Shown in pieces: positions 1 to 64,000 of a DNA stretch of 64,000 bases (positions are counted from its first letter, which is position 1; every line of letters starts with the position of its first letter). The notes under the pieces were generated by a model. That model was given only the letters and a program-made list of their open reading frames with translations, had not been told where the DNA came from and made no database searches. The position numbers were made by a program, and so were the translations under genes. Source of the DNA: Pseudomonadota bacterium (GTDB lineage Bacteria; Pseudomonadota; Gammaproteobacteria; Burkholderiales; SG8-39); assembly GCA_947455195.1 (NCBI GenBank), contig CANGMI010000001.1, positions 558,001-622,000 of the forward strand, given 5' to 3'.

Positions 1-251
1 GTGCCGGTGAGGAGCGCATTGAGTCCGACGGTGGTGCCATGACCGAAGCGCTCGATCTGCGCACAGAAGGCATTGAACTCGAGGCCCCAGGCCTCGGCGG
101 CCAGATGGATGGCGTCGATCACCCCGCCCAGCACATCTGCCGTGGTCGGTGACTTGAAGACCCGCGTCTGCCCATCGTCAGAGGCGACCCACAGATCGGT
201 GAAGGTTCCACCGACGTCCGTACCGATGAAAAAGCCCATCGAATGCTCCAT
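1..251 (-). CDS. Hydantoinase/oxoprolinase A subunit, N-terminal fragment
   Basis: The 83 visible residues carry the N-terminal signature of the hydantoinase A / 5-oxoprolinase family: FIGTDVGGTFTDL, the phosphate-binding loop of the actin-like ATPase fold, followed by a GHGTT-VGLNALL segment. The gene continues past the left edge, so the partner B subunit and exact substrate (N-methylhydantoin, 5-oxoproline, acetone or acetophenone type) cannot be judged. ATG at 251 is used; an in-frame ATG lies at 239. It follows the ABC permease genes on the same strand after a 60-base gap, so the importer may supply its substrate. The family call is solid for this fragment; the substrate is unknown. Confidence 0.8.
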   Translation of the reverse strand, partial: MEHSMGFFIGTDVGGTFTDLWVASDDGQTRVFKSPTTADVLGGVIDAIHLAAEAWGLEFNAFCAQIERFGHGTTVGLNALLTG

Positions 252-311
252 GAAATCGGGCCCTTGAACCTGCCCGGCCTGCGGGATGTTGCGCCAAAGC
301 GCACTGCACAA

Positions 312-1094
312 TCAACGACGCCAGCGCAGGAGGCGCGCCTCGGCGAGGGCGAGCGTCTGGTTCAGTGCGAAACCGAGCACGCCCAGCACCAGAATGCCGG
401 CGTAGAGCTCGGCACTGCGGTACGAGCGCTGCGCGAGCAGGATGTTCTGACCGAGCCCGACCTGCGACGCCTGCATCTCGGTCACCACGGCGAGGATGAG
501 GGCAATGGCAAGACTCACCCGCATGCCGGCAATGATGTCGGGCATGGCTCCAGGCAGCACGAGCTTGCGCAGGATGGCCCCGGGGCGCATGCGCAGCGAG
601 GAGGCCAGTTCGAGCAACTGCGGCTCCACGCTCGCAAAGCCATGCACGGTGGCGAGCAGAACCGGCCAGACCGAGCCGAAGGCAATCACGGCAATCGACA
701 TCCGGTCGCTCAGCCCGAAAAACAGAATGGCCACCGGAATGATGGCAGACGCCGGCAAGGGACGCATGAACTCGAGCATGGGCGAGAGGTAGCTTCGAGC
801 GGGAGGTGACGCACCGATCAGACCACCCAGACACACGCCGGCGCACGATGCCAGCGCCCAGCCCAACGCCATTCGCCATGTCGTCGCGCTCAGCGGTTCG
901 AGCAGGCTGCCCTCCCGCAATTGCAGCCCCAGCTCATCGAAGACCCGTGCCGGTGCCGGCAGAAAGACGGGCGATACCAGGCGGGCAGCCGCGACCGTGT
1001 GCCAGAGGAGCAGGAGCACGAGCGCAAAGGCCAGGGCCGCCGCGGCCTCGCCCAGACGGGCGCGCAGCCGCCCCGGGGTACGCGACAAGCTCAT
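312..1094 (-). CDS. ABC transporter permease, SsuC/TauC-like
   Basis: 260-residue inner-membrane permease of the binding-protein-dependent type (BPD_transp_1), as in nitrate/sulfonate/taurine and pyrimidine-precursor importers. About six hydrophobic segments are visible, and the cytoplasmic coupling (EAA) loop reads roughly ELASSLRMRPGAILRKLVLPG before a basic turn. It is the second of two permeases; its ATG overlaps the stop of the upstream permease by 4 bases (ATGA), so the two are probably translated together and form a heterodimer served by the ATPase at 1849-2649. No periplasmic binding protein is in view, so the substrate is not assignable. Confidence 0.88.
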   Translation of the reverse strand: MSLSRTPGRLRARLGEAAAALAFALVLLLLWHTVAAARLVSPVFLPAPARVFDELGLQLREGSLLEPLSATTWRMALGWALASCAGVCLGGLIGASPPARSYLSPMLEFMRPLPASAIIPVAILFFGLSDRMSIAVIAFGSVWPVLLATVHGFASVEPQLLELASSLRMRPGAILRKLVLPGAMPDIIAGMRVSLAIALILAVVTEMQASQVGLGQNILLAQRSYRSAELYAGILVLGVLGFALNQTLALAEARLLRWRR

Positions 1095-1846
1095 CGCGCA
1101 ACACCTCGCGCAGCGAACAGGGCCAGCACCTCATTGAGACCCCAGCCAAGCAGGCCAATCCAGGCGAGCCAGGCGTACATCAGGTCGGGGCGTAACGACT
1201 GCTGCGCAGTCATCAGCTGGAAACCCAGTCCGCGCGGATCGATGGCAATTTCCACGGTCACCGCGACCACCAGCGCGATGCCCATGGCGAGGCGCAGTCC
1301 GATGGCAATGCGCGCCATCGCAGCCGGCAGGATGATCTGCACCAGACGAGCGCGCGCGCTCATCTCGAGCACCCGGGCCACATCGAGCAGGCGCGGTTCA
1401 ATGCCGCGCACGGCGGCGATGGTGATGACAAGGACCGGCCAGATGCAGGCAAAGCTCACCACGGCCACTTCCATCGACAACCCGAATCCGAAGAAAAGGA
1501 GCGCAAGGGGCATCAGCGCGACCGCTGGCACCGGTCGCATCGCCTCGATCGAGGGACCGACGACTCGGGCTGCGCGTGGGGCTAGGCCCAGCGCGACGCC
1601 GCACAGCACGCCCGTGATCGCGGCAAGCACGAGTCCGCCCACTGCCGCCTGCAAGGTCTGCCAGGCGGCGACCAGCACCGAGCCATCGGCAAGCAGGCCC
1701 AGCCCGGCAACACCGATCTGCGAGGGTGGGGGCAAGGTATCGGCAGGCAACTGACCCGCCCGTGCCAGCGCTTCCCAGGCGAGCACGATCATGGTCGGGA
1801 CGGCGAGCGCACGCCAGGCAGCCCGCAGAGGCACGATACGGCCCAT
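1091..1846 (-). CDS. ABC transporter permease, SsuC/TauC-like (second subunit)
   Basis: 251-residue integral membrane permease, paralogous to the gene just downstream (EPRLLDVARVLEMSA coupling loop, six predicted membrane spans). ATG at 1846 is chosen, just after the ATPase stop; an in-frame TTG at 1852 would instead overlap that stop by 4 bases. With its partner it should form the channel of a NitT/TauT-type importer. Two different permease genes in tandem with one ATPase is the layout seen in several thiamine- or pyrimidine-precursor and taurine-like systems, but the sequence does not point to one substrate. Confidence 0.87.
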   Translation of the reverse strand: MGRIVPLRAAWRALAVPTMIVLAWEALARAGQLPADTLPPPSQIGVAGLGLLADGSVLVAAWQTLQAAVGGLVLAAITGVLCGVALGLAPRAARVVGPSIEAMRPVPAVALMPLALLFFGFGLSMEVAVVSFACIWPVLVITIAAVRGIEPRLLDVARVLEMSARARLVQIILPAAMARIAIGLRLAMGIALVVAVTVEIAIDPRGLGFQLMTAQQSLRPDLMYAWLAWIGLLGWGLNEVLALFAARGVAR

Positions 1847-1848
1847 GC

Positions 1849-2649
1849 TCAATGACCCGCCAGCAGCCCGAACAGCTGATGACGCAACGCCAGGAAGCGG
1901 GCATCCTCGCGGGTCTCGAGCTGGTGGCGCGGTCGGGGGATGTCCACCTGCACTTCGGCCGCGATGCGACCGGGGTTGGCCGCGAGCACGATCACCCGAT
2001 CACCCAGATAGATGGCCTCCTCGAGATCGTGGGTGATGAAGACCACGGTCTTGCCCTCGACTTTCGCCAGGCGTGCCAGTTCGTCCTGCAGGCTCTGCCG
2101 CACGAGCGCATCGAGCGCGCCAAAGGGCTCATCGAGCAGCAACAACCGGGGCGACTGCGCGAGACACCGTGCAATCTGCACCCGCTGCTGCATGCCGCCG
2201 GACAACTGGGCCGGGTAGTGGCGCGCCACGTGCGAGAGCGACATGGTCTCGAGAAGTTCCGCGACACGCTGCTCGCGCAGCGCGCCAGGCAGCCGCGCTC
2301 CCGGCCCTTCGAGTCCCAGAGCGACATTGCCCGCCACCGTACGCCACGGCAGCAGCGCCCGCGAATAATCCTGAAACACGATGGCCCGGTCGCGCGAAGG
2401 CCCCTCGACCGGCGCATCGTCAACCCGGATCGAACCTGCGTCCGGGCGCACGAGACCTGCCAGCAAGCGCAACAGGGTGGTCTTGCCACACCCCGAGGGA
2501 CCCACCAGACAGAGGAATTCGCCCGCCTCCACATCAAACGACAGATCGTGAAGAATGGCGCGCCGCCGGGCACCCTCGCCATAGGCGAGCGATACCCCGC
2601 TCAGCGTCAGCGCCGCCGACCCCGTTCCTCCTGTGTGAGCCTGTATCAC
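1849..2649 (-). CDS. ABC transporter ATP-binding protein, SsuB/TauB-like
   Basis: 266-residue cytoplasmic ATPase that powers the two adjacent permeases. Visible motifs: Walker A GPSGCGKTT, Q-loop region FQDYSRALLPW, signature LSGGMQQR, Walker B LLLLDEPFGALD and the switch histidine in FITHDLEEA. The start is taken as GTG at 2649 because a strong ribosome-binding site (GAGGAGG) lies 6 bases upstream; the open frame extends to an ATG at 2742, but that extension is unlike the family and lies in the divergent promoter region. First gene of a minus-strand operon continuing into two permeases and hydantoinase A. Confidence 0.9.
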   Translation of the reverse strand: MIQAHTGGTGSAALTLSGVSLAYGEGARRRAILHDLSFDVEAGEFLCLVGPSGCGKTTLLRLLAGLVRPDAGSIRVDDAPVEGPSRDRAIVFQDYSRALLPWRTVAGNVALGLEGPGARLPGALREQRVAELLETMSLSHVARHYPAQLSGGMQQRVQIARCLAQSPRLLLLDEPFGALDALVRQSLQDELARLAKVEGKTVVFITHDLEEAIYLGDRVIVLAANPGRIAAEVQVDIPRPRHQLETREDARFLALRHQLFGLLAGH

Positions 2650-2727
2650 CTCGACCCTCCTCAGAGCGCGATGGTACACGCGGTGCGCTGCCCCGACAGG
2701 ACCCGGCACCAACACGCGGCGAGGGCA

Positions 2728-2755
2728 TTGCGTCGCCGCCATTACGTCGTAAGAT
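2728..2755 (+). promoter_or_regulatory. Candidate promoter for fdhD operon with small palindrome
   Basis: TTGCGT (2728-2733) and TAAGAT (2750-2755) are separated by 16 bases and would start transcription about 25 bases before the fdhD ATG. A perfect 11-base palindrome TTACGTCGTAA (2742-2752) overlaps the -10 box and is suitably placed for an operator. The region is the 136-base divergent gap between fdhD and the ABC importer. Weak consensus; inference only. Confidence 0.4.
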
Positions 2756-2785
2756 TGCCCGCCTCATCGTCCCACCCATGGCGCC

Positions 2786-3658
2786 ATGCAACCAGGTATG
2801 CCCACAAGCCCAACCCAGGCCCCGCGGCGGCAGCCCAGTCTCAGTTGCGCCACGCTCGAACCGACCTTCGAGGTCGAAGCCACCGACGAGAACGGGCAGC
2901 GCCTGGTCACCCGGATTGCGGGCGAACATCCGCTCACGCTCTACGTCGATCGACGCGAGGTGGTCACCCTGATGACGCTGGGTCGAGCCCCGGAGGCACT
3001 TGCCATCGGTTACCTGCGCAATCAGCGCCTGGTCCGTTCGATCGAGGAGATCGCATCGGTTCAGGTCGACTGGGAGGTGAACGCGGTGGCCATCACCACA
3101 CGCTCGGGCATCGACGATATCGAACGGCGGATGTCGCATCGCACGGTCACCACGGGCTGTGGCCAGGGAACCGTGTTTGGCGACCTGATGGCCGAGATCG
3201 ACACGATCCGCCTGCGCGACGACGTTCGGCTGCATCAGAGCGGCCTGGCTGCCCTGCTCGAGGCAGTGCGCCAGCACGAGACAGTCTACAAGTCGGCCGG
3301 TGCCGTGCACGGCTGCGCGCTCGCCACCCACGAGCGCGACCACTGCTCGCTCCTCGCATTTGTCGAAGACGTCGGTCGACACAATGCGGTCGACGCGATT
3401 GCCGGCCAGATGTGGCTCAATGACTGGGACGGCAGCGACAAGATCTTCTACACCACCGGCCGCCTCACTTCGGAGATGGTGATCAAGGCCGCACAGATGC
3501 AGATTCCGTTTCTCGTCTCGCGCTCGGGACTGACCCAGATGGGCTACGAGACCGCGGCCCGCGTCGGCATGACGATGATCGGACGAGCGATCAACCGGCA
3601 CTTTCTGCTCTTCACCGGCAGCCACCGCTTCGTGCCCTCGCCGGTGGTCGCCCCATGA
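2786..3658 (+). CDS. fdhD: Formate dehydrogenase accessory sulfurtransferase FdhD
   Basis: 290-residue cytoplasmic protein that passes sulfur from a cysteine desulfurase to the molybdenum cofactor of formate dehydrogenase. Family landmarks are visible: the EHPLTLYVDRREVVTLMTLG region, the cysteine loop TVTTGCGQG (Cys125), the HGCALAT stretch, the EDVGRHNAVDAIAG block and YTTGRLTSEMV. The usual paired cysteines (CxxC in E. coli FdhD) are reduced here to one, with C-G-Q-G in place of a second Cys. An in-frame ATG also exists at 2798. First gene of an operon with mobA (ATGA overlap), moeA and a TAXI protein. No formate dehydrogenase genes are in the window. Confidence 0.93.
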   Translation: MQPGMPTSPTQAPRRQPSLSCATLEPTFEVEATDENGQRLVTRIAGEHPLTLYVDRREVVTLMTLGRAPEALAIGYLRNQRLVRSIEEIASVQVDWEVNAVAITTRSGIDDIERRMSHRTVTTGCGQGTVFGDLMAEIDTIRLRDDVRLHQSGLAALLEAVRQHETVYKSAGAVHGCALATHERDHCSLLAFVEDVGRHNAVDAIAGQMWLNDWDGSDKIFYTTGRLTSEMVIKAAQMQIPFLVSRSGLTQMGYETAARVGMTMIGRAINRHFLLFTGSHRFVPSPVVAP

Positions 3659-4257
3659 AGATCACCGGGCTCGTGCTGGCCGGTGGCCGCGGCCAGCGCA
3701 TGGGCGGGGTCGACAAGGGCCTGCAGATGTTCTGTGGTCGGCCCATGGTGGCATCGGTGCTCGAACGCCTGCGCCAGCAGGTCGACGACATTCTGGTCAA
3801 TGCCAACCAGAATCCCGATCGTTATGCCGCCTTCGGGCATCGCGTCATCGCTGACCTCATCGCCGGCCATGCCGGACCCCTGGCCGGTCTGCACGCCGGA
3901 CTTGCCCATTGCACGACCGAGGCGCTGCTCACCGTACCGTGTGACTCGCCCCGGTTCCCGGCCGATCTGGCGCAGCGACTCGCCGCCGCGCTCGAAGATC
4001 CTGCCCTCGACCTTGCGGTGGCCGTCGCCGAGGGGCGCGAGCAGCCGGTGTTTGCCCTGGTGCGCACCCGAGTCGCCCCGCACCTGGAGGCCTTCCTCGC
4101 CACCGGTGCTCGCCGCATCGACGCCTGGTATGGCACCCTTGCAGTCGCGCGGGTCTCCTTTGATGAAGACCCCGGCGCCTTCGCCAACGTGAACACTCTG
4201 GCCGAACTCGCCTCACTCGAGATCGATGCCCGTGTCGATCGGAGACCCCGACCTTGA
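3655..4257 (+). CDS. mobA: Molybdenum cofactor guanylyltransferase MobA
   Basis: 200-residue enzyme that adds GMP from GTP to Mo-molybdopterin, giving the guanine dinucleotide form used by formate dehydrogenases and other DMSO-reductase-family enzymes. The N-terminal nucleotide-binding signature LAGGRGQRMGGVDKGL is intact, followed by the LLTVPCDSPRFP motif with the metal-binding Asp and by FANVNTLAEL near the end, all typical of MobA; the length is also normal. ATG overlaps the fdhD stop by 4 bases and the next gene, moeA, overlaps its stop, so the three are translationally coupled. Confidence 0.95.
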   Translation: MKITGLVLAGGRGQRMGGVDKGLQMFCGRPMVASVLERLRQQVDDILVNANQNPDRYAAFGHRVIADLIAGHAGPLAGLHAGLAHCTTEALLTVPCDSPRFPADLAQRLAAALEDPALDLAVAVAEGREQPVFALVRTRVAPHLEAFLATGARRIDAWYGTLAVARVSFDEDPGAFANVNTLAELASLEIDARVDRRPRP

Positions 4258-5561
4258 ATACGCTCGATCAGTTCATCGCGGGTTGCATGAGCAACTACGA
4301 CCCGGATGCACTCCCGGTCGATGACGCACGCCGGATCGCGGCCGGGTATGTCGTGCCTCTGGCCGGGGTCGAACGCGTACCGCTCACGGCTGCACTCGAC
4401 CGCGTGCTCGCCGAGGACATCGTGTCACCGATCAATGTGCCCGCACACGATAACGCGGCCATGGATGGCTACGCCGTGCGCGCGGCCGATCTCGCTGTGC
4501 CCCCAGCCGCCTCGAGTGGCGCCTCGGCACCCATCACACTGCGCGACATCGGCACTGCGCTGGCGGGTCACCCTTACGCCGGCGCGGTGGGGCGGGGAGA
4601 ATGCGTGCGCGTGATGACCGGTGCCGTGATGCCGGCAGGCGCCGATACCGTGGTCATCCAGGAAACCTGTCGCACCGTGGCACAGGCCGACGGCACCTCG
4701 ACGGTGCTGGTGGCGAAACCGCCCGCTCGCGGCGAGAACGTGCGACTGGCCGGCGAAGACCTTGCTCGCGGCCGGGCCGTACTCACCACCGGGTGTCGCC
4801 TGCGCCCGGCCCAACTCGGGCTCATCGCCTCGCTGGGCACCGGCGAGGTCAGCGTCCGACGCCGACCGCGAGTGGCCTTCTTTTCCACCGGTGACGAACT
4901 GGCATCGATCGGCGAACCGCTCGCTGCCGGTCAGATCTACGACTCGAACCGCTACACGCTGCACGGCATGCTGACGCGGGCCGGGGTAGAACCGATCGAC
5001 CTCGGGGTCGTGCGCGACGATCCGGCATCGTTGCGCGCGACGCTGCAAAGCGCCGCCGCGCAGGCCGACGCCATCATCACCACCGGCGGCGTGTCGGTCG
5101 GAGAAGCCGATCACATCCGTGCGCTGATGGCCGATCTGGGCGAGGTCGCCTTCTGGAAGATCGCCATGCGCCCAGGGCGGCCGATGGCCTTCGGGCGCAT
5201 CGCCGATGCCGCCTTCTTCGGACTGCCGGGCAACCCGGTGGCGGTGATGGTGACCTTCTACCAGTTCGTGCAACCGGCACTCGCCCGCATCGCCGGCCAA
5301 TCGGCAGCAAACCTGCCGCCCCCGTTGCGGGTGCCCAGTCGCGAAACGCTGCGCAAGCGCCCGGGCCGCACCGAATACCAGCGCGGTATCCTCTCGCGCG
5401 ACGCCGACGGCCAGACCCGGGCCAGTCTCACCGGCCAGCAAGGCAGCGGCGTCCTGCGATCGATGGCCGAAGCCGACTGCTTCATCGTGCTGGAGCATGA
5501 GCGGGGTGATGTCGCCGCGGGCGACCTCGTCACCGTACAACCCTTCGAGGGCCTTCAATGA
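4254..5561 (+). CDS. moeA: Molybdopterin molybdenumtransferase MoeA
   Basis: 435-residue enzyme that inserts molybdate into adenylylated molybdopterin. Seen: the N-terminal segment with AMDGYAVRAADL, a GENVRLAGEDLARG motif, the MPT-binding domain with FFSTGDEL and ITTGGVSVGEADHI, and the PGNPVAVMV motif before the C-terminal beta domain. The start is TTG at 4254, overlapping the mobA stop by 4 bases, with a GGAG about 10 bases upstream; no better ATG is available near the family N-terminus. Its partner Mog (adenylyltransferase) is encoded at 37359-37961. The next gene starts within its stop codon. Confidence 0.95.
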   Translation: MNTLDQFIAGCMSNYDPDALPVDDARRIAAGYVVPLAGVERVPLTAALDRVLAEDIVSPINVPAHDNAAMDGYAVRAADLAVPPAASSGASAPITLRDIGTALAGHPYAGAVGRGECVRVMTGAVMPAGADTVVIQETCRTVAQADGTSTVLVAKPPARGENVRLAGEDLARGRAVLTTGCRLRPAQLGLIASLGTGEVSVRRRPRVAFFSTGDELASIGEPLAAGQIYDSNRYTLHGMLTRAGVEPIDLGVVRDDPASLRATLQSAAAQADAIITTGGVSVGEADHIRALMADLGEVAFWKIAMRPGRPMAFGRIADAAFFGLPGNPVAVMVTFYQFVQPALARIAGQSAANLPPPLRVPSRETLRKRPGRTEYQRGILSRDADGQTRASLTGQQGSGVLRSMAEADCFIVLEHERGDVAAGDLVTVQPFEGLQ

Positions 5562-6985
5562 AACCCATGACGCTCGAGGAACGCACGACCGACTGGCTGA
5601 TGCGGCACCCGTGGCTTGCAATCAGCGGCGCTCTCGTCCTGCTCATCGCTCTGCTGGTCATGCTCGCGCAGGTGCTGCGCCCGGCGCCACCGCGGGAATT
5701 CACGCTTTCCACCGGAGCACGCGGTGGCGCCTATTTCGGGCACGGCGAGCGTTACCTCGCAGCGGCCGAGCGCTATGGCATCCGGGTACGCCTGCAGCCC
5801 TCGAGCGGCTCGGGCGAAAACCTGCAGCGCCTCCTCGATCCGGCGAGCGGCGTCGAGGCCGCGTTTCTGCAAGGGGGCATTGCGACGGTGCGAAATCCCG
5901 AGTCGGGTGATGCGCCAGCAGCGCCCGCCCGAGCGGGCGAAACGCCCGTCACCACCGAGGTTCCCGCCGATCAACTCGTCTCCCTGGGCGCCCTCTATTA
6001 CGAGCCTCTCTGGGTGTTCCACCGCGACCGACAATCACTCACGCGATTCGATCAACTGATGGGGCGTCGTGTCTCGGTAGGGGTTCAAGGCAGCGGCACC
6101 CGGGTGGTGGCACTCGACCTCCTGGCCCAGAGCGGCATCAAGGCCGACAACACCGAATTGGTGGAACTCTCGACCACTGAAGCAGGTCAATCCCTGATCG
6201 CCGGACGCATCGACGCACTCTTCATGATCGCAGGCGAAGACTCGCCCGTGGTCCGCAGCCTGCTGCGCACGGAAGGCATCTCGCTCATGAGTCTCGATCA
6301 GGCGCTGGGCTTCACCCGGCGTCGCCCCTATCTGTCGACGATCACGCTGCCGCAGGGTGTGATCGACTTCAACCACAACATCCCCCCGCACGACGTGAGC
6401 ATGCTGGCGACCACGGCCAACCTGGTCGTTCGTGCCGACCTGCATCCTGCCCTGATGTACGTGCTGCTCGATGCCGCCGCATCGATTCACAAGACCTCCA
6501 GTGCCTTCAACGAGGCAGGGGCTTTCCCCTCGCCCCGACGCCAGGACTTCCCGCTCGCCCCGCAGGCCGAACGCTTCTACCAGAGCGGCAAGCCGTTCCT
6601 GCAGCGCTACCTGCCCTTCTGGCTGGCAACCTTCATCGATCGGATCTGGGTACTGCTCGTACCGCTTCTTGCCATCCTGCTACCGCTGATGAGCGTGCTG
6701 CCACGTGCCATCGGACTTCCGGGTCGCCTGCGCATCCAGCGCTGGTACCGGATGCTGGGGCGCATCGAACGCGATGCCCGCGACCAACCCGATGCCGAAA
6801 CCATCCGGCGCTGCCTCGCCGCTGTCGATGCGCTCGAACGACGCATCAACACGACGCGCTTTCCGGCCGAGCAACTGCGCGAGGTCTATGCGCTGCGCGT
6901 GTCGGTCGATCTGGTACGCGAGCGGCTGGCCGCCCCCGATGCCAAGGTCATCGAAGCCCTGCGACGCAACGACGCCGCGACCTGA
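5558..6985 (+). CDS. TAXI-family solute-binding protein with two membrane anchors
   Basis: 475-residue protein of the TAXI group of TRAP-type solute receptors. An N-terminal membrane segment (about residues 20-42, ISGALVLLIALLVMLAQVL) leads into a periplasmic TAXI domain (LSTGARGGAYFGHG, then GVQGSGTR and LFMIAGEDSP). Unlike classical free receptors it has a second hydrophobic segment near residue 370 (IWVLLVPLLAILLPLMSVLP) and a charged C-terminal tail of about 90 residues that should lie in the cytoplasm. No TRAP permease is adjacent. It overlaps the moeA stop by 4 bases (ATGA) and closes the molybdenum-cofactor operon, so a link to molybdenum or formate metabolism is possible but unproven. 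Confidence 0.85.
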   Translation: MKPMTLEERTTDWLMRHPWLAISGALVLLIALLVMLAQVLRPAPPREFTLSTGARGGAYFGHGERYLAAAERYGIRVRLQPSSGSGENLQRLLDPASGVEAAFLQGGIATVRNPESGDAPAAPARAGETPVTTEVPADQLVSLGALYYEPLWVFHRDRQSLTRFDQLMGRRVSVGVQGSGTRVVALDLLAQSGIKADNTELVELSTTEAGQSLIAGRIDALFMIAGEDSPVVRSLLRTEGISLMSLDQALGFTRRRPYLSTITLPQGVIDFNHNIPPHDVSMLATTANLVVRADLHPALMYVLLDAAASIHKTSSAFNEAGAFPSPRRQDFPLAPQAERFYQSGKPFLQRYLPFWLATFIDRIWVLLVPLLAILLPLMSVLPRAIGLPGRLRIQRWYRMLGRIERDARDQPDAETIRRCLAAVDALERRINTTRFPAEQLREVYALRVSVDLVRERLAAPDAKVIEALRRNDAAT

Positions 6986-7116
6986 GGCCCGCGGGGCACC
7001 AAGCTTCGGATCCCGGGCGTGGGCGCTGCCGGCTTGCCTCAGTGAACGGCATCATCGAGAATGCCTGCGGCAGGCACCCTGCCCCCTGTTTTCGCAGCCG
7101 CTGTCCCGGAGCACCC

Positions 7117-7551
7117 ATGAACGCCGCCTCAAACCCCCTCATCGGCAGCTGGTCGATCGTGTCGACCGAACGCAAGCTGCTGCCCTCGCTCGAAGTGATC
7201 GACACCTTCCGCCCGGGCACTCGCGGGTTCATCCACTACATGCCCGATGGCCGCATGTCGGTCGTGATCACCGAGGGCGGCCGCAGCGCGCCGGTGGGGC
7301 TCGTGGCCACCGACCCGGAGGCCGTGGCCCTGTTTCGTACCGTGATGGCCTATGCCGGTCGCTACACCTTCGAGGGTGACCGGGTCCTGCATCACATCGA
7401 GATCTGCTCGCTCGAGTCCTGGAGTGGCCAGACCCAGACCCGCCTGGTTCATCTCGATGGGCCGATCCTGCGCCTGTCGACACTCGCCTCGAATGATCCG
7501 TTCACCGGTCAGTACAGTCACCGCGCCATCACCTGGCAACGCATCCGCTGA
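7117..7551 (+). CDS. Lipocalin-like domain protein
   Basis: 144-residue protein matching the bacterial lipocalin-like fold (Pfam lipocalin_5 type): NPLIGSWSIVSTER at the start, then GFIHYMPDGRMSVVI and a YAGRYTFEGDRVLHHIE strand pair. These small beta-barrels are usually cytoplasmic and often sit near catabolic genes; the ligand is unknown. ATG at 7117 is preferred because a GGAG lies a few bases upstream and the domain begins immediately; an upstream in-frame ATG at 7042 adds residues unlike the family. Preceded by a 131-base gap and followed closely by a lipoprotein gene. Confidence 0.78.
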   Translation: MNAASNPLIGSWSIVSTERKLLPSLEVIDTFRPGTRGFIHYMPDGRMSVVITEGGRSAPVGLVATDPEAVALFRTVMAYAGRYTFEGDRVLHHIEICSLESWSGQTQTRLVHLDGPILRLSTLASNDPFTGQYSHRAITWQRIR

Positions 7552-7600
7552 AGCCGCGCAGCACCTCTTGCCTTTCCGAAGAAGAACCCAGGAGACAACC

Positions 7601-8206
7601 ATGAAATTGCTGCGCTCGCTCGTTCCGGGCCTGCTGGCCCTCAGCCTCGGTGCCTGCATGCACGCTCCCGGCCGTCTCTCCGCGCGCGGCGAGCCACCGA
7701 CCGGATGGACGCCCCTGCTCGACGGACGTGACCTCGCCCAATGGACCCCGATCGGCGATGCCAACTGGCGACTGGCCGATGGCCTGGCGCAAGCCGACAA
7801 GGGCACCGGTTTTCTCGTGTCGAAGCAGAGCTACACCGATTTTCGTCTGCGGGCGATGTTCTGGGTCGACGCCGATGCCAACAGCGGCATCTTCATCCGC
7901 TGCAGCGAGCCGGCCAAGGTGGGGGCGAAAAACTCCTACGAGATCAATGTCTTCGACAAGCGCCCGGAACAGAACTACGCCACTGGCGCCATCGTCGATG
8001 TAGCCAGCCCGGCCGTACCGATGATTGCAGCGGGCCGCTGGAACGTGTTTGAAATAACCGCCCGAGGCGATCGCTTCACGGTCACCCTGAACGGCGTACG
8101 CACGGTCGATCAGGCCCGCGACGATCGATTCAGAAGTGGGCCGATCGCCCTGCAATATGCCGGGGGCATCGTGAAATTCGCACGGGTCGACATCCTGCCG
8201 CTCTGA
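7601..8206 (+). CDS. DUF1080 (3-keto-disaccharide hydrolase-like) lipoprotein
   Basis: 201 residues with a lipoprotein signal (LLALSLGAC, lipobox Cys near residue 19) and a concanavalin-like DUF1080 domain: WTPLLDGRDLAQWTPIG, DFRLRAMFWVDADANSGIFIR and NVFEITARGDRFTVTLNG are the family hallmarks. Members include 3-keto-disaccharide hydrolases, but many single-domain proteins have no tested activity. ATG at 7601 is supported by a GGAG ten bases upstream. The product should be anchored in the outer or inner membrane facing the periplasm. It is 49 bases after the lipocalin-like gene and probably cotranscribed; it converges with the Bug receptor gene. Confidence 0.85.
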   Translation: MKLLRSLVPGLLALSLGACMHAPGRLSARGEPPTGWTPLLDGRDLAQWTPIGDANWRLADGLAQADKGTGFLVSKQSYTDFRLRAMFWVDADANSGIFIRCSEPAKVGAKNSYEINVFDKRPEQNYATGAIVDVASPAVPMIAAGRWNVFEITARGDRFTVTLNGVRTVDQARDDRFRSGPIALQYAGGIVKFARVDILPL

Positions 8207-8252
8207 TCCTCGACGACCTCATTCTCGACACGCTGCCCCGACAACTGGCGCA

Positions 8253-9377
8253 TCAGTCCACCTTGAGCCCGATGGTGCGGGCGAGCCGGCCAAACCGCTC
8301 CAGATCGGCGGCGAGAATCGCGGCGGCTTCACGCGGTGTACTGATGCCGGGGGCAAACCCCTGCGCGAGCAGTTTCTCCTGCACGGCCTTGCGCGACAGC
8401 CCCTGCAGCACCGCCGCATGGATGCGTTCGGCAATCGGCAAGGGCGTCTGGGCAGGTGCCATCAGCCCGAACCACTGGTCGACCTCGTAACCGGGCAAGC
8501 CCTGCTCGGCAATCGTGGGAATCTCGGGGGCCACGGCGATGCGGGTGCGACTGGTGACCCCGAGCACGCGCAAGCGACCCTGCTGGGCGTGCGGCAGGAT
8601 GTTGGCTGCCGTGTTGATCGCCACCGGCGCCACCCCGGCCAGCACATCGGTGAGGGCCGGCGCACACCCCTTGTAGGGCACATGGGCCATGTCGGTGCCG
8701 GTCATCATCTTGAACATCTCGCCAGCCAGTTGCTGGGGTGAGCCGTTGCCACACGAGGTATAGGCCAGCGTGCCCGGGCGGCTCTTGAGCAGCGCGACGA
8801 ACTCGGCGACATTTCGCGCCGACATCGTCGGCGTCATCGCGATCATGAGTGGCGTGGTCGCCACGAGCGTCACCGGCAGGAAGTCACGCGCGGTGTCGAA
8901 GGGCAGGCCTTGCAGCACCACCGCATTGATCGCAAACGAACTCGTCACCATCAGCAGGGTGAGCCCGTCCGGTGCACTGCGAGCCACCGCCTCGCTGGCG
9001 ATCGAACCGTTGCCGCCCGGGCGGTTTTCCACCAGCACCGGCTGCCCCAGCAAGGGCGATATCTCCTGGGCAATGAGCCGCGCCAGGATGTCAGTACCGC
9101 CGCCCGGCGGAAAGGTGACGAGAATGCGCACGGGTCGCTGCGGCCAGGACGCCGTGCCTTGCGCGAAAGCGCCCTGCCCGCGTGCGGTGTCGAGCCCCAT
9201 GTCGAGTCCCAGGGCAAGCGCCACCCCGAGGACCACGCCAAGCCTGCTGCACGGCTGCCGCACGGCAAGAACAGGGCCCCCCCCGGCTCGCCGAACGACG
9301 CGAGCCCAGCCGAGACAGTCGGTGAGGAAGGCGTGCGCGGCTCGCCGCGCCAGCGCCAGGTTGCGTGCCGGCCTCAT
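8253..9377 (-). CDS. Bug-family (TctC) periplasmic solute receptor
   Basis: 374-residue receptor of the tripartite tricarboxylate transporter / Bug family, abundant in Burkholderiales. Visible landmarks: WPQRPVRILVTFPPGGGTDI, VLVENRPGGNGSIASEAVA, LAYTSCGNGSPQQLAGEMF, HVPYKGCAPALTDVLAG and IPTIAEQGLPGYEV. ATG at 9377 overlaps the stop of the upstream molybdenum hydroxylase gene (ATGA), but it leaves a long leader before the hydrophobic signal segment, so an internal GTG near residue 39 could be the true start. No TctA/TctB membrane genes are adjacent, which is normal for this family. The ligand is unknown. Confidence 0.9.
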   Translation of the reverse strand: MRPARNLALARRAAHAFLTDCLGWARVVRRAGGGPVLAVRQPCSRLGVVLGVALALGLDMGLDTARGQGAFAQGTASWPQRPVRILVTFPPGGGTDILARLIAQEISPLLGQPVLVENRPGGNGSIASEAVARSAPDGLTLLMVTSSFAINAVVLQGLPFDTARDFLPVTLVATTPLMIAMTPTMSARNVAEFVALLKSRPGTLAYTSCGNGSPQQLAGEMFKMMTGTDMAHVPYKGCAPALTDVLAGVAPVAINTAANILPHAQQGRLRVLGVTSRTRIAVAPEIPTIAEQGLPGYEVDQWFGLMAPAQTPLPIAERIHAAVLQGLSRKAVQEKLLAQGFAPGISTPREAAAILAADLERFGRLARTIGLKVD

Positions 9378-11794
9378 GGGCGGGCCGCCTGCAGTGCCCG
9401 CCAGATCTTCTGCGCCGTGAACGGCATCGTGAGGTCGGTGACACCCTGCGGCCCGAGCGCATCGAGGAGCGCGCTGGCGAGGGCGGCCGGCGCGCCAATC
9501 GTGCCCGACTCGCCGCAGCCCTTGGCTCCGAGCGGGTTGTGGGTGCAGGGTCGGCTCTCGTCGGTTTCGCTCGAAATCGAGGGCAATCCGTCAGCGCGCG
9601 GCATCGTGTAGTCCATGAACGAGGCGGTGTAGAGTTGCCCCGATTCCGGATCGTATTCGGTGCCCTCCCACAACCCCTGCCCGACCCCCTGGGCGATGGC
9701 GCCATGCACCTGCCCCTCGACGATCATCGGGTTGATCACCGTACCGATGTCATCGACCGCCGCATAACGGTCCAGGTACACCACGCCTGTGTCCGGATCG
9801 ATCTCGACCTCGCAGGCCTGTGCCCCATTGGACCACGTGAGATTCACCGGGTCGTAGAAGGCCTGCTCGTGTAGCACCGGTTCCATGCCCGGGGGCAGGC
9901 GATGCGCGTAGGCCGCAGCCCGTGCGACATCGGGAAAACCGATGCTGCGATCGGTACCGGTCACCCTGAACTGGCCACGCCCCGCCACGATCTCGTGCTC
10001 GACATCGGCTTCAGCCGCCTCGAGCAGATGCGCGGCCAGCCGCCGGGCCTTGGCCACGATGCGCTCGCAGGCCGTGACGATGGCCGAGCCGCCAATCGCC
10101 ATCGAACGCGAGCCAAAGGTACCGGTGCCATAAGGCACCCGACCCGTGTCACCCTCGACGATCTCGATCTGCGCGATCGGGACGCCGATGCGGTGCGCGA
10201 CCAGTTGCGCGAAACTCGTGGCATGCCCCTGGCCATGGTTCTGGGTGCCGCAGCAGACCACGAGGCTGCCATCGGCCGCGACCCGGATCTCGGCCGACTC
10301 GAAGAATCCGGCCCGTGCGCCAAAGAGCCCGGCGTATTTCGACGGGGCGACCCCCGAGCTCTCGACGAAATAGCTGATGCCAAACCCACGCAATCGACCC
10401 TGGGCCGCACTGCGCGCACGCCGCTCGGCGAAACCGGCATGATCGGCCAGTTCGAGCACACGATCGAAGAGTCGCCCGAAGTCACCGGTGTCATAGGTCG
10501 GACCGACCGCAGTGGTGTAGGGCATCTGTTCGGCGGTGATGAAGTTGCGTCGACGCAGGGCCATTCGATCGAAGCCGAGCGTGGCCGCCGCCTTTTCGAC
10601 CAGTCGCTCGAGTACGTAGCAGGCCTCGGGGCGTCCGGCGCCGCGGTAGGCGTCGGTAGGTACGGTGTGGGTAAAGAGGGTTCGTACCTCGACATCGATC
10701 TGGGGAATGCGATACGGGCCCGAGAGCACCCCGGTATAGACCGACGTGGGGACGGCAGCGCCTACCGTGGACACCCAGGCCCCGAGTGCAGCCAGCGTAC
10801 GCACCCGCATCGCGAGAAAGTGGCCTTCGGCATCGAGCGCCAGCTCGGCATGGGTGCGGTGATCGCGCGCCTGGTAATCGCTCATGAACGCCTCGGCGCG
10901 CGTCGATACCCAGCGCAGCGGTCGCCCGAGGCGCCGCGCGGCCCAGGCGAGCACCGTCTCTTCGGGGTAATGCTTGCCCTTGGTACCGAAGCCGCCGCCG
11001 ACATCGGGCGCGATGACCCGGATGGCGTTCTCGGGCAGCGCCAGCTGCTCGGAGACGAGTTTCCGGATGTGATGCGGTACCTGGGTCGTCGAATAGATGA
11101 CCACTTCGTGCCCGCTCGCCCCCCCGTCTGCAGCGGGTACGGCCACGACCGCGCGCGGTTCCATCGCAGCGCAGGCCAGGCGCTGATTCACCAGGTCGAT
11201 GCTCACCCGGTGCGTGGCCGACGCAAACGCGGCGTCGACCGCGGCCACCGAGCCGCGCGCGAATCGCAGCGACAGATTGCCCGGCGCCTGCGGATGCACC
11301 TGGGGCGCCCCTGGCAAGGCAGCCGCGGCCACATCAACCACGGCCGGCAAGGGAGTCCACTCGACCTCGAGTGCCTCGGCGGCGTCGAGAGCCTCCTCCC
11401 GCGTGCTGGCAACGACGATGGCGACTGCCTCACCGACATGACGCACCAGCCCCTGGGCGAGGGAGGGGCGCGGGGGCTCCACCATCACCGAACCCTCGGC
11501 ACCCGGAATATTCCAGAGGGACCGCATCGGGCCGACCTGATCGGCCACCAGATCGGCACCGGCGAGCACCGACACCACGCCCGGCATCGCCAGAACGCGC
11601 TGGCTCGCTGCTGGCGCGATCGGTGCAAATTGCGCATGCGCATGCGGCGAACGCACGAACGCGACATGCAACGCACCCTCGAAGCGCAGGTCGGCCACGT
11701 AGCGTCCGCGCCCGGTGAGAAAGCGCTGATCCTCGCGCCGGCGCACCGGTGCGCCGATGCCCTCGAAGCCGGGTATCGCCACGGGCGCGTTCAT
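9374..11794 (-). CDS. Molybdenum hydroxylase large subunit (CoxL/XdhB-like), orphan
   Basis: 806-residue molybdopterin-binding subunit of the xanthine oxidase family. In order: an N-terminal a/b hammerhead domain (RFLTGRGRYVADL, FVRSPHAHA), the molybdenum-binding core with DVGGGFGTKG and AYRGAGRPEA, GTQNHGQGHATSFAQL, and the catalytic glutamate loop GAKGCGESGTIGAPA. The loop AYRGAGR rather than AYxCSFR places it with 'form II' CO-dehydrogenase-like or other aldehyde/heterocycle hydroxylases, not with true CO dehydrogenase. ATG at 11794 overlaps the ABC-F stop (ATGA). The FAD and [2Fe-2S] subunits normally needed for electron transfer are absent from the window. Confidence 0.9.
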   Translation of the reverse strand: MNAPVAIPGFEGIGAPVRRREDQRFLTGRGRYVADLRFEGALHVAFVRSPHAHAQFAPIAPAASQRVLAMPGVVSVLAGADLVADQVGPMRSLWNIPGAEGSVMVEPPRPSLAQGLVRHVGEAVAIVVASTREEALDAAEALEVEWTPLPAVVDVAAAALPGAPQVHPQAPGNLSLRFARGSVAAVDAAFASATHRVSIDLVNQRLACAAMEPRAVVAVPAADGGASGHEVVIYSTTQVPHHIRKLVSEQLALPENAIRVIAPDVGGGFGTKGKHYPEETVLAWAARRLGRPLRWVSTRAEAFMSDYQARDHRTHAELALDAEGHFLAMRVRTLAALGAWVSTVGAAVPTSVYTGVLSGPYRIPQIDVEVRTLFTHTVPTDAYRGAGRPEACYVLERLVEKAAATLGFDRMALRRRNFITAEQMPYTTAVGPTYDTGDFGRLFDRVLELADHAGFAERRARSAAQGRLRGFGISYFVESSGVAPSKYAGLFGARAGFFESAEIRVAADGSLVVCCGTQNHGQGHATSFAQLVAHRIGVPIAQIEIVEGDTGRVPYGTGTFGSRSMAIGGSAIVTACERIVAKARRLAAHLLEAAEADVEHEIVAGRGQFRVTGTDRSIGFPDVARAAAYAHRLPPGMEPVLHEQAFYDPVNLTWSNGAQACEVEIDPDTGVVYLDRYAAVDDIGTVINPMIVEGQVHGAIAQGVGQGLWEGTEYDPESGQLYTASFMDYTMPRADGLPSISSETDESRPCTHNPLGAKGCGESGTIGAPAALASALLDALGPQGVTDLTMPFTAQKIWRALQAARP

Positions 11795-13788
11795 GACAAC
11801 ACCTTCAGGCGCGCCTCGAGCGCCTCCCAACGTGCCAGGGCCTGCATGAGTTCCTCCTCGATATGCTGATGACGTTCGCCCAGCTCGGCAGCCCGTCGCG
11901 AATCCGACCGAAACACCGCGCCATCGGCCAGTTCGGCCGCAATCGACGACTGCTCGGCTTCCAGTGCCTCGATCAGGGCAGGTAATCGATCAAGCTCCTG
12001 CTGCTCACGATAGCTCAGCTTGGGGCGTGATGATGCGACAGGTACGCTGACCCGTGGCGCGCTGACCGGGGGCGCGCTGACCGGCGCTGCGGCTACCGAT
12101 GCCGATGCCGTGCCGGAACGCGCCGACGCAGCGGCTCCGCCGGCGCCCGAGACGACGGCATCACCAGTGGCCAGTGCGGTGCGTTCGCGGGCATCGAGAT
12201 AATCCTGATAGCCACCTGCATACTCCCGCCACACGCCGTTACCTTCGGCCGCGATCGTCTGCGTGACCACGTTGTCGAGAAACGTGCGGTCATGGCTCAC
12301 GAGAAAGAGCGTGCCCGTGTAGGCACCAAGCAGTTCCTCGAGCAGTTCGAGGGTGTCGATGTCCAGATCATTGGTCGGCTCGTCGAGCACCAGCACATTG
12401 GCGGGGCGGGCGAAAAGCCGCGCGAGCAGCAGCCGATTGCGCTCCCCCCCGGAGAGCGTGCGTACCGGGGAGCGGGCCCGCTCGGGGGCGAAGAGAAAGT
12501 CTCCCAGGTAGCTCATCACATGGGTGCGACGGCCGCCGATCTCGACCCACTCGGAGCCTGGGCTGATGGTGTCGGCGAGCGTGGCCTCGTCATCGAGCTG
12601 CTCGCGCATCTGGTCGAAGTAGGCCACCTCGATCTGGGTACCGCGCCGCACCGTGCCGGCATCGGGCTCGAGCGTACCGAGGATGAGCCGCAGCAGGGTG
12701 GTCTTGCCCGCCCCGTTGGGGCCGATGAGCCCGACCTTGTCACCGCGTGCGATGCGCGCGGTGAAGTCGTGCACGATCGGGCGCCCAGCGAACGACTTGC
12801 TGACGCCGGTGAGTTCCGCCACGAGGCGCCCCGACCGGTCGCCGGTGGCCAGACTCATCTGCACGCTGCCGGCGAGCGAGCGACGCTGCGAGCGCTCGAT
12901 GCGCAAGGCTTCGAGCCGCCGTACCCGACCCTCATTGCGCGTGCGCCGCGCCTCGACCCCCTTTCGGATCCACACCTCCTCCTGGGCCAGCAGCTTGTCG
13001 AAGCGCCGGTCGGCGGCCTGTTCGGCGGCGAGCTCAGCCTCCTTGCGCTCGCGATACTCGCGATAACTGCCCGGATAACTGCGCAGCACGCCACGATCGA
13101 GTTCGACGATGCGATTGGCAACGGCATCGAGAAAGCTGCGGTCGTGGGTAATGACCACCACCGCGCCACGCCAGCTCGCGATGAGCTCTTCGAGCCAGGC
13201 AATCGAACCCAGATCGAGGTGATTGGTGGGCTCATCGAGGAGCAGCAGATCGGGCTCGATCACCAGAGCCCGCGCAATGGCGACGCGTTTGCGCATGCCA
13301 CCCGAGAGCGTGTCGACCACCGCCACCGGCGAAAGCCCGAGACGGTCCAGCACCTGCTCGACCCGAAGGCGCGACTGCCACGCACCCGAGCGTTCGAGTT
13401 CGGACTGCAGCTCGGCGTATTCGCGCAGCAGCGCATCGGCGGTAGCTGCGTCGTGGGAGCCTGCCAGTGCGTCGGTCAACTGCTCGAAACGGGCCAGCGA
13501 ACGCGCCTGCCCCCCGAGGCCGCTTGCAACCGCCTCGAACACCGTGGCACCGGCCTCGAAGACTGGCTCCTGCGGCACACTGGCCACACGCAGCCCGCCT
13601 TGCAGGGTCACCCGGCCGTCATCGAGTGCCGTCTCGCCAGCCAGCACCCGCAGCAAGGACGACTTCCCGGTACCGTTGCGACCGACCAGACCGATGTGCT
13701 CACCCGTCTCGATCGACAGTTCAGCGGCGTCGAGCAGCGGATGGTGCCCGTAGGCGAGGTGGGCATTGCCCAGGGTGATCAGTGACAT
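11791..13788 (-). CDS. uup: ABC-F family ATPase, Uup-like
   Basis: 665-residue soluble protein with two ABC domains and no membrane segment. Domain 1: Walker A GRNGTGKSS, signature LSGGMRKR, Walker B LLLLDEPTNHLD; domain 2: GPNGAGKTT, LSGGERNR, LVLDEPTNDLDI. A linker of Ala/Pro/Ser/Val repeats precedes a C-terminal coiled-coil (about the last 80 residues) typical of Uup, a ribosome- or DNA-structure-associated ATPase. ATG at 13788 fits the family start, though no clear ribosome-binding site is present; the upstream open frame is not domain-like. It heads a coupled chain with the molybdenum hydroxylase and the Bug gene. Confidence 0.9.
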   Translation of the reverse strand: MSLITLGNAHLAYGHHPLLDAAELSIETGEHIGLVGRNGTGKSSLLRVLAGETALDDGRVTLQGGLRVASVPQEPVFEAGATVFEAVASGLGGQARSLARFEQLTDALAGSHDAATADALLREYAELQSELERSGAWQSRLRVEQVLDRLGLSPVAVVDTLSGGMRKRVAIARALVIEPDLLLLDEPTNHLDLGSIAWLEELIASWRGAVVVITHDRSFLDAVANRIVELDRGVLRSYPGSYREYRERKEAELAAEQAADRRFDKLLAQEEVWIRKGVEARRTRNEGRVRRLEALRIERSQRRSLAGSVQMSLATGDRSGRLVAELTGVSKSFAGRPIVHDFTARIARGDKVGLIGPNGAGKTTLLRLILGTLEPDAGTVRRGTQIEVAYFDQMREQLDDEATLADTISPGSEWVEIGGRRTHVMSYLGDFLFAPERARSPVRTLSGGERNRLLLARLFARPANVLVLDEPTNDLDIDTLELLEELLGAYTGTLFLVSHDRTFLDNVVTQTIAAEGNGVWREYAGGYQDYLDARERTALATGDAVVSGAGGAAASARSGTASASVAAAPVSAPPVSAPRVSVPVASSRPKLSYREQQELDRLPALIEALEAEQSSIAAELADGAVFRSDSRRAAELGERHQHIEEELMQALARWEALEARLKVLS
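12041..12085 (+). repeat. Three 15-base tandem repeats in the uup linker
   Basis: Units GGTACGCTGACCCGT, GGCGCGCTGACCGGG and GGCGCGCTGACCGGC lie head to tail and encode the Pro/Val/Ser-rich linker between the second ATPase domain and the C-terminal coiled coil of the ABC-F protein. Such in-frame repeats can change copy number without breaking the frame. Confidence 0.7.
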
Positions 13789-13943
13789 GAGGGGGCCGGC
13801 CGGTGAATCGAAACAAGGGTTTGGAGATGCCCGGCCGTGAGCGGCGCGGGAAGGCAGAGCCCGGCGCGAAAGGCCGGGGTGCGCGGCTCGATGATAGCCT
13901 GAGCGCGCGGCGCCCCCCGCTGCCCACACCCCTCGCGGGCCGA

Positions 13944-13949
13944 TATACT
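13944..13949 (+). promoter_or_regulatory. -10 box (TATACT) upstream of the ThDP enzyme gene
   Basis: TATACT lies 36 bases before the ATG at 13985 in the 196-base divergent gap between uup and the ThDP enzyme. No good -35 hexamer is seen at 16-18 bases upstream. A weak ribosome-binding site (CCGGAG) precedes the ATG. Confidence 0.4.
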
Positions 13950-13984
13950 CCGCGCTCAACGCCCAAGGCAACACCGGAGACAGC

Positions 13985-15721
13985 ATGGACCCCCGCCCCG
14001 AAGACACCCTGCACACCACCTCGCACTACTTCCTCGAAGGGTTGAACGAGATCGGGGTCGACTATCTCTTCTGCAACTTCGGCACCGACCATGCGCCCCT
14101 CATCGAGGAGATGGCCCGCTGGAAGCGTGAAGGGCGTGCCTTCCCGCCCACCATCCTTTGCCCGCACGAGAACACTGCGATGCACATGGCAGCGGGCTAC
14201 GCCGCCATCACCGGCCGCGGCCAGGCGGTGATCGTGCACGTGGATGCGGGCACGGCCAACTGCGTGCTGGGGGCCCACAACATCCGCCGCTCGCGCACGC
14301 CTCTCCTTCTCATGGCCGGAAAGGCGCCCTTCACCGCACACGGTGAGCTCGAAGGCTCACGTGACAACTACGTGCACTTCGTGCAGGAGCCCTTTGACCA
14401 GGCAAGCCTGGTGCGTCCGTACGTGAAATGGGAGTGGACGCTGCCCTCGGGCGTCATCACCAAGGAAGTGCTGCGCCGCGCCCACACGGTATCGCACAGC
14501 GACCCCAAGGGTCCGATCTACCTGATGCTGCCGCGCGAAACCCTCGCTGAAACCTGGGCCGAGAGCGCGGTGCACGCCTACCCGGCCGAGCGCTATGGGC
14601 GTGCCTCGAGCGGCATGGCCGACCCGGCGGCCATCGACCAGCTGGCCGACCGGCTGCTGGCCGCCGAGCGCCCGACGATGTACACGGCTTACGCGGGTCG
14701 CAACCATGCGGCGCCGGCGATCATCGACGCACTCGCCACCTTCCTCGGCATGGGTGTGGTCGATTCGAGCCCGATTCACCTCAACCTGCCGCACGACTCG
14801 CCGAATTTCCTGGGTTCGACCCCGGCCGACCACGTGCCCGACACCGACGTGGGCCTGCTGGTGGATGTCGACGTGCCGTGGATCCCGAAACTCACGCGTG
14901 AGAACTCGGCCACCTGGTGGGCCCATGTCGACATCGATGTCGTGAAGCAGGACTTCCCGATGTGGGGTTTTGCCACCAACCTGCGGGTGCAGGGCGACAG
15001 CACGCTGATCCTCGGTCAGATCCTCGCCGCGGTGCAGGCGCGCGCCACACCGGCTGACCTCGAGCGGGCCGCCGCGCGACGCGCTGCCGTCACCGCGCGC
15101 AGTCAGGCGCGCCGCGAGCGCCTCGCGGCTGCCGCAGCGCAGCCGGGCACCCCCGGCAACATCAACCCGGCCTGGATCTGTGCCCAGATCGCGACCCGAC
15201 TCGCCCCCGAGGACATCATCGTGAACGAGGCGGTGCGCAACGCGCCCAACGTACTCAACCATGTACCCCGCACGGTACCGGGCACCTACATCGGCTTTGC
15301 CGGTGGCGGCCTCGGTGGTGCCGCTGGCCTTGCACTCGGCGCCAAGCTCGCGGCACCCTCGGCGCAGGTCGTGCAGTTCATCGGCGACGGGGGCTTCTAC
15401 TTCAACAACCCATCGTCGACCTACGCGGTGGCTCGCCAGTACAAGCTGCCGATCTTCACGGTGGTGTTCGACAACGGCGGTTGGTCAGCCGTCAAGGAGG
15501 CCACGCTGCGCATGTACGCCGAAGGCGAGGCCGCGGACACCCGCGAGTTCCAGGCCCATCTGGCCCCCGACGTGCAGTACGCCGATGTGGTGCGGTCGGC
15601 CGGTGGCCATGGCGAGACCATCGCCGACCCGGCGGCACTGCCCGATGCCATCGATCGCTGTCTTGCGTCCCTGCGCGAGGGACGTGCGGCATTGCTGCAT
15701 GTGAAGGTTCCGCGCATCTGA
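13985..15721 (+). CDS. Thiamine diphosphate-dependent enzyme, acetolactate synthase-like
   Basis: 578-residue enzyme with the three-domain ThDP fold shared by acetolactate synthases, benzoylformate decarboxylases and other 2-oxo-acid decarboxylases. The N-terminal domain has the ThDP-activating glutamate in CPHENTAMHMAAGYA; the central domain is about residues 205-340; the C-terminal domain has the metal/pyrophosphate motif GDGGFYFNNPSSTY ending in VVFDNGGW. Specificity cannot be read from these motifs. It is 52 bases upstream of a TRAP receptor gene whose relatives bind 2-oxo acids, so decarboxylation or ligation of an imported 2-oxo acid is a reasonable guess. No small regulatory subunit of acetolactate synthase accompanies it, arguing against a biosynthetic role. 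Confidence 0.85.
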   Translation: MDPRPEDTLHTTSHYFLEGLNEIGVDYLFCNFGTDHAPLIEEMARWKREGRAFPPTILCPHENTAMHMAAGYAAITGRGQAVIVHVDAGTANCVLGAHNIRRSRTPLLLMAGKAPFTAHGELEGSRDNYVHFVQEPFDQASLVRPYVKWEWTLPSGVITKEVLRRAHTVSHSDPKGPIYLMLPRETLAETWAESAVHAYPAERYGRASSGMADPAAIDQLADRLLAAERPTMYTAYAGRNHAAPAIIDALATFLGMGVVDSSPIHLNLPHDSPNFLGSTPADHVPDTDVGLLVDVDVPWIPKLTRENSATWWAHVDIDVVKQDFPMWGFATNLRVQGDSTLILGQILAAVQARATPADLERAAARRAAVTARSQARRERLAAAAAQPGTPGNINPAWICAQIATRLAPEDIIVNEAVRNAPNVLNHVPRTVPGTYIGFAGGGLGGAAGLALGAKLAAPSAQVVQFIGDGGFYFNNPSSTYAVARQYKLPIFTVVFDNGGWSAVKEATLRMYAEGEAADTREFQAHLAPDVQYADVVRSAGGHGETIADPAALPDAIDRCLASLREGRAALLHVKVPRI

Positions 15722-15773
15722 GCACCCCGGGCGGTCGTCGAGGCCGCATCGTTCAATCTAGTGGAGATACCCG

Positions 15774-16856
15774 ATGTCACGACGTCAATTCCTGCAGCGT
15801 TCGGCAATCGCCGGCGCCGGCGCGCTGGCAGTACCGGCCGCCATCGCACAGAGCGGCCCGCAGATCCGCTGGCGCATGACCAGCAGCTTTCCGAAGACGC
15901 TCGACACGCTCTTCGGGGCCGGCGAACTGATCGCGAAGCGCGTCGCGGCGGCCACCGGCGGACGCTTCGAGATTCGCACCTTCGCACCCGGTGAAATCGT
16001 GCCGGCGCTGCAGGTGGTCGACGCCGTCCAGAACGACACGGTCGAGATGGGCTACACCGCCGGCTACTATTACGTGGGCAAGGATCCGACGTTTGCCTTC
16101 GATACCGCGATGCCCTTCGGCCTCAATACCCGTCAGACCAATGCCTGGATGATGCAAGGCGGTGGCGACAAGCTGATGGAAGAGTTCTTCCGCCAGTACA
16201 ACATCAAGGCCATTGCGGCCGGCAACACCACCGCACAGATGGGCGGGTGGTACCGCCGCGAGTTCAATACCGTGAAAGACCTGCAGGGCATGAAGTTCCG
16301 CATCGCCGGCTTTGCCGGGCAGGTGCTGGCACGCCTGGGCGTCGTGCCGCAGCAGATTCCGGCCGGCGACATCTATTCATCGCTCGAGAAGGGCACGATC
16401 GATGCAGCCGAATGGGTAGGTCCGCATGATGACGAGAAGCTCGGCCTCGCCAAGGTGGCCAAGTACTACTACGCCCCGGCATTCTGGGAAGGCAGTGCGC
16501 AACTGTCCCTCTACATCAACCAGAAACAGTGGGACTCCTTGCCCCCCGAGTACAAGGCGATCCTCGAGGCAGCCTGTGCCGAGGCCGTGCTCTGGACCAC
16601 GGCGCGTTACGACGCGCTGAATCCGGCGGCGCTCAAGCGCATGGTGGCGGCCGGTGCGCAACTGCGCCGCTTCCCGCGCGTGGTGATGGAAGCAGCGTAC
16701 AAGGAAGCGCAAGCCCTGTACGCCGAAACCGCCGCCAAGAACGAGAACTTCCGCAAGGTGTACGAATCGTGGAACAAGTTCCGCATCGAGCAGGTGCAGT
16801 GGCACCAGGTGGCGGAAATGCCGTTCGACAACTTCATGGCGTCGATCAAGGGCTGA
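15774..16856 (+). CDS. dctP: TRAP transporter solute receptor (DctP family, TakP-like)
   Basis: 360-residue periplasmic receptor. The N-terminus SRRQFLQRSAIAGAGALAV has a twin-arginine motif followed by a hydrophobic stretch and an AIAQ cleavage site, so Tat export is likely. The mature domain has MTSSFPKTLDTLFGAGE, GNTTAQMGGWYRREF, VVPQQIPAGDIYSSLEKG and EWVGPHDDEKLGL, features I associate with the TakP/SmoM subgroup that binds 2-oxo acids as metal complexes. It directly follows the ThDP enzyme on the plus strand, but the matching membrane genes dctM and dctQ lie on the opposite strand and converge on it with only 10 bases between stop codons. Confidence 0.92.
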   Translation: MSRRQFLQRSAIAGAGALAVPAAIAQSGPQIRWRMTSSFPKTLDTLFGAGELIAKRVAAATGGRFEIRTFAPGEIVPALQVVDAVQNDTVEMGYTAGYYYVGKDPTFAFDTAMPFGLNTRQTNAWMMQGGGDKLMEEFFRQYNIKAIAAGNTTAQMGGWYRREFNTVKDLQGMKFRIAGFAGQVLARLGVVPQQIPAGDIYSSLEKGTIDAAEWVGPHDDEKLGLAKVAKYYYAPAFWEGSAQLSLYINQKQWDSLPPEYKAILEAACAEAVLWTTARYDALNPAALKRMVAAGAQLRRFPRVVMEAAYKEAQALYAETAAKNENFRKVYESWNKFRIEQVQWHQVAEMPFDNFMASIKG

Positions 16857-16866
16857 TGCCGGCGCG

Positions 16867-18357
16867 CTAGCGTGTGCCCGGTTCGCCCGAACCCGCCCCT
16901 GCCCCGGCAGGGGCGGTCGGTGCAGGACTGGCAAAGCCGCTGAAATCCGATCCCCCACCCTCGCTGGCCGCGTCGGGTTGCGAGGTATCAGCGGGCATTT
17001 CGATCTGTACCCGATCGAGATCGACCTTCTGCTCCACGTCGAGCCACATCGTCACCAGACCGGGCCAGGCGATGACGATGCCGGCCATCAGCACCTGCAG
17101 CAGCACCCACGGGATGGCCCCGAGATAGATGTCGCTGCTCTTCACGCTTTTCGGTGCAATGCCGCGCAAGTAGAACAGTGCGAAGCCGAAGGGTGGGTGC
17201 ATGAAGGAGGTCTGCATGTTCACGCACAGCAGAACGCCGAACCAGATGAGGTCGATGCCCATCTTGGCCGCCACCGGTGCCAGCAGCGGAATGATGATGA
17301 ACGCGATCTCGAAGAAGTCGAGAAAGAACGCGAGGAAGAACACGAAGAGATTGACGACCACCAGAAAGCCCGTCACGCCCCCGGGCAGGCTGGAGAGCAG
17401 GTGTTCGATCCAGACCCCGCCATCGACCCCGAGAAACACGAGACTGAACGTACGCGAGCCGATGAGGATGAACACCACCATGGCGGTGATGCGCATCGTC
17501 GACTCCATGCCCTGACGCACCAGCGTCCAGGTGAGCCTGCGGTGCATGGCAGCCAGCGCCATGGCCCCGACAGCCCCCATCGCGCCGGCTTCGGTCGGCG
17601 TGGCATATCCGAGAAAGATCGTACCGAGCACGAGGAAGATGAGGACGATCGAGGGCACCATGCCCCAGAGGACGCGGCGGATGAGCGGCCAGCCCTGCAG
17701 CGTGCGCGCTTCGCGCGGCAAGGGGGGGACCCATCGGGGCCGAAGTATCGACACCGCAAAGATGAAGAGAATGAAAAGCAGCGTCTGCATGATCGAGGGG
17801 CCGATCGCGCCCTTGTACATGTCGCCCACCGACTTGCCCATCTGATCGGCGAGCACGATCAGCACGAGCGAGGGCGGAATGAGCTGCGTGATGGTGCCCG
17901 AGGCCGCGATGACGCCGGTGGCGAGCTTCATGTCATAGCCGTACCGCTGCATGATCGGCAGCGAGATGAGACCCATCGCGATGACCGATGCGGCCACGGT
18001 GCCGGTGATTGCACCGAGGATGGCACCGACGATGATGACCGCGTAGGCCAATCCACCCGGCACTGGCCCGAACAGCTGCCCGGTGCCCTCGAGCAGGTCT
18101 TCGGCCAGACCGCAACGCTCGAGAATCGCGCCCATGAACGTGAAGAACGGAATGGCGAGCAGCAGATCGTTGGAGAGGATGCCAAAGATGTTGAGCGGCA
18201 GATTGCCGAAGAAGGCCGGCGTGAGATAGCCCAACTGAATCGCTGCGAGCCCGGCCGTGAGCCCGAGCGCCGCCAGCGAGAAGGCCACCGGAAACCCGAC
18301 CAGCATGAACAGCACCAGCCCGAGAAACATCAGCGGTGGCATCAGCGCCATGGTCAT
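16867..18357 (-). CDS. dctM: TRAP transporter large permease DctM
   Basis: 496-residue membrane protein of the TRAP large-subunit family, which couples solute uptake to Na+ or H+ gradients. It is hydrophobic throughout, with about 12 predicted spans (for example PLMFLGLVLFMLVGFPVAFS and GAITGTVAASVIAMGLIS) and the conserved NMQTSFMHPPFGFALFYL segment near the end. The final 60 or so residues form a hydrophilic Pro/Ala/Gly/Ser tail that family members usually lack. ATG overlaps the dctQ stop by 4 bases, so the two membrane subunits are cotranslated. The presumed receptor is encoded head-on at 15774-16856. Confidence 0.93.
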   Translation of the reverse strand: MTMALMPPLMFLGLVLFMLVGFPVAFSLAALGLTAGLAAIQLGYLTPAFFGNLPLNIFGILSNDLLLAIPFFTFMGAILERCGLAEDLLEGTGQLFGPVPGGLAYAVIIVGAILGAITGTVAASVIAMGLISLPIMQRYGYDMKLATGVIAASGTITQLIPPSLVLIVLADQMGKSVGDMYKGAIGPSIMQTLLFILFIFAVSILRPRWVPPLPREARTLQGWPLIRRVLWGMVPSIVLIFLVLGTIFLGYATPTEAGAMGAVGAMALAAMHRRLTWTLVRQGMESTMRITAMVVFILIGSRTFSLVFLGVDGGVWIEHLLSSLPGGVTGFLVVVNLFVFFLAFFLDFFEIAFIIIPLLAPVAAKMGIDLIWFGVLLCVNMQTSFMHPPFGFALFYLRGIAPKSVKSSDIYLGAIPWVLLQVLMAGIVIAWPGLVTMWLDVEQKVDLDRVQIEMPADTSQPDAASEGGGSDFSGFASPAPTAPAGAGAGSGEPGTR

Positions 18358-18911
18358 TGCAGGGGCCTCTCGTATTCGACATCCATGTCATGCAGGCCAC
18401 GCAGGTAGCCGATGCGCTTGACGATCTCGGCCAAGCCCTGCAGCGCGAGCATGGCGAACCCGACCGGCATCACCACCTTCACCCACCAGCGCGGCAGCCC
18501 CCCCGCATTGTTCGACATCTCGCCCGATGTGAACGACTCGAGGAAGAAAGGCCACGCCATCCACAGGAAGAGCGCGGTTGCCGGCATGAGGAAGAGAAGA
18601 AACCCGAGCAGATCGACCCAGGCCCGCGTACGCGGTGCAAGGCGGCCGTAGAGGATGTCGACCCGCACATGTTCGTTGACCTTGAGAACCCAGGGCGCAC
18701 CCAGCATCACGATGCCGGCGAACATGTACCACTGGGCCTCGAGCCATGCGTTGGAACTGCGATCGATGAGATAGCGCACGGTGGCATTGCCGGCACTCAC
18801 GACACACGAGGCGAGAATGAGCCAGCTCGCAAGACGCGCAAAACGCTCGCTCAGCCAGTCGATACCGCCTGCGACACGCAGCCATCCTCTCAATCGAGAT
18901 TCCCCCGTCAT
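18354..18911 (-). CDS. dctQ: TRAP transporter small permease DctQ
   Basis: 185-residue four-span membrane protein: spans are visible around LASWLILASCVVSAGNATV, the WLEAQWYMFAGIVML segment (the family WxxE/Q region), WVDLLGFLLFLMPATALFL and VVMPVGFAMLALQGLAEIV. It forms the small membrane subunit paired with DctM. ATG at 18911 is chosen because it begins a normal cytoplasmic leader; an in-frame ATG at 19010 would add about 33 non-homologous residues running toward the ribF promoter. First gene of the minus-strand dctQ-dctM pair. Confidence 0.88.
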   Translation of the reverse strand: MTGESRLRGWLRVAGGIDWLSERFARLASWLILASCVVSAGNATVRYLIDRSSNAWLEAQWYMFAGIVMLGAPWVLKVNEHVRVDILYGRLAPRTRAWVDLLGFLLFLMPATALFLWMAWPFFLESFTSGEMSNNAGGLPRWWVKVVMPVGFAMLALQGLAEIVKRIGYLRGLHDMDVEYERPLQ

Positions 18912-19024
18912 GACAACCGCAGGCCCGTGGTCCGGCCCGCCGCGGGGCACTCTGAGGCGGGCACCCGGAAATGTCAAACGACCGGCGCAGGCGGACGATG
19001 ACGATGCCAAGTATCGAAAAACGC

Positions 19025-19030
19025 TATAAT
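19025..19030 (+). promoter_or_regulatory. Consensus -10 box (TATAAT) before ribF
   Basis: A perfect TATAAT lies about 100 bases upstream of the ribF ATG, in the 217-base divergent gap with dctQ, the first low-GC island for several hundred bases. No convincing -35 hexamer is seen at the right distance. It probably drives the ribF-ileS-lspA(-ispH) operon and leaves a leader of roughly 90 bases. Confidence 0.5.
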
Positions 19031-19128
19031 TTTCCCTACGGGTGGCCTGTTGACCGACTCGGCGTCAGGGCCCGGCAGCGCGTCTGAGCTCAGCCCCTGC
19101 CTCGACGCCAGCGCCCCCTCCGATCCGA

Positions 19129-20193
19129 ATGCCCGTGGCGGTGCCCCTTCTTCCGATGACTATCGCGCATGGCTTGCATGTCGCCGATCGGCCGCTCGCG
19201 GTCATGATCGGCAACTTCGATGGTGTTCACCGTGGCCATCAGGCCATGGTGGAACGCACCCTGGCGGCTGCTCGCGAGCGCGGCCTGGGGGCCGCTGCGC
19301 TCACCTTCGAGCCGCACCCGCGCGAACTCTTCGCGGCAGCCACCGCGCCAGCGCGCATCACGCCCTTGCGCGAGAAACTGCGGCTGCTCACCGAACTCGG
19401 CCTCGACCACATTCACGTCGCACGCTTCACCCGTGCCTTTGCCGCGCTCACGCCCGAGGCCTTCGTCGACCAGATGCTGGTCAAGACCCTGCGTGCGCGC
19501 TGGCTCATGGTGGGCGCCGACTTCTGCTTCGGGGCGAAGCGTGCCGGTACCGTAGCGCGACTGCGGTCCCTCGCCAACGAGCGAGGCATCGAACTCGAAG
19601 TGCTTGACGATGTGCTCGAGGGCGCGGAGCGCATCTCGAGCTCGGTGGTACGAACCGCGCTCGATGCGGGCGATCTGGTGCGTGCACGCATCCTGCTCGG
19701 TCGCCCATTCCAGATCAGCGGGCGCGTGGTGCACGGGCAGAAACTGGGCCGAACGCTCGGCTTTCCGACCGCCAACATCCACCTCAAGTACAACCGCCCA
19801 CCGGTCTTCGGCATCTTCGCCGTGCGTGTGCATGGCGCAGGTGCAACGCCGCTCGATGCCGTGGCGAGCCTCGGGTTCCGCCCTACCGTCACCCGGGAAC
19901 GTCGCGCTTCGCTGGAAGTGTTCATCTTCGACTTCCAGGGCAACCTCTACGACCGGCGTCTGGACATCGAATTTGTCGCGAAGTTGCGTGACGAGGAAAC
20001 CTACGATGGCCTCGATGCCCTGAAGGCAGCGATTGCCCGCGACTGCACGAACGCGCTGGCGGTGCTGCGGCCTGACGCGGCGAGGCCGATGGCCGGCACG
20101 CTGTCATCCACCGCAGCACTCGGCGCAGCATCGGCACCGACGACACTCGCCTCCCCACACGCCACCCAGGGCCCCGACGCTTCCCATGGCTAA
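19129..20193 (+). CDS. ribF: Bifunctional riboflavin kinase / FAD synthetase RibF
   Basis: 354 residues, making FMN and then FAD from riboflavin. The N-terminal adenylyltransferase domain (to about residue 185) has [13 protein letters not shown] and [13 protein letters not shown]; the C-terminal kinase domain has [11 protein letters not shown] and the conserved SLGFRPT and EVFIFDF segments. The last 45 or so residues are a low-complexity Ala/Ser/Thr/Pro tail that most family members lack, and the ileS start codon lies inside its last codons (8-base overlap). An in-frame ATG nine codons downstream of the chosen start (19156) could be the true start. Confidence 0.95.
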
Positions 20194-23056
20194 AGACAAG
20201 ACTTCCGACAAGGCCGAGTTCCGCTCGACGCTCAACCTGCCTGATACGGCCTTTCCGATGCGTGGCGATCTCGCCCGCCGCGAGGTTCAGTGGGTGAACG
20301 ACTGGCAGACCGGTCGGCTCTACGAGCGCATCCGTGCCGTCTCGCGCGGGCGGCGTCGGTTCGTGCTGCACGATGGCCCACCCTACGCCAATGGCGACAT
20401 CCATATCGGGCATGCGGTCAACAAGATCCTGAAGGATGTGATCGTCAAGTCACGCCAGCTCGCCGGCTTCGATGCGCCCTACGTGCCGGGCTGGGATTGC
20501 CATGGCATGCCGATCGAGATCCAGATCGAGAAGAAGTACGGTCGCGGCATCACCACCGCGCAGGTCCAGGCCCACTCGCGCACCTATGCCACGGAGCAGA
20601 TCGCCCGCCAGAAGGCCGACTTCGTCCGCCTTGGCGTGCTGGGCGACTGGAACAACCCGTACACCACGATGGCCCGCGGCAACGAAGCCGACGAGATCCG
20701 CACGCTCGGACGCCTCGTGACCGGGGGTTATGTCTTTCGCGGCCTGAAGCCGGTGAACTGGTGCTTCGACTGCGGATCGGCCCTGGCCGAGGCCGAGGTC
20801 GAATACGCCGACCGCAAGGACCTTGCCATCGATGTGGCCTTTCGCGTCACCGAACCGGTGCGGCTCGCCGCCGCCTTCGGCCTTGCGCAGCTGCCGCACG
20901 ACAACGCCTCGATCGTCATCTGGACCACCACCCCGTGGACCATTCCATCGAACCAGGCGCTCAACGTTCATCCCGAGTATCGCTACGAGCTGGTCCAGAC
21001 GCCGCGCGGTCTGCTCGTGCTCGCGGCCGAACTGCGCGAGGCCTGTCTGGCACGCTTCGGCCTCTCGGGCGAGGTGGTGGCAAGTTGCGCGGGCGCCGCG
21101 CTCGAACGCATCGAATTCGCGCACCCGCTCTACGAGCGGCGCTCGCCCGTCTTCCTGGGCGATTACGTCACGCTCGATACCGGCACGGGCATCGTGCACA
21201 GCGCCCCCGCCTACGGCGTCGAGGACTTCGACTCGTGCCGGCGCTACGGCATGAAGAACGAAGACATCCTGACGCCGGTGATGTCGGACGGTCGCTACGA
21301 CCCAGCACTGCCGCTCTTCGGTGGACTGCGCATCTGGGAAGCGAACCCGAAGATCGTCGACGTGCTGGCCGAGCGCGGCGCGCTCCTGCATTCGGCCGCC
21401 TTCAACCACAGCTACATGCACTGCTGGCGTCACAAGACACCCATCATCTACCGTGCAACCAGCCAATGGTTTGCCGGCATGGACGTGACACCGAAAGGCG
21501 AGCGGCGCACATTGCGCGAAGACGCGCTCGCAGCGGTCGAAGCCACGCAGTTCTTCCCGGCCTGGGGCAAGGCACGGCTTCACGGCATGATCGCCAATCG
21601 TCCCGACTGGACCCTGTCGCGCCAGCGCTCCTGGGGCGTGCCGATGGCCTTCTTCGTGCACCGGGTGACCGGTGAACTGCATCCGCGCACGGCCGAACTG
21701 CTCGAGGCGGTAGCGCGCCGAGTGGCCGAGGAAGGCATCGAGGCCTGGCAGTCGATGAGTGCCGAAGAACTTCTCGGTGAGGAAGCCAACCACTACGAGA
21801 AGGTCACCGACACGCTCGACGTATGGTTCGACTCGGGCTCCACCCACCAGACCGTGCTGCGCGGCTCGCACGCCGATTCGTGCCGGTTTCCAGCCGACCT
21901 CTATCTCGAGGGCTCCGACCAGCACCGCGGCTGGTTTCATTCGTCGCTGCTGGTGGCGTGCATGCTCGATGGGCGGGCGCCCTACGAGGCACTGCTCACT
22001 CACGGCTTCGTGGTCGATGGCGAAGGCCGCAAGATGTCCAAGTCGATGGGCAATGTGATTGCGCCACAGAAGATTTCCGACAGTCTCGGCGCAGAAATCC
22101 TGCGGCTCTGGGTCGGTTCGACCGACTACTCGGGTGAGCTGTCGATCTCGACCGAGATTCTCAACCGGGTGGTGGAATCGTACCGGCGGATTCGCAACAC
22201 CTTGCGCTTCCTGCTCGCCAACACCGCCGACTTCGATCCTGCGCGCGACCGGATCGACCCGGCCGACTGGCTCGACATCGACCGCTACGCGCTCGCCCTG
22301 CTTCGCGGTCTGCAGACCGACCTCGCCGCCGCCTACGACCGCTACGAATTCCACACCGTCGTGCAGCGTCTGCAGACCTTCTGTTCGGAAGATCTGGGCG
22401 GGTTCTACCTCGACATCCTGAAAGACCGTCTTTACACCGCTGCGACCGACAGTGCAGCACGACGCTCGGCACAGAATGCGCTGTGGCACATCAGCCGCAG
22501 CCTGATTCTCCTGATGGCCCCGATCCTGAGCTTTACGGCGGAAGAGGCCTGGCCCTTCGTCAACCGCTCGAGCGGTGTGGCCGGGACGGTGGGGGCGGCC
22601 GACCCGGCAGCCGGTGCCGGCCCCGACAGCGTCTACTTCCACGTCTGGGCCACCCTGCCGGCGCTCGCCGACGAGGGCGAACTCATCGCACGCTGGACAC
22701 GCATTCGGGCCGTTCGCGCCGAGGTGCAGAGGGAACTCGAGGCGGTGCGTGTGAGCGGCGCCATCGGCTCTTCGCTTCAGGCCGAGGTAGCCGTACGGGC
22801 CAGCGACGCCGACCGCACGGCGCTCGAGTCACTGGGCGATGACCTGCGCTTCGTGCTCATTACCTCGGCAGCCGCAGTCGAGCCTGGCGATGCGGGTACG
22901 CCCCTGCAGGTGTCGGTACGCGCATCGACCCATGCCAAATGCCCGCGCTGCTGGCACTGGCGCGCCGATGTCGGTGTCGATGCCGCCAACCCGGCCCTGT
23001 GCGGTCGGTGCGCGAGCAACCTCTTCGGTTCTGGTGAGGTTCGCGTGCATGCCTGA
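20186..23056 (+). CDS. ileS: Isoleucyl-tRNA synthetase
   Basis: 956-residue class I aminoacyl-tRNA synthetase. The HIGH-type motif is in [17 protein letters not shown], the KMSKS loop in [10 protein letters not shown], and a C-terminal zinc finger follows the pattern CPRCWHW...CGRC near the end, as in the bacterial long form. The editing domain contains [21 protein letters not shown] at 20186 ([12 protein letters not shown]) overlaps the ribF stop by 8 bases. Followed with an 8-base overlap by lspA, the standard proteobacterial order. Confidence 0.97.
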
Positions 23057-23549
23057 GGGCGCCTCTCGGCCGCCGCTCCGGCTGTGGCTCGTGCTGGCCG
23101 CATTCGTGCTGCTGGCCGACCAGACCAGCAAGAACGTCGTGCTCGCGCACTTCGCCGAAGGCGAGTCGCTCTCGGTGAACCCGGTATTCAGTCTCGTGCT
23201 CGCGTTCAACAGCGGCGCTGCGTTCAGCTTCCTGGCAGGTGCCGGGGGCTGGCAGCGCGGGTTCTTCATCGCGATATCGACCGTGGCGTCCGTCCTCATC
23301 GTGACCCTCTTGCGGCGCCATCGCGACGAACCGCTGCTGTGCGCTGCGCTCGCCTTCATCCTCGGCGGCGCCATCGGGAACCTGATCGACCGCATCCTGA
23401 TCGGCCGGGTGGTCGACTTTCTTCTCTTTCACTGGGACACTGCAGCGTTTCCGGCGTTCAATCTGGCCGACAGCGCGATCACCCTGGGGGCAGCCCTGCT
23501 CATTCTCGACAGCCTGCGCAGCACACGCGCCGGGCGAGGCAAGACCTGA
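23049..23549 (+). CDS. lspA: Lipoprotein signal peptidase (signal peptidase II)
   Basis: 166-residue inner-membrane aspartyl protease that removes signal peptides from lipoproteins. Four hydrophobic segments are visible. The two catalytic aspartates sit in [16 protein letters not shown] and FNLADSAIT, and [11 protein letters not shown] is the conserved periplasmic loop. ATG at 23049 overlaps the ileS stop by 8 bases. It would process, among others, the lipoproteins encoded at 7601-8206 and 48520-49638. Confidence 0.96.
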
Positions 23550-23591
23550 CCCCACGCGAACACGACAACGATTCTTCAGGAGACCAATGGC

Positions 23592-24521
23592 ATGAACATC
23601 CTGCTGGCAACGCCCCGAGGCTTCTGCGCCGGTGTCGAACGCGCCATCGAGATCGTGGAGCGCGCCATCGAATTGCATGGGGCACCGATTCATGTGCGCC
23701 ATGAGATCGTGCACAACCGCCATGTGGTCGAGGAACTGCGGGCCAAGGGTGCGATCTTCATCGAGGAACTCGCCGAAGCGCCCGCCGGCAGCATCGTGAT
23801 CTTCAGTGCCCACGGGGTATCACGCGCCGTGCGCGACGAAGCAGCGGCCCGCGGCCTGCAGATCTTCGATGCAACCTGCCCGCTCGTGACCAAGGTTCAT
23901 GTCGAGGTGGCCCGCATGCGCGCCGAGGGTCGCGAAATCGTGATGATCGGCCATCGCGGGCACCCGGAGGCCGAGGGCACCATGGGGCAATCGGCCAGTG
24001 GCATGCACCTGGTGGAAACAGTGAGCGATGTGGCGACCCTCAACGTCAACGACCCTGATCGCCTTGCGTGGGTCACCCAGACCACGCTCTCGGTCGATGA
24101 TGCCGCCGTGATCGTGTCCGCGCTGAAGCTGCGATTCCCGGGCATCGTCGGCCCCAAGAAAGACGATATCTGCTACGCCACCCAGAACCGGCAGGATGCG
24201 GTGAAGCAACTCGCTGCACAGGCCGATGCGGTGATCGTGGTCGGATCGCCCAACAGCTCGAACTCCAATCGCTTGCGCGAAGTGGCCACCAACATGGGGC
24301 GCCCGGCCTGGATGGTCGATCATGCAAGCCAGATCGAACCGGCCTGGCTCACGGGCATCGGTACGGTGGGCGTCACGGCGGGGGCATCAGCCCCGGAAGT
24401 GCTGGTGAACCAGGTCGTGGCGCGACTGCAGGCGCTGGGTGGCGGGACGGTGAGCGCACTTGAGGGCATCGTGGAAAACGTCTCCTTTCCGCTCCCCAAG
24501 GGTCTTTCGCGAACGGCCTGA
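23592..24521 (+). CDS. ispH: 4-hydroxy-3-methylbut-2-enyl diphosphate reductase IspH
   Basis: 309-residue iron-sulfur enzyme, last step of the MEP isoprenoid pathway, making IPP and DMAPP. The three cluster cysteines are visible in [22 protein letters not shown] and [11 protein letters not shown]; the substrate-binding [11 protein letters not shown] follows. Length is normal. It lies 42 bases after lspA, with AGGAG about 11 bases before the ATG. Dxs and IspA of the same pathway are encoded at 55-58 kb. The promoter of tRNA-Thr overlaps its last codons. Confidence 0.97.
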
Positions 24522-24546
24522 CCACGACGCACACCTACGGTATACT
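24518..24546 (+). promoter_or_regulatory. Promoter of tRNA-Thr, overlapping the ispH stop
   Basis: CTGACC (24518-24523) and TATACT (24541-24546) are 17 bases apart, with a GC-rich stretch immediately downstream (CTGGCCCCCGG) like the discriminators of stable-RNA promoters. The -35 box spans the ispH TGA stop codon. The mature tRNA begins about 34 bases after the -10 box. Confidence 0.6.
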
Positions 24547-24580
24547 CTGGCCCCCGGCGCGAGTCGGGTGTTTGCGGTAT

Positions 24581-24656
24581 GCCGGCATAGCTCAGTTGGT
24601 AGAGCAGCGCATTCGTAATGCGAAGGTCGGGGGTTCGACTCCTCTTGCCGGCACCA
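24581..24656 (+). tRNA. tRNA-Thr(CGT)
   Basis: 76 bases folding as a tRNA: acceptor arms GCCGGCA / TGCCGGC, D arm GCTC-AGTTGGTA-GAGC, anticodon loop TTCGTAA with anticodon CGT (reads ACG), T arm with GGTTCGACTC, and an encoded CCA end. The outermost anticodon-stem pair (G with A) is a mismatch; the other four pair. It is transcribed from its own promoter and converges with the TPR/GT41 gene. Confidence 0.95.
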
Positions 24657-24718
24657 TGCATCGGGCGCGCGCGATGGAAGACGGGCTCGTCGCACTTCAC
24701 CCGGTGGTTCTGCGCTTG

Positions 24719-27184
24719 TCAGCGCACCGCTGCCTCGCCCGTGATGGCGAGGTGCTCGGGCGGCAAGCCTGCCCGGTATCGTTCGTGCATCGCTCTGAAG
24801 GCTGACTCGATGTGCCGGGCGAACCTCGGCGTGTCGAAGAGGGCCGTCGTGAGGCGGTTGCGCGCAATCCTGTCCTTGATGCCGTGCAGGATTTCCGCGT
24901 CCGTGGCCAGGCAGACTGCGAGCGCCTCGTACTCGGCTTCGCTCGAGGTGATCAACTCGGGTACCTCGATGGCGGTGAGCAGGCTCGCGGCAACGCGACT
25001 CGCGAAGCTCTCGCCCGTGCGGGTGAGCACCGGCACGCCAGCCCACAGCGCATCGCTGGCGGTCGTGCCCGCGTTGTAGGGGAAGGTATCCAGAAAGAGG
25101 TCGGCCACGCGATAGCGAGCCAGATACAGGCTGCGCTCCATGCGCGAGGCAAACACGAGCCGATCGGCGCTGACCCCTCGGCGCTCTGCTTCGGCGCGCA
25201 GGTTCTGTCGGGCCTGCTCATGCTCGACATAGAGCAGCAACACCCCGTGGGCTACACGCCCCAGGATGCGCATCCACAGGGAGAAGGTCGCCGGCGTGAT
25301 CTTGAAATGGTTGTTCAGGCAGCAGAACACGAACGACGACTCGGGCAGTCCGACCTCGGCCCGCGTGAAGACCTTGTCTGCGATCGACCGGGTTCGGTCG
25401 TTGACCTGGTAGCTGGGCAGACAGACCACCTTCTCGACGTAATGCGCGCGACTCGCCTCCGGCACGAGGGTGGCGTCGGCCAGCAGGTAATCGTAGTAGT
25501 CGGCCCCCATCGTGCCCAGGTAGCCGATGTAGCTCGCCTGAACCGGTGCGGCCCGCAGCGCAAAGATGCCAGGCCGTGCGTCAGTCGTATGTCCGGTCAG
25601 GTCTACCGCGACATCGATGCCGAGTTCGCGCGACAGACCCGCCACGTCCCGATCACTCATGGTGGCAATGTCGATGAACCGGTCGAAGCCCCGGACAAGA
25701 CGCTGGTGCATGCTGTCGGTGCGAGGCGGCCCCGAATAGAAACCCACCACCTCGAACTGGTCGCGATCATGGAGTTCGATCAGTTCGGCCATGAGGTACG
25801 ACACCGGGTGCTCGCCAAAGTCGGCCGAGTAGTAGCCGATGCGAATCCTGCCCGGCGCAGGCGCCCTGGAGATCGCCCCGAGGGCGGCGTCATGCGGATA
25901 GCGCTCCGCCATCACGTCGCTTGCCACAAGGGCATGCAGTTCGGGCGCGTCGACCAAAGCCAGCAGCATGAAACAGTCGATGGGACGCCGCCCGGCCCGT
26001 ATCGCGCGAGCAATCTCGTCGGCCGCAGCATCGAAGGCGCGCCAGTCGCAGAGCAGCATCCGCAGATACTGTGCGTAGCCGGCGAGAAAGTCGGTGTCAG
26101 GCGCCAGTGCGCGGGCTCGCTCGCAACTGGTGAGAGCCTCATCGAGGCGATCGAGCCAGCGCAGGGCAACAGCCCGACTGAGATGCGCCTGGACCGAGTC
26201 GGGCTTTGCCTCGATGGCCCTGTCGTAGCTGACCAGCGCCTCGGCCCAGCGCTTGTTTTCCGCCAGAACGAGGCCCCGGTTGTGCCAGGCGTTCGCATGA
26301 CGAGGCGCACAGCCGATCGCCCGGTCGCAACTGGCCAGCGCCTCATCGAAACGCCTCAGCGCATGGTGGACTGTTCCGCGATTGTTCCAGGCGTCGGCAT
26401 AGTCGGGCCTGCAGCCGATGGCCTGGTCATAGGCCGACACGGCTTCATCCAGACGTCCGAGTGCCTGCAGGACGACCGCGCGGTGGTAGTGGGCTTCGGC
26501 CAGATCGGGCCGGACGGCAAGCGCTGCAGCGTGACTCGCCAGCGCGTCCTCGAGGCGATTGAGCGCCTGCAAGGCATTGCCGCGGTTGCACAAGGCCTCG
26601 GCGTAGTCAGGGCGTATGGCAAGGGCCGTGTCGTAGCTGGCCAGCGCCTCGTCGAACCGCTTGAGTGCCTGCAGTGCATTGCCCCGGTTGCTGTGTGCTT
26701 CGGCATGGTCTGGCCGAACGGCGATCGCCCGGTCGTGGCTCGCCAGTGCCGCCTCGGAACGCCCGAGTTTCTGCAAGGCCGTGCCTCGGTTGTTGTAAGC
26801 CTCGGCATGATCAGGCGCGATGGCCGTGGCGCGCGTGTAGCTCGTGACGGCCTCCTCGAGGCGGCCGAGCGCCTGCAGGGCGGCACCGTGGCTTGCCCAC
26901 GCATCGGCGAAGTCCGGCTTGATCTTGAGTGCCCGCGCAATCGACTGAAGCGCAAGCTCCGGTTGACCGGACTGCAAGGCCACCATGCCTGCGAGGTAGC
27001 GGGCCACGAAGTGCTTTGGCTGATGGGCGAGCACCTGCTCGTAGAGCCATCGGGCCTCGGCCAGGGCCCCTTGCTGATGCAGCGCCATGGCCTGCTGCAT
27101 CCATTGTGCCACCTGGAACGCCCTTGCATCGACCGGTGGACCACCGGGCGAACTCTGCACGCCACTACTGCCTTTACGGGCCAT
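24719..27184 (-). CDS. TPR-repeat O-GlcNAc transferase-like glycosyltransferase (GT41)
   Basis: 821-residue protein. Residues about 32-370 are some ten consecutive 34-residue TPR repeats (pattern ALQALGRLEEA...AIAPDHAEAYNNRG). The rest is a GT41 catalytic region: RIRIGYYSADFGEHPVSYL, DVAVDLTGHTTDARPGIFALR, PVQASYIGYLGTMG, FVFCCLNNHFKITP, then LFLDTFPYNAGTTASDALWAGVPVLT with the UDP-binding residues. GT41 members glycosylate Ser/Thr (OGT, SPINDLY) or Asn (HMW1C) of proteins. The target is unknown; the type IV pilus operon begins about 6 kb away. No signal peptide, so it should act in the cytoplasm. Confidence 0.88.
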   Translation of the reverse strand: MARKGSSGVQSSPGGPPVDARAFQVAQWMQQAMALHQQGALAEARWLYEQVLAHQPKHFVARYLAGMVALQSGQPELALQSIARALKIKPDFADAWASHGAALQALGRLEEAVTSYTRATAIAPDHAEAYNNRGTALQKLGRSEAALASHDRAIAVRPDHAEAHSNRGNALQALKRFDEALASYDTALAIRPDYAEALCNRGNALQALNRLEDALASHAAALAVRPDLAEAHYHRAVVLQALGRLDEAVSAYDQAIGCRPDYADAWNNRGTVHHALRRFDEALASCDRAIGCAPRHANAWHNRGLVLAENKRWAEALVSYDRAIEAKPDSVQAHLSRAVALRWLDRLDEALTSCERARALAPDTDFLAGYAQYLRMLLCDWRAFDAAADEIARAIRAGRRPIDCFMLLALVDAPELHALVASDVMAERYPHDAALGAISRAPAPGRIRIGYYSADFGEHPVSYLMAELIELHDRDQFEVVGFYSGPPRTDSMHQRLVRGFDRFIDIATMSDRDVAGLSRELGIDVAVDLTGHTTDARPGIFALRAAPVQASYIGYLGTMGADYYDYLLADATLVPEASRAHYVEKVVCLPSYQVNDRTRSIADKVFTRAEVGLPESSFVFCCLNNHFKITPATFSLWMRILGRVAHGVLLLYVEHEQARQNLRAEAERRGVSADRLVFASRMERSLYLARYRVADLFLDTFPYNAGTTASDALWAGVPVLTRTGESFASRVAASLLTAIEVPELITSSEAEYEALAVCLATDAEILHGIKDRIARNRLTTALFDTPRFARHIESAFRAMHERYRAGLPPEHLAITGEAAVR
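26070..27090 (-). repeat. Tandem 102-base repeats encoding TPR units
   Basis: About ten diverged units of 102 bases (34 codons) in register with the TPR repeats of the GT41 gene. Adjacent units share blocks such as the codons for EALASYD and NRGNALQAL, suggesting expansion by internal duplication. The central units are the most alike. Confidence 0.7.
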
Positions 27185-27367
27185 GATGAAGCCTTCGCCG
27201 AGAAACGATCGGAGGGCGCTGACCCTGTTCGCGCCCCAGGCGGCAGGAGACGCACCTGCAACCCGGACCCACGCACACGCTCCGTCCGGGTGCGGCCGGA
27301 TTGTAGCAGCGGGACCAGCGCGTTCCGTGCACGACAGACCGTATCAATCAACCCGGCGGACGCGCCC

Positions 27368-27403
27368 CTCGCGTTCGCAAGGGGCTGGCCCCGATGGCGA
27401 ACG
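27368..27403 (-). terminator. Nested hairpin downstream of the TonB-like gene
   Basis: A perfect 9-base outer stem, CGCGTTCGC (27368-27376) with GCGAACGCG (27395-27403), encloses an inner GGGGC/GCCCC pair. It starts 23 bases after the stop of the TonB-like gene on the minus strand and lies in the 242-base gap before the GT41 gene. No U-run follows, so it may be a weak terminator or an mRNA 3'-end stabiliser. Confidence 0.5.
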
Positions 27404-27426
27404 CGCCCCGGGCCGAGCGCGTCACG

Positions 27427-28242
27427 TCATCGCGGGTACAGAACCATCGCGCGGAATGGATCGTGCTCGGGCCAGCGACCGGGTCCGGGTGAAAAGACCT
27501 CGAAGCGGATCTGCAGTCTTGCGCTGATCGGGCGACCATCGCGACGCACAGGCTGCAGCGGTGCGGTTGTCAGAAAGCGCTCGAGCAGCGGTGCGAATCG
27601 CCAGTCACCCGCGCCGGACAACACCTCATGGGCGCTGAGCACGCCCTCGCGCGTGATGTAGACCTGCACGACCACCCAGGCCGACATGGGCTCCGGCATC
27701 AGGATGCGCAATATCGAAAACGGCAGGGGGGCGATGCTGTCGCGCTCGTTCACCGCCAGAAAAACGTCGCCCGGAAACGCCCCATCGGCAATCTCGGCGT
27801 GCGCAGGGGACGCCTCCTGGTCGAGGGCAGTGCCAGGCGCAGTGCCGGGTGCAGTACCGGGTGCAGCGCCGGGCGCAGTGCCGGGCGCAGTGCCGGAGGG
27901 AGCACCTTGCGCCTCGGGCGGGGCGGCACTGAAGACAGGCGTCACGGCAGATGATGCGGCAGCGACCGGTTGCAACTCGGGTTTGACCGGTTCAGATGCA
28001 GCAGGCCCGACCACGCGCAGCGTGATTGCTGCCGGCGCAGTCACCAGCGCTGGCCTGGCCACCGTCCCTTCCGATGCCGACTCGACGCCGATATCGGACA
28101 CCGGCGCGCCCCCGGGATCGCCTGACACCCCGACCGTGGGGGAATGAAGCCAAGGCGCCAGAAGGAAGGTGGCCATCAATCCATGAATCGCGCCTGAAGC
28201 GAGCCAGGCAGCCCCGCGAGGCATACGCTCGATTAGACGCAC
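27427..28242 (-). CDS. TonB-like energy transducer protein
   Basis: 271 residues: a basic N-terminus, one membrane segment (WLASGAIHGLMATFLLAPWL, near residue 20), a long Ala/Pro/Gly/Thr-rich periplasmic linker including a four-residue repeat (TAPG/AAPG), and a C-terminal domain resembling the TonB fold (VVVQVYITREGVLSAHEVL, then SARLQIRFEVF). Such proteins span the periplasm and energise outer-membrane receptors. GTG at 28242 is chosen because a GAGG lies 8 bases upstream; ATG at 28224 is the alternative. No exbB/exbD adjoin. It is divergent from an Irr-like Fur regulator, which fits iron or haem control. Confidence 0.72.
   Translation of the reverse strand: MRLIERMPRGAAWLASGAIHGLMATFLLAPWLHSPTVGVSGDPGGAPVSDIGVESASEGTVARPALVTAPAAITLRVVGPAASEPVKPELQPVAAASSAVTPVFSAAPPEAQGAPSGTAPGTAPGAAPGTAPGTAPGTALDQEASPAHAEIADGAFPGDVFLAVNERDSIAPLPFSILRILMPEPMSAWVVVQVYITREGVLSAHEVLSGAGDWRFAPLLERFLTTAPLQPVRRDGRPISARLQIRFEVFSPGPGRWPEHDPFRAMVLYPR
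27836..27895 (-). repeat. Five 12-base tandem repeats in the TonB-like linker
   Basis: Five head-to-tail copies of GGCGCAGTGCCG (plus-strand sense; copies 2 and 3 have one to three changes), preceded by a partial copy. Each unit encodes four residues of the periplasmic linker (T/A-A-P-G). Copy-number changes would lengthen or shorten the linker in frame. Confidence 0.85.
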
Positions 28243-28268
28243 GTCCGATGCCTCGCTATCATTCGGCG

Positions 28269-28769
28269 ATGAACACGCCGCGTACACGTCAGGAAGTTGC
28301 TGCTCTGCTGCAGGCTCACGGCGTCCACGCCACACGCCAGCGCATCGATGTGGCACATGCACTGTTCGGGCAGACTCGGCACCTGAGTGCCGAGGACATA
28401 CTGGAATATCTCAACACCGGGCCAACGACCGAGACGGATACAGACCTCGGCAGGGGACCTCTGGCGGGAAGGTCGAACGATCGCCCGGTGACACGCCGCG
28501 CCGTTTCCAAGGCCACCGTGTACAACACGCTGCGACTGCTGCTCGAGCGTGGTGCCATCAGGGCACTCGTGGTCGAAGCCACCCGGGTCCTGTACGACCC
28601 CAACAACGCGCCCCATCACCACTTCTTCAATACGCTCACGGGTGAACTCACCGACTTTCCGGCCGGACCGGTGACGGTGGAGGGGCTTCCCGTACCGCCC
28701 GCCGGCACCGTCGCCGACGGGGTGGATATCGTGGTCCGCATCCGCCCGACCGCGCAGACCAGCCGCTAA
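28269..28769 (+). CDS. Fur-family transcriptional regulator, Irr-like
   Basis: 166 residues. The winged-helix part has HATRQRIDVAHALF, HLSAEDILEYL and the recognition helix VSKATVYNTLRLLLERG; the dimer domain has the triple-histidine motif PHHHFFNTLTGEL. The CxxC zinc motif of Fur/Zur is absent, as in Irr-type regulators, and the haem motif CP seen in rhizobial Irr is also absent. About 20 extra residues (from TETDTDLGRG on) separate the two halves of the DNA-binding domain. ATG at 28269 is used; an in-frame ATG lies at 28248. Divergent from the TonB-like gene; its stop overlaps that of pilY1. Confidence 0.83.
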   Translation: MNTPRTRQEVAALLQAHGVHATRQRIDVAHALFGQTRHLSAEDILEYLNTGPTTETDTDLGRGPLAGRSNDRPVTRRAVSKATVYNTLRLLLERGAIRALVVEATRVLYDPNNAPHHHFFNTLTGELTDFPAGPVTVEGLPVPPAGTVADGVDIVVRIRPTAQTSR

Positions 28770-31700
28770 CGCATCTCGCGCCACGCGGCCCGACGTCCGA
28801 CAAAGGGCTGGATGTTGGCTGTCAGCGGGCTTGAAAAGCTGTCGTTGGCACCCGTGACCTGAACAACCGGGGTGGCGCCGACGACATACACGGTAGTGCC
28901 GACCGCCGATATCGGCAAAGCCGTGCGCGCTGGCTGCCCGGCACCGGCCGCGGGAAGGCCCGTCTGCACGTTGAGGACATAGATCCATGACGATCCACCG
29001 GCGACGCACGGATCGTTGCTCGGCGCATTGCTCACCAGGACGAGATTGCCACCGATGACCACCGGGTTGACGAGGAGCCGCTCGGCGGCCGTGCCACCGC
29101 TGACAACCCCGGGAAGATCCAGCACGTAACCCTTCACCGACGCCGTGTTGGTATTGGCCACCACCGTGGTGCCGCTCACCTGCAACCCGACCAGATCACT
29201 GCGTGCCAGGGCACCCGGCATGGTGTTGCTCTGCGGATAGGCGTCGATGAGGCCGTAGATCGATTGCACCTGCGTCGTGGTCCGATCTGCATCGGAGAAG
29301 AGTTGTCCGGTGCCCAGGGACACCAGCGGCATGTTGGTGGGCGAGAAATACATCTCGGGCAGGGTGGTGACGGGCTGCGCGACGCCATTGCCATCGACGA
29401 GCCTGGCGAGAAGGGTAGGCCGCATCGTCTCGGCAGAGGCCGGCGTGCGCAGGTCGTAGCGCCAGACATTGCCGTTGAGATCCCCCCCGTAGGCAAGGAG
29501 CGCGGTGTTGTCGACCGTCGAATTGCCAATCCAGACATTGACCTGGGCGAGGCCCGATTCGGGGGCCGACCCCGAGTCCTGCCCGTTCCAGTTGTTGTCC
29601 AGTCGCGCCACCTGAGCCCCGGTGACCGCGTCGAGTATGTACAGGTGACCCTTGCCGTCCCGGTTGTTGTAACCCGAGGCAAGAAGGACCACCCACCGCC
29701 CGTTGGTCAGTTTCGTGATCACCGGCGTGCTGTAGGCAAAACCGAGCTGGCAGGCCTCGTAGACGCCCGCGGCCGGGTTGCTCACATCGGTCTGACCACT
29801 GCAGGCCGCATCGGAGGGATTGCGCCTGAATTCCCAGAGCGGGATCGGCTTGGCCGCGCTCGGGTCGGTGATGTCGATCGCGTAGAACCCCGAGGTGCCG
29901 CTCAGGGCTCCGCCACCGCGGCTGCCGCCCACCAGGATCGTGCGCCACTTGCCGGCACCCGAGTCATGGACGTCAGCCGCGACCGGCGCGCCATCGAGGA
30001 TGAACTTGTGATTGGTCGCGTACGCTGGCGAAGCAACCTGATAGACCTCGGGCACCACCGAGCTGGGCATCATCGCCCACTTCTCGGCCACGCTACCGCT
30101 GGTACTGGGGTCGAAGGCATGCACGAACCCGTCATTGGCTGCTGCGTAGAGTCTGGGAGCCCGATTGGCATTGGTCGACTTGAACGTGCCGTAATCGTTC
30201 TCGGTGTAGTTGAAGACCGGCGGCCCGACATACACCGGCTGACCACCGACGATGTCGCCCAGGGGCATGAAATTGGCGTTGTTGTCGACCCGATAGCGGA
30301 AGATCTGCCCTGCCTGCATCGGTGCCGAGATCTCCTTGGCGCGGGAGCCGCGCAGCCAGTTCACCAGATCTCCTGCACTGGAGCCGAGATAACCCTTGTC
30401 GCTCGTCGTCGTATCCAGTGCGGTCTTCAGGTTGATCGAACCGGACGACGCAGGCAACTGGGTCCCACCGGCACCTGCCACACACGCGTTGCCGCTCTTC
30501 ACCGGGGTGTCCCAGCGCAGATCGAAGACCGACGAACCACTCATCAGGAGCATGTTGCGATCGTCGCACCACAAGCCTGATGACTTGTCGTACTGGATGC
30601 GATTGCGCAGGCTTGCGCTCGCGCTCACCGCCGTACCTGTCGTGGTGATGGGCGTGCTGGTCGAGGCATCGATGGTCGCGGCCTGTACGAGCAGATCACC
30701 GACCCAGAGCGTTGGCCAGTAGGCCGTGAAGAAGTTCGTGAACGAGGCGCCGTTGGCCTGCTGCTGCACCCGATCGGCAGCAACTGCCCCCCCGTAAACC
30801 GGGACGCTCACGACCGAACTCACCATGCTCATGAGACCCTGAACGACATCGGACACATTGCTGGCCGAGTAATAACGCCCGCGTCCGTTGACGGCGGCGT
30901 GCCAGAGGTCATCGACGCGCGGATCATTGGCGCCGTAGTTGAGCGGAGGCTTCTGCCAGTCGGGCCAGAACTGGGTGCCATTCACCAGCGTCGACCAGTC
31001 GCTGCTGCTCGTCGGATTGATCGCGTAATCGGGCGCGTACTTGAGATAACCCGACACGCCCAGCCCCATGGTGTACGTCGTCATGTGCTGGAACCGGTTG
31101 GTATCGCTCAGGGGCGATGCCCCGGCAGCAGGCACCGGCAGGTTGTCGGGCATCGAAGGCCGTATGTCGGTGTCGTAGTAGTACATCGCAATGTCGGCGA
31201 GGCTGCTCGTGACACCCTTGGTCGAGATCACCGGCGTGGTCACACGCCCGGCCGAACGACTCCAGGTGTACTTGATCGGCGCACCGCTCGCATCATGGGT
31301 GAGACCGGGCACGCGAAAGTAGAAGTAGGTCGCGGGGTCTGTCGTCACCGGAGACTGCGTGCAGACGAACTGCAAGTCGAGTCGGGTGCCCGCACAGGTC
31401 ATGTTGGGTTGAGGCCATCCGGTCTTGTAGAAGTACTTGCTGCCAATCTGCTGGATGTTCGTATTGGCGGGAAAGCTGGTGCCGGTCTGCGCCCAGGGTG
31501 CCAGCTGACAGCCAGCCTCACCCCAGTACGAGGTCGTGCCACCTGTCGTGGTGCATGAGCCTGCCTGCTCGCCGGTCGGGCAGTTCGTCTGCCCGCCCGA
31601 TACATATGCGCGATAGTTGAACAGGGCATTGCATATGCCGCCCGGACACGTGGGCGTGCCCGGGGCGAGGGTGCTCGTGATCGAGATGGGTACATATCCC

Positions 31701-33535
31701 TGAGCCCAGCGACCGACCGCCACGACGCCCTGATTGTTTGTCTCGGTTCCGCCCACGTAGTACTCGTAGACGCCATTGTTCCAGAACTGGTAGGCGCCCA
31801 CGACGTGATCGGCATCCCGGGGGACGAGCAGCGGTGAGGGCAAGGTGCTCTCGGTTCCGTCCGCATTGAGCAGGTACGCCTGGTAGGACGCACTGCCTGC
31901 GCCAGTCTGGATGCCCAGGTTGTTCTGCATGATCTGGGCCTGATCCTGGCCGACAGGCTCGTTGTACCCCGGCCAGCAGTCGGTGTCGGAGGTCGTATTC
32001 GTGTCGTCGAAGGGCTTGTAGGCCTGCGGATCCGGAAACGGTTGAGTCCATTTCCCGGACCGACCATCGGACCCACCACTCGGACTGAAACCGCTCCGCC
32101 CCGGCGGCGAATCGTAGGAACTCTTGGCCAGAGAATCCCGGAGGCCCTGCCCGTTGCCGGCATCGCTGTAGAGTCCGTCGGTCACCAGCAGGCTGTAATT
32201 GCGCTGGCAACTGGACTGCACCGGATCGGGTTTGCCGCTCGCATCGAGCATGCCGTAGGTCCAGGTCGACCCGCCATACGCCCCCCCCAGGCCGGCGTAG
32301 TACTGGCCGGCACGCGAGAGCGCCGTGTGCAGGTTGGTGAAACTGCCCTGCGGTACGACCTGCCCGTAGATCTTCGCGAGCAGCGCAGCCCGCCCTGTCG
32401 CATCGAGCGTCGCCGGCGGCATGAAGGCATAGCTGCCGACCGGGTTGTACCTGTTCTCGTAGGCGACATCGGTGCAGGTGGGACAGGGGCGCGCGATATT
32501 CGAAGCCGTGATCGGCGTGGTGGTCGTGGTGAGGAGCCCGGTCCGCAGGCCACCGCTCAGGGTACTGGCAAAGGTGTTGCCGAGCGCCGACTTCATGGTG
32601 TTCATCCGGCTGCGGTAATAGCTGTACCAGCGGGCGTAAGAGGGCGCCGCAGCCATGGTCGCGGTCATCCGGTAGAAGATCCAGCTCCCTGTCGGCAGGT
32701 AACCTGTCCGGGCAGGGCTGACACTGATCTGCCCGCCACTCGTCGTGTTGACTTCAAAGGGCGCCAGACAATCCCACAAGCCGGGCAAGGTCCCCGCGAC
32801 ATCGGGAACCCACGCGTACTCCCCTGCCGGGAGCGGTGTGGATCCGTAGCCACGCGGGGTCATGAGCAGGCTCACCGCCCCGTCGGTCGACAGGTCAGTG
32901 GTCCTGGCCGGGTCGTAGGCAACGACCGGCTGGGGCGACTGGGACCAGTTGGTGGTGTTCAGGCCGTAACTGCTGTAACTCGGTTTCCATCCTTTCTCGG
33001 ATGGATTCGACGGATTGGCCAGATAGGCTGCAAAGCCATCGACAGGCGCTGCATTGAACGAAGGTTGCGCGAGGGGCGGTGATGTCGAATCGGGCGCCGG
33101 TGGAAGAGGATATGCCCCGGAGTCGGCATCAGCCCAGTAGGTGCTGGGGTTGCCATTGTTGAAGTACAGGCTGTTGCACAGGTGCGAGTACTGCCCGGCA
33201 TGCTTGTAGGTATCGCCATCGCCGATGCCCCAGGGTGCCGAGTTGTCCTGAGCCGGCATCACTTCCATGAGCATGCTGCTCGAATTGTCGAGCAGCACCA
33301 TGAGATTCGGTACCGCCGGGGTAGCGGCCGAGCCGAGCATCGGCACCTGCGGAATGACGAGGCCTGCCAGCGCTGCCGGGGAGGGCAGCGCCAGCAGGAC
33401 CACCAGCACAAGACTGAGCAGCTGCCGCCACAATGGCGCGGGTGCGACCTGCCGGTCGTCAAGGTCGCAAGCGTCGGCCGACGCCACAACTGGCCCGGGC
33501 CCTGCCCGCAGGTCATGATCGGCTGTCGTCATCAT
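28766..33535 (-). CDS. pilY1: Type IV pilus tip adhesin/assembly protein PilY1
   Basis: 1589 residues. A signal segment (LLSLVLVVLLALPSPAALA, about residues 38-57) is followed by a von Willebrand A-like region with MIDAS-type residues in MVLLDNSSSM, a long variable middle, and a C-terminal beta-propeller (PilC/PilY1 domain): LYAAANDGFVHAFD, FYAIDITDP, and an EF-hand-like calcium site in YGGDLNGNVWRYD. PilY1 caps the pilus, primes assembly with minor pilins and can sense surfaces. ATG at 33535 is preferred to 33556 because AAGGA lies 5 bases upstream. Last gene of the minor pilin operon; base composition looks a little less GC-rich than the flanks. Confidence 0.93.
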   Translation of the reverse strand: MMTTADHDLRAGPGPVVASADACDLDDRQVAPAPLWRQLLSLVLVVLLALPSPAALAGLVIPQVPMLGSAATPAVPNLMVLLDNSSSMLMEVMPAQDNSAPWGIGDGDTYKHAGQYSHLCNSLYFNNGNPSTYWADADSGAYPLPPAPDSTSPPLAQPSFNAAPVDGFAAYLANPSNPSEKGWKPSYSSYGLNTTNWSQSPQPVVAYDPARTTDLSTDGAVSLLMTPRGYGSTPLPAGEYAWVPDVAGTLPGLWDCLAPFEVNTTSGGQISVSPARTGYLPTGSWIFYRMTATMAAAPSYARWYSYYRSRMNTMKSALGNTFASTLSGGLRTGLLTTTTTPITASNIARPCPTCTDVAYENRYNPVGSYAFMPPATLDATGRAALLAKIYGQVVPQGSFTNLHTALSRAGQYYAGLGGAYGGSTWTYGMLDASGKPDPVQSSCQRNYSLLVTDGLYSDAGNGQGLRDSLAKSSYDSPPGRSGFSPSGGSDGRSGKWTQPFPDPQAYKPFDDTNTTSDTDCWPGYNEPVGQDQAQIMQNNLGIQTGAGSASYQAYLLNADGTESTLPSPLLVPRDADHVVGAYQFWNNGVYEYYVGGTETNNQGVVAVGRWAQGYVPISITSTLAPGTPTCPGGICNALFNYRAYVSGGQTNCPTGEQAGSCTTTGGTTSYWGEAGCQLAPWAQTGTSFPANTNIQQIGSKYFYKTGWPQPNMTCAGTRLDLQFVCTQSPVTTDPATYFYFRVPGLTHDASGAPIKYTWSRSAGRVTTPVISTKGVTSSLADIAMYYYDTDIRPSMPDNLPVPAAGASPLSDTNRFQHMTTYTMGLGVSGYLKYAPDYAINPTSSSDWSTLVNGTQFWPDWQKPPLNYGANDPRVDDLWHAAVNGRGRYYSASNVSDVVQGLMSMVSSVVSVPVYGGAVAADRVQQQANGASFTNFFTAYWPTLWVGDLLVQAATIDASTSTPITTTGTAVSASASLRNRIQYDKSSGLWCDDRNMLLMSGSSVFDLRWDTPVKSGNACVAGAGGTQLPASSGSINLKTALDTTTSDKGYLGSSAGDLVNWLRGSRAKEISAPMQAGQIFRYRVDNNANFMPLGDIVGGQPVYVGPPVFNYTENDYGTFKSTNANRAPRLYAAANDGFVHAFDPSTSGSVAEKWAMMPSSVVPEVYQVASPAYATNHKFILDGAPVAADVHDSGAGKWRTILVGGSRGGGALSGTSGFYAIDITDPSAAKPIPLWEFRRNPSDAACSGQTDVSNPAAGVYEACQLGFAYSTPVITKLTNGRWVVLLASGYNNRDGKGHLYILDAVTGAQVARLDNNWNGQDSGSAPESGLAQVNVWIGNSTVDNTALLAYGGDLNGNVWRYDLRTPASAETMRPTLLARLVDGNGVAQPVTTLPEMYFSPTNMPLVSLGTGQLFSDADRTTTQVQSIYGLIDAYPQSNTMPGALARSDLVGLQVSGTTVVANTNTASVKGYVLDLPGVVSGGTAAERLLVNPVVIGGNLVLVSNAPSNDPCVAGGSSWIYVLNVQTGLPAAGAGQPARTALPISAVGTTVYVVGATPVVQVTGANDSFSSPLTANIQPFVGRRAAWREMR

Positions 33536-33610
33536 GAAATTCCTTTCCGTCATCATCGTTTACGCTCTTCCTGTCCTGACGCAGCTTCCACGCTCTGGCA
33601 CCACCCGGGT

Positions 33611-34240
33611 TCAACGAACCATCGCCTGCACGAAACTGGTGGAGTTGCGCGGGCCCTGCACGGCAACGCTCACCCGGAAGAAGGCATTGCTGGTGGTCAT
33701 CGCAAGCTGGGGCCTGCCGTAGGCCGTGCCTCCCATGCTCGAACCGGCACTACCCGTGCTGCTCACCCCGATGCAACTGGTGGCATTGGCACTCACGCCC
33801 GAGCCCAGGGCGGGATCGCACATGCGATGAATCACATAGCTGAAGGAGAGCCAGCCGGCGTTGGCCACTGTCGTGCTGGCGACCCAGCCTGTGCGTGTTC
33901 CGTCGAGCGGCAAGGTGCCGTCGAGTTGCCCCGGATTGCCACCGGTGCCCGGGGCTCCCCCGGTGCCATCACCCCAGGTCGACCAGTAGCCCACAGCGGC
34001 ATTGTCGGCATTGAGAGCCGTGGTGTTCAGGAGGAGCCAGTTGCGTGCGGTCTCGAGCGCGTGACTCGAGGCCATCAGGGTGGCCCGCTTGTAGCCCAGA
34101 TTGCCCGCCACCAGAACGCCGGTGGACACCGCGCGCATCAGCGCCAGCCCGGCCAGCGACAGCGACACGAGCGCGACGAGCGCAATCACGAGCACGATGC
34201 CGCGCTCGCGTGCGGGAAAACGGGGGTCATTTCCAGACAT
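33611..34240 (-). CDS. pilX: Type IV pilus minor pilin PilX
   Basis: 209 residues. After a short basic leader ending RERG comes a hydrophobic helix (IVLVIALVALVSLSLAGLAL) typical of the PilX N-terminal family. The residue at mature position 5 is Ile, not the usual Glu. The start at 34240 overlaps the end of pilW by 14 bases; an ATG at 34273 is in frame too. The C-terminal part has few recognisable motifs beyond two cysteines. PilX belongs to the priming complex with PilV, PilW, FimT/FimU, PilE and PilY1. Confidence 0.85.
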   Translation of the reverse strand: MSGNDPRFPARERGIVLVIALVALVSLSLAGLALMRAVSTGVLVAGNLGYKRATLMASSHALETARNWLLLNTTALNADNAAVGYWSTWGDGTGGAPGTGGNPGQLDGTLPLDGTRTGWVASTTVANAGWLSFSYVIHRMCDPALGSGVSANATSCIGVSSTGSAGSSMGGTAYGRPQLAMTTSNAFFRVSVAVQGPRNSTSFVQAMVR

Positions 34241-35516
34241 TGTTGAGCGGCACGAGGCCGGTTGCGTAGACACGGTAGCGATAGTTGCGCCAGTCGTCCG
34301 GATTGCCGGGGTCGGCCGGACTCACTTCGGTGGCCGACACGCTGGCTGCGGTACCGATGTGAAAGGCAGCCCCAGTCCAGGGAATGGCCGGTCGGTTCGT
34401 ATCGGCGATCGTGGCGCGATCGGTGGTGGCGGTTGCGGTACGGGCAGCACCATCCGCGAAATACACCCCGCCCTTTTCGTACTGGGCGCTGCGCGAGAGC
34501 ACCGCGACCCGCACGGCCATCACCCGCGCATAAAGGGCAGGCTGCGTGGCCGGGAGGAAACCCGGATCATTGGGGTTGAACCACTCGGTGGCGTCGTCGA
34601 TGCGCCCGTTGGCATTGGCATCGAATCCGAACTGCACCTGCAGGTTGACGATGCCATCGGCCACCGGGGTGGTCGTCCCGGCCACGCCACCCGGCTGCAG
34701 AAGCTGCGACACCAGTTGCCCGTTGTCGGCAATCGACCAGCGCACGATGCGGGGTACATCACCCAGATTGGCCACCGATCCCGTGGCTGCAAGCCCGGCG
34801 GACGTGAGATCGGCGGTGGTGATGCCCGGGTTCGCGGTAGCCGAGCCCGCAGCGCCAGCCGCACTCATCGCGGTCGTCCCGATCACCCTCGTCAACACAC
34901 ACTTGCCCGGCGACAGGCCATCGGCCACCAGCGCGTAATCGGTCTTGCCATTGACGTTGAGCCGGAACCCGATCGGGCCCGTGGCAATGGCCAGTTGCCC
35001 GCCCGACAGACTCGTGTAGGTCACCACATTGGTCATCAGCGGCGAATTGCCTGCAATGACCGTGAGCGTGTCCGGTAGCGGCAGGCCATTGGCATCGGCG
35101 CCGCCGTCGGTCGCCCAGACATTGAACAAGGGTACCGCCGTACCACCCACGCTCAACGGACAACCGAACGCGCCTGGCGGGAGGTTGGAGAGCCCCCAGC
35201 CGGCGGACGCAATGTCGCGCTCGAGCGCAAGGAGGGCCAGATTGCCCTGGACCTGGGCGTCGCCGCCACCGGTGGTGGAGCGCTTGCGCTGCTCGGCCAT
35301 CGAGAGCACCTGGTAGATGACGACACAACCCACTGCCGCGAGCACCAGCGCGACCAGCACTTCGACCAGACTGAAGCCGCGGTCGCCGCGGCGCCACCGC
35401 TCCGGCCGGCACGACGGCCCCCCACTCGTGCGCGGCGACAAGAGGCTCGCCGTGCAGGGTCGGGCTGCGGTCGATCGGCCTGACCCCGCCCCCCTCCTGT
35501 CGGGCCTAGTTGACAT
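34227..35516 (-). CDS. pilW: Type IV pilus minor pilin PilW
   Basis: 429 residues with a prepilin peptidase site in RGDRG/FSLVEVLVALVLAA, Glu at position 5 and the standard hydrophobic helix, then a large globular domain. ATG at 35516 overlaps the pilV stop by 11 bases; the leader of about 45 residues before the cleavage site is long for this family, so an internal start is possible, although no clear ribosome-binding site singles one out. The EKGGVYFADG and DDWRNYRYRVY stretches near the C-terminus resemble other PilW proteins. Part of the pilE-to-pilY1 operon. Confidence 0.87.
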   Translation of the reverse strand: MSTRPDRRGAGSGRSTAARPCTASLLSPRTSGGPSCRPERWRRGDRGFSLVEVLVALVLAAVGCVVIYQVLSMAEQRKRSTTGGGDAQVQGNLALLALERDIASAGWGLSNLPPGAFGCPLSVGGTAVPLFNVWATDGGADANGLPLPDTLTVIAGNSPLMTNVVTYTSLSGGQLAIATGPIGFRLNVNGKTDYALVADGLSPGKCVLTRVIGTTAMSAAGAAGSATANPGITTADLTSAGLAATGSVANLGDVPRIVRWSIADNGQLVSQLLQPGGVAGTTTPVADGIVNLQVQFGFDANANGRIDDATEWFNPNDPGFLPATQPALYARVMAVRVAVLSRSAQYEKGGVYFADGAARTATATTDRATIADTNRPAIPWTGAAFHIGTAASVSATEVSPADPGNPDDWRNYRYRVYATGLVPLNNVWK

Positions 35517-36081
35517 TGGAGGCCACCTGATGACTATGGGGGGCTGCATCGCCCGGAGCGAGCCAGCACAGCGTCACCAGCACCTGATTGAAGCTGGCTG
35601 CATTGACCGTGATCTGCTGGTAGCCGGCGGTGCCTGCCCCCGGGAGCCCTGCAGCGGCCTGCAGCCGGCCGAGCCAGGCCGAAACCCCCGTCCTGGTGCT
35701 GTCGGCCTGTCCTCCCGAGAAGTTGCCGCATCCGCTGCCCGACGCATTGAGCGCAAAGTTCGCCAGATCGACCGGGTCGACGAGCCCGTTGACCCGGGAC
35801 ACTTCGGCCGAAATGGTCTGCAGGATTTCGGTGGCGTAGTTGGCTGCCTCGACCCGGAATTCGGCATCACGGGTCGAACGGATCGAGGCGGCATACATGC
35901 CGACGAGTGCGAGTACACCCACCGAGAAGATCAGGAGAGCAACCAGCACCTCGATGAGGGTAAAGCCCGCAACGCAGGTGTACGAACTTGCGGTGACGGC
36001 GCCGAGGTCCGGACAACCGATGCGGGCACCCCTCGGGCGGGTGAATGCAGCGGAGTCGGCACATCCCAAGGCAGCGGGCAT
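35506..36081 (-). CDS. pilV: Type IV pilus minor pilin PilV
   Basis: 191 residues with prepilin cleavage site AG/FTLIEVLVALLIFSVGVLAL and Glu at position 5. The ATG at 36081 follows the fimT stop by one base and has a GAGGG about 9 bases upstream; an ATG at 36102 would overlap fimT by 20 bases. The leader is about 40 residues, longer than usual. The C-terminal WLAPGD segment resembles other PilV proteins. Initiates pilus assembly together with PilW, PilX and PilY1. Confidence 0.87.
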   Translation of the reverse strand: MPAALGCADSAAFTRPRGARIGCPDLGAVTASSYTCVAGFTLIEVLVALLIFSVGVLALVGMYAASIRSTRDAEFRVEAANYATEILQTISAEVSRVNGLVDPVDLANFALNASGSGCGNFSGGQADSTRTGVSAWLGRLQAAAGLPGAGTAGYQQITVNAASFNQVLVTLCWLAPGDAAPHSHQVASNVN

Positions 36082-36082
36082 G

Positions 36083-36739
36083 TCAGCAGGCCCTCGTGTC
36101 ACCCGTTACCGCCGCCGGATCGCAAAGACGGATCTGGCCGAACGGGCTCACCGTGATGCGCTGGCAGCGATACCCGCCAGCGGGAGCCGTGCAATCGACG
36201 GTGGACGACGACGGTGCAAAGGTAAGAAGCACCGTGCTCGCCAGAGCGGCGAATGAGCCATCAGCCGAAGCTCCCAGCGCCTGACCGAAGCTGTCGAACC
36301 GGATCTGACCGCTAAAGAGGCTTGCCGTGCTGGAACTCACACTCACCGCAGCGCCCGCGCTGCCCTCGGCACCACTACTCGCCCGTATCAGGGCTGCACC
36401 CTGCGAGTCGACGACTGCCCAGTCACCCCCGGTAGCATCAGAGGTCGCCGTGAGCGCAAACGGCGTCTGCGTGGGATCGAGGCCCCTACCCTGCTGGAAC
36501 GTCACCGCACGGCCCCGCTGGATGGCTTCGGTGCGCGCCTGCTGCAGCCCGGCCACAAACGACTCGGCCAGCGTGCGCACCCGGTTGTTGGCACTGATGA
36601 CGCCCACCTGGGGCATTCCGATGAGCAAGGCCACCACCACGATCGAAAGCGTCACCATGAGCTCGATGAGCGTCACACCCCGGGCCGGCCGCGCCGACTT
36701 CGCCGACCTCGCGGGCGTGCCATGAGGCACTGTCAGCAC
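36083..36739 (-). CDS. fimT: Type IV pilus minor pseudopilin FimT/FimU (GspH-like)
   Basis: 218 residues. The processing site is RG/VTLIELMVTLSIVVVALLI with Glu5 present, followed by RVRTLAESFVAGLQQARTEAIQRG, the hallmark helix of the GspH/FimT family. The C-terminus SPFGQIRLCDP corresponds to the stretch where DNA-binding FimT proteins carry a GRxR motif; here it reads GQIR. Overlaps pilE by 7 bases and is followed at once by pilV. Confidence 0.88.
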   Translation of the reverse strand: MLTVPHGTPARSAKSARPARGVTLIELMVTLSIVVVALLIGMPQVGVISANNRVRTLAESFVAGLQQARTEAIQRGRAVTFQQGRGLDPTQTPFALTATSDATGGDWAVVDSQGAALIRASSGAEGSAGAAVSVSSSTASLFSGQIRFDSFGQALGASADGSFAALASTVLLTFAPSSSTVDCTAPAGGYRCQRITVSPFGQIRLCDPAAVTGDTRAC

Positions 36740-37185
36740 GAACCGTCCTTGCGCATGACCCAGCAGGTGCTCGGGCTGGGCAAGGTCCAGCCAGAAGGCA
36801 CTGCAGTCGTCGCCTGGACGCCTGCCTGGGTGAGCGTGTAGGTGATGCCCCCCACCGAATTGGCATTGCCGGTCGCTGTGAGCGTGTAGGTCGAGGTCGT
36901 GCAGACTGCGCTCAGCGTGAACACCACATTCGCGCCCTGCATCAGACTGGTGATCGACGACGGCGGATTGCTGGCGCAGATCGGTGCGGTGGCGTAGGTG
37001 CGATTGTCCTGGAACCAGCTCTCGAGCTGCGTCTGCATGCTTGTCAGCCCCTGGGTGGCAACCGGCAGACGCCCGCGCAGCATGTAGTACATGTACGACG
37101 GTATGGCCACCGCCGACAGGATGCCGATGATGCCCACCACCACCATCATTTCGAGCAGGGTGAAGCCGCGATCGGCTCGGCGCAT
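36733..37185 (-). CDS. pilE: Type IV pilin PilE-like (minor pilin)
   Basis: 150-residue pilin with a very short leader (MRRADRG) and mature N-terminus FTLLEMMVVVGIIGILSAVA, Glu5 present. It continues as in PilE (IPSYMYYMLRGRLPVATQGL) and ends with a Cys-containing loop (CWVMRKDGSC) that can form the C-terminal disulfide region. As the first gene of a minor-pilin operon it is more likely the fifth minor pilin (PilE of the priming complex) than the major pilin. TGGAG lies 8 bases upstream of the ATG. Confidence 0.9.
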   Translation of the reverse strand: MRRADRGFTLLEMMVVVGIIGILSAVAIPSYMYYMLRGRLPVATQGLTSMQTQLESWFQDNRTYATAPICASNPPSSITSLMQGANVVFTLSAVCTTSTYTLTATGNANSVGGITYTLTQAGVQATTAVPSGWTLPSPSTCWVMRKDGSC

Positions 37186-37278
37186 CGGGCAGGTCTCCAG
37201 ACAGGTCGGACGTGACCTGCGGAGGCTAGCGCGGCACCCTGCCCGCCCCCGGACCCGGCAGACAACCGGGCGCCCCGA

Positions 37279-37369
37279 CCCGACGAACGGTCAGGCGAGC
37301 GCTCCTGCGAGCGGGCTCAGCGGCGCAGGGAGAGATCCGGGAACAGCCCGACGAGCCGTCAGGCGGGCG
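37279..37369. repeat. Imperfect 23-base direct repeat flanking the mog stop codon
   Basis: Copies at 37279-37301 and 37347-37369 share 20 of 23 bases (CCCGACGA..C..GTCAGGCG.GCG) and are 68 bases apart, in the 173-base gap between mog and pilE. The second copy contains the mog stop codon and its last codons; the first also contains an in-line TGA, as if the end of mog had been duplicated. The rest of the gap holds no gene that I can see. Confidence 0.6.
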
Positions 37370-37961
37370 GCGCGGGCCGCTGCGCCGACTTGGGTCTGAA
37401 CGCCTTCACGACCGCGGCGTTCGTCTCGATGTAGGGGCCGCCGATGAGATCGATGCAGTACGGAATGGCCGCGAAGATGCCGGGCACGATCGAGGCGCCA
37501 TCAGCCCCCTTCAGACCCTCGAGGGTCTCGCGGATCGACTTGGGCTGGCCCGGCAGGTTGACGATGAGGGCCTCGCCGCGAATCACCGCCACCTGCCGCG
37601 ACAGGATGGCAGTCGGGACAAAGCGCAGGCTGATCTGGCGCATCTGCTCGCCAAAGCCGGGCATCGTCTTGTCGGCTACCGCGAGCGTCGCCTCGGGGGT
37701 CACATCACGGCGCGCAGGGCCGGTGCCACCCGTGGTGAGCACGAGATCGCACCGCACCGTGTCGACGAGATCGATGAGCGTGCGCTCGATGAGCGGCTGT
37801 TCATCCGCGATGAGGCGGGTCTCGATCTCGAACGGCGTCGCCAGCGCCGATTGCAGCCATTCTGACAAGGCCGGAATGCCCTCGTCGCGGTAGACCCCGG
37901 CCGAAGCGCGATCGCTCACCGACACCAGGCCCACGCGCAAGGCACGATCGAGCATGTTCAT
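37359..37961 (-). CDS. mog: Molybdopterin adenylyltransferase Mog
   Basis: 200-residue enzyme that adenylylates molybdopterin before MoeA inserts molybdate. Visible: VGLVSVSDRASAGVYRDEGIPAL at the start, the MPT-binding motif DLVLTTGGTGPARRDVTPEAT, and LPGQPKSI, with the ATP/MPT site residues in the expected places. Length matches MogA rather than the shorter MoaB. ATG overlaps the darP stop by 4 bases. It lies apart from the fdhD-mobA-moeA operon, with darP and pmbA, an order common in betaproteobacteria. Confidence 0.93.
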   Translation of the reverse strand: MNMLDRALRVGLVSVSDRASAGVYRDEGIPALSEWLQSALATPFEIETRLIADEQPLIERTLIDLVDTVRCDLVLTTGGTGPARRDVTPEATLAVADKTMPGFGEQMRQISLRFVPTAILSRQVAVIRGEALIVNLPGQPKSIRETLEGLKGADGASIVPGIFAAIPYCIDLIGGPYIETNAAVVKAFRPKSAQRPAPPA

Positions 37962-38767
37962 GCGTTCTCCTCCCCTGAAGCTTCTCCCGAGGGACTGTCG
38001 ACCGCATCGTCGGGGTTGGCCTCGGCGGCACCGGGGACGGTACCGGCGAGGGCCGCAGATGCGGCCGCTGCGGTGGCGATAGCCTCGCGCACCCAGCGGA
38101 AGAGCTCTCGGTAATGCCGCGGCGAGCGCTCCTTGCCGGCCGCGATGTCGGCACGCTCGCGGCGCGCCTCGCGCAAGGTGTTACGAAACCCCTGCATGTC
38201 CTGCAGACGGTAGCGATCGGCAAACTCGGTGAGCGCCGACTCCTCGGTGAGCAGGCGCTCGCGCCAGCGCTCGATCTCGTGCAAGGCTCTGGCCTGCTCG
38301 ACCGACTGGCTCTGCCAGGTGGCAATGCGCGCCCGAATGGGCTCGGGGTCGACATCACGCATGAGGCGTCCCACATACTGCAACTGACGGCGGCGGGCTT
38401 CATCCAGCCGCGTCATGCCGCGCGCAGCCTTGATGGCGTCAAGCAGTTCCTCGGCAAGGTCGATCTGCGCCAGTTGATGGTCGCTCAGGCCCACCAGCAC
38501 ATCGCCGAGCGCCTGGAGGTCGTGCATCTGCGCCTTGCGACGCGTCTTGCTCGGACGCCTGAGCCAGGCAGGACCCTCGGCAAGGGCATCAGCGTCAGCC
38601 ACTGCTTCGCCCGCATCGCCACCGTCGGCGTCGGCTCGCCGCTCGACGTCGGCCACCTCGCCCGGCGACAGTCCCTCAGACTTGCCACCGCCAGCACCCG
38701 CGACGAGGCCCTTGCCTCGCCCGCGTGGCCCCGCCACTGCCGCCCGACCCTTGTGCAAACCCCGCAT
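37958..38767 (-). CDS. darP: Ribosome-associated protein DarP (YjgA)
   Basis: 269 residues. The core, RPSKTRRKAQMHDLQALGDVL through EARRRQLQYVGRLMRD and ending FRWVRE, matches the DUF615/YjgA family that helps late 50S ribosome assembly. An N-terminal Gly/Ala/Asp/Glu-rich region (about 60 residues) and a C-terminal acidic tail extend it beyond the roughly 180 residues of E. coli YjgA. ATG at 38767 is chosen because AGGA lies 5 bases upstream; a long upstream open frame overlaps pmbA and is not used. Divergent from pmbA and coupled to mog by ATGA. Confidence 0.9.
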   Translation of the reverse strand: MRGLHKGRAAVAGPRGRGKGLVAGAGGGKSEGLSPGEVADVERRADADGGDAGEAVADADALAEGPAWLRRPSKTRRKAQMHDLQALGDVLVGLSDHQLAQIDLAEELLDAIKAARGMTRLDEARRRQLQYVGRLMRDVDPEPIRARIATWQSQSVEQARALHEIERWRERLLTEESALTEFADRYRLQDMQGFRNTLREARRERADIAAGKERSPRHYRELFRWVREAIATAAAASAALAGTVPGAAEANPDDAVDSPSGEASGEENA

Positions 38768-38923
38768 CGCAATCCTGGCTCCATCCATCGTCGCTGCTAT
38801 GATACCGAATGCGGCTTCGTGCCCCGGCAGTTTCCCTGCGACGGTCTGGCGCCCTTGCCGACGCCTCACCCGAGCCCAGATCGCCCCCCGCTCCACCCCC
38901 GCCTGCCTAATCCCCGCCCAGCC

Positions 38924-40264
38924 ATGTCCGATTCGCGCTTCGCAACCTCTCTGCCCCAACTCCGATCGATCGCCGCGCAGGCGCTCGACATCGCCGCCCG
39001 CACCGGCGCAACCGCCTGCGATCTCCATGTGTCGGAGGGCTTCGGGCAGACCGTCACCGTGCGCAAGGGCGAGGTCGAGACCATCGAACACAACCGCGAC
39101 AAGGAACTGGGCGTAACGGTCTACATCGGTCAGCAATCCGGCTTTGCCAGCACTTCCGACCTGGGACCGAAGGCTGTCGCCGACACGGTAGCGGCGGCCC
39201 TCGCCATCGCGCGGCACACGGCCAGCGATGACGCCAATGGCCTGGCCGAGCCCGAATTGCTCGTCCGAGAGGTGCGCGACCTCGACCTCTACCACCCGTG
39301 GGACCTCTCGGCCGACGACGCCATCGAGATGGCACGGGCCTGCGAAGCAGCCGCGTTTCGGCTCGACCCTCGCATCGACAACTCCGATGGTGCGAGCATC
39401 TCCACCCAGCAGTACCAGTTCGCGGCAGCGAACTCGAACGGCTTTCTGCAGGGCTACCAGACCTCGCGGCATTCGATTTCATGCGCCGTGATTGCCTCCG
39501 AGCGCGGCCAGATGCAGCGTGACGACTGGTACGCGAGCGCACGCGCAGCGAGCGACCTGCCCGACCCGGCCGCCATCGGCGAGTACGCGGGCCGGCGTAC
39601 CCTGGCTCGCCTTCGCAGCCGCAGCCTGAGCACCCGGCGCGTACCCATCCTGTTCGAGGCACCGGTGGCCGCAGGCCTCATCGGGCACTTCATCGGCGCG
39701 GTGAGTGGGGGCAGTCTCTATCGCAAGTCGTCTTTCCTGCTCGACTCGCTTGGCACCGAGGTGTTCTCGCCCATCGTCAACCTGCGCGAAGACCCGCATA
39801 TCCTGCGTGGACTCGCCTCGGGCTGCTTCGATGACGACGGGGTCACGACGCATGCCCGCGATGTCGTCCGGGATGGCATCGTGCAGGGCTACTTCCTCGG
39901 CACCTACTCGGCACGCAAGCTCGGCATGCAGACCACCGGCAATGCGGGGGGCTCGCACAACCTCATCCTCGCCCCGGGCGAACACGATCTGGAGGGACTG
40001 TTGCGCGAGATGGGCACCGGGCTCCTCGTCACCGACCTCATGGGGCAGGGTGTCAACTCGGTCACCGGTGACTACTCGCGCGGTGCTGCCGGATTCTGGG
40101 TGCAGGGCGGGCGCATCCGCCATCCGGTCGAGGAGGTCACCATTGCCGGCAACCTGCGCGACATGTTCCGCGGCATCGTGGCCATCGGGCGCGACACGCT
40201 GGTGCGCGGTTCGCGCAGCAACGGCTCCATTCTGGTCGAAGGCATGACCGTGGCCGGGCGCTAG
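38924..40264 (+). CDS. pmbA: Metalloprotease PmbA/TldE
   Basis: 446-residue TldE-type subunit of the TldD/E protease, which degrades unfolded small peptides and processes microcin-type precursors in E. coli. Visible: VRKGEVETIEHNRDKELGVTVYIG, DGASISTQQYQFAAANSNGF, SRHSISCAVIA, the C-terminal TTGNAGGSHNLIL and MGQGVNSVTGDYSRGAAGFWV, all standard for PmbA. TldE itself lacks the metal-binding HExxxH helix, and none is seen here. The partner tldD is not in the window. The ATG has no strong ribosome-binding site. Confidence 0.95.
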   Translation: MSDSRFATSLPQLRSIAAQALDIAARTGATACDLHVSEGFGQTVTVRKGEVETIEHNRDKELGVTVYIGQQSGFASTSDLGPKAVADTVAAALAIARHTASDDANGLAEPELLVREVRDLDLYHPWDLSADDAIEMARACEAAAFRLDPRIDNSDGASISTQQYQFAAANSNGFLQGYQTSRHSISCAVIASERGQMQRDDWYASARAASDLPDPAAIGEYAGRRTLARLRSRSLSTRRVPILFEAPVAAGLIGHFIGAVSGGSLYRKSSFLLDSLGTEVFSPIVNLREDPHILRGLASGCFDDDGVTTHARDVVRDGIVQGYFLGTYSARKLGMQTTGNAGGSHNLILAPGEHDLEGLLREMGTGLLVTDLMGQGVNSVTGDYSRGAAGFWVQGGRIRHPVEEVTIAGNLRDMFRGIVAIGRDTLVRGSRSNGSILVEGMTVAGR

Positions 40265-40270
40265 CGGTCC

Positions 40271-41809
40271 TCAGCCGACACGCCGCGAGAAGTCGCGCGG
40301 TCGAAAACCCAGCAGTCCGAGGACGGCGAGGTAGGTGCCTGCCCCGGCCCCGACCACCCCCGCCAGGGCTGCCGTACGCGCGAGGCTCGAGGCGTCAAGC
40401 CACCAGGGCAGCGGGGGCACGACCATAACCAGCACAAGCCCCATCGCCACCAGCGCAACCCCGATGCGCCCGGCAAACCCGGCCCAGCCCCGCTCGGGAG
40501 AAAAGATCGCACGGCGACGCAACTGGCGAAAAAGCAGGATGGCGTTGAGACACGCCCCGAGGCCGATGGCGAGCGCAAGCCCGGCATGCTGCAACCAGCC
40601 GACCAGCGCGAGATTCATCACCTGGGTCAGCGCGAGCGTCAGGATCGCGATCCGCACCGGCGTACGGATGTCCTGCCGGGCATAGAACGCCGGAGCCAGC
40701 ACCTTCACGAGAATCAGTCCGACCAGACCCATGCTGTAGGCGATGAGCGCGGCCCGGGTCATGAGAACGTCATGCGCCTGGAATTCGCCATGCAGGAAAA
40801 GCGTGGCCACCAGCGGCCCGGCCAGCAGTGCAAGACCCAGCGCCGAGGGCAACGCAAGGAGCAGCGTCATGCGCAGCCCCCAGTCGAGCACCCGCGAATA
40901 GCCCGTGGGGTCGTCACTGGCGTGGTGGCGCGACAGGCTGGGCAGGAGGATGGTGCCGAGCGCGGCACCGAGAAGCCCGGTTGGAAACTCCATCAGGCGG
41001 TCGGCATAGTTGAGCCAGCTCACGCTGCCCGGGGCGAGCCAGGAGGCAAACACCGTATTGAGCAGCAGGCTGACCTGCGCCACCGATACCCCGAGCAGCG
41101 CCGGGGTCATCTGGCGCATCACGCGACGCACACCCGGCACTCGCCAGGGTGCCCAGACCCAGCGCGGCAGGAGCCCGAGGCGGGCCAGCGCCGCTCCCTG
41201 CAAGGCCAGTTGCAACACCCCACCCGCGCAGGCCGACCAGGCCAGCACCTTCACCGGCGGGTCGAACCAGGGCGCGGCCACGCAGGCCCCGACGATGAAC
41301 GCAATGTTGAGCAGCGACGGCGTGAAGGCCGGCACTGCAAAACGACTCCAGGTGTTGAGGATCGCACCGGCAAAGGCCGTGAGTGAAATGAAGACGATAT
41401 ACGGAAAGGTGATGCGCAGCATCTGAACCGTGAGTTCGAAACGGGCCGGGGTATCGAGAAAACCAGGCGCCGTCAGCCTGATCACCCACGGGGCCGCCAG
41501 CATGCCGACCAGACTGGTCGCGAGAAGTACGAGGGCCAGCATGGCGGCCACGCCGTCGATCAGGCGCCGCGTCGCGTCTTCGCCCTCGCCCTCGCGCGTC
41601 TGCGCCAGAATCGGCACGAAGGCCTGGGAGAACGCCCCCTCGGCAAACAGTCGGCGCAGCATGTTGGGAATGCGAAACGCGACGAAGAAGGCGTCGGTGG
41701 CCACGCCTGCCCCGAACAGATGGGCAATGATCGCGTCACGCAAGAACCCGAGCACGCGCGACACGAGGGTCATGCCACTGACGGTGGCCAGGGTTCTGAG
41801 CAGGTTCAT
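40271..41809 (-). CDS. murJ: Lipid II flippase MurJ
   Basis: 512-residue membrane protein of the MviN/MurJ family that flips lipid II for peptidoglycan synthesis. About 14 spans; N-terminal [21 protein letters not shown] with the conserved Arg residues, [20 protein letters not shown] and the later ALSVGLG-like SYSMGL region are typical. Converges with pmbA (6 bases between stops) and is divergent from rpsT, the order usual for this class of bacteria. Confidence 0.96.
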
Positions 41810-41852
41810 GGCCGCAATTGTCGCTCTTTTCCCGTCAATTGCCTCAGGCCGT

Positions 41853-41881
41853 TTGCCTCAGGCCCCATCGGTGGATATAAT
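41853..41881 (+). promoter_or_regulatory. Promoter of rpsT
   Basis: TTGCCT (41853-41858) and a perfect TATAAT (41876-41881) are separated by exactly 17 bases. The bases just after the -10 box (GCCGGG) form a G/C-rich discriminator, a feature of promoters repressed by the stringent response. The rpsT ATG lies 45 bases downstream. Confidence 0.75.
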
Positions 41882-41926
41882 GCCGGGTTCATCGCTCCGT
41901 GCGTGCCAACCACACCTGACTCCCCC

Positions 41927-42193
41927 ATGGCCAATACCGCCCAAGCTCGCAAACGTGCGCGTCAGTCCGAACGCCGCCGTCAACACAACTCTTCGCTGCG
42001 CTCGGCCTTGCGCACGACGATCAAGAAGGTCCGCGCTGCCATCGCCGCTGGCGACAAGGTAGCGGCCGAGGCGGTTTTCCGCGCCTCGACCAGCGTGATC
42101 GACAAGATCGCCGACAAGGACATCGTGCACAAGAACACGGCGGCACGGCACAAGAGCCGCCTGTCGCGTCAGATCAAGGCACTCGCGGCCTGA
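41927..42193 (+). CDS. rpsT: Small ribosomal subunit protein bS20
   Basis: 88-residue basic protein: [20 protein letters not shown] at the N-terminus, then [22 protein letters not shown] and a C-terminal [19 protein letters not shown], the full S20 three-helix bundle. It binds 16S rRNA early in 30S assembly. Monocistronic in appearance, with its own promoter and a hairpin a few bases after the stop. Confidence 0.97.
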
Positions 42194-42199
42194 GTCTGC

Positions 42200-42224
42200 G
42201 CGGGCCCGCTCGCTGCGGGTCCGC
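42200..42224 (+). terminator. Hairpin terminator after rpsT
   Basis: GCGGGCCCGC, a five-base loop TCGCT, and GCGGGTCCGC form a 10-base stem with one G-U pair, starting 6 bases after the rpsT stop. Only two T residues follow, so termination may be partial. It also lies just beyond the end of the convergent DUF3579 gene. Confidence 0.6.
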
Positions 42225-42231
42225 TTGCCGG

Positions 42232-42582
42232 TCAGGCGCCTGCCCCAGCGGTGCGCACCTGAAGCGCGTTGTCACGCGCAAAACCCAGCAGAAAATGCCA
42301 CGCCAGCGGTTCGATGGTGCGCAGTCGCGCGCTGACCGCCACGCCTCGTGTCCCCTCGAGCGTCACGGGCTGCACGTGCGGCGAGTACTTCATCCGCCCG
42401 TCGCTCCCGAACTGCGACATGACGCCGCACAGACGCTCCGCCCAGTCGCTGGGCCGAAAGGTGTCGCCGCCCACCGTGCGCCCGAGAATCACGAAGTCCT
42501 CGTTCTCGCGCCGTTCGGTCTCTGCGCTCTCCCGATCAGCCTGACTGGAGGCGGCACGCACGTCATTGTCAGGCTGAACCAC
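42232..42582 (-). CDS. DUF3579 domain protein
   Basis: 116 residues of a small, mostly betaproteobacterial family of unknown function. Diagnostic stretches: EDFVILGRTVGGDTFRPSDW, AERLCGVMSQFG, YSPHVQPVTLEGTRGVAVSA and EPLAWHFLLGFARDNALQV. No signal peptide or membrane segment. The start is uncertain: GTG at 42582 is used because AGGA lies 11 bases upstream and the domain begins soon after. It sits between rpsT and the arginine genes, as in related genomes, which hints at a housekeeping role but does not reveal one. Confidence 0.78.
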   Translation of the reverse strand: MVQPDNDVRAASSQADRESAETERRENEDFVILGRTVGGDTFRPSDWAERLCGVMSQFGSDGRMKYSPHVQPVTLEGTRGVAVSARLRTIEPLAWHFLLGFARDNALQVRTAGAGA

Positions 42583-42771
42583 GCCGGGGGATGTCCTGTA
42601 GCCGAGGCCGAAGCCCTCGATTATATCGATCGGCCGATGACACCTTGCGGAACGATGCAACGGTGACGGGTCGACGGCGGGGCATCCCTGAAGGCTGCGG
42701 CAGCGGCATGTTAAAATTCCGGGTTTGCAGGCCTTGCTGCTGCCACCCTTCCCGACGCTTCCGAGGTCACG

Positions 42772-43953
42772 ATGACATCGCACGTGATGAACACCTATGC
42801 CCGCCAGCCCGTGACCTTCAGTCATGGCAAGGGCGCATGGCTCTGGGACGAGGCGGGCAACCGCTACCTGGACGCCCTCGCAGGCATCGCGGTCAACGGG
42901 GTCGGTCACGCCCATCCGCGCCTCACGGCGGCCATCGCCGATCAGGCAGGGCGCCTCATCCACACCTCGAACATCTACGGCGTCCGGCATCAGGAAACGC
43001 TGGCCGACCGACTCTGTTCGCTCTCGGGCATGCAGGAGGTGTTCTTCTGCTCATCCGGCGCCGAGGCCAACGAAGCGGCGATCAAGCTTGCGCGAATGCA
43101 CGGTCACAACAAGGGCATCGCCTGCCCCACCGTCATCGTGATGGAACATGCGTGGCACGGACGCACCATCGCCACGCTCGCCGCCACCGGCAGCGCCAAG
43201 GCGCAGGCGGGGTTCGGCCCGATGCCCGAGGGCTTCCTGCGGGTACCCTACAACGACCGCGCAGCGCTCGAAGCGGCTGCCAGTGCCAACCCGGATGTCG
43301 TCGCCGTCCTGATGGAAGTGCTGCAGGGCGAGGGAGGCATTCATGTTGCCGACAAGGCCTATGTCGAGTACGCGGCCGCGCTCTGCCGCGAGCGCGGCTG
43401 GCTCTTCATGCTTGATGAAGTGCAGTCGGGCATCGGCCGCACCGGCACCTGGTTCGGATACCAGCACTTTGACGTGAAGCCCGATGTCGTCACGCTCGCC
43501 AAGGGCCTGGGATCGGGCGTCCCCATCGGCGCAGCGATGACCGCCGGCCTGGCAGCCGGGCTCTTCAAGCCGGGTAACCATGGCTCCACCTTCGGTGGCG
43601 GACCGCTGGCCTGCCGCGCCGCCATCGAGACCCTCGCCATCATGGAAGACGAGGGCCTGCTCGCCAACGCGGCCGAGCGCGGCGAGCAGATCCGCACCGC
43701 GCTGGGTGCGACCCTGGCCGATGTGAGTGCGGTGCGCGCCATTCGGGGCATGGGCCTCATGATCGGCATCGAACTCGACCGTCCCTGTGGCGAACTGGTT
43801 GGCATCGCGTTGAAGTCGGGCCTTCTCATCAACGTGACGCGCGACACGGTCGTGCGCCTGCTGCCGCCGCTCATCCTGTCCGCCACCGAAGCCCACGAAC
43901 TGGTCGCTCGTCTCGGCCAACTCATCCGCACGTTCGCCAGCACCCCAGCCTGA
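42772..43953 (+). CDS. argD: Acetylornithine aminotransferase
   Basis: 393-residue class III PLP aminotransferase. Seen: DEAGNRYLDALAGIAVNGVGHAHP, the phosphate-binding FFCSSGAEANEAAIKLAR, MEHAWHGRT, LDEVQSGIGRTG, and the PLP lysine in TLAKGLGSGVPIGA. Its position just upstream of argF and argG supports arginine biosynthesis rather than ornithine or GABA catabolism. ATG at 42772 has GAGG about 6 bases upstream; a second ATG is at 42787. A TAAAAT (42712-42717) could be the -10 box in the 189-base gap before it. Confidence 0.93.
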   Translation: MTSHVMNTYARQPVTFSHGKGAWLWDEAGNRYLDALAGIAVNGVGHAHPRLTAAIADQAGRLIHTSNIYGVRHQETLADRLCSLSGMQEVFFCSSGAEANEAAIKLARMHGHNKGIACPTVIVMEHAWHGRTIATLAATGSAKAQAGFGPMPEGFLRVPYNDRAALEAAASANPDVVAVLMEVLQGEGGIHVADKAYVEYAAALCRERGWLFMLDEVQSGIGRTGTWFGYQHFDVKPDVVTLAKGLGSGVPIGAAMTAGLAAGLFKPGNHGSTFGGGPLACRAAIETLAIMEDEGLLANAAERGEQIRTALGATLADVSAVRAIRGMGLMIGIELDRPCGELVGIALKSGLLINVTRDTVVRLLPPLILSATEAHELVARLGQLIRTFASTPA

Positions 43954-43968
43954 CCCGGAGTCTTTCCC

Positions 43969-44892
43969 TTGAGCCCCAGCCGGCACTATCTCCAGTTTCT
44001 CGACTTCGATCTGCAGGAATACCTGTATCTGTTCGAACGCACCCGCTGGATCAAGGACCGATTCAAGCGCTACGAGCGCTACTGGCCGCTGCAGGACCGC
44101 ACGCTGGTGATGATCTTCGAGAAGAATTCGACGCGCACCCGACTGTCGTTCGAAGCCGGCATGCAGCAACTGGGGGGCGCCGCAATATTCCTGTCGACCC
44201 GCGACTCGCAATTGGGGCGCGGCGAACCGGTCGAGGACGCGGCTCAGGTGATCTCGCGCATGTCCGACATCGTGATGATCCGCACCTTCGAGCAGGAGAT
44301 TCTCGAACGCTTCGCGCGCAACTCGCGGGTGCCGGTCATCAACGGCCTCACCAACGAATACCACCCCTGCCAGATCCTTGCCGACATCTTCACCTACATC
44401 GAGCACCGCGGATCGATCGAGGGCAAGACCGTGGCCTGGATCGGCGACTCGAACAACGTCTGCAACACCTGGCTGCAGGCAGCCACGGTGTTCGGTTTCA
44501 ACGTGCATGTCTCTACGCCGCCCGGCTATGAGGTGGAAGCCGAGCGCGCTGGGGTCTACGATGACCGGTTCTACGAATCGTTTGCCGACCCGATGGACGC
44601 GGTGCGTGGTGCCGATCTGGTAACCACCGACGTGTGGACCAGCATGGGGTTCGAAGCCGAGAACGACGAGCGATTGCGCGACTTCCAGGACTGGCAGGTC
44701 GACGCAGAGATGATGCGCGCCGCCGCGCCCGAAGCGCTCTTCATGCATTGCCTGCCCGCCCATCGCGGCGAGGAAGTGGCCGCCGAGGTGATCGACGGTC
44801 CGCACAGCGTCGTCTGGGAGGAGGCCGAGAACCGGCTGCATACCCAGAAGGCACTCCTTGAATTTCTGGTCATTGGAAAGCAGAACTCATGA
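43969..44892 (+). CDS. argF: Ornithine carbamoyltransferase
   Basis: 307 residues, forming citrulline from ornithine and carbamoyl phosphate. Carbamoyl-phosphate loop [12 protein letters not shown], the HPCQILADI motif, the ornithine-binding [10 protein letters not shown] and the catalytic [11 protein letters not shown] are all intact. The start is TTG at 43969 with CCGGAG about 8 bases before it; no in-frame ATG exists near the family start. Ends with an ATGA overlap into argG. Confidence 0.96.
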
Positions 44893-46121
44893 GCGATATC
44901 AAGAAGGTCGTGCTCGCCTATTCGGGCGGTCTGGACACCTCGGTGATCCTGAAGTGGCTGCAGGACACCTACGGCTGCGAGGTCATCACCTTCACCGCCG
45001 ACATCGGCCAGGGCGAGGAAGTGGCCCCGGCGCGCAAGAAGGCGCAGATGATGGGCGTGAAGCAGATCTTCATCGAGGATCTGCGCGAGGAGTTCGTGCG
45101 CGACTTCGTGTTTCCGATGTTCCGCGCCAACGCAGTCTACGAAGGCGAATACCTGCTCGGCACCTCGATCGCGCGGCCACTGATCGCCAAGCGCCTCGTG
45201 GAGATCGCGCGTCAGGTTGATGCAGACGCCATCTCGCACGGCGCCACCGGCAAGGGCAATGATCAGGTGCGCTTCGAACTGGGCGCCTATGCCCTCATGC
45301 CCAACGTGAAGGTCATCGCCCCCTGGCGTGAGTGGGATCTGCTCTCACGCGAAAAGCTGCTCGCCTACGCCGACAAGAACGGTATCCCGGTCGACTTCAA
45401 GAAGCGAAAGGGCGGCGCACCCTATTCGATGGACGCCAACCTGCTGCACATCTCGTATGAAGGCGGCGTGCTCGAAGACCCCGACTTCGAACCCGAAGAT
45501 TCGATGTGGCGCATCACCGTGTCGCCCGAGAAGGCACCTGCCAAGCCCGAGATGCTCGAATTGCGCTACCAGCACGGCGATATCGTGGCCGTGAATGGCC
45601 GCAAGATGAGCCCGGCCAAGGTGCTCACCGAACTGAACCGCATCGGTGGCGCGCACGGCATTGGCCGCCTCGACATGGTCGAGAACCGCTACGTCGGCAT
45701 GAAGTCGCGCGGCTGCTACGAAACCCCGGGCGGCACCATCATGCTGCGCGCCCACCGTGCGATGGAATCGATCACGCTCGATCGCGAGGTGCTGGCGCTG
45801 AAGGACGACCTGATGTCGCGTTACGCGCGCCTGGTCTACAACGGCTACTGGTTCAGCCCCGAACGCGTGCTGCTGCAGTCCCTCATCGACCAGTCGCAGG
45901 TGCCGGTGAACGGCCGGGTGCGGCTCAAGCTCTACAAGGGCACGGTGCTCGTCACCGGACGCGAGTCGAAGACCGATTCGCTGTTCGACCCGGCGATCTC
46001 CACGTTCGACGATGACGGTGGCGCCTACAACCAGGCCGATGCGGCCGGCTTCATCAAGCTGAACGCACTGCGACTGCGCATCGCTGCCAATCTGGGCGCC
46101 AAGCGCCGCCCGAAGAAGTGA
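44889..46121 (+). CDS. argG: Argininosuccinate synthase
   Basis: 410-residue ATP-dependent ligase of citrulline and aspartate. N-terminal pyrophosphatase-type loop [11 protein letters not shown], then [29 protein letters not shown] and [14 protein letters not shown] identify it clearly. Coupled by 4-base overlaps to argF upstream and to a hydratase-like gene downstream. argH (the next step) is not in the window. Confidence 0.97.
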
Positions 46122-46876
46122 CACCGGGGCTGGCGGCGGTCGACCTGCTGGAAGCTGCGTGGCATTCGCACACGCTGCTTGACGGTCTGCCCGCTGCCCT
46201 GCAGCCCGCCTCGATCGAGGCTGCCTACGCCCTGCAGTCGGCCCTGGTGGAGCGACTGGGTGGGCATGCCGGCTGGAAGGTCGGGGCAGCAGACGCGCAG
46301 TCGGAACCGGGATGTTCGATGCTGCCGCGCGTGTGCGTACTCGCCGATGGTGCTCGCATCGAAGCTTCGCGGTTCGGGTTTCGGGGGCTCGAAGTCGAGG
46401 TCGGATTCGAGTTTGGCGAGGACCTGCCCGCCGACCCGGCAGCCTGCACCTTCGACCGGATCATCGCGGCCGTTGCCGTGGTGCGCCCCACGATGGAAAT
46501 CGTCGCGTCGCGCTACAGCCAGTGGCGTACCCGCAGCCCGGCCGAACAGCTGGCCGATCTGGGGTCGCACGGCGTGCTGGTGGTGGGGGCTCCGGTCGCC
46601 GGCATCCATCCGGCCGACATCGACTCAACCACGCTCGAAGCCGTGCTCTCCTGCAATGGCACCGAGGTCGCACGACGTCGCGGCGCCAATACGGCGGGCG
46701 ATGTACGACGTCTGCTGGCCTGGCTCGGGCCGCATGCCGCCATGCGCGGTCGACCCATCAGGGCCGGCGACATCGTGACGACAGGTTCATGCAGCGGACT
46801 GATCGAGGGTTCTGCCGGCGAGCGCTATGCCGGTACACCGGGCGCACTCGGCACGGTGAACCTCACCCTCATCTGA
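46118..46876 (+). CDS. 2-keto-4-pentenoate hydratase family protein
   Basis: 252 residues of the fumarylacetoacetate hydrolase / 2-oxopent-4-enoate hydratase superfamily: [22 protein letters not shown] at the N-terminus, the metal-binding [24 protein letters not shown] and [11 protein letters not shown]. Relatives hydrate dienoates in meta-cleavage pathways, but stand-alone members of unknown substrate are common. The start is GTG at 46118, overlapping the argG stop by 4 bases (GTGA), so it is translated with the arginine genes although no role in arginine synthesis is known to me. Confidence 0.85.
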
Positions 46877-46924
46877 CCCGACGCGCACAAGGCAGGACCT
46901 CACCCCAGGTTTGCCCCCGGGGTT

Positions 46925-47848
46925 TCAGCCCGCGGCGGGGTGCCGTGCCTTCCAGTGCCGGGCGATATCGATCCGGCGGCAGACCCAGACACGGTCGTGA
47001 CCCTCGATGTGGTCGAGGAATCGTTGCAGGGCCGCGAATCGACCGGGCCTGCCGATGAGGCGGCAGTGCAAGCCGATCGAGAGCATCCTGGGTGCCTCCG
47101 CGCCCTCGGCGTAGAGAACATCGAAGGCGTCGCGCAGGTAGGTCAGGAACTGCTCGCCGCTGTTGAAGCCCCCCGGCGTGGCAAAGCGCATGTCGTTGGT
47201 GTCGAGCGTGTAGGGCACGACCAGATGCTGTACGCGATCACCGGCGCTGGTCTGCACCGTGGTCCAGAACGGCAAATCATCGCCGTAGTAGTCGCTGTCG
47301 TACTCGAAGCCACCCGCCTCGACCAGCAACTGTCGGGTATTGGGGCTGTCGCGCCCGGTATACCAGCCCAGCGGCCACTGCCCTCCGGTGAGCCGTCGGA
47401 TCGACTCGGTGCCGAGGCGCATGTGTTCGCGCTCCAAGGCCGGATCGGCATCCTGATAGTGGATCCAGCGCCAGCCATGACAGGCAATTTCATGCCCATG
47501 CTCGACCATCGCGGCGGCCAGGTCGGGGTGGCGCTCGAGCGCCATCCCGACCCCGAACACGGTGAGCGGCAGGCCACGGCGCTTGAACTCGCGCAGGATG
47601 CGCCACACCCCGGCGCGCGATCCATACTCGTAGATCGACTCCATGCTCATGTGACGGGCCGGGTAGGACGCCGCACCGACGATCTCGGACAGGAACTGCT
47701 CGGACCCTGCATCACCATGGAGCACGCAGTTTTCGCCGCCCTCCTCGTAGTTGAGCACGAACTGCACGGCGATACGGGCATTGCCTGGCCAGTCGGCCTG
47801 GGGGACCTGTTCGCCATAGCCGATGAGGTCACGCGGATAGCTTGTCAT
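46925..47848 (-). CDS. puuE: Allantoinase PuuE (polysaccharide-deacetylase-like)
   Basis: 307-residue cytoplasmic protein of the NodB/polysaccharide deacetylase fold, in the PuuE group that hydrolyses allantoin to allantoate without the usual metal site of amidohydrolase-type allantoinases. Typical pieces: YPRDLIGYGEQVPQADWPG, VQFVLNYEEGGENCVLHGD, EIACHGWRWIHYQ and LGWYTGRDSPNTRQLLVEAGGFEYDSD split over the middle. ATG at 47848 has TTGGAG 5 bases upstream, so longer open frames are not needed. Divergent from uraD, whose product makes allantoin. Confidence 0.9.
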   Translation of the reverse strand: MTSYPRDLIGYGEQVPQADWPGNARIAVQFVLNYEEGGENCVLHGDAGSEQFLSEIVGAASYPARHMSMESIYEYGSRAGVWRILREFKRRGLPLTVFGVGMALERHPDLAAAMVEHGHEIACHGWRWIHYQDADPALEREHMRLGTESIRRLTGGQWPLGWYTGRDSPNTRQLLVEAGGFEYDSDYYGDDLPFWTTVQTSAGDRVQHLVVPYTLDTNDMRFATPGGFNSGEQFLTYLRDAFDVLYAEGAEAPRMLSIGLHCRLIGRPGRFAALQRFLDHIEGHDRVWVCRRIDIARHWKARHPAAG

Positions 47849-47949
47849 GGGAACTCCAACGGCAGCCGAATGAGGAAACCGCAGGGGCGCTGCGAACCAA
47901 CCCCGCATCGACCCGGCACCGGCAGCGAAGACCCGACCGGCCCCGCGAC

Positions 47950-47955
47950 TATAAT
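47950..47955 (+). promoter_or_regulatory. -10 box (TATAAT) before uraD
   Basis: Perfect TATAAT 36 bases before the uraD ATG in the 143-base gap between puuE and uraD. The -35 region (around 47927) is a poor match, which often means an activator is needed. It should drive uraD and the two transport-related genes that follow. Confidence 0.5.
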
Positions 47956-47991
47956 GAGTTCTGCGCGTTCCAGACACATGACCGGCCTGCG

Positions 47992-48519
47992 ATGACCTCC
48001 CCTGCCCTCACGCTCGATCAGATCAACCGGATGTCCAGCAGCGAGTTCTCGCGTGCCTTCGGGCGGGTCTTCGAGCACTCGCCCTGGATCGCTGAACGAT
48101 CCTTCGCGGCCCGCCCGTTTGCCTCGATCGATGCGCTGCATGGCGCCATGTGCACCGTGGTACGCGAAGCCTCCGAGACAGAGCAACGGGCCCTGCTCGC
48201 CGCGCACCCTGCGCTGGCGGGGCGTGAGGCCATCCAGGGCGAACTCACGGCTGAATCGACGCGCGAGCAAGCCGCTGCCGGACTGGACGCGCTGAGCCGA
48301 GCCGAGATGGCGCGCATCGGCGAGCTGAACGAGGCTCACGCCGCACGCTTCGGCTTTCCCTTCATCATTGCGGTACGGCTGAACACCAAGGCGCAGATAT
48401 TCGCCGAGTTCGAGCGCAGGCTGCAGTTCGACCCGGCGGCGGAACGCCTCGCCTGCCTCGAGCAGGTCTATCTCATCACCCGCCTGCGCCTGGGTGATCT
48501 GGCAAGCGCTCAGTCTTAG
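47992..48519 (+). CDS. uraD: OHCU decarboxylase UraD
   Basis: 175 residues converting 2-oxo-4-hydroxy-4-carboxy-5-ureidoimidazoline to S-allantoin, the step after urate oxidase and HIU hydrolase. Family marks: HPALAGREA with the catalytic His, STREQAAAGLDAL with the catalytic Glu/Gln region, and LNEAHAARFGFPFIIAVR. Coupled to the next gene, whose GTG start directly follows its stop. Urate oxidase and HIU hydrolase genes are not in the window. Confidence 0.92.
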   Translation: MTSPALTLDQINRMSSSEFSRAFGRVFEHSPWIAERSFAARPFASIDALHGAMCTVVREASETEQRALLAAHPALAGREAIQGELTAESTREQAAAGLDALSRAEMARIGELNEAHAARFGFPFIIAVRLNTKAQIFAEFERRLQFDPAAERLACLEQVYLITRLRLGDLASAQS

Positions 48520-49638
48520 GTGAACATCTCGCGCCTGACGCGTCGCGAGTGGCTCGGCCTGGGCCTGGGTCTCCCGCTTGCCGGCTGCTCGAGCCATGTC
48601 GATCGCATCGAGCGCGGACCCCTGGCCATCGTGCTCGATAGCCCGCCATCTGCCGAGACGGGTGCGGCCTGGGGCAGCGCCTACGCGCGACTGCTCGCAG
48701 CGCTCTCGCCTGCGGGACGACCACAACCCATCAGGCTCGTACCGCATGTCGCCCTCCCCGGCGCTGATCCACGCGCCCTCCTGCGCAAGCTGGCCGCCTC
48801 GGATGTGCGCATGGTGGTCTGCGTGGGTGAACGCTTCGACGCCGCCTTGAAGGACGTGGCACGTGAACGGGCGGGCCAACGATTCACCACGCTGGGCGGC
48901 GCAATCAGTGCACCGGGCGTGGCCTGCTATCGCCCACGCGAAGCGGAAACGGCGTGGCTCGCTGGCTATCTGGCCACACGCCTCACCGGTGGACGCCCTG
49001 TCGCCTTCCAGATGCCACGCGAGGGCGCAGGCCTGAGGGCCGAGACAGCCGAGGGCAGCGAGCGTCCGGTTGCGGCACGGCGGCTTGCCGCCTTCAGCAG
49101 CGGCGCGCGGCGCGCCGATTCAGCTGTCGATATCCGGGTGATGGATGCCGACCTGTCACCGGCCGCGCTGGTCTCACGCCTCGAGCAGGATGGCGTCAGC
49201 TGCGTCCATGCCAGCCTCGATTCGCGCTCGGCGCCCGTGGCCGCAGCGTTTGCCGCTCGCCCGCTTCGACTGATTGCCCATGAATGCGGCGAGGGCATGG
49301 TGACCCAGACGAGACCCATCGGACCCGCCGAAACCACCCTGACTGCGCCACGAGGTGCCCCGGGAGGCAGCGACCCGATCATTGCCACCATGACCCCGAA
49401 CCCGCCCTGGCTTGTGGGTCGCGCCTGTACCGACCCGAGCGTGCTGCTCGAGCGACTCCTCGCCGACATCTTCGATGGGGTCTGGCGCGCCGGCCTTGAA
49501 CGCAGCTTCGGCCTGCGCCAGCCAGCGCTGTTGCGGCTCGAAGTGGCGCAGGCGATCGATGCAGCGCTCCTTGCCGAACTCGAAACCGCAGCGTTCGACA
49601 TCCGGGCGGGTCGGATCCGGGTCGAAGGCAACCGCTGA
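48520..49638 (+). CDS. BMP/PnrA-family ABC receptor-like lipoprotein
   Basis: 372 residues with a lipoprotein signal (LGLGLGLPLAGC, Cys near residue 23), also preceded by a TRREW arginine pair. The rest resembles the Med/BMP (PnrA) group of nucleoside-binding receptors: RMVVCVGERFDAALKDVA, EAETAWLAGYLATRL and the late TDPSVLLERLLADIFDGVWRAG. The similarity is moderate. GTG at 48520 abuts the uraD stop. No ABC permease or ATPase is nearby, so it may share a distant transporter or have another role. Between uraD and an MFS gene, a purine or ureide ligand is plausible. Confidence 0.68.
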   Translation: MNISRLTRREWLGLGLGLPLAGCSSHVDRIERGPLAIVLDSPPSAETGAAWGSAYARLLAALSPAGRPQPIRLVPHVALPGADPRALLRKLAASDVRMVVCVGERFDAALKDVARERAGQRFTTLGGAISAPGVACYRPREAETAWLAGYLATRLTGGRPVAFQMPREGAGLRAETAEGSERPVAARRLAAFSSGARRADSAVDIRVMDADLSPAALVSRLEQDGVSCVHASLDSRSAPVAAAFAARPLRLIAHECGEGMVTQTRPIGPAETTLTAPRGAPGGSDPIIATMTPNPPWLVGRACTDPSVLLERLLADIFDGVWRAGLERSFGLRQPALLRLEVAQAIDAALLAELETAAFDIRAGRIRVEGNR

Positions 49639-50837
49639 TGCCCCACGTCCTGCCCGCTCACTGGCGTGCCGCGCTCCTGCTGAATCTGGTGATGCTGGTC
49701 GCATCGCTCGCGATCTTCACAGTGCCGGTGATGGCACCGGCCATCGCCCGTTCGCTCGCGGTAAACCCCTCGCTGCTCGGTGCCTGGTCGGCGCTGCTCT
49801 GGGGGTCTTCGCTCTTCACCGTCTTCACCGCAGGCCACTTCATCAGTCGCCACGGTGCGCTGCGGGCGTCACAGGCCTGCCTCGTGTTCTGCATGGCGGG
49901 TCTGGCCTGCGCCGCTACCGGCTGGCTGCCCGGCCTCGCGCTCGCGGCCATCCTGATCGGGCTCGGCCAGGGTCTGGAGACCCCAGCCAGTTCGGCACTG
50001 CTCGCACGCCTCACGCCACTGAACCGTCAGGCCCTCCTCTTCTCGGTGAAGCAGACCGGTGTGCAAGTGGCCGGCATGCTGGCCGGCATCGTGTTTCCGC
50101 TGCTCCTTCTTGCCACCTCGTGGCAGGGGGCGCTCCTCATGACCCTGGCGCTCACCGCAGCCATGGTACTCACCGTCGAACGACTGCGCGGCGAACTCGA
50201 ACCGCCGCAAAGCACGCGCGCCGGTGGCCTCACCATGCTCGCAGCCATGCGCCATGTGCGCGGTGACCCGCGCCTGGTGCGGCTCACCTTTGCCTCGTTT
50301 GCCTACATTGCCATGCAGGTGTGTGCGAACACCTTCCTCGTGACCTGGGCCGTCGCCGAACTCGGGGCCTCGCTGCTCGTGGCGGGCCAGGCCTTTGCGG
50401 CCATGCAGATCGGCGGCTTTCTGGGTCGGATAGCCTGGGGTCTCGTATGTGGCCCCCGCCTGCGCGCCCACAACGTGCTCATCGGACTTGGGGCCGGCAT
50501 GGCACTGTGCGCCGCAGGCCTCCATCTGCTGACACCACAAAGCCCACCCGCCCTGCTCGCAGCGCTGAGCCTTGCCACCGGACTCACCGTAGCCGGCTGG
50601 AACGGGCTCTTCCTCGCCGAGGTCGCGCGCCTGTCGCCCGCCGGCGAAGTGGGAAGAGTCACGAGCGCGAGCTTTCTCTTCGGCTCGGCCGGCCTCGTGC
50701 TCGGTCCGGTCATCTTCTCCGTCGTGGCCGCTGCCAGCAGTTACCGCAATGCCATGCTCATGATGGGGTGCATTGCCGGTCTCGGCATGATTGCCCTCCT
50801 GACCGGTCGCAGTGACCCGCAGGGCCGGCCGCTATAA
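49638..50837 (+). CDS. MFS transporter
   Basis: 399-residue integral membrane protein of the major facilitator superfamily with about 12 hydrophobic spans in two halves (for example [20 protein letters not shown] and [20 protein letters not shown]). The cytoplasmic loop after span 2 ([13 protein letters not shown]) and the segment [17 protein letters not shown] fit the CynX/NimT-like or general MFS group. Substrate unknown. ATG shares one base with the previous stop (TGATG). Operon position after uraD suggests import of a purine breakdown product, by inference only. Confidence 0.88.
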
Positions 50838-50838
50838 T
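50833..50838 (+). promoter_or_regulatory. -10 box (TATAAT) before yajQ
   Basis: Perfect TATAAT overlapping the stop codon of the MFS gene, 34 bases before the yajQ ATG, followed by CGGGGC, a G/C-rich discriminator. No good -35 hexamer. It suggests yajQ is transcribed separately from the uraD operon. Confidence 0.5.
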
Positions 50839-50872
50839 CGGGGCTTCCCGACTCCAGACCGCCCCCGCCAAG

Positions 50873-51358
50873 ATGCCCTCCTTCGATATCACCTCCGAAG
50901 TCGACAAGGTCGAGCTGCGCAATGTGCTCGAGCAGTCCAACAAGGAAATCTCCACGCGCTTCGATTTCAAGGGCTCCGATGCCCGTATCGAGGAAAAGGA
51001 CCTCGTCCTGACCCTGCATGCCGATGACGACTTCAAGCTGCGACAGGTCACCGATGTGCTCAATTCGAAGTGCGCCAAGCGTGGACTCGATGTGCGCGCC
51101 TTCGATCCGCAACCCCCGCAGACGGTGTCGGGCGGCCGCCTGAAGCAGGAGATCAAGGTTCGCAACGGCATCGACAGTGACAACGCCAAGCGCATCGTGC
51201 GCCTGATCAAGGACGCGAAGCTGAAGGTACAGGCCAGCATCCAGGGCGAGGCGGTGCGCGTCTCGGGCGCCAAGCGCGACGACCTGCAGGGTGCAATCGC
51301 GCTCGTTCGCACGTCGATCGACGACCTGCCCCTGCAGTACGGCAACTTCCGCGACTGA
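50873..51358 (+). CDS. yajQ: YajQ family nucleotide-binding protein
   Basis: 161 residues: [53 protein letters not shown], and the C-terminal [19 protein letters not shown] and [11 protein letters not shown] are diagnostic of YajQ. Some members bind cyclic di-GMP and act with LysR regulators; others bind tRNA or GTP. Which applies here cannot be told from sequence. Confidence 0.95.
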
Positions 51359-51382
51359 CGCGAACCCCACCGGAGCACCTGC

Positions 51383-52174
51383 ATGATCGTGCGACAGATC
51401 TGGACGGCAAACGCCTACCGCAACTTCAATTACCTCATTGCCTGTGGCGAAACCGGTGAGGCCATCGCAATCGACCCGCTCGACCATGCACGCTGCCTCG
51501 CCGTCGCAAGGACCGAGGGCTGGACCATCACGCGCATCATCAACACCCATGAGCATCGCGACCACACCGGTGGCAATGCCGCGCTCGCAGCCGCAACCGG
51601 CGCATCCATCCTCGCGCACGCGAACGCCCGCGGCAAGATCGACGACATGGCTCAGGGCCTGGCAGCCGGCGACGTCATCAAGGTCGGGCGCACCGTCGAA
51701 CTCGAGGTGCTCGACACGCCTGGACACACGATGTGCCACGTCTGCCTGTGTGCACACGGCGACCGACCTGCGCTCTTCTGCGGCGATACCCTGTTCAATG
51801 CCGGTGCCGGCAACTGCCACAACGGCGGCAGTGCCGATGCGCTCTACGACACCTTTGCCAACCAGCTCGACCGTCTGCCCCCGGAGACCCTGATTTACCC
51901 CGGGCACGACTACATCGAGAACAACCTGCGGTTCACGCTCGATCGCGAACCGGGCAATGAGGCCGCCGGTGCGCTCCTCGAGACGGTGACCGGCCAGGAC
52001 CCGGACCATGCAATGGTGACAACCCTTGCCAAAGAGCGCGAAATCAACACCTTCTTCAGACTCGCAAGCCCCGGCGTGATCGAACGCCTGCGCGCAGCAT
52101 TTCCCGATCTTCCCGAGAAACCCGACGCGAAAACGGTCTTCGTTCGGCTGCGCGAACTGCGCAATTCATGGTGA
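51383..52174 (+). CDS. gloB: Hydroxyacylglutathione hydrolase (glyoxalase II)
   Basis: 263-residue metallo-beta-lactamase-fold hydrolase. Metal ligands are visible in NTHEHRDHTGGN (HxHxDH), DTPGHTMCHVC, CGDTLFNAGAGNC and YPGHDYIENN, followed by a C-terminal domain with TLAKEREINTFFR, which corresponds to the glutathione-binding K/R region of GloB. It converts S-lactoylglutathione to lactate. AGCACC before the ATG gives only a weak ribosome-binding site. Confidence 0.9.
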   Translation: MIVRQIWTANAYRNFNYLIACGETGEAIAIDPLDHARCLAVARTEGWTITRIINTHEHRDHTGGNAALAAATGASILAHANARGKIDDMAQGLAAGDVIKVGRTVELEVLDTPGHTMCHVCLCAHGDRPALFCGDTLFNAGAGNCHNGGSADALYDTFANQLDRLPPETLIYPGHDYIENNLRFTLDREPGNEAAGALLETVTGQDPDHAMVTTLAKEREINTFFRLASPGVIERLRAAFPDLPEKPDAKTVFVRLRELRNSW

Positions 52175-52211
52175 GCGCCCGCCGGACCGGCCAGCCGACA
52201 AGGAGACGTGC

Positions 52212-53510
52212 ATGCGTGTCGAGGTGATCTGTACCGGTGACGAGGTGCTGAGTGGCGCTACCGTCAACACCAATTTCAGCTTCATCAGCCGTCAACTCTA
52301 CGACGCCGGGCTCCCGGTCCACTGGGAGACAACCGTCGGCGACGATCGCGAAAGTCTGCTCGAGGCCTTCAGGCTGGCCGGTACCCGAGCTGATGCGGTG
52401 ATCGTCAACGGCGGTCTCGGGCCGACGGTGGACGACCTGTCGCAGGAAACCGCGGCACAAGCCGCCGGTGTCGGCCTCGCGCTCGACGACGCATGGCTCG
52501 CCCGGATGGAAAACCACTTCCGTCTTCGCAGCCGGATCATGCCTCCCAACAACCGCAAGCAGGCGATGCTGCCGGTGGGTGCCGAGGTGCTCGACAACCC
52601 GGTGGGCACTGCCTGCGGCTTTGCCATCGACATCGGCCGTGCACGATTCTTCTTCACTCCGGGTGTGCCGCGCGAAATGCGGCGCATGATCGACGAGCAG
52701 GTGTTGCCGCGCATCCTGGCACGCAGCGGTACCGCCCAGGCGGTACTGCTCAAGCGCTTTCACTCCTTTGGCATCGGTGAGTCACGCGCCGATGTGCTGC
52801 TCGCCGGTGTGGAAGCACTCGCTCCCGAGGGGAGCGTGAAGCTCGGGTTCCGGGCGCACTACCCGCAACTGGAAACCAAGCTTGCCTTGCGCGGCGCAAG
52901 CCAGGCCGAACTGCGCGAGCGTCTCGCACCGGTGGCGGCCGCCGTGCGCGAGCGCCTCGGCAACTTCATCCTCGCCGAAGATGAGCAGACACTCGAAGGC
53001 ATGCTGCTCGCCACCTTGCACAAGGCCGGGCTCACCCTCGCCATCGCCGAGGATTACACCAGTGGCCGTGTCGCGACGCGCCTTGCCGTGCTCGAAGGTG
53101 GCGGGGCAGTGCTGCGCCGATCGGTGGCCGCGCCCGACCGAGCCGCACTCGCAGCGGCCGTCGACGCCGCGCGAACCGGGAGCACAAGGGCAGCCCGTGA
53201 CGCAGACAGCGCTGATACCGACGCGACAGGGGCCGGGATCGCCAGCGCCCTGCGGCAACTGGCTGGCACCGATCTGGCCCTCGCCATCATGGTCGAACCC
53301 GATTCAGGCGCCGATCGCACCGACTTCGGCGGCCATGTCGAGATCGCGATTGCGCGCGAAACCGGCGTCGTGATACGCCGCAGCCGACTGGTGGGTGGGC
53401 GCGAGTGGCTGCGCCTCGGTGCTGCCGAAATGGCGCTCGATGCGCTGCGCCGGCATCTGGGTGGTCTGCCCATCGACGAGCGTATCGACTTCGAAAAGCT
53501 GCCCGAGTGA
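52212..53510 (+). CDS. CinA-like protein with degenerate amidohydrolase domain
   Basis: 432 residues. The N-terminal MoCF/COG1058 domain is well kept: EVICTGDEVLSGATVNTNFSF, VIVNGGLGPTVDDLSQETA, PPNNRKQAMLP, FFFTPGVPREM. The C-terminal domain occupies the place of the CinA/PncC nicotinamide-nucleotide amidohydrolase, but the usual AESCTGG reads AEDYTSG (about residue 280), and the later SNxxK and TGIAGP-type motifs are not recognisable; an Asp/Ala/Thr-rich insertion (about residues 315-345) interrupts it. Deamidase activity is therefore unlikely, much as in YfaY of E. coli. Overlaps the next gene by 4 bases (GTGA). Confidence 0.83.
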   Translation: MRVEVICTGDEVLSGATVNTNFSFISRQLYDAGLPVHWETTVGDDRESLLEAFRLAGTRADAVIVNGGLGPTVDDLSQETAAQAAGVGLALDDAWLARMENHFRLRSRIMPPNNRKQAMLPVGAEVLDNPVGTACGFAIDIGRARFFFTPGVPREMRRMIDEQVLPRILARSGTAQAVLLKRFHSFGIGESRADVLLAGVEALAPEGSVKLGFRAHYPQLETKLALRGASQAELRERLAPVAAAVRERLGNFILAEDEQTLEGMLLATLHKAGLTLAIAEDYTSGRVATRLAVLEGGGAVLRRSVAAPDRAALAAAVDAARTGSTRAARDADSADTDATGAGIASALRQLAGTDLALAIMVEPDSGADRTDFGGHVEIAIARETGVVIRRSRLVGGREWLRLGAAEMALDALRRHLGGLPIDERIDFEKLPE

Positions 53511-54244
53511 AGACACCACGCGCCCGGCAGGTTGGTGTCAAGGGCGTGAACGTCCGGCGCCGGGCACTTCTGCTCGCGCCGGGTTCAGGCCTCCCATCCT
53601 TGCTCGTCACGACAAGCCTCGTGATGGCGGTGACGGCAGTGACGGCGCACACGGTCGCTGCCGATGAAGTTCTCATGGTGACACTGGTCGGACAGATCGG
53701 CGCGAAGGCCCTGCTGGGTATCGGATCGAGCCAGCCGCGCGCGCTGGCGGTCGGGCAGACACTGGGGCGGGTGAAACTTCTGAGCTTCGAAGGCACGGCC
53801 GCGGTCGTGGAAGTGGACGGGGTTCGACGCAGCCTGCGCCTGGGCGAACCGTGGGCCGGACCCGGTGTCGGCAGCGCACCCGCCGAGGTCGTGCTCAAGG
53901 TCGACAACGGTGGACATTTTCACGCCGATGCACGCATCAACGGCGCGCCTGTGCGGGTCATCGTCGACACCGGAGCCAGTTTCATTGGCCTGCCGGCGGC
54001 GGAAGCGCGACGTATCGGACTGGCTTACGGCGATGGGCCACGCGTGACCCTTTCGACAGCCAATGGAACGACCTGGGGTCACAGGGTACGCATCGACACG
54101 GTATCACTGGGCGACATCAGCGTGCACGGGATCGACGCCGTGGTGCAGGACAATCTGCCCTTCGCATTGCTGGGCATGAGCTTCCTGTCGCGCCTGACGA
54201 TGCGTCGCGAAGGCGACACCATGACCCTGACGCGCCGCTTCTGA
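53507..54244 (+). CDS. Retropepsin-like aspartic protease (TIGR02281/clan AA type)
   Basis: 245 residues. A hydrophobic N-terminal segment (LLVTTSLVMAVTAVTAHTVA) suggests export or a membrane anchor. Next comes a small beta domain (LGRVKLLSFEGTAAVVEVDG), then a single retropepsin-type domain, VRVIVDTGASFIGLPAAEA with the catalytic Asp-Thr-Gly, and LLGMSFLSRLTM, the family's closing motif. Active as a homodimer in known relatives. GTG at 53507 overlaps the CinA-like stop by 4 bases but lacks a clear ribosome-binding site, so a later GTG (53546) is possible. Confidence 0.85.
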   Translation: MKTPRARQVGVKGVNVRRRALLLAPGSGLPSLLVTTSLVMAVTAVTAHTVAADEVLMVTLVGQIGAKALLGIGSSQPRALAVGQTLGRVKLLSFEGTAAVVEVDGVRRSLRLGEPWAGPGVGSAPAEVVLKVDNGGHFHADARINGAPVRVIVDTGASFIGLPAAEARRIGLAYGDGPRVTLSTANGTTWGHRVRIDTVSLGDISVHGIDAVVQDNLPFALLGMSFLSRLTMRREGDTMTLTRRF

Positions 54245-54309
54245 TCGCGGGGCAAGGCGGCGCGCAGGAAGCGGGCTGCAGGAAAGAACCTGCGGGCAAT
54301 CGCCCCATT

Positions 54310-54327
54310 CTGGCGGAGGGCCGCCAG
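54310..54327. terminator. Hairpin between convergent protease and folE2 genes
   Basis: CTGGCGG, loop AGGG and CCGCCAG form a perfect 7-base stem in the 93-base gap between the two stops. A smaller GCAGG/CCTGC hairpin lies just before it. No T-run on either side, so a weak or Rho-assisted bidirectional terminator is the likely reading. Confidence 0.4.
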
Positions 54328-54337
54328 GATGCTGCTG

Positions 54338-55147
54338 TCAGACCGCCGGCGCCGTCCCTTTCGATTCGATGACGGCCCAGGCCGAGTGATTGTGAATCGA
54401 CTCGAAGTTCTCGGCTTCGACCCGGTACCACTCGATGCGGGCATCGCGCGCAAGCGCGGCGGCAAGGTCACGCACCAGGTCCTCGACAAATTTCGGGTTG
54501 TCGTAGGCGCGCTCGGTCACGAACTTCTCGTCACTGCGCTTGAGCATGCCATACAACTCGCAGGAGGCCTGCGCTTCGGCCAGTTCGATCAGATCTTCAA
54601 CCGCCACATCGGCACGGGTGCGAACGCTCAAGGTCACGTGCGAGCGCTGATTGTGGGCACCGTAATCGGAAATTTCCTTCGAACAGGGACACAGGCTGGT
54701 GACCGGCACCACAACCTTCATGGTGATGGCGTCATGGCCACCCTCGATGGCACCGAGCAGACTCACCTGGTAATCGAGCAGGCTTTCCAGACCCGATACT
54801 GGCGCCCGCTTGCGCATGAAGAACGGAAACTCGGCCTCGATGTACCCCGACTCGGCTTCCAGACGGTTCACCATGTGGCCGAGCAGTCGCCTGAACTCTG
54901 ACACCGAGAGCGCGTGCAGATCGGCATTGAGGATCTGGATGAAGCGCGACATGTGGGTGCCCTTGGCATGATGGGGCAAGGCAACCGACAGGCTGAAAGT
55001 GGCGACCGTGTGCTGGCGCTCACCGCCTCGACCCAGCACGCTCACCGGGTGCCGGATCGCACGGATGCCCACCCGATCGATGGCGATCTGTCGCGTGTCC
55101 TGCTTGCTTTGCACGTCGGCGATCACCAGGGGTTCGCGCGTATTCAT
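54338..55147 (-). CDS. folE2: GTP cyclohydrolase FolE2 (type IB)
   Basis: 269-residue zinc-independent GTP cyclohydrolase, first step of folate (and queuosine) synthesis. Conserved parts: [41 protein letters not shown], the catalytic-cysteine region [21 protein letters not shown] and [18 protein letters not shown] lies 3 bases before the ATG. Type IB enzymes can use metals other than zinc and are often induced on zinc limitation. ThyA and FolA of the same pathway are encoded at 60-62 kb. Confidence 0.95.
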
Positions 55148-55210
55148 CGACTCTCCTCGGGCGCCACCGGGAGGGGCGCAAGGTCCGTGTCGGGCAGCCC
55201 CAACTCATCG

Positions 55211-55223
55211 ATGATCTTATCAT
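55211..55223 (-). promoter_or_regulatory. Inverted repeat upstream of folE2
   Basis: ATGAT-CTT-ATCAT is an A/T-rich inverted repeat in an otherwise GC-rich gap between dxs and folE2; read on the minus strand it contains TAAGAT, a possible -10 box about 64 bases before the folE2 start. It could be an operator of a metal regulator such as Zur. Inference from position and symmetry only. Confidence 0.35.
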
Positions 55224-55276
55224 GGGCCCCATCGGCACTACCGACACCACTGTCCTGTCCGGACCTTCGGGAGCCC

Positions 55277-57136
55277 TCAGCGGGCCTCCCGCGAGGCGAG
55301 GCGCGTGCCGACGGCCTGACGCACCGAAGCCAGGTCCAGACCCGCCATTGCCAGCAACTGCTGCTGCTCCCCGTGATCGATGAACTGGTCCGGCAGCCCG
55401 AGGTGCAGCATGTCAGCGGTCACGCCGGCAGCGGCCAGCGCCTCGGCCACGGCACTGCCGGCACCACCGGCAATGGCGTTTTCCTCGAGCGTCACCAGCA
55501 GTTCGTGCGACCGGGCGAGTTCGACGACCCGTTCGATGTCCAGCGGCTTCACGAATCGCATGTTGACCACCGTGGCGTCGATCTCCTCCCCCAGGGCGAG
55601 TGCCACGCCAAGCAGGCTGCCAAAGGCAAGCAGGGCCACCCGCTGACCACTGCGACGCACCTCGGCCCGTCCGATCTCGAGCGCGAGCATCTCGGCACGC
55701 GGTGTCACCCCGGGACCGCTACCGCGGGGGTAACGAATGGCGGTCGGCGTGTCGAGGGTAAAGGCGGTGTAGAGCATCTGACGACATTCATCCTCGTCAG
55801 AGGGGGTCATCACCATGATGTTGGGCAGACAGCGCACATACGACAGGTCGTAGGCACCGTGGTGGGTTGCCCCGTCAGCGCCGACCAGGCCACCGCGGTC
55901 GAGGGCGAAGATCACCGGGAGATTCTGCAGGCAGACATCGTGAATGAGCTGATCGTAGCCACGCTGCAGGAAGGTGGAATAGATCGCAACGACCGGCTTG
56001 AGCCCCTCGCAGGCGAGTCCCGCGGCAAAGGTCACCGCGTGCTGCTCGGCAATGCCGACATCGAAGTAGCGATCGGGATACTCCTGCTCGAAGCGCACCA
56101 GTCCCGAGCCTTCGCGCATCGCCGGGGTGATGGCGACCAGGCGCGAATCGATGGCAGCCATGTCGCAGAGCCAGTCACCAAACACCTGCGTGTAGGTGGG
56201 GCGGCCACCGCCCTTGCCGGGCGCGAGACCCGCTTCGGGCTGGAACTTCGAGACCCCGTGATACAGCACCGGATCATCCTCGGCCTTGCGGTAGCCCTGG
56301 CCCTTGCGCGTGATCACATGCAGCAGGCGCGGACCGGGCTGATCGCGCAGGCTGCGCAGCGTCGGAATGAGAGACTCCAGATCATGACCATCGATCGGGC
56401 CGTAGTAGGTGAGACCGAACTCCTCGAACATCGTCGAGGGCACCATCATGCCCTTCACATGTTCTTCGGCGCGGCGCGCGAGATTGGCCACCGGCTCGGG
56501 CATCACCTCGAGCAGGCGCTTGCCGGCTCGCCGCGCCGCCACATAAGGTCCGGACATGAGCCGCGCAAGGTAACGGTTGAGCGCCCCGACCGCCGGCGAA
56601 ATCGACATGTCGTTATCGTTCAGGATGACGAGCAGGTCGGCATCGGACACCCCGGCGTTGTTCATCGCCTCGAAGGCCATGCCGGCCGTCATGGCGCCGT
56701 CACCGATCACGGCGATGGCACTGCGTCGCTCGCCCTTCAGCCGTGCAGCCATCGCCATGCCGAGCGCAGCGCTGATCGATGTGCTCGAGTGAGCAGTGCC
56801 GAAGGCGTCGTACTCGCTCTCGACACGGCGCGGGAAGCCCGAGATGCCGCCGGCCATGCGCAGCCGATCCATGCGCTCGCGACGCCCGGTCAGAATCTTG
56901 TGAGGGTAGGTCTGGTGCCCGACATCCCACACGATGCGATCGTGCGGCGTATCGAACACATGGTGCAGCGCTATCGTGAGTTCGACCGTGCCCAGGTTGG
57001 ACGACAGATGTCCACCGGTACGTGAAACCGACTCGATGATGAACTGACGCAACTGGTCGGCCAGCGCCGGCAATTGACGCCGGTCGAGGCGCCGCAGGTC
57101 GGCAGGGCTGTTGATGGTCTCGAGAAGTTCGAACAT
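55277..57136 (-). CDS. dxs: 1-deoxy-D-xylulose-5-phosphate synthase
   Basis: 619-residue ThDP enzyme starting the MEP isoprenoid pathway from pyruvate and glyceraldehyde 3-phosphate. Seen: [33 protein letters not shown], the ThDP motif [33 protein letters not shown] and [12 protein letters not shown]. Third gene of the xseB-ispA-dxs operon, 24 bases after ispA. Confidence 0.97.
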
Positions 57137-57160
57137 GATCGACCGCTTGGGCGACTGCCC

Positions 57161-58096
57161 TCAGAACTGCCGGTTGACGATGAAATGCGCCAGTTCAGCC
57201 AGGCGATGGGCCGACGGACCGATCGGCTGCAGGGCCGCGAAGGCCTCGGCACGCAGCGATTCAGCCAGCTCGCGCGCGCGCGCCAGACCAAGCAACGACA
57301 CATAGGTGGGCTTGTTGGCCTCGGCATCCTTGCCTGCGGTCTTGCCCAGGGTTTCGGTGGGTGCCACGGCGTCGAGCACATCGTCGACCACCTGGAAGGC
57401 AAGGCCGATGGCGCGCGCGAACCGATCGAGTCGCTCGAGCAGTTCGGGCGAGGCTGCGCCACACAGGGCACCCATGCGCACGCTGGCACGAATGAGGGCG
57501 CCGGTCTTGTGAATGTGCATCATCTCGAGCTCGGGCACGGTGAGCGTCTGCCCGACCGCAGCCAGATCGATCGCCTGACCGCCCGCCATGCCACGCGATC
57601 CGGCCGCCACCGCCAGGGTATGCACCAGCTCGAGCTGCACGCGCGCGTCGGCGAGAAGCCCGGGCGCACTCACCAGTTCAAAGGCCAGCGACTGCAGGGC
57701 ATCGCCCACCAGCAGCGCGGTGGCCTCGTCAAACTCGACATGCACGGTCGGCTTGCCACGACGCAGCTTGTCATCGTCCATGCAAGGCATGTCATCGTGA
57801 ACGAGCGAATAGGCGTGGATGAGTTCAACGGCACAGGCCGCCTGCTGGCAGGCCTTTTCGCTCGCACCGACCACACCCGCGGCCGCGAAGACAAGGAGCG
57901 GCCGCACCCGCTTGCCCCCATCGAGGCTGGCATAGCGCATGGCGTCATGCAGACCGGCCGGGGCACGATCACCCGCGGGGAGGGCGGCCGCCAGCGCCAG
58001 CTCGGTCTGCCGCTGCACCCGGGCGGTCCAGGTCGGGAAATCGACAGCACCCTCGGGTACCGTCATCGGAGCAACGGCCTCAATCATCATCGTCAT
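57161..58096 (-). CDS. ispA: Farnesyl/geranyl diphosphate synthase IspA
   Basis: 311-residue short-chain trans-prenyltransferase. First Asp-rich motif DDMPCMDDDKLRRGKPT, second DDVLDAVAPTETLGKT, and YASLDGGKRVRPLL near the start are diagnostic. It makes farnesyl diphosphate from IPP and DMAPP. Three in-frame ATGs (58096, 58090, 58087) overlap the xseB stop; the first is used. The order xseB-ispA-dxs is standard for proteobacteria. Confidence 0.95.
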   Translation of the reverse strand: MTMMIEAVAPMTVPEGAVDFPTWTARVQRQTELALAAALPAGDRAPAGLHDAMRYASLDGGKRVRPLLVFAAAGVVGASEKACQQAACAVELIHAYSLVHDDMPCMDDDKLRRGKPTVHVEFDEATALLVGDALQSLAFELVSAPGLLADARVQLELVHTLAVAAGSRGMAGGQAIDLAAVGQTLTVPELEMMHIHKTGALIRASVRMGALCGAASPELLERLDRFARAIGLAFQVVDDVLDAVAPTETLGKTAGKDAEANKPTYVSLLGLARARELAESLRAEAFAALQPIGPSAHRLAELAHFIVNRQF

Positions 58097-58349
58097 GGGC
58101 AGGTTCGACCGCGCGCAGGACATCGGCCTCGAGAATGCGCACCTGTTGCTCGGCTGCGCCGAGCCGCTCCTGACAGTAGCGGGTCAGCACGGCGCCGCGC
58201 TGATAGGCCGCCAGCGAGGCCTCGAGCGACAGAGCGCCACCTTCCATGGCTGCAACCAGCCGCTCGAGTTCCTCGATCGCGGATTCGAAGTCTTCGGGCG
58301 GCTTGGCAAGCGCTTCGGGCGCGCCTGAACGGGTCTTCGTCTGCGGCAT
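58080..58349 (-). CDS. xseB: Exodeoxyribonuclease VII small subunit
   Basis: 89 residues with the XseB core FESAIEELERLVAAMEGGALSLEASLAAYQRG split across the middle and LTRYCQERLGAAEQQV. It partners the XseA subunit (not in the window) in single-strand DNA degradation. Ends in an acidic run of four Asp. Overlaps ispA by 17 bases from the chosen start. Divergent from the Rieske gene across 155 bases. Confidence 0.92.
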   Translation of the reverse strand: MPQTKTRSGAPEALAKPPEDFESAIEELERLVAAMEGGALSLEASLAAYQRGAVLTRYCQERLGAAEQQVRILEADVLRAVEPAHDDDD

Positions 58350-58504
58350 GTCGGGTACCCGTATCTCCGGCTCAGAGGTTCGGGGCAGGATAGCGTGCCG
58401 TTTCAGACATGGTCAACTGCAACGGGCATTGCCCCCCCCGAAAGACCGCTCGGGGTAGAATGCCTGCCCGTTTCCATCGCCCTCGCCAGGGAGGCGAGCC
58501 GTCG

Positions 58505-59626
58505 ATGTCAGAACTGCCCCGCAGCACCGCCCAGCTGTCCCGCAGCAGCCCGCAACTGCCGGTGGCATCGTACTTCGATGAAGGATTGCTTGCGCGCGAG
58601 CGGCAGATCCTGTTCGAGCGCGGCCCGGGTTATGTCGGGCACGAACTGATGGTGCCCGAGCCGGGCGACTTCCATACCCTCGACTGGGCAGGCCATGGCC
58701 AGATGCTCGTGCGCAATGCGAACGGCATCGAACTCATGTCCAACGTATGCCGCCACCGTCAGGCCCTGATGCTGCAAGGCCGCGGCAATGCCCGATCGGT
58801 GGTTTGCCCGCTTCACCGCTGGTCTTATGACCTGCAGGGCAAGCTGCTCGGTGCACCGCACTTTGCGGAACAACCCTGCCTGTCGTTGCCGCGCAAGCCC
58901 CTGCAACGCTGGAACGGGCTGCTCTTTGCCGGTGAACGCGATGTGGCGCGCGACCTGGCGAGCCTTGGCTGCATCGACGATTTCGACTTCAGCGGGTACA
59001 TGCTCGACCGTGTCGAGGTGAAGGAATACCAGCACAACTGGAAGACCTTCGTCGAGGTGTACCTGGAGGATTACCACGTCATTCCGTTCCACCCGGGCCT
59101 GGGCAGCTTCGTCAACTGCGACGAACTGCGCTGGGAGTTCGGCGAGGAGTATTCGGTTCAGGTCGTCGGCGTGAATGCCGGTCTGCGCCATCCGGGCACG
59201 CCGGTCTATGCGAAGTGGCACGAGGCGGTCAAGCGGTTCACGGGCAATCGCCAGCCGCGGCACGGTGCCATCTGGATGGTCTACTATCCGAACGTGATGC
59301 TCGAGTGGTACCCGCATGTGCTGATCGTGAGCACGCTGGTGCCGCGCGGGCCGCAGCGAACCACCAACATCGTCGAGTTCTACTACCCGGAAGAAATCGT
59401 GCTCTTCGAGCGCGAATTCGTCGAGGCCGAGCAGGCCGCCTATGCCGAAACGGCGCTCGAAGATGACGAAATTGCGCGACGCATGGAAGGCGGTCGGCGG
59501 GCGCTCATGCAGGCAGGCCTCGATGACCGGGGCCCCTACCAGTCACCGATGGAAGACGGCATGCTGCACTTTCATGAATATCTGCAGCGCAAGCTCGGAC
59601 CGCTGGGCGCCTCAGACACCGACTGA
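58505..59626 (+). CDS. Rieske-type aromatic ring-hydroxylating oxygenase, alpha subunit
   Basis: 373 residues. The Rieske [2Fe-2S] site is in CRHRQALMLQG and CPLHRWSYDLQG (C-x-H ... C-x2-H). The C-terminal catalytic domain has the mononuclear iron ligands in VYLEDYHVIPFHPGL (D/E-YH-x4-H), and TFVEVYLEDYH is the family pattern. Substrate unknown; the gene is conserved opposite xseB-ispA-dxs in related bacteria. ATG at 58505 is chosen, with GGAGG about 10 bases upstream. A TAGAAT (58456-58461) may be its -10 box. Confidence 0.9.
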   Translation: MSELPRSTAQLSRSSPQLPVASYFDEGLLARERQILFERGPGYVGHELMVPEPGDFHTLDWAGHGQMLVRNANGIELMSNVCRHRQALMLQGRGNARSVVCPLHRWSYDLQGKLLGAPHFAEQPCLSLPRKPLQRWNGLLFAGERDVARDLASLGCIDDFDFSGYMLDRVEVKEYQHNWKTFVEVYLEDYHVIPFHPGLGSFVNCDELRWEFGEEYSVQVVGVNAGLRHPGTPVYAKWHEAVKRFTGNRQPRHGAIWMVYYPNVMLEWYPHVLIVSTLVPRGPQRTTNIVEFYYPEEIVLFEREFVEAEQAAYAETALEDDEIARRMEGGRRALMQAGLDDRGPYQSPMEDGMLHFHEYLQRKLGPLGASDTD

Positions 59627-59650
59627 CGCGGGAGACTCGCCATCGAAACC

Positions 59651-60535
59651 ATGCTCATCAGCGCCGAGCAACTCGCCACCCGGCTGGAAGCACCCGGCTG
59701 GGTGATCGTCGACTGCCGTCACGAGCTGGCCAGACCCGAGGCCGGGCGCGCCGCGTTCGGCGAGGGCCATATTCCAGGGGCGCACTTTCTCCACCTCGAT
59801 GACGATCTTTCGGCGCCCCGCACCGGCCATAACGGCCGCCATCCGCTGCCCGATCCCTTGGTACTGGCGCGCCGCCTGGAAGCCATCGGCATCGGCAGCA
59901 CCACTCAGGTCGTGGTCTACGATGCGCAGGGGGGCATGATGGCGTCGCGACTGTGGTGGCTGTTGCGCTGGCTCGGTCATGATGCGGTGGCCGTACTCGA
60001 CGGCGGGCTGCCGCAATGGCAGTCACGTGGCATGCCTCTCACGCGCGAGACCACGCAACCCGGCCGTGGCCAGCTGGTGGTGCAACTGCGCGAGTGGGTC
60101 GTCGATGCCGCGAGCGTGCTGGCGAACCTCGCGACCGCATCGGCAACGACCACGGCGGCCTTGAGTACGGCGCCGCTTGCCCCCTTCACGCTCATCGATG
60201 CTCGAGCGCCCGACCGCTTCCGCGGCGAGAACGAGACTCTCGATCCGGTTGCCGGCCATGTGCCCGGCGCGCGCAACCACCCCTTTGCCGGGAATCTGGA
60301 TGCCAGTGGCTGCTTTCGGCCTGCTGACGAACTGCGGCAACGCTGGCAAGCCACGCTCGGCGCGACACCTGCGAGCCGTGCAGTGCACATGTGCGGCTCG
60401 GGTGTCAGCGCCTGCCACAACCTGCTCGCCCTCGAGGTCGCGGGACTGCCCGGCGGCCGGCTCTATGCCGGTTCATGGAGCGAATGGTGCTCGGATCGCC
60501 AACGACCGGTGGCCCAAGGCAGCGAGGGCGCATGA
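59651..60535 (+). CDS. sseA: Sulfurtransferase (3-mercaptopyruvate/thiosulfate type)
   Basis: 294 residues with two rhodanese domains. The first, inactive domain has [15 protein letters not shown] and [16 protein letters not shown]; the second has the active-site loop [11 protein letters not shown], whose CGSGV sequence is that of 3-mercaptopyruvate sulfurtransferases rather than thiosulfate rhodaneses (CRKGV). It ends with YAGSWSEWC, a family signature. An Ala/Thr-rich insertion lies in the linker near residue 160. Its stop overlaps the thyA start (ATGA). Confidence 0.9.
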
Positions 60536-61326
60536 AGACCTATCTCGACCTGATGCAGCATGTGCTCGAGCACGGTCATCGCAAGACCGACCGTACCGGC
60601 ACCGGCACGCTCTCGGTGTTTGGCTGGCAGATGCGATTCGACCTCGCCCAGGGCTTTCCGCTGCTGACCACCAAGAAGCTGCACGTCAAGTCGATCATCT
60701 ACGAACTGCTCTGGTTCCTGCGCGGCGACACCAACGTGCGCTGGCTGCAGGACCACGGCGTGAGCATCTGGGACGAGTGGGCCGACGCCGAGGGCAATCT
60801 GGGGCCGGTCTACGGCCATCAGTGGCGCAGCTGGCCCGCGCCCGGGGGCGGCAGCATCGACCAGATTGCCCAGGTGGTGGCCGACATCCGGCGCAATCCC
60901 GATTCGCGCCGCCTCATGGTCTCGGCCTGGAATCCGGCCGATATCCCGCACATGAAGCTGCCACCGTGCCATGCGCTTTTCCAGTTCTACGTCGCCGACG
61001 GACGGCTGTCGTGTCAGCTCTACCAGCGCAGCGCCGACATCTTTCTGGGCGTGCCTTTCAACATCGCCTCGTACGCCCTGCTCACCTGCATGATCGCGCG
61101 CGTGTGCGGACTCGAACCGGGCGAATTCGTGCACACCCTGGGGGATGCACACCTCTACCTCAACCATGTCGACCAGGCGCGACTGCAACTCACCCGCCCG
61201 GTGCGTACGTTGCCACGCCTCGTCATCGACCCCTCGGTGACGGCGCTCGAAGACTTCACCTACGAGCATTTCACCCTCGAAGGGTACGACCCGCATCCGC
61301 ACATCAAGGCGCCCGTGGCGGTGTGA
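60532..61326 (+). CDS. thyA: Thymidylate synthase
   Basis: 264 residues, the same length as the E. coli enzyme. Visible: [40 protein letters not shown] split over the middle, the catalytic cysteine in [29 protein letters not shown] and GDAHLYLNH. It methylates dUMP using methylenetetrahydrofolate and yields dihydrofolate, which the neighbouring FolA reduces. The start codon lies in the sseA stop; folA begins in its own stop. Confidence 0.97.
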
Positions 61327-61829
61327 GTACGCCACGCATCGCCCTCATCGCGGCACTCGCGCGCAATCGGGTCATCGGGCGCGGCAACACGATGCCCTGG
61401 CACCTGCCAGAAGACCTGCGCCACTTCAAGGCCGTCACCCTCGGGGCGCCCGTGATCATGGGGCGACGTACTCAGGAATCGATCGGGCGCCTCCTGCCCG
61501 GGCGCGACAATATCGTCATCTCGCGGCGCGGACCGGTCGCCGCCGGTTGCCAGCATGCGACGTCGCTCGCCGCAGCGCTCAGCCTGGCCCAGGCTGCGCC
61601 GGTGGCCTGGGTCATTGGCGGCGCGCAGATCTACTCGCTTGCCCTGCCCATGGCCGAGCGCCTCTGCCTCACCGAAATCGATGCCGACATCGAGGGCGAC
61701 ACCTGCTTTCCCGAATTCGATCGCAGCCAGTGGCGCGAAGTCTCGCGCGTGCAGCATCGGAGCAGCAGCATCCCGGCGCTCGAGTTTGCCTTCGTCGACT
61801 ACGAGCGCACCACCCCGCCCCCGGGCTGA
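61323..61829 (+). CDS. folA: Dihydrofolate reductase
   Basis: 168 residues with [30 protein letters not shown] split over two parts (the substrate-binding Trp and Asp/Glu region), [18 protein letters not shown] and the NADPH-binding [17 protein letters not shown] at 61323 overlaps the thyA stop by 4 bases. Its 3' end overlaps the 3' end of the histidine kinase gene on the other strand by 31 bases. thyA-folA coupling is common. Confidence 0.95.
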
Positions 61830-64000
61830 TCGGTCGGCGGGGGCGCCCACTGCTCCAGCACGGCCTCGATCGAGGCTCGCTCGAGCGGCTTGACGAGCAC
61901 CGCATTCATGCCGGCTGCCAGACAGGCCGCATGATCGGAAGCCGATGCGTTGGCGGTCATGGCGATGATGGGCAACTGATCGGCACCACAGTCGGGAAGC
62001 GCGCGGATGCGCCGCGCCGCCTCCAGGCCGTCGACGCGCGGCATCTGCATGTCCATGAAGACCAGTTCCGGACGCTGGCGCGTCACCCCCTCGACCGCAG
62101 CCTCGCCATCGCCCGCCAGAGTCACCACACACCCGAGCCGTTCGAGCATCCGGCGCACCAGCAACTGATTGACCTCGTGGTCTTCGGCCACCAGCACCTG
62201 ACAGCCCGACGATACCCTCGCCAGCGCAAGCGCATGAGCCCCGCTCGCCGCCGCGAGGGGGGCATCGGGGTCGAGCAGGCGCGCGATGGCCTCGATGAAG
62301 GTGCGCGACTTGAGCGGCGTGGGCACGATCTGATCAACGCCCCCCCGCACCACTGACAGACGCACCTGGGGCAGTGCCGAGAGGAGCAGCACCTTCGCCC
62401 GTTGCCCCCCTCTTGTCGCGCGCAGTCGCTCGATGGCTGCGACAAGGTCGGGATGCTCGTCCATGCCACCCGCCGCGATGAGATCCACGTCGTGCGCGGC
62501 ATCGGCTGCATCGCAGGTATCGGCACGCCTCACCTGCATGCCGGCTGCGCGGGCCCACTGGGCCAGGCTGTCGCCCGCGTCCTCGTTCGGGTGAACCAGC
62601 AGCATCGATCGGCCAACCAGCGAGGGCACGGGCGCCGGGCGCTCGAGGCCCCGCTCACCCTTGAGTTCGCCCAGCACGAAACGGAAGCGGAAGTGCGACC
62701 CTGCCCCCGGAGTCGATTCGGCCGTGACATCGCCCGCCATCATGCGGGCAAGCCGACGACAGATGGCCAGACCGAGGCCCGTGCCACCATAACGGCGGGT
62801 GGTCGAGGAGTCGGCCTGGGTGAAGGGTTCGAACAGATGCTCGATGCGCTCCGGATCGATGCCAATGCCCGTATCACTCACCACACAATCAAGCACGATA
62901 CGACCCGCGCTGCGCGATACGAGGCGCACGCGGGCAAGCACCTGCCCCTTCTCGGTAAACTTGATCGCGTTGGTGAGAAGGTTCAGGAGCACCTGACGGA
63001 CGCGCAGCAGATCGCCCACCAGGCGTACCGGCACCGCCGGGTCGATCCCGTAGAGCAGCTCGAGCCCCTTCTCGCGCGCCCGTTCAGCGAGGATGTCGAT
63101 GGCATCCTCGAAGGCCCGCTCGAGCCGGAACGGCGCCGACTCCAGTTCGAGTCGTGCTGCATCGACCTTCGAGAAATCGAGAACATCGCTGATGAGGGCC
63201 AGCAGGTTCTCGCCCGATGCGCGGATGATGCGGGCGTACTCCTGCTGCTCGGGCGACAGTGGCGTGTCGAGCAGAAGCGAAGTGGTGGCGATGACGCCAT
63301 TGAGCGGGGTCCGGATCTCGTGACTGATGGTGGCGAGAAACTCCGACTTCGCACGCGCAACCTCAACGGCGCGCCGGTGCGTCTTCTGCAACAGTTTCTC
63401 CCGACTGACACGGTCACTCACGTTGGTCGCGCTGCCCAGCGCACCTTGCGCACGCCCTCGGGCATCACGAATGGCGGTTGCCGTCACTTCGAGAACGATC
63501 CGCTTCCCGGTACCGGAGCGCCAACGCGATTGCTGCTCCCAGACGCCGCTGCTGTGAAGCAGTTCCTCGAAGGTTACAGAGGCCCGATTCGGGTCACGTT
63601 CGGCCAGAAAATCAAGAAAATGGTGACCGATCATCGCCTCGGGTTCGCGCCCCAGAACCGCCAGCGCGCCGCGCCGGTTGACGAAGGTGATGTGGCCGCT
63701 GACATCGACCATCCAGATGAGATGATTCGATGTCTCCACCAGCTCACGATAGTGACGCTCGCGCGATCCGAGCGCGCGCTCATCGGCCTTTCGCGCCGAG
63801 ATGTCGTCAATCGTTCCCACGAAACGAACCGGCACACCGCGCTCGTCGCGCTCGGTCGTCGCCCGTCCGTGAACCCAGAGATAGCGCCCGTCGCCGCACC
63901 GCAGACGGTACTCATGGTCAAAGGGCATGCCCTCATCCAGATGTTCACGCTGCGCCTCGCGCATGCGCGCCTGGTCGGCCGGATGCAGTCCATCATCGAA
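61799..64000 (-). CDS. Hybrid sensor histidine kinase / response regulator, N-terminus cut by window
   Basis: At least 733 residues; the frame stays open past the right edge. Order: end of a PAS/PAC domain ([17 protein letters not shown]), a second PAS ([20 protein letters not shown]), the dimerisation domain with the phospho-accepting His in [11 protein letters not shown], an ATPase domain ([26 protein letters not shown]), a receiver-like region without the usual Asp (about 62270-62650), and a true receiver with the phospho-Asp in VFMDMQMP. No membrane segment is seen in this part. It resembles BarA/TorS-type hybrids but lacks a C-terminal Hpt domain. Signal unknown. Confidence 0.92.

Follow-up and report, generated by a model that had tools for sequence, protein, structure and literature searches.

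The window, by which we mean the whole stretch of 64,000 nucleotides that was analysed, carries a full TRAP transporter complement, with receptor, small permease and large permease genes at one locus, beside a gene for a ThDP-dependent enzyme (Table 1). The receptor gene starts 52 bases past the end of the ThDP gene on the same strand and converges on dctM and dctQ, which both lie on the opposite strand and overlap by 4 bases. Open reading frames and Pfam/NCBIfam matches bear out the arrangement described in an earlier reading made from the letters alone (the sequence-only reading), in which the ThDP and receptor genes face the permease genes with 10 bases between the stops. The receptor matches PF03480 (DctP) at 209 bits against a cut-off of 23.4, the dctM product matches PF06808 at 297 bits and TIGR00786 at 310.6 bits (cut-off 268), and the dctQ product matches PF04290 at 86.7 bits. 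A twin-arginine signal is predicted on the receptor (TIGR01409, above cut-off).

Table 1. Features of the ThDP/TRAP locus, in window coordinates
Feature	Positions	Strand	Size	Basis
ThDP-dependent enzyme gene	13985-15721	+	578 aa	ORF list, NCBIfam/Pfam
TRAP receptor gene (DctP, TakP group)	15774-16856	+	360 aa	ORF list, PF03480
dctM, large TRAP permease subunit	16867-18357	-	496 aa	PF06808, TIGR00786
dctQ, small TRAP permease subunit	18354-18911	-	185 aa from ATG at 18911	PF04290
Gap between convergent stop codons of receptor and dctM	16857-16866		10 bases	
Divergent intergenic region, ABC-F type gene/ThDP gene	13789-13984			Alignment of genus genomes

The ThDP and receptor genes are probably cotranscribed. 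The divergent intergenic region holds a TATACT-like stretch, GCCGATATACT, that is conserved in an alignment of three genomes of the genus and might act as a promoter. A consensus scan returned no sigma-70-like promoter sites, the four terminator-like sites were no more than were found in shuffles, and no RNA element or riboswitch was detected at gathering cut-offs in positions 11500-19500.

The sequence-only reading had placed the receptor in the TakP group, and this assignment held. In phmmer searches of solved chains the receptor scored 409-412 bits against 4yzz/4yic and TakP (2hzk), 337 bits against the ketoacid-binding 7ug8, 233 bits against 5cm6 and 230 bits against 4pet; all solved chains beyond six TakP-like ones scored at most 91 bits, compared with 409 for TakP. 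As described in PMC1839085, TakP binds a cation and pyruvate through Tyr100, Gln156, Arg177, Glu214, Trp215 and Glu240, and alignment to TakP shows all six kept in the receptor, as Y99, Q155, R176, E213, W214 and E239. The two segments that had suggested the assignment, GNTTAQMGGW and EWVGPHDDEKLG, are present and hold three of the six (Q155, E213 and W214). Across 56 aligned receptor rows, equivalents of Gln156, Arg177 and Glu214 occur in every row, of Glu240 in 55, of Trp215 in 50 and of Tyr100 in 49. Because TakP is among the closest solved relatives and all six ligand residues are conserved, the prediction that the receptor binds a cation and a monocarboxylic 2-oxo acid is well supported, and by its sequence the importer very probably takes up pyruvate-like 2-oxo acids. 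SmoM had been listed beforehand as a group separate from TakP; it is the former name of TakP, according to PMC1839085. The same source places dctQ and dctM homologues immediately downstream of takP in Rhodobacter sphaeroides, whereas in the window they lie on the opposite strand and converge on a receptor gene that has a ThDP gene before it.

We considered a pocket peculiar to the ThDP-linked receptors and rejected it: a recurring Gly at TakP position 98 and Ala at position 243 both occur elsewhere, and the 56-row alignment gave no clear difference between the ThDP-linked clade and receptors without the enzyme. A tree restricted to TakP-like rows does not bear on TakP versus other DctP groups. 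The receptor tree placed the genus beside f3 and f49 (support 88/79), and the dctM tree placed it beside f6 and f10 (87/85). A receptor exchange that gave receptor and permease separate histories is thus possible, although both supports fall below the starred level.

The convergent layout had been taken as a special mark of this locus, on the premise that TRAP genes normally form one operon. The premise fits the window genome, where 11 of 13 adjacent receptor/dctM pairs are codirectional, but not this receptor lineage: among homologous systems of the order, 34 of the 48 adjacent pairs are convergent, 14 are codirectional and none is divergent. Convergence is thus the majority arrangement and neither a novel feature nor a distinguishing one. 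Nor is the short gap a conserved regulatory overlap, since in two relatives within the genus the stops are 50 and 110 bases apart. We propose that the convergence of receptor and dctQM was inherited with the importer and is separate from the coupling of importer and enzyme. Convergent TakP-type systems elsewhere in the order (e.g. L105, L109 and L115) share the layout, and at 13 convergent loci outside the genus the receptors are 56-64% identical to that of the window. They differ in what precedes the receptor: where the gene upstream of it could be seen, at 23 convergent loci outside the genus, this was never a ThDP gene and was pmbA in 11 cases. Neither a locus like that of the window nor convergent TRAP genes were found described in the open-access literature searched, which is weak evidence of absence. 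Recognising convergence as the majority layout of the lineage would make a minor correction to TRAP annotation that can be used again.

The ThDP enzyme belongs to NF006203/PRK08327 (635 bits against a cut-off of 456, profile positions 7-570 of 571), a family that is without assigned function and has, in the model, a benzoylformate-decarboxylase-like fold; Pfam finds TPP_enzyme_N and TPP_enzyme_C domains. For the AF2 model (pLDDT 88.5) the top PDB folds, which share about 20% identity with the enzyme, are variants of benzoylformate decarboxylase (BFDC) and 4-hydroxybenzoylformate decarboxylase. 2-Oxo-acid decarboxylases are among the fold neighbours, as are 2-hydroxyacyl-CoA lyases, and the lyases recur with oxalyl-CoA decarboxylase among the sequence matches. 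Aligning the enzyme with those of 32 of 50 loci (33 sequences) showed Glu62, GDG 467-469 and N497 to be invariant and His85 nearly so. Glu62 and His85 were located by alignments to BFDC and fall on what we take to be the catalytic Glu47 and His70 of BFDC. The likeness to BFDC (MdlC) of the mandelate pathway thus lies in the fold and in this Glu and His; the differences are the low identity and a separate NCBIfam family, the benzoylformate decarboxylase model NF005485 giving 134 bits against a cut-off of 493. No mandelate pathway genes were seen among the annotated neighbours within the window. Among the best 25 NCBIfam matches, the enzyme reaches the cut-off of no family whose substrate is known to differ, in keeping with the sequence-only reading, which would have been refuted by a match to a known family acting on other substrates.

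We surveyed the neighbours of NF006203 relatives at 38 loci, at an identity of at least 45%. A TctC receptor gene adjoins the enzyme gene at 14 loci, and TctC makes up 16 of 71 adjacent genes, compared with 21 of 308 genes three or more away. These pairs resemble the window in that the same enzyme family adjoins an extracytoplasmic receptor gene; they differ in that the receptor is of the tripartite tricarboxylate class and not TRAP, and a TakP-type neighbour was found only in the genus of the window. An aldehyde dehydrogenase gene lies directly downstream of the enzyme at 6 of the 38 loci, and at 18 none of TctC, aldehyde dehydrogenase and DctP adjoins the enzyme gene. Annotated neighbours at those 18 are mixed and include amidohydrolase, metallo-beta-lactamase fold, DinB and luciferase-like proteins. 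At one gammaproteobacterial locus (L037) an FMN-dependent dehydrogenase and a ring-hydroxylating dioxygenase subunit are encoded near the enzyme; FMN-dependent dehydrogenases are a family of enzymes that oxidise 2-hydroxy acids.

The sequence-only reading had named separation of receptor and enzyme at homologous loci as grounds for refutation. The two are together within the genus, where all three genomes have the ThDP gene, the receptor and dctM/dctQ; outside it this refutation applies, as no locus examined has the pair. The entire segment of ABC-F gene, ThDP gene, receptor, dctM, dctQ, ribF and ileS is kept whole within the genus, so retention of the pair does not, taken alone, indicate selection. 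Close members of NF006203 occur in 29 of 98 genomes of the taxonomic family (26 of 95 outside the genus), and in those 26 genomes, whose contigs are often short, no contig was common to a listed enzyme and a listed receptor match. Most likely, an older 2-oxo-acid TRAP importer was joined to a ThDP enzyme gene specifically in this genus.

In the reading that we prefer, the TakP-type importer (receptor, DctQ and DctM) would bring in a cation along with a small monocarboxylic 2-oxo acid. In this genus an NF006203-family gene has come to lie 52 bases before the receptor gene and is probably cotranscribed with it, and its product would decarboxylate (or carboligate) the imported acid in the cytoplasm. 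We infer that receptor and enzyme have a substrate in common, and regard such processing of the imported acid by the adjoining enzyme as quite conceivable, if somewhat short of probable. Weighing against it are the want of enzyme-receptor pairs outside the genus, the mixed neighbours at 18 of the 38 enzyme loci, the receptor pocket that does not clearly set the ThDP-linked clade apart, and the scan that gave no sigma-70-like promoter. A precedent for pairing a decarboxylase with an importer is found in arylmalonate decarboxylase loci, where, in the account of PMC4996985, the decarboxylase genes adjoin TTT, TRAP or ABC transporter genes and the importer class varies by cluster, although the enzyme there is unrelated and cofactor-free.

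Rather unlikely, though the foremost of the alternatives, is that a chromosomal rearrangement put an unrelated ThDP gene before a 2-oxo-acid TRAP importer of the usual kind, with at most a promoter region in common between them and not a substrate. Restriction of the pair to one genus fits this, and a rearrangement is indeed seen at the locus: G143 has pmbA abutting dctP, and murJ-sirB1 adjoining ribF-ileS, while in the window pmbA (38960-40261) abuts murJ (40274-41809) and dctQ adjoins ribF. G241, from the same family, has its receptor gene behind murJ and a gene resembling sirB1, and has its NF006203 gene beside tctC on another contig. The window genome also offers about 15 ThDP genes of the enzyme's superfamily (17 matches, including some fragments of a single gene). 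Against mere adjacency, the expected number of direct upstream neighbours is 0.007, and half that on the same strand, in a rough estimate that assumes 4,300 genes, those 15 or so ThDP genes and 2 TakP-type receptors; moreover, NF006203 relatives elsewhere are also found beside solute receptors, namely the TctC genes counted above.

We think it more improbable still that the enzyme's substrate is a CoA thioester, as for 2-hydroxyacyl-CoA lyase or oxalyl-CoA decarboxylase, with the imported free acid activated elsewhere first. Both enzymes are among its sequence matches, and the lyases among its fold matches. At three loci (L023, L026 and L040) a class III CoA-transferase gene lies directly upstream of the enzyme gene, overlapping it by about 1 base, with an aldehyde dehydrogenase gene downstream; formyl-CoA transferase models match the L026 and L040 proteins below cut-offs. 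This order would suit a lyase that yields formyl-CoA plus an aldehyde, and the CoA-transferases hint at CoA esters and count against the free-acid reading. Yet the three loci resemble one another, both in their layout and in how close the enzyme is to that of the window (55% identity), and in the window, as in two close relatives, the enzyme gene has the ABC-F type gene and the receptor gene as its neighbours, with no CoA-transferase. The enzyme falls far below the cut-offs for 2-hydroxyacyl-CoA lyase (HACL, 95 against 600 bits) and oxalyl-CoA decarboxylase (OXC, 70 against 557). His85, in VHVDAGT, is nearly invariant at the position that we take to be BFDC His70, where lyases of the CoA type are not known to have a His.

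A biosynthetic carboligation, in which the enzyme would condense imported pyruvate or 2-oxobutyrate in the manner of acetolactate synthase for branched-chain amino acids or acetoin, is very doubtful. In its favour, several acetolactate synthase models match across most of the protein, and the 33-sequence alignment contains a stretch, FVQEPFDQ, that resembles the FQE motif of acetohydroxyacid synthase. Against it, the acetolactate synthase models among the best 25 score 67-119 bits against cut-offs of 363-976 (the best large subunit model 118.6 against 587, another 115.8 against 363), and a catabolic role is suggested by the aldehyde dehydrogenase and TctC genes that adjoin the enzyme gene in some relatives. 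The proposal in PMC1839085 that TakP supplies intermediates for valine and isoleucine synthesis would favour the biosynthetic role.

The NCBIfam name of NF006203 gives no substrate, and searching an open-access library for PRK08327 brought up no paper. With considerable doubt, we suggest that the family may consist of catabolic 2-oxo-acid decarboxylases coupled to receptors, their gene moving between the periplasmic receptors of two unrelated importer classes, TctC/TTT and TRAP/TakP. The linked receptor would then reveal the substrate, and the window would show the TRAP form as it became fixed in a single genus. Since the ligand class of TakP-type receptors is well defined, the locus provides a short list of substrates for an orphan enzyme family.

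The ThDP enzyme, receptor, dctM and dctQ genes are all present and arranged as the sequence-only reading described them, with 10 bases between the convergent stops of receptor and dctM. None of the predicted terminator-like sites falls in the gap between enzyme and receptor genes, and GGAG precedes the receptor ATG in the window and in both relatives of its genus. Past dctQ come ribF (from Pfam) and then ileS (a name assigned from sequence). The inverted repeat in the table is absent from the list of predicted terminator-like sites.

Features of the locus and its surroundings, in window positions
Feature	Position	Strand	Remark
TctC receptor gene	8256-9236	-	upstream side of ThDP gene
Molybdopterin hydroxylase large subunit gene	9377-11794	-	upstream of ThDP gene
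ABC-F type ATPase gene	11794-13788	-	upstream of ThDP gene, divergent
ThDP enzyme gene	13985-15721	+	NF006203/PRK08327 match
TRAP receptor gene (dctP)	15774-16856	+	52 bases after ThDP enzyme gene
dctM	16867-18357	-	convergent with receptor gene
Perfect 11-base inverted repeat, 2-base loop	16893-16916		near dctM 3′ end, 36 bases beyond receptor stop
dctQ	18354-18911	-	same strand as dctM
TPR/glycosyltransferase-41 protein	24722-27100	-	
1547-aa protein with PilY1 beta-propeller domain	28769-33409	-	
pmbA	38960-40261		abuts murJ
murJ	40274-41809		

The link between enzyme and receptor is real but was seen in a single genus. Each of the three genomes there (the window's own, G326 with locus L009 and G180 with locus L010) keeps the order enzyme, receptor, dctM, dctQ. 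Across the taxonomic family, 29 of 98 genomes carry a close NF006203 gene and 58 of 98 a close receptor; in the other 26 enzyme-bearing genomes, where many contigs are short, no enzyme match listed shares a contig with a receptor match listed. Neighbours were counted at 38 loci whose enzyme shows 45% or higher identity, leaving out a duplicate contig (L121), short or weaker matches and the window itself. A TctC gene is directly adjacent in 14 of these and an aldehyde dehydrogenase directly downstream in six (two of them also TctC-adjacent); DctP is adjacent in two, both within the genus, and all three are absent beside the enzyme in 18, some at contig ends. TctC makes up 16 of 71 adjacent genes versus 21 of 308 genes at least three places off (Fisher p = 0.00024, of smaller true weight because several loci are close relatives). 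A second NF006203-family enzyme of the window's own genome (L127, contig C4), 51% identical to the window's, directly follows a TctC receptor gene, the called genes overlapping by about one base.

Convergence had been read as suggesting that receptor and enzyme are regulated separately from the channel; it proves to be ordinary for this importer. Within the own genome, pairing receptor and dctM within about 2 kb, neighbours are codirectional in 11 of 13 pairs and convergent in two; two further dctM matches have no receptor nearby. The receptor lineage of the window reverses this trend, convergence predominating among the matches listed. We surveyed 300 genomes of the order, pairing the 94 dctM matches listed against at least 150 receptor matches; 25 of the 94 have no receptor match listed on the same contig. 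The other 69 are convergent in 34 cases within 1 kb, 15 at 1-12 kb and four further off, codirectional in 14 within 1 kb and two further off, and divergent in none. When convergent loci were fetched with longer flanks, 23 outside the genus showed the gene upstream of the receptor: a same-strand pmbA in 11 and a ThDP gene in none. Outside the genus, then, these homologous loci do not keep receptor and enzyme together, an outcome that the sequence-only reading had named as counting against it. (pmbA was called by Pfam in L102, L109 and L115, and by similarity in other loci.) In two further convergent loci, L102 and L103, the contig ends upstream of the receptor and pmbA is instead beyond dctQ; of all these loci, L110 alone has a ThDP-like gene, distant and several kb off towards the dctQ side. 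Since convergence is usual in homologous loci lacking an upstream ThDP gene, the layout belongs to the importer and is not in itself a sign that regulation is separate in connection with the enzyme.

Other TRAP variants were seen. Another convergent dctM/dctP pair occurs in the own genome (C7:301676-303863), and its more distant receptor scores 98 bits to PF03480 versus 210 for the window receptor. The same genome has a second TakP-type system (L131, C3:405700-422700) with Q, M and P all codirectional; identity to the window counterparts is 72-74% for dctM and 52-54% for the receptor. This receptor clusters with 4yzz in the receptor tree, and a Rieske/VanA-type oxygenase gene and a quinolinate phosphoribosyltransferase gene lie nearby. 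DctM is about 530-610 residues long in L102, L103, L105, L108-L111, L115 and L138, and about 434-513 in the remaining 22 of 31 loci compared. Seven loci (L107, L116, L117, L119, L120, L134, L137) have a TakP-type receptor with no dctM within the about 5-6 kb fetched on either side, and these are possibly orphan receptors; pmbA is directly upstream in L107, L117 and L137.

The simplest account of the locus would be a regional rearrangement that brought the ThDP gene in front of the receptor. In genome G143 pmbA directly adjoins dctP, and a single small gene separates murJ and a sirB1-like gene from ribF-ileS; in the window it is murJ that pmbA abuts, and dctQ adjoins ribF. In G241, of the same family, the NF006203 gene adjoins tctC (L122), a single small gene stands between dctM-dctQ and nearby ribF, and the receptor sits where a contig ends, behind murJ and a sirB1-like gene (L133, L180); the convergent junction there would span two contig ends. 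Receptor and dctM trees give the genus different nearest relatives (supports 88/79 and 87/85), and its stem is 0.39 long for the receptor versus 0.17 for dctM, making receptor exchange or a higher rate of change possible.

The assignment of the receptor as a predicted 2-oxo-acid binder, as the sequence-only reading suggested, is well supported by sequence comparison. The closest solved structures are 4yzz and 4yic, named TRAP solute-binding protein (412 bits), TakP of Rhodobacter sphaeroides (2hzk/2hzl, 409), the 'ketoacid-binding protein' 7ug8 (337), and 5cm6 and 4pet (233 and 230); the next best chain reaches only 91. According to the TakP study, that protein holds a cation-pyruvate pair via Tyr100, Gln156, Arg177, Glu214, Trp215 and Glu240 (PMC1839085). 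The window receptor has Tyr99, Gln155, Arg176, Glu213, Trp214 and Glu239, and across 56 aligned receptors (four of them PDB references) these positions hold Y in 49, Q, R and E in all, W in 50 and E in 55. TakP and the window receptor have almost the same hydrophobic cavity (in the window F39, L46, A96, Y98, T152, A211, A212, A242, L244). The ligand is best predicted to be a monocarboxylic 2-oxo acid; for TakP the same study expected charged or polar ligands to bind poorly, as it observed with 2-oxoglutarate (PMC1839085). Pockets of the ThDP-linked genus and of receptors without the enzyme show no clear difference, and thus no sign of adaptation to the enzyme.

The enzyme matches NF006203/PRK08327 ('thiamine pyrophosphate-requiring protein') at 635 bits (cut-off 456). 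Glu62, GDG 467-469 and N497 are invariant among 33 aligned enzymes, His85 and GTD 33-35 nearly so; Glu62 and His85 align pairwise with benzoylformate decarboxylase positions that we take to be Glu47 and His70. In an AlphaFold2 model (pLDDT 88.5, pTM 0.90) the fold is closest to those of benzoylformate decarboxylase and its formolase variants, 4-hydroxybenzoylformate decarboxylase, an HKA synthase and benzaldehyde lyase; with identities of about 20%, these are too distant for the substrate to be read off. A class III CoA-transferase gene directly precedes the enzyme in L023, L026 and L040, which makes a CoA-ester substrate a possible, if less likely, alternative. Neighbours of some relatives (TctC, aldehyde dehydrogenases, and in L037 an FMN-dependent dehydrogenase and a ring-hydroxylating dioxygenase subunit) point to acid catabolism; the remaining neighbours are mixed in kind. 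The five aldehyde dehydrogenases scanned reached no cut-off among the models listed. For four of them the nearest model is a succinate-semialdehyde dehydrogenase; for the one in L051, a locus whose ThDP enzyme shares only 32-33% identity with that of the window, it is benzaldehyde dehydrogenase MdlD. A putative substrate common to receptor and enzyme is plausible.
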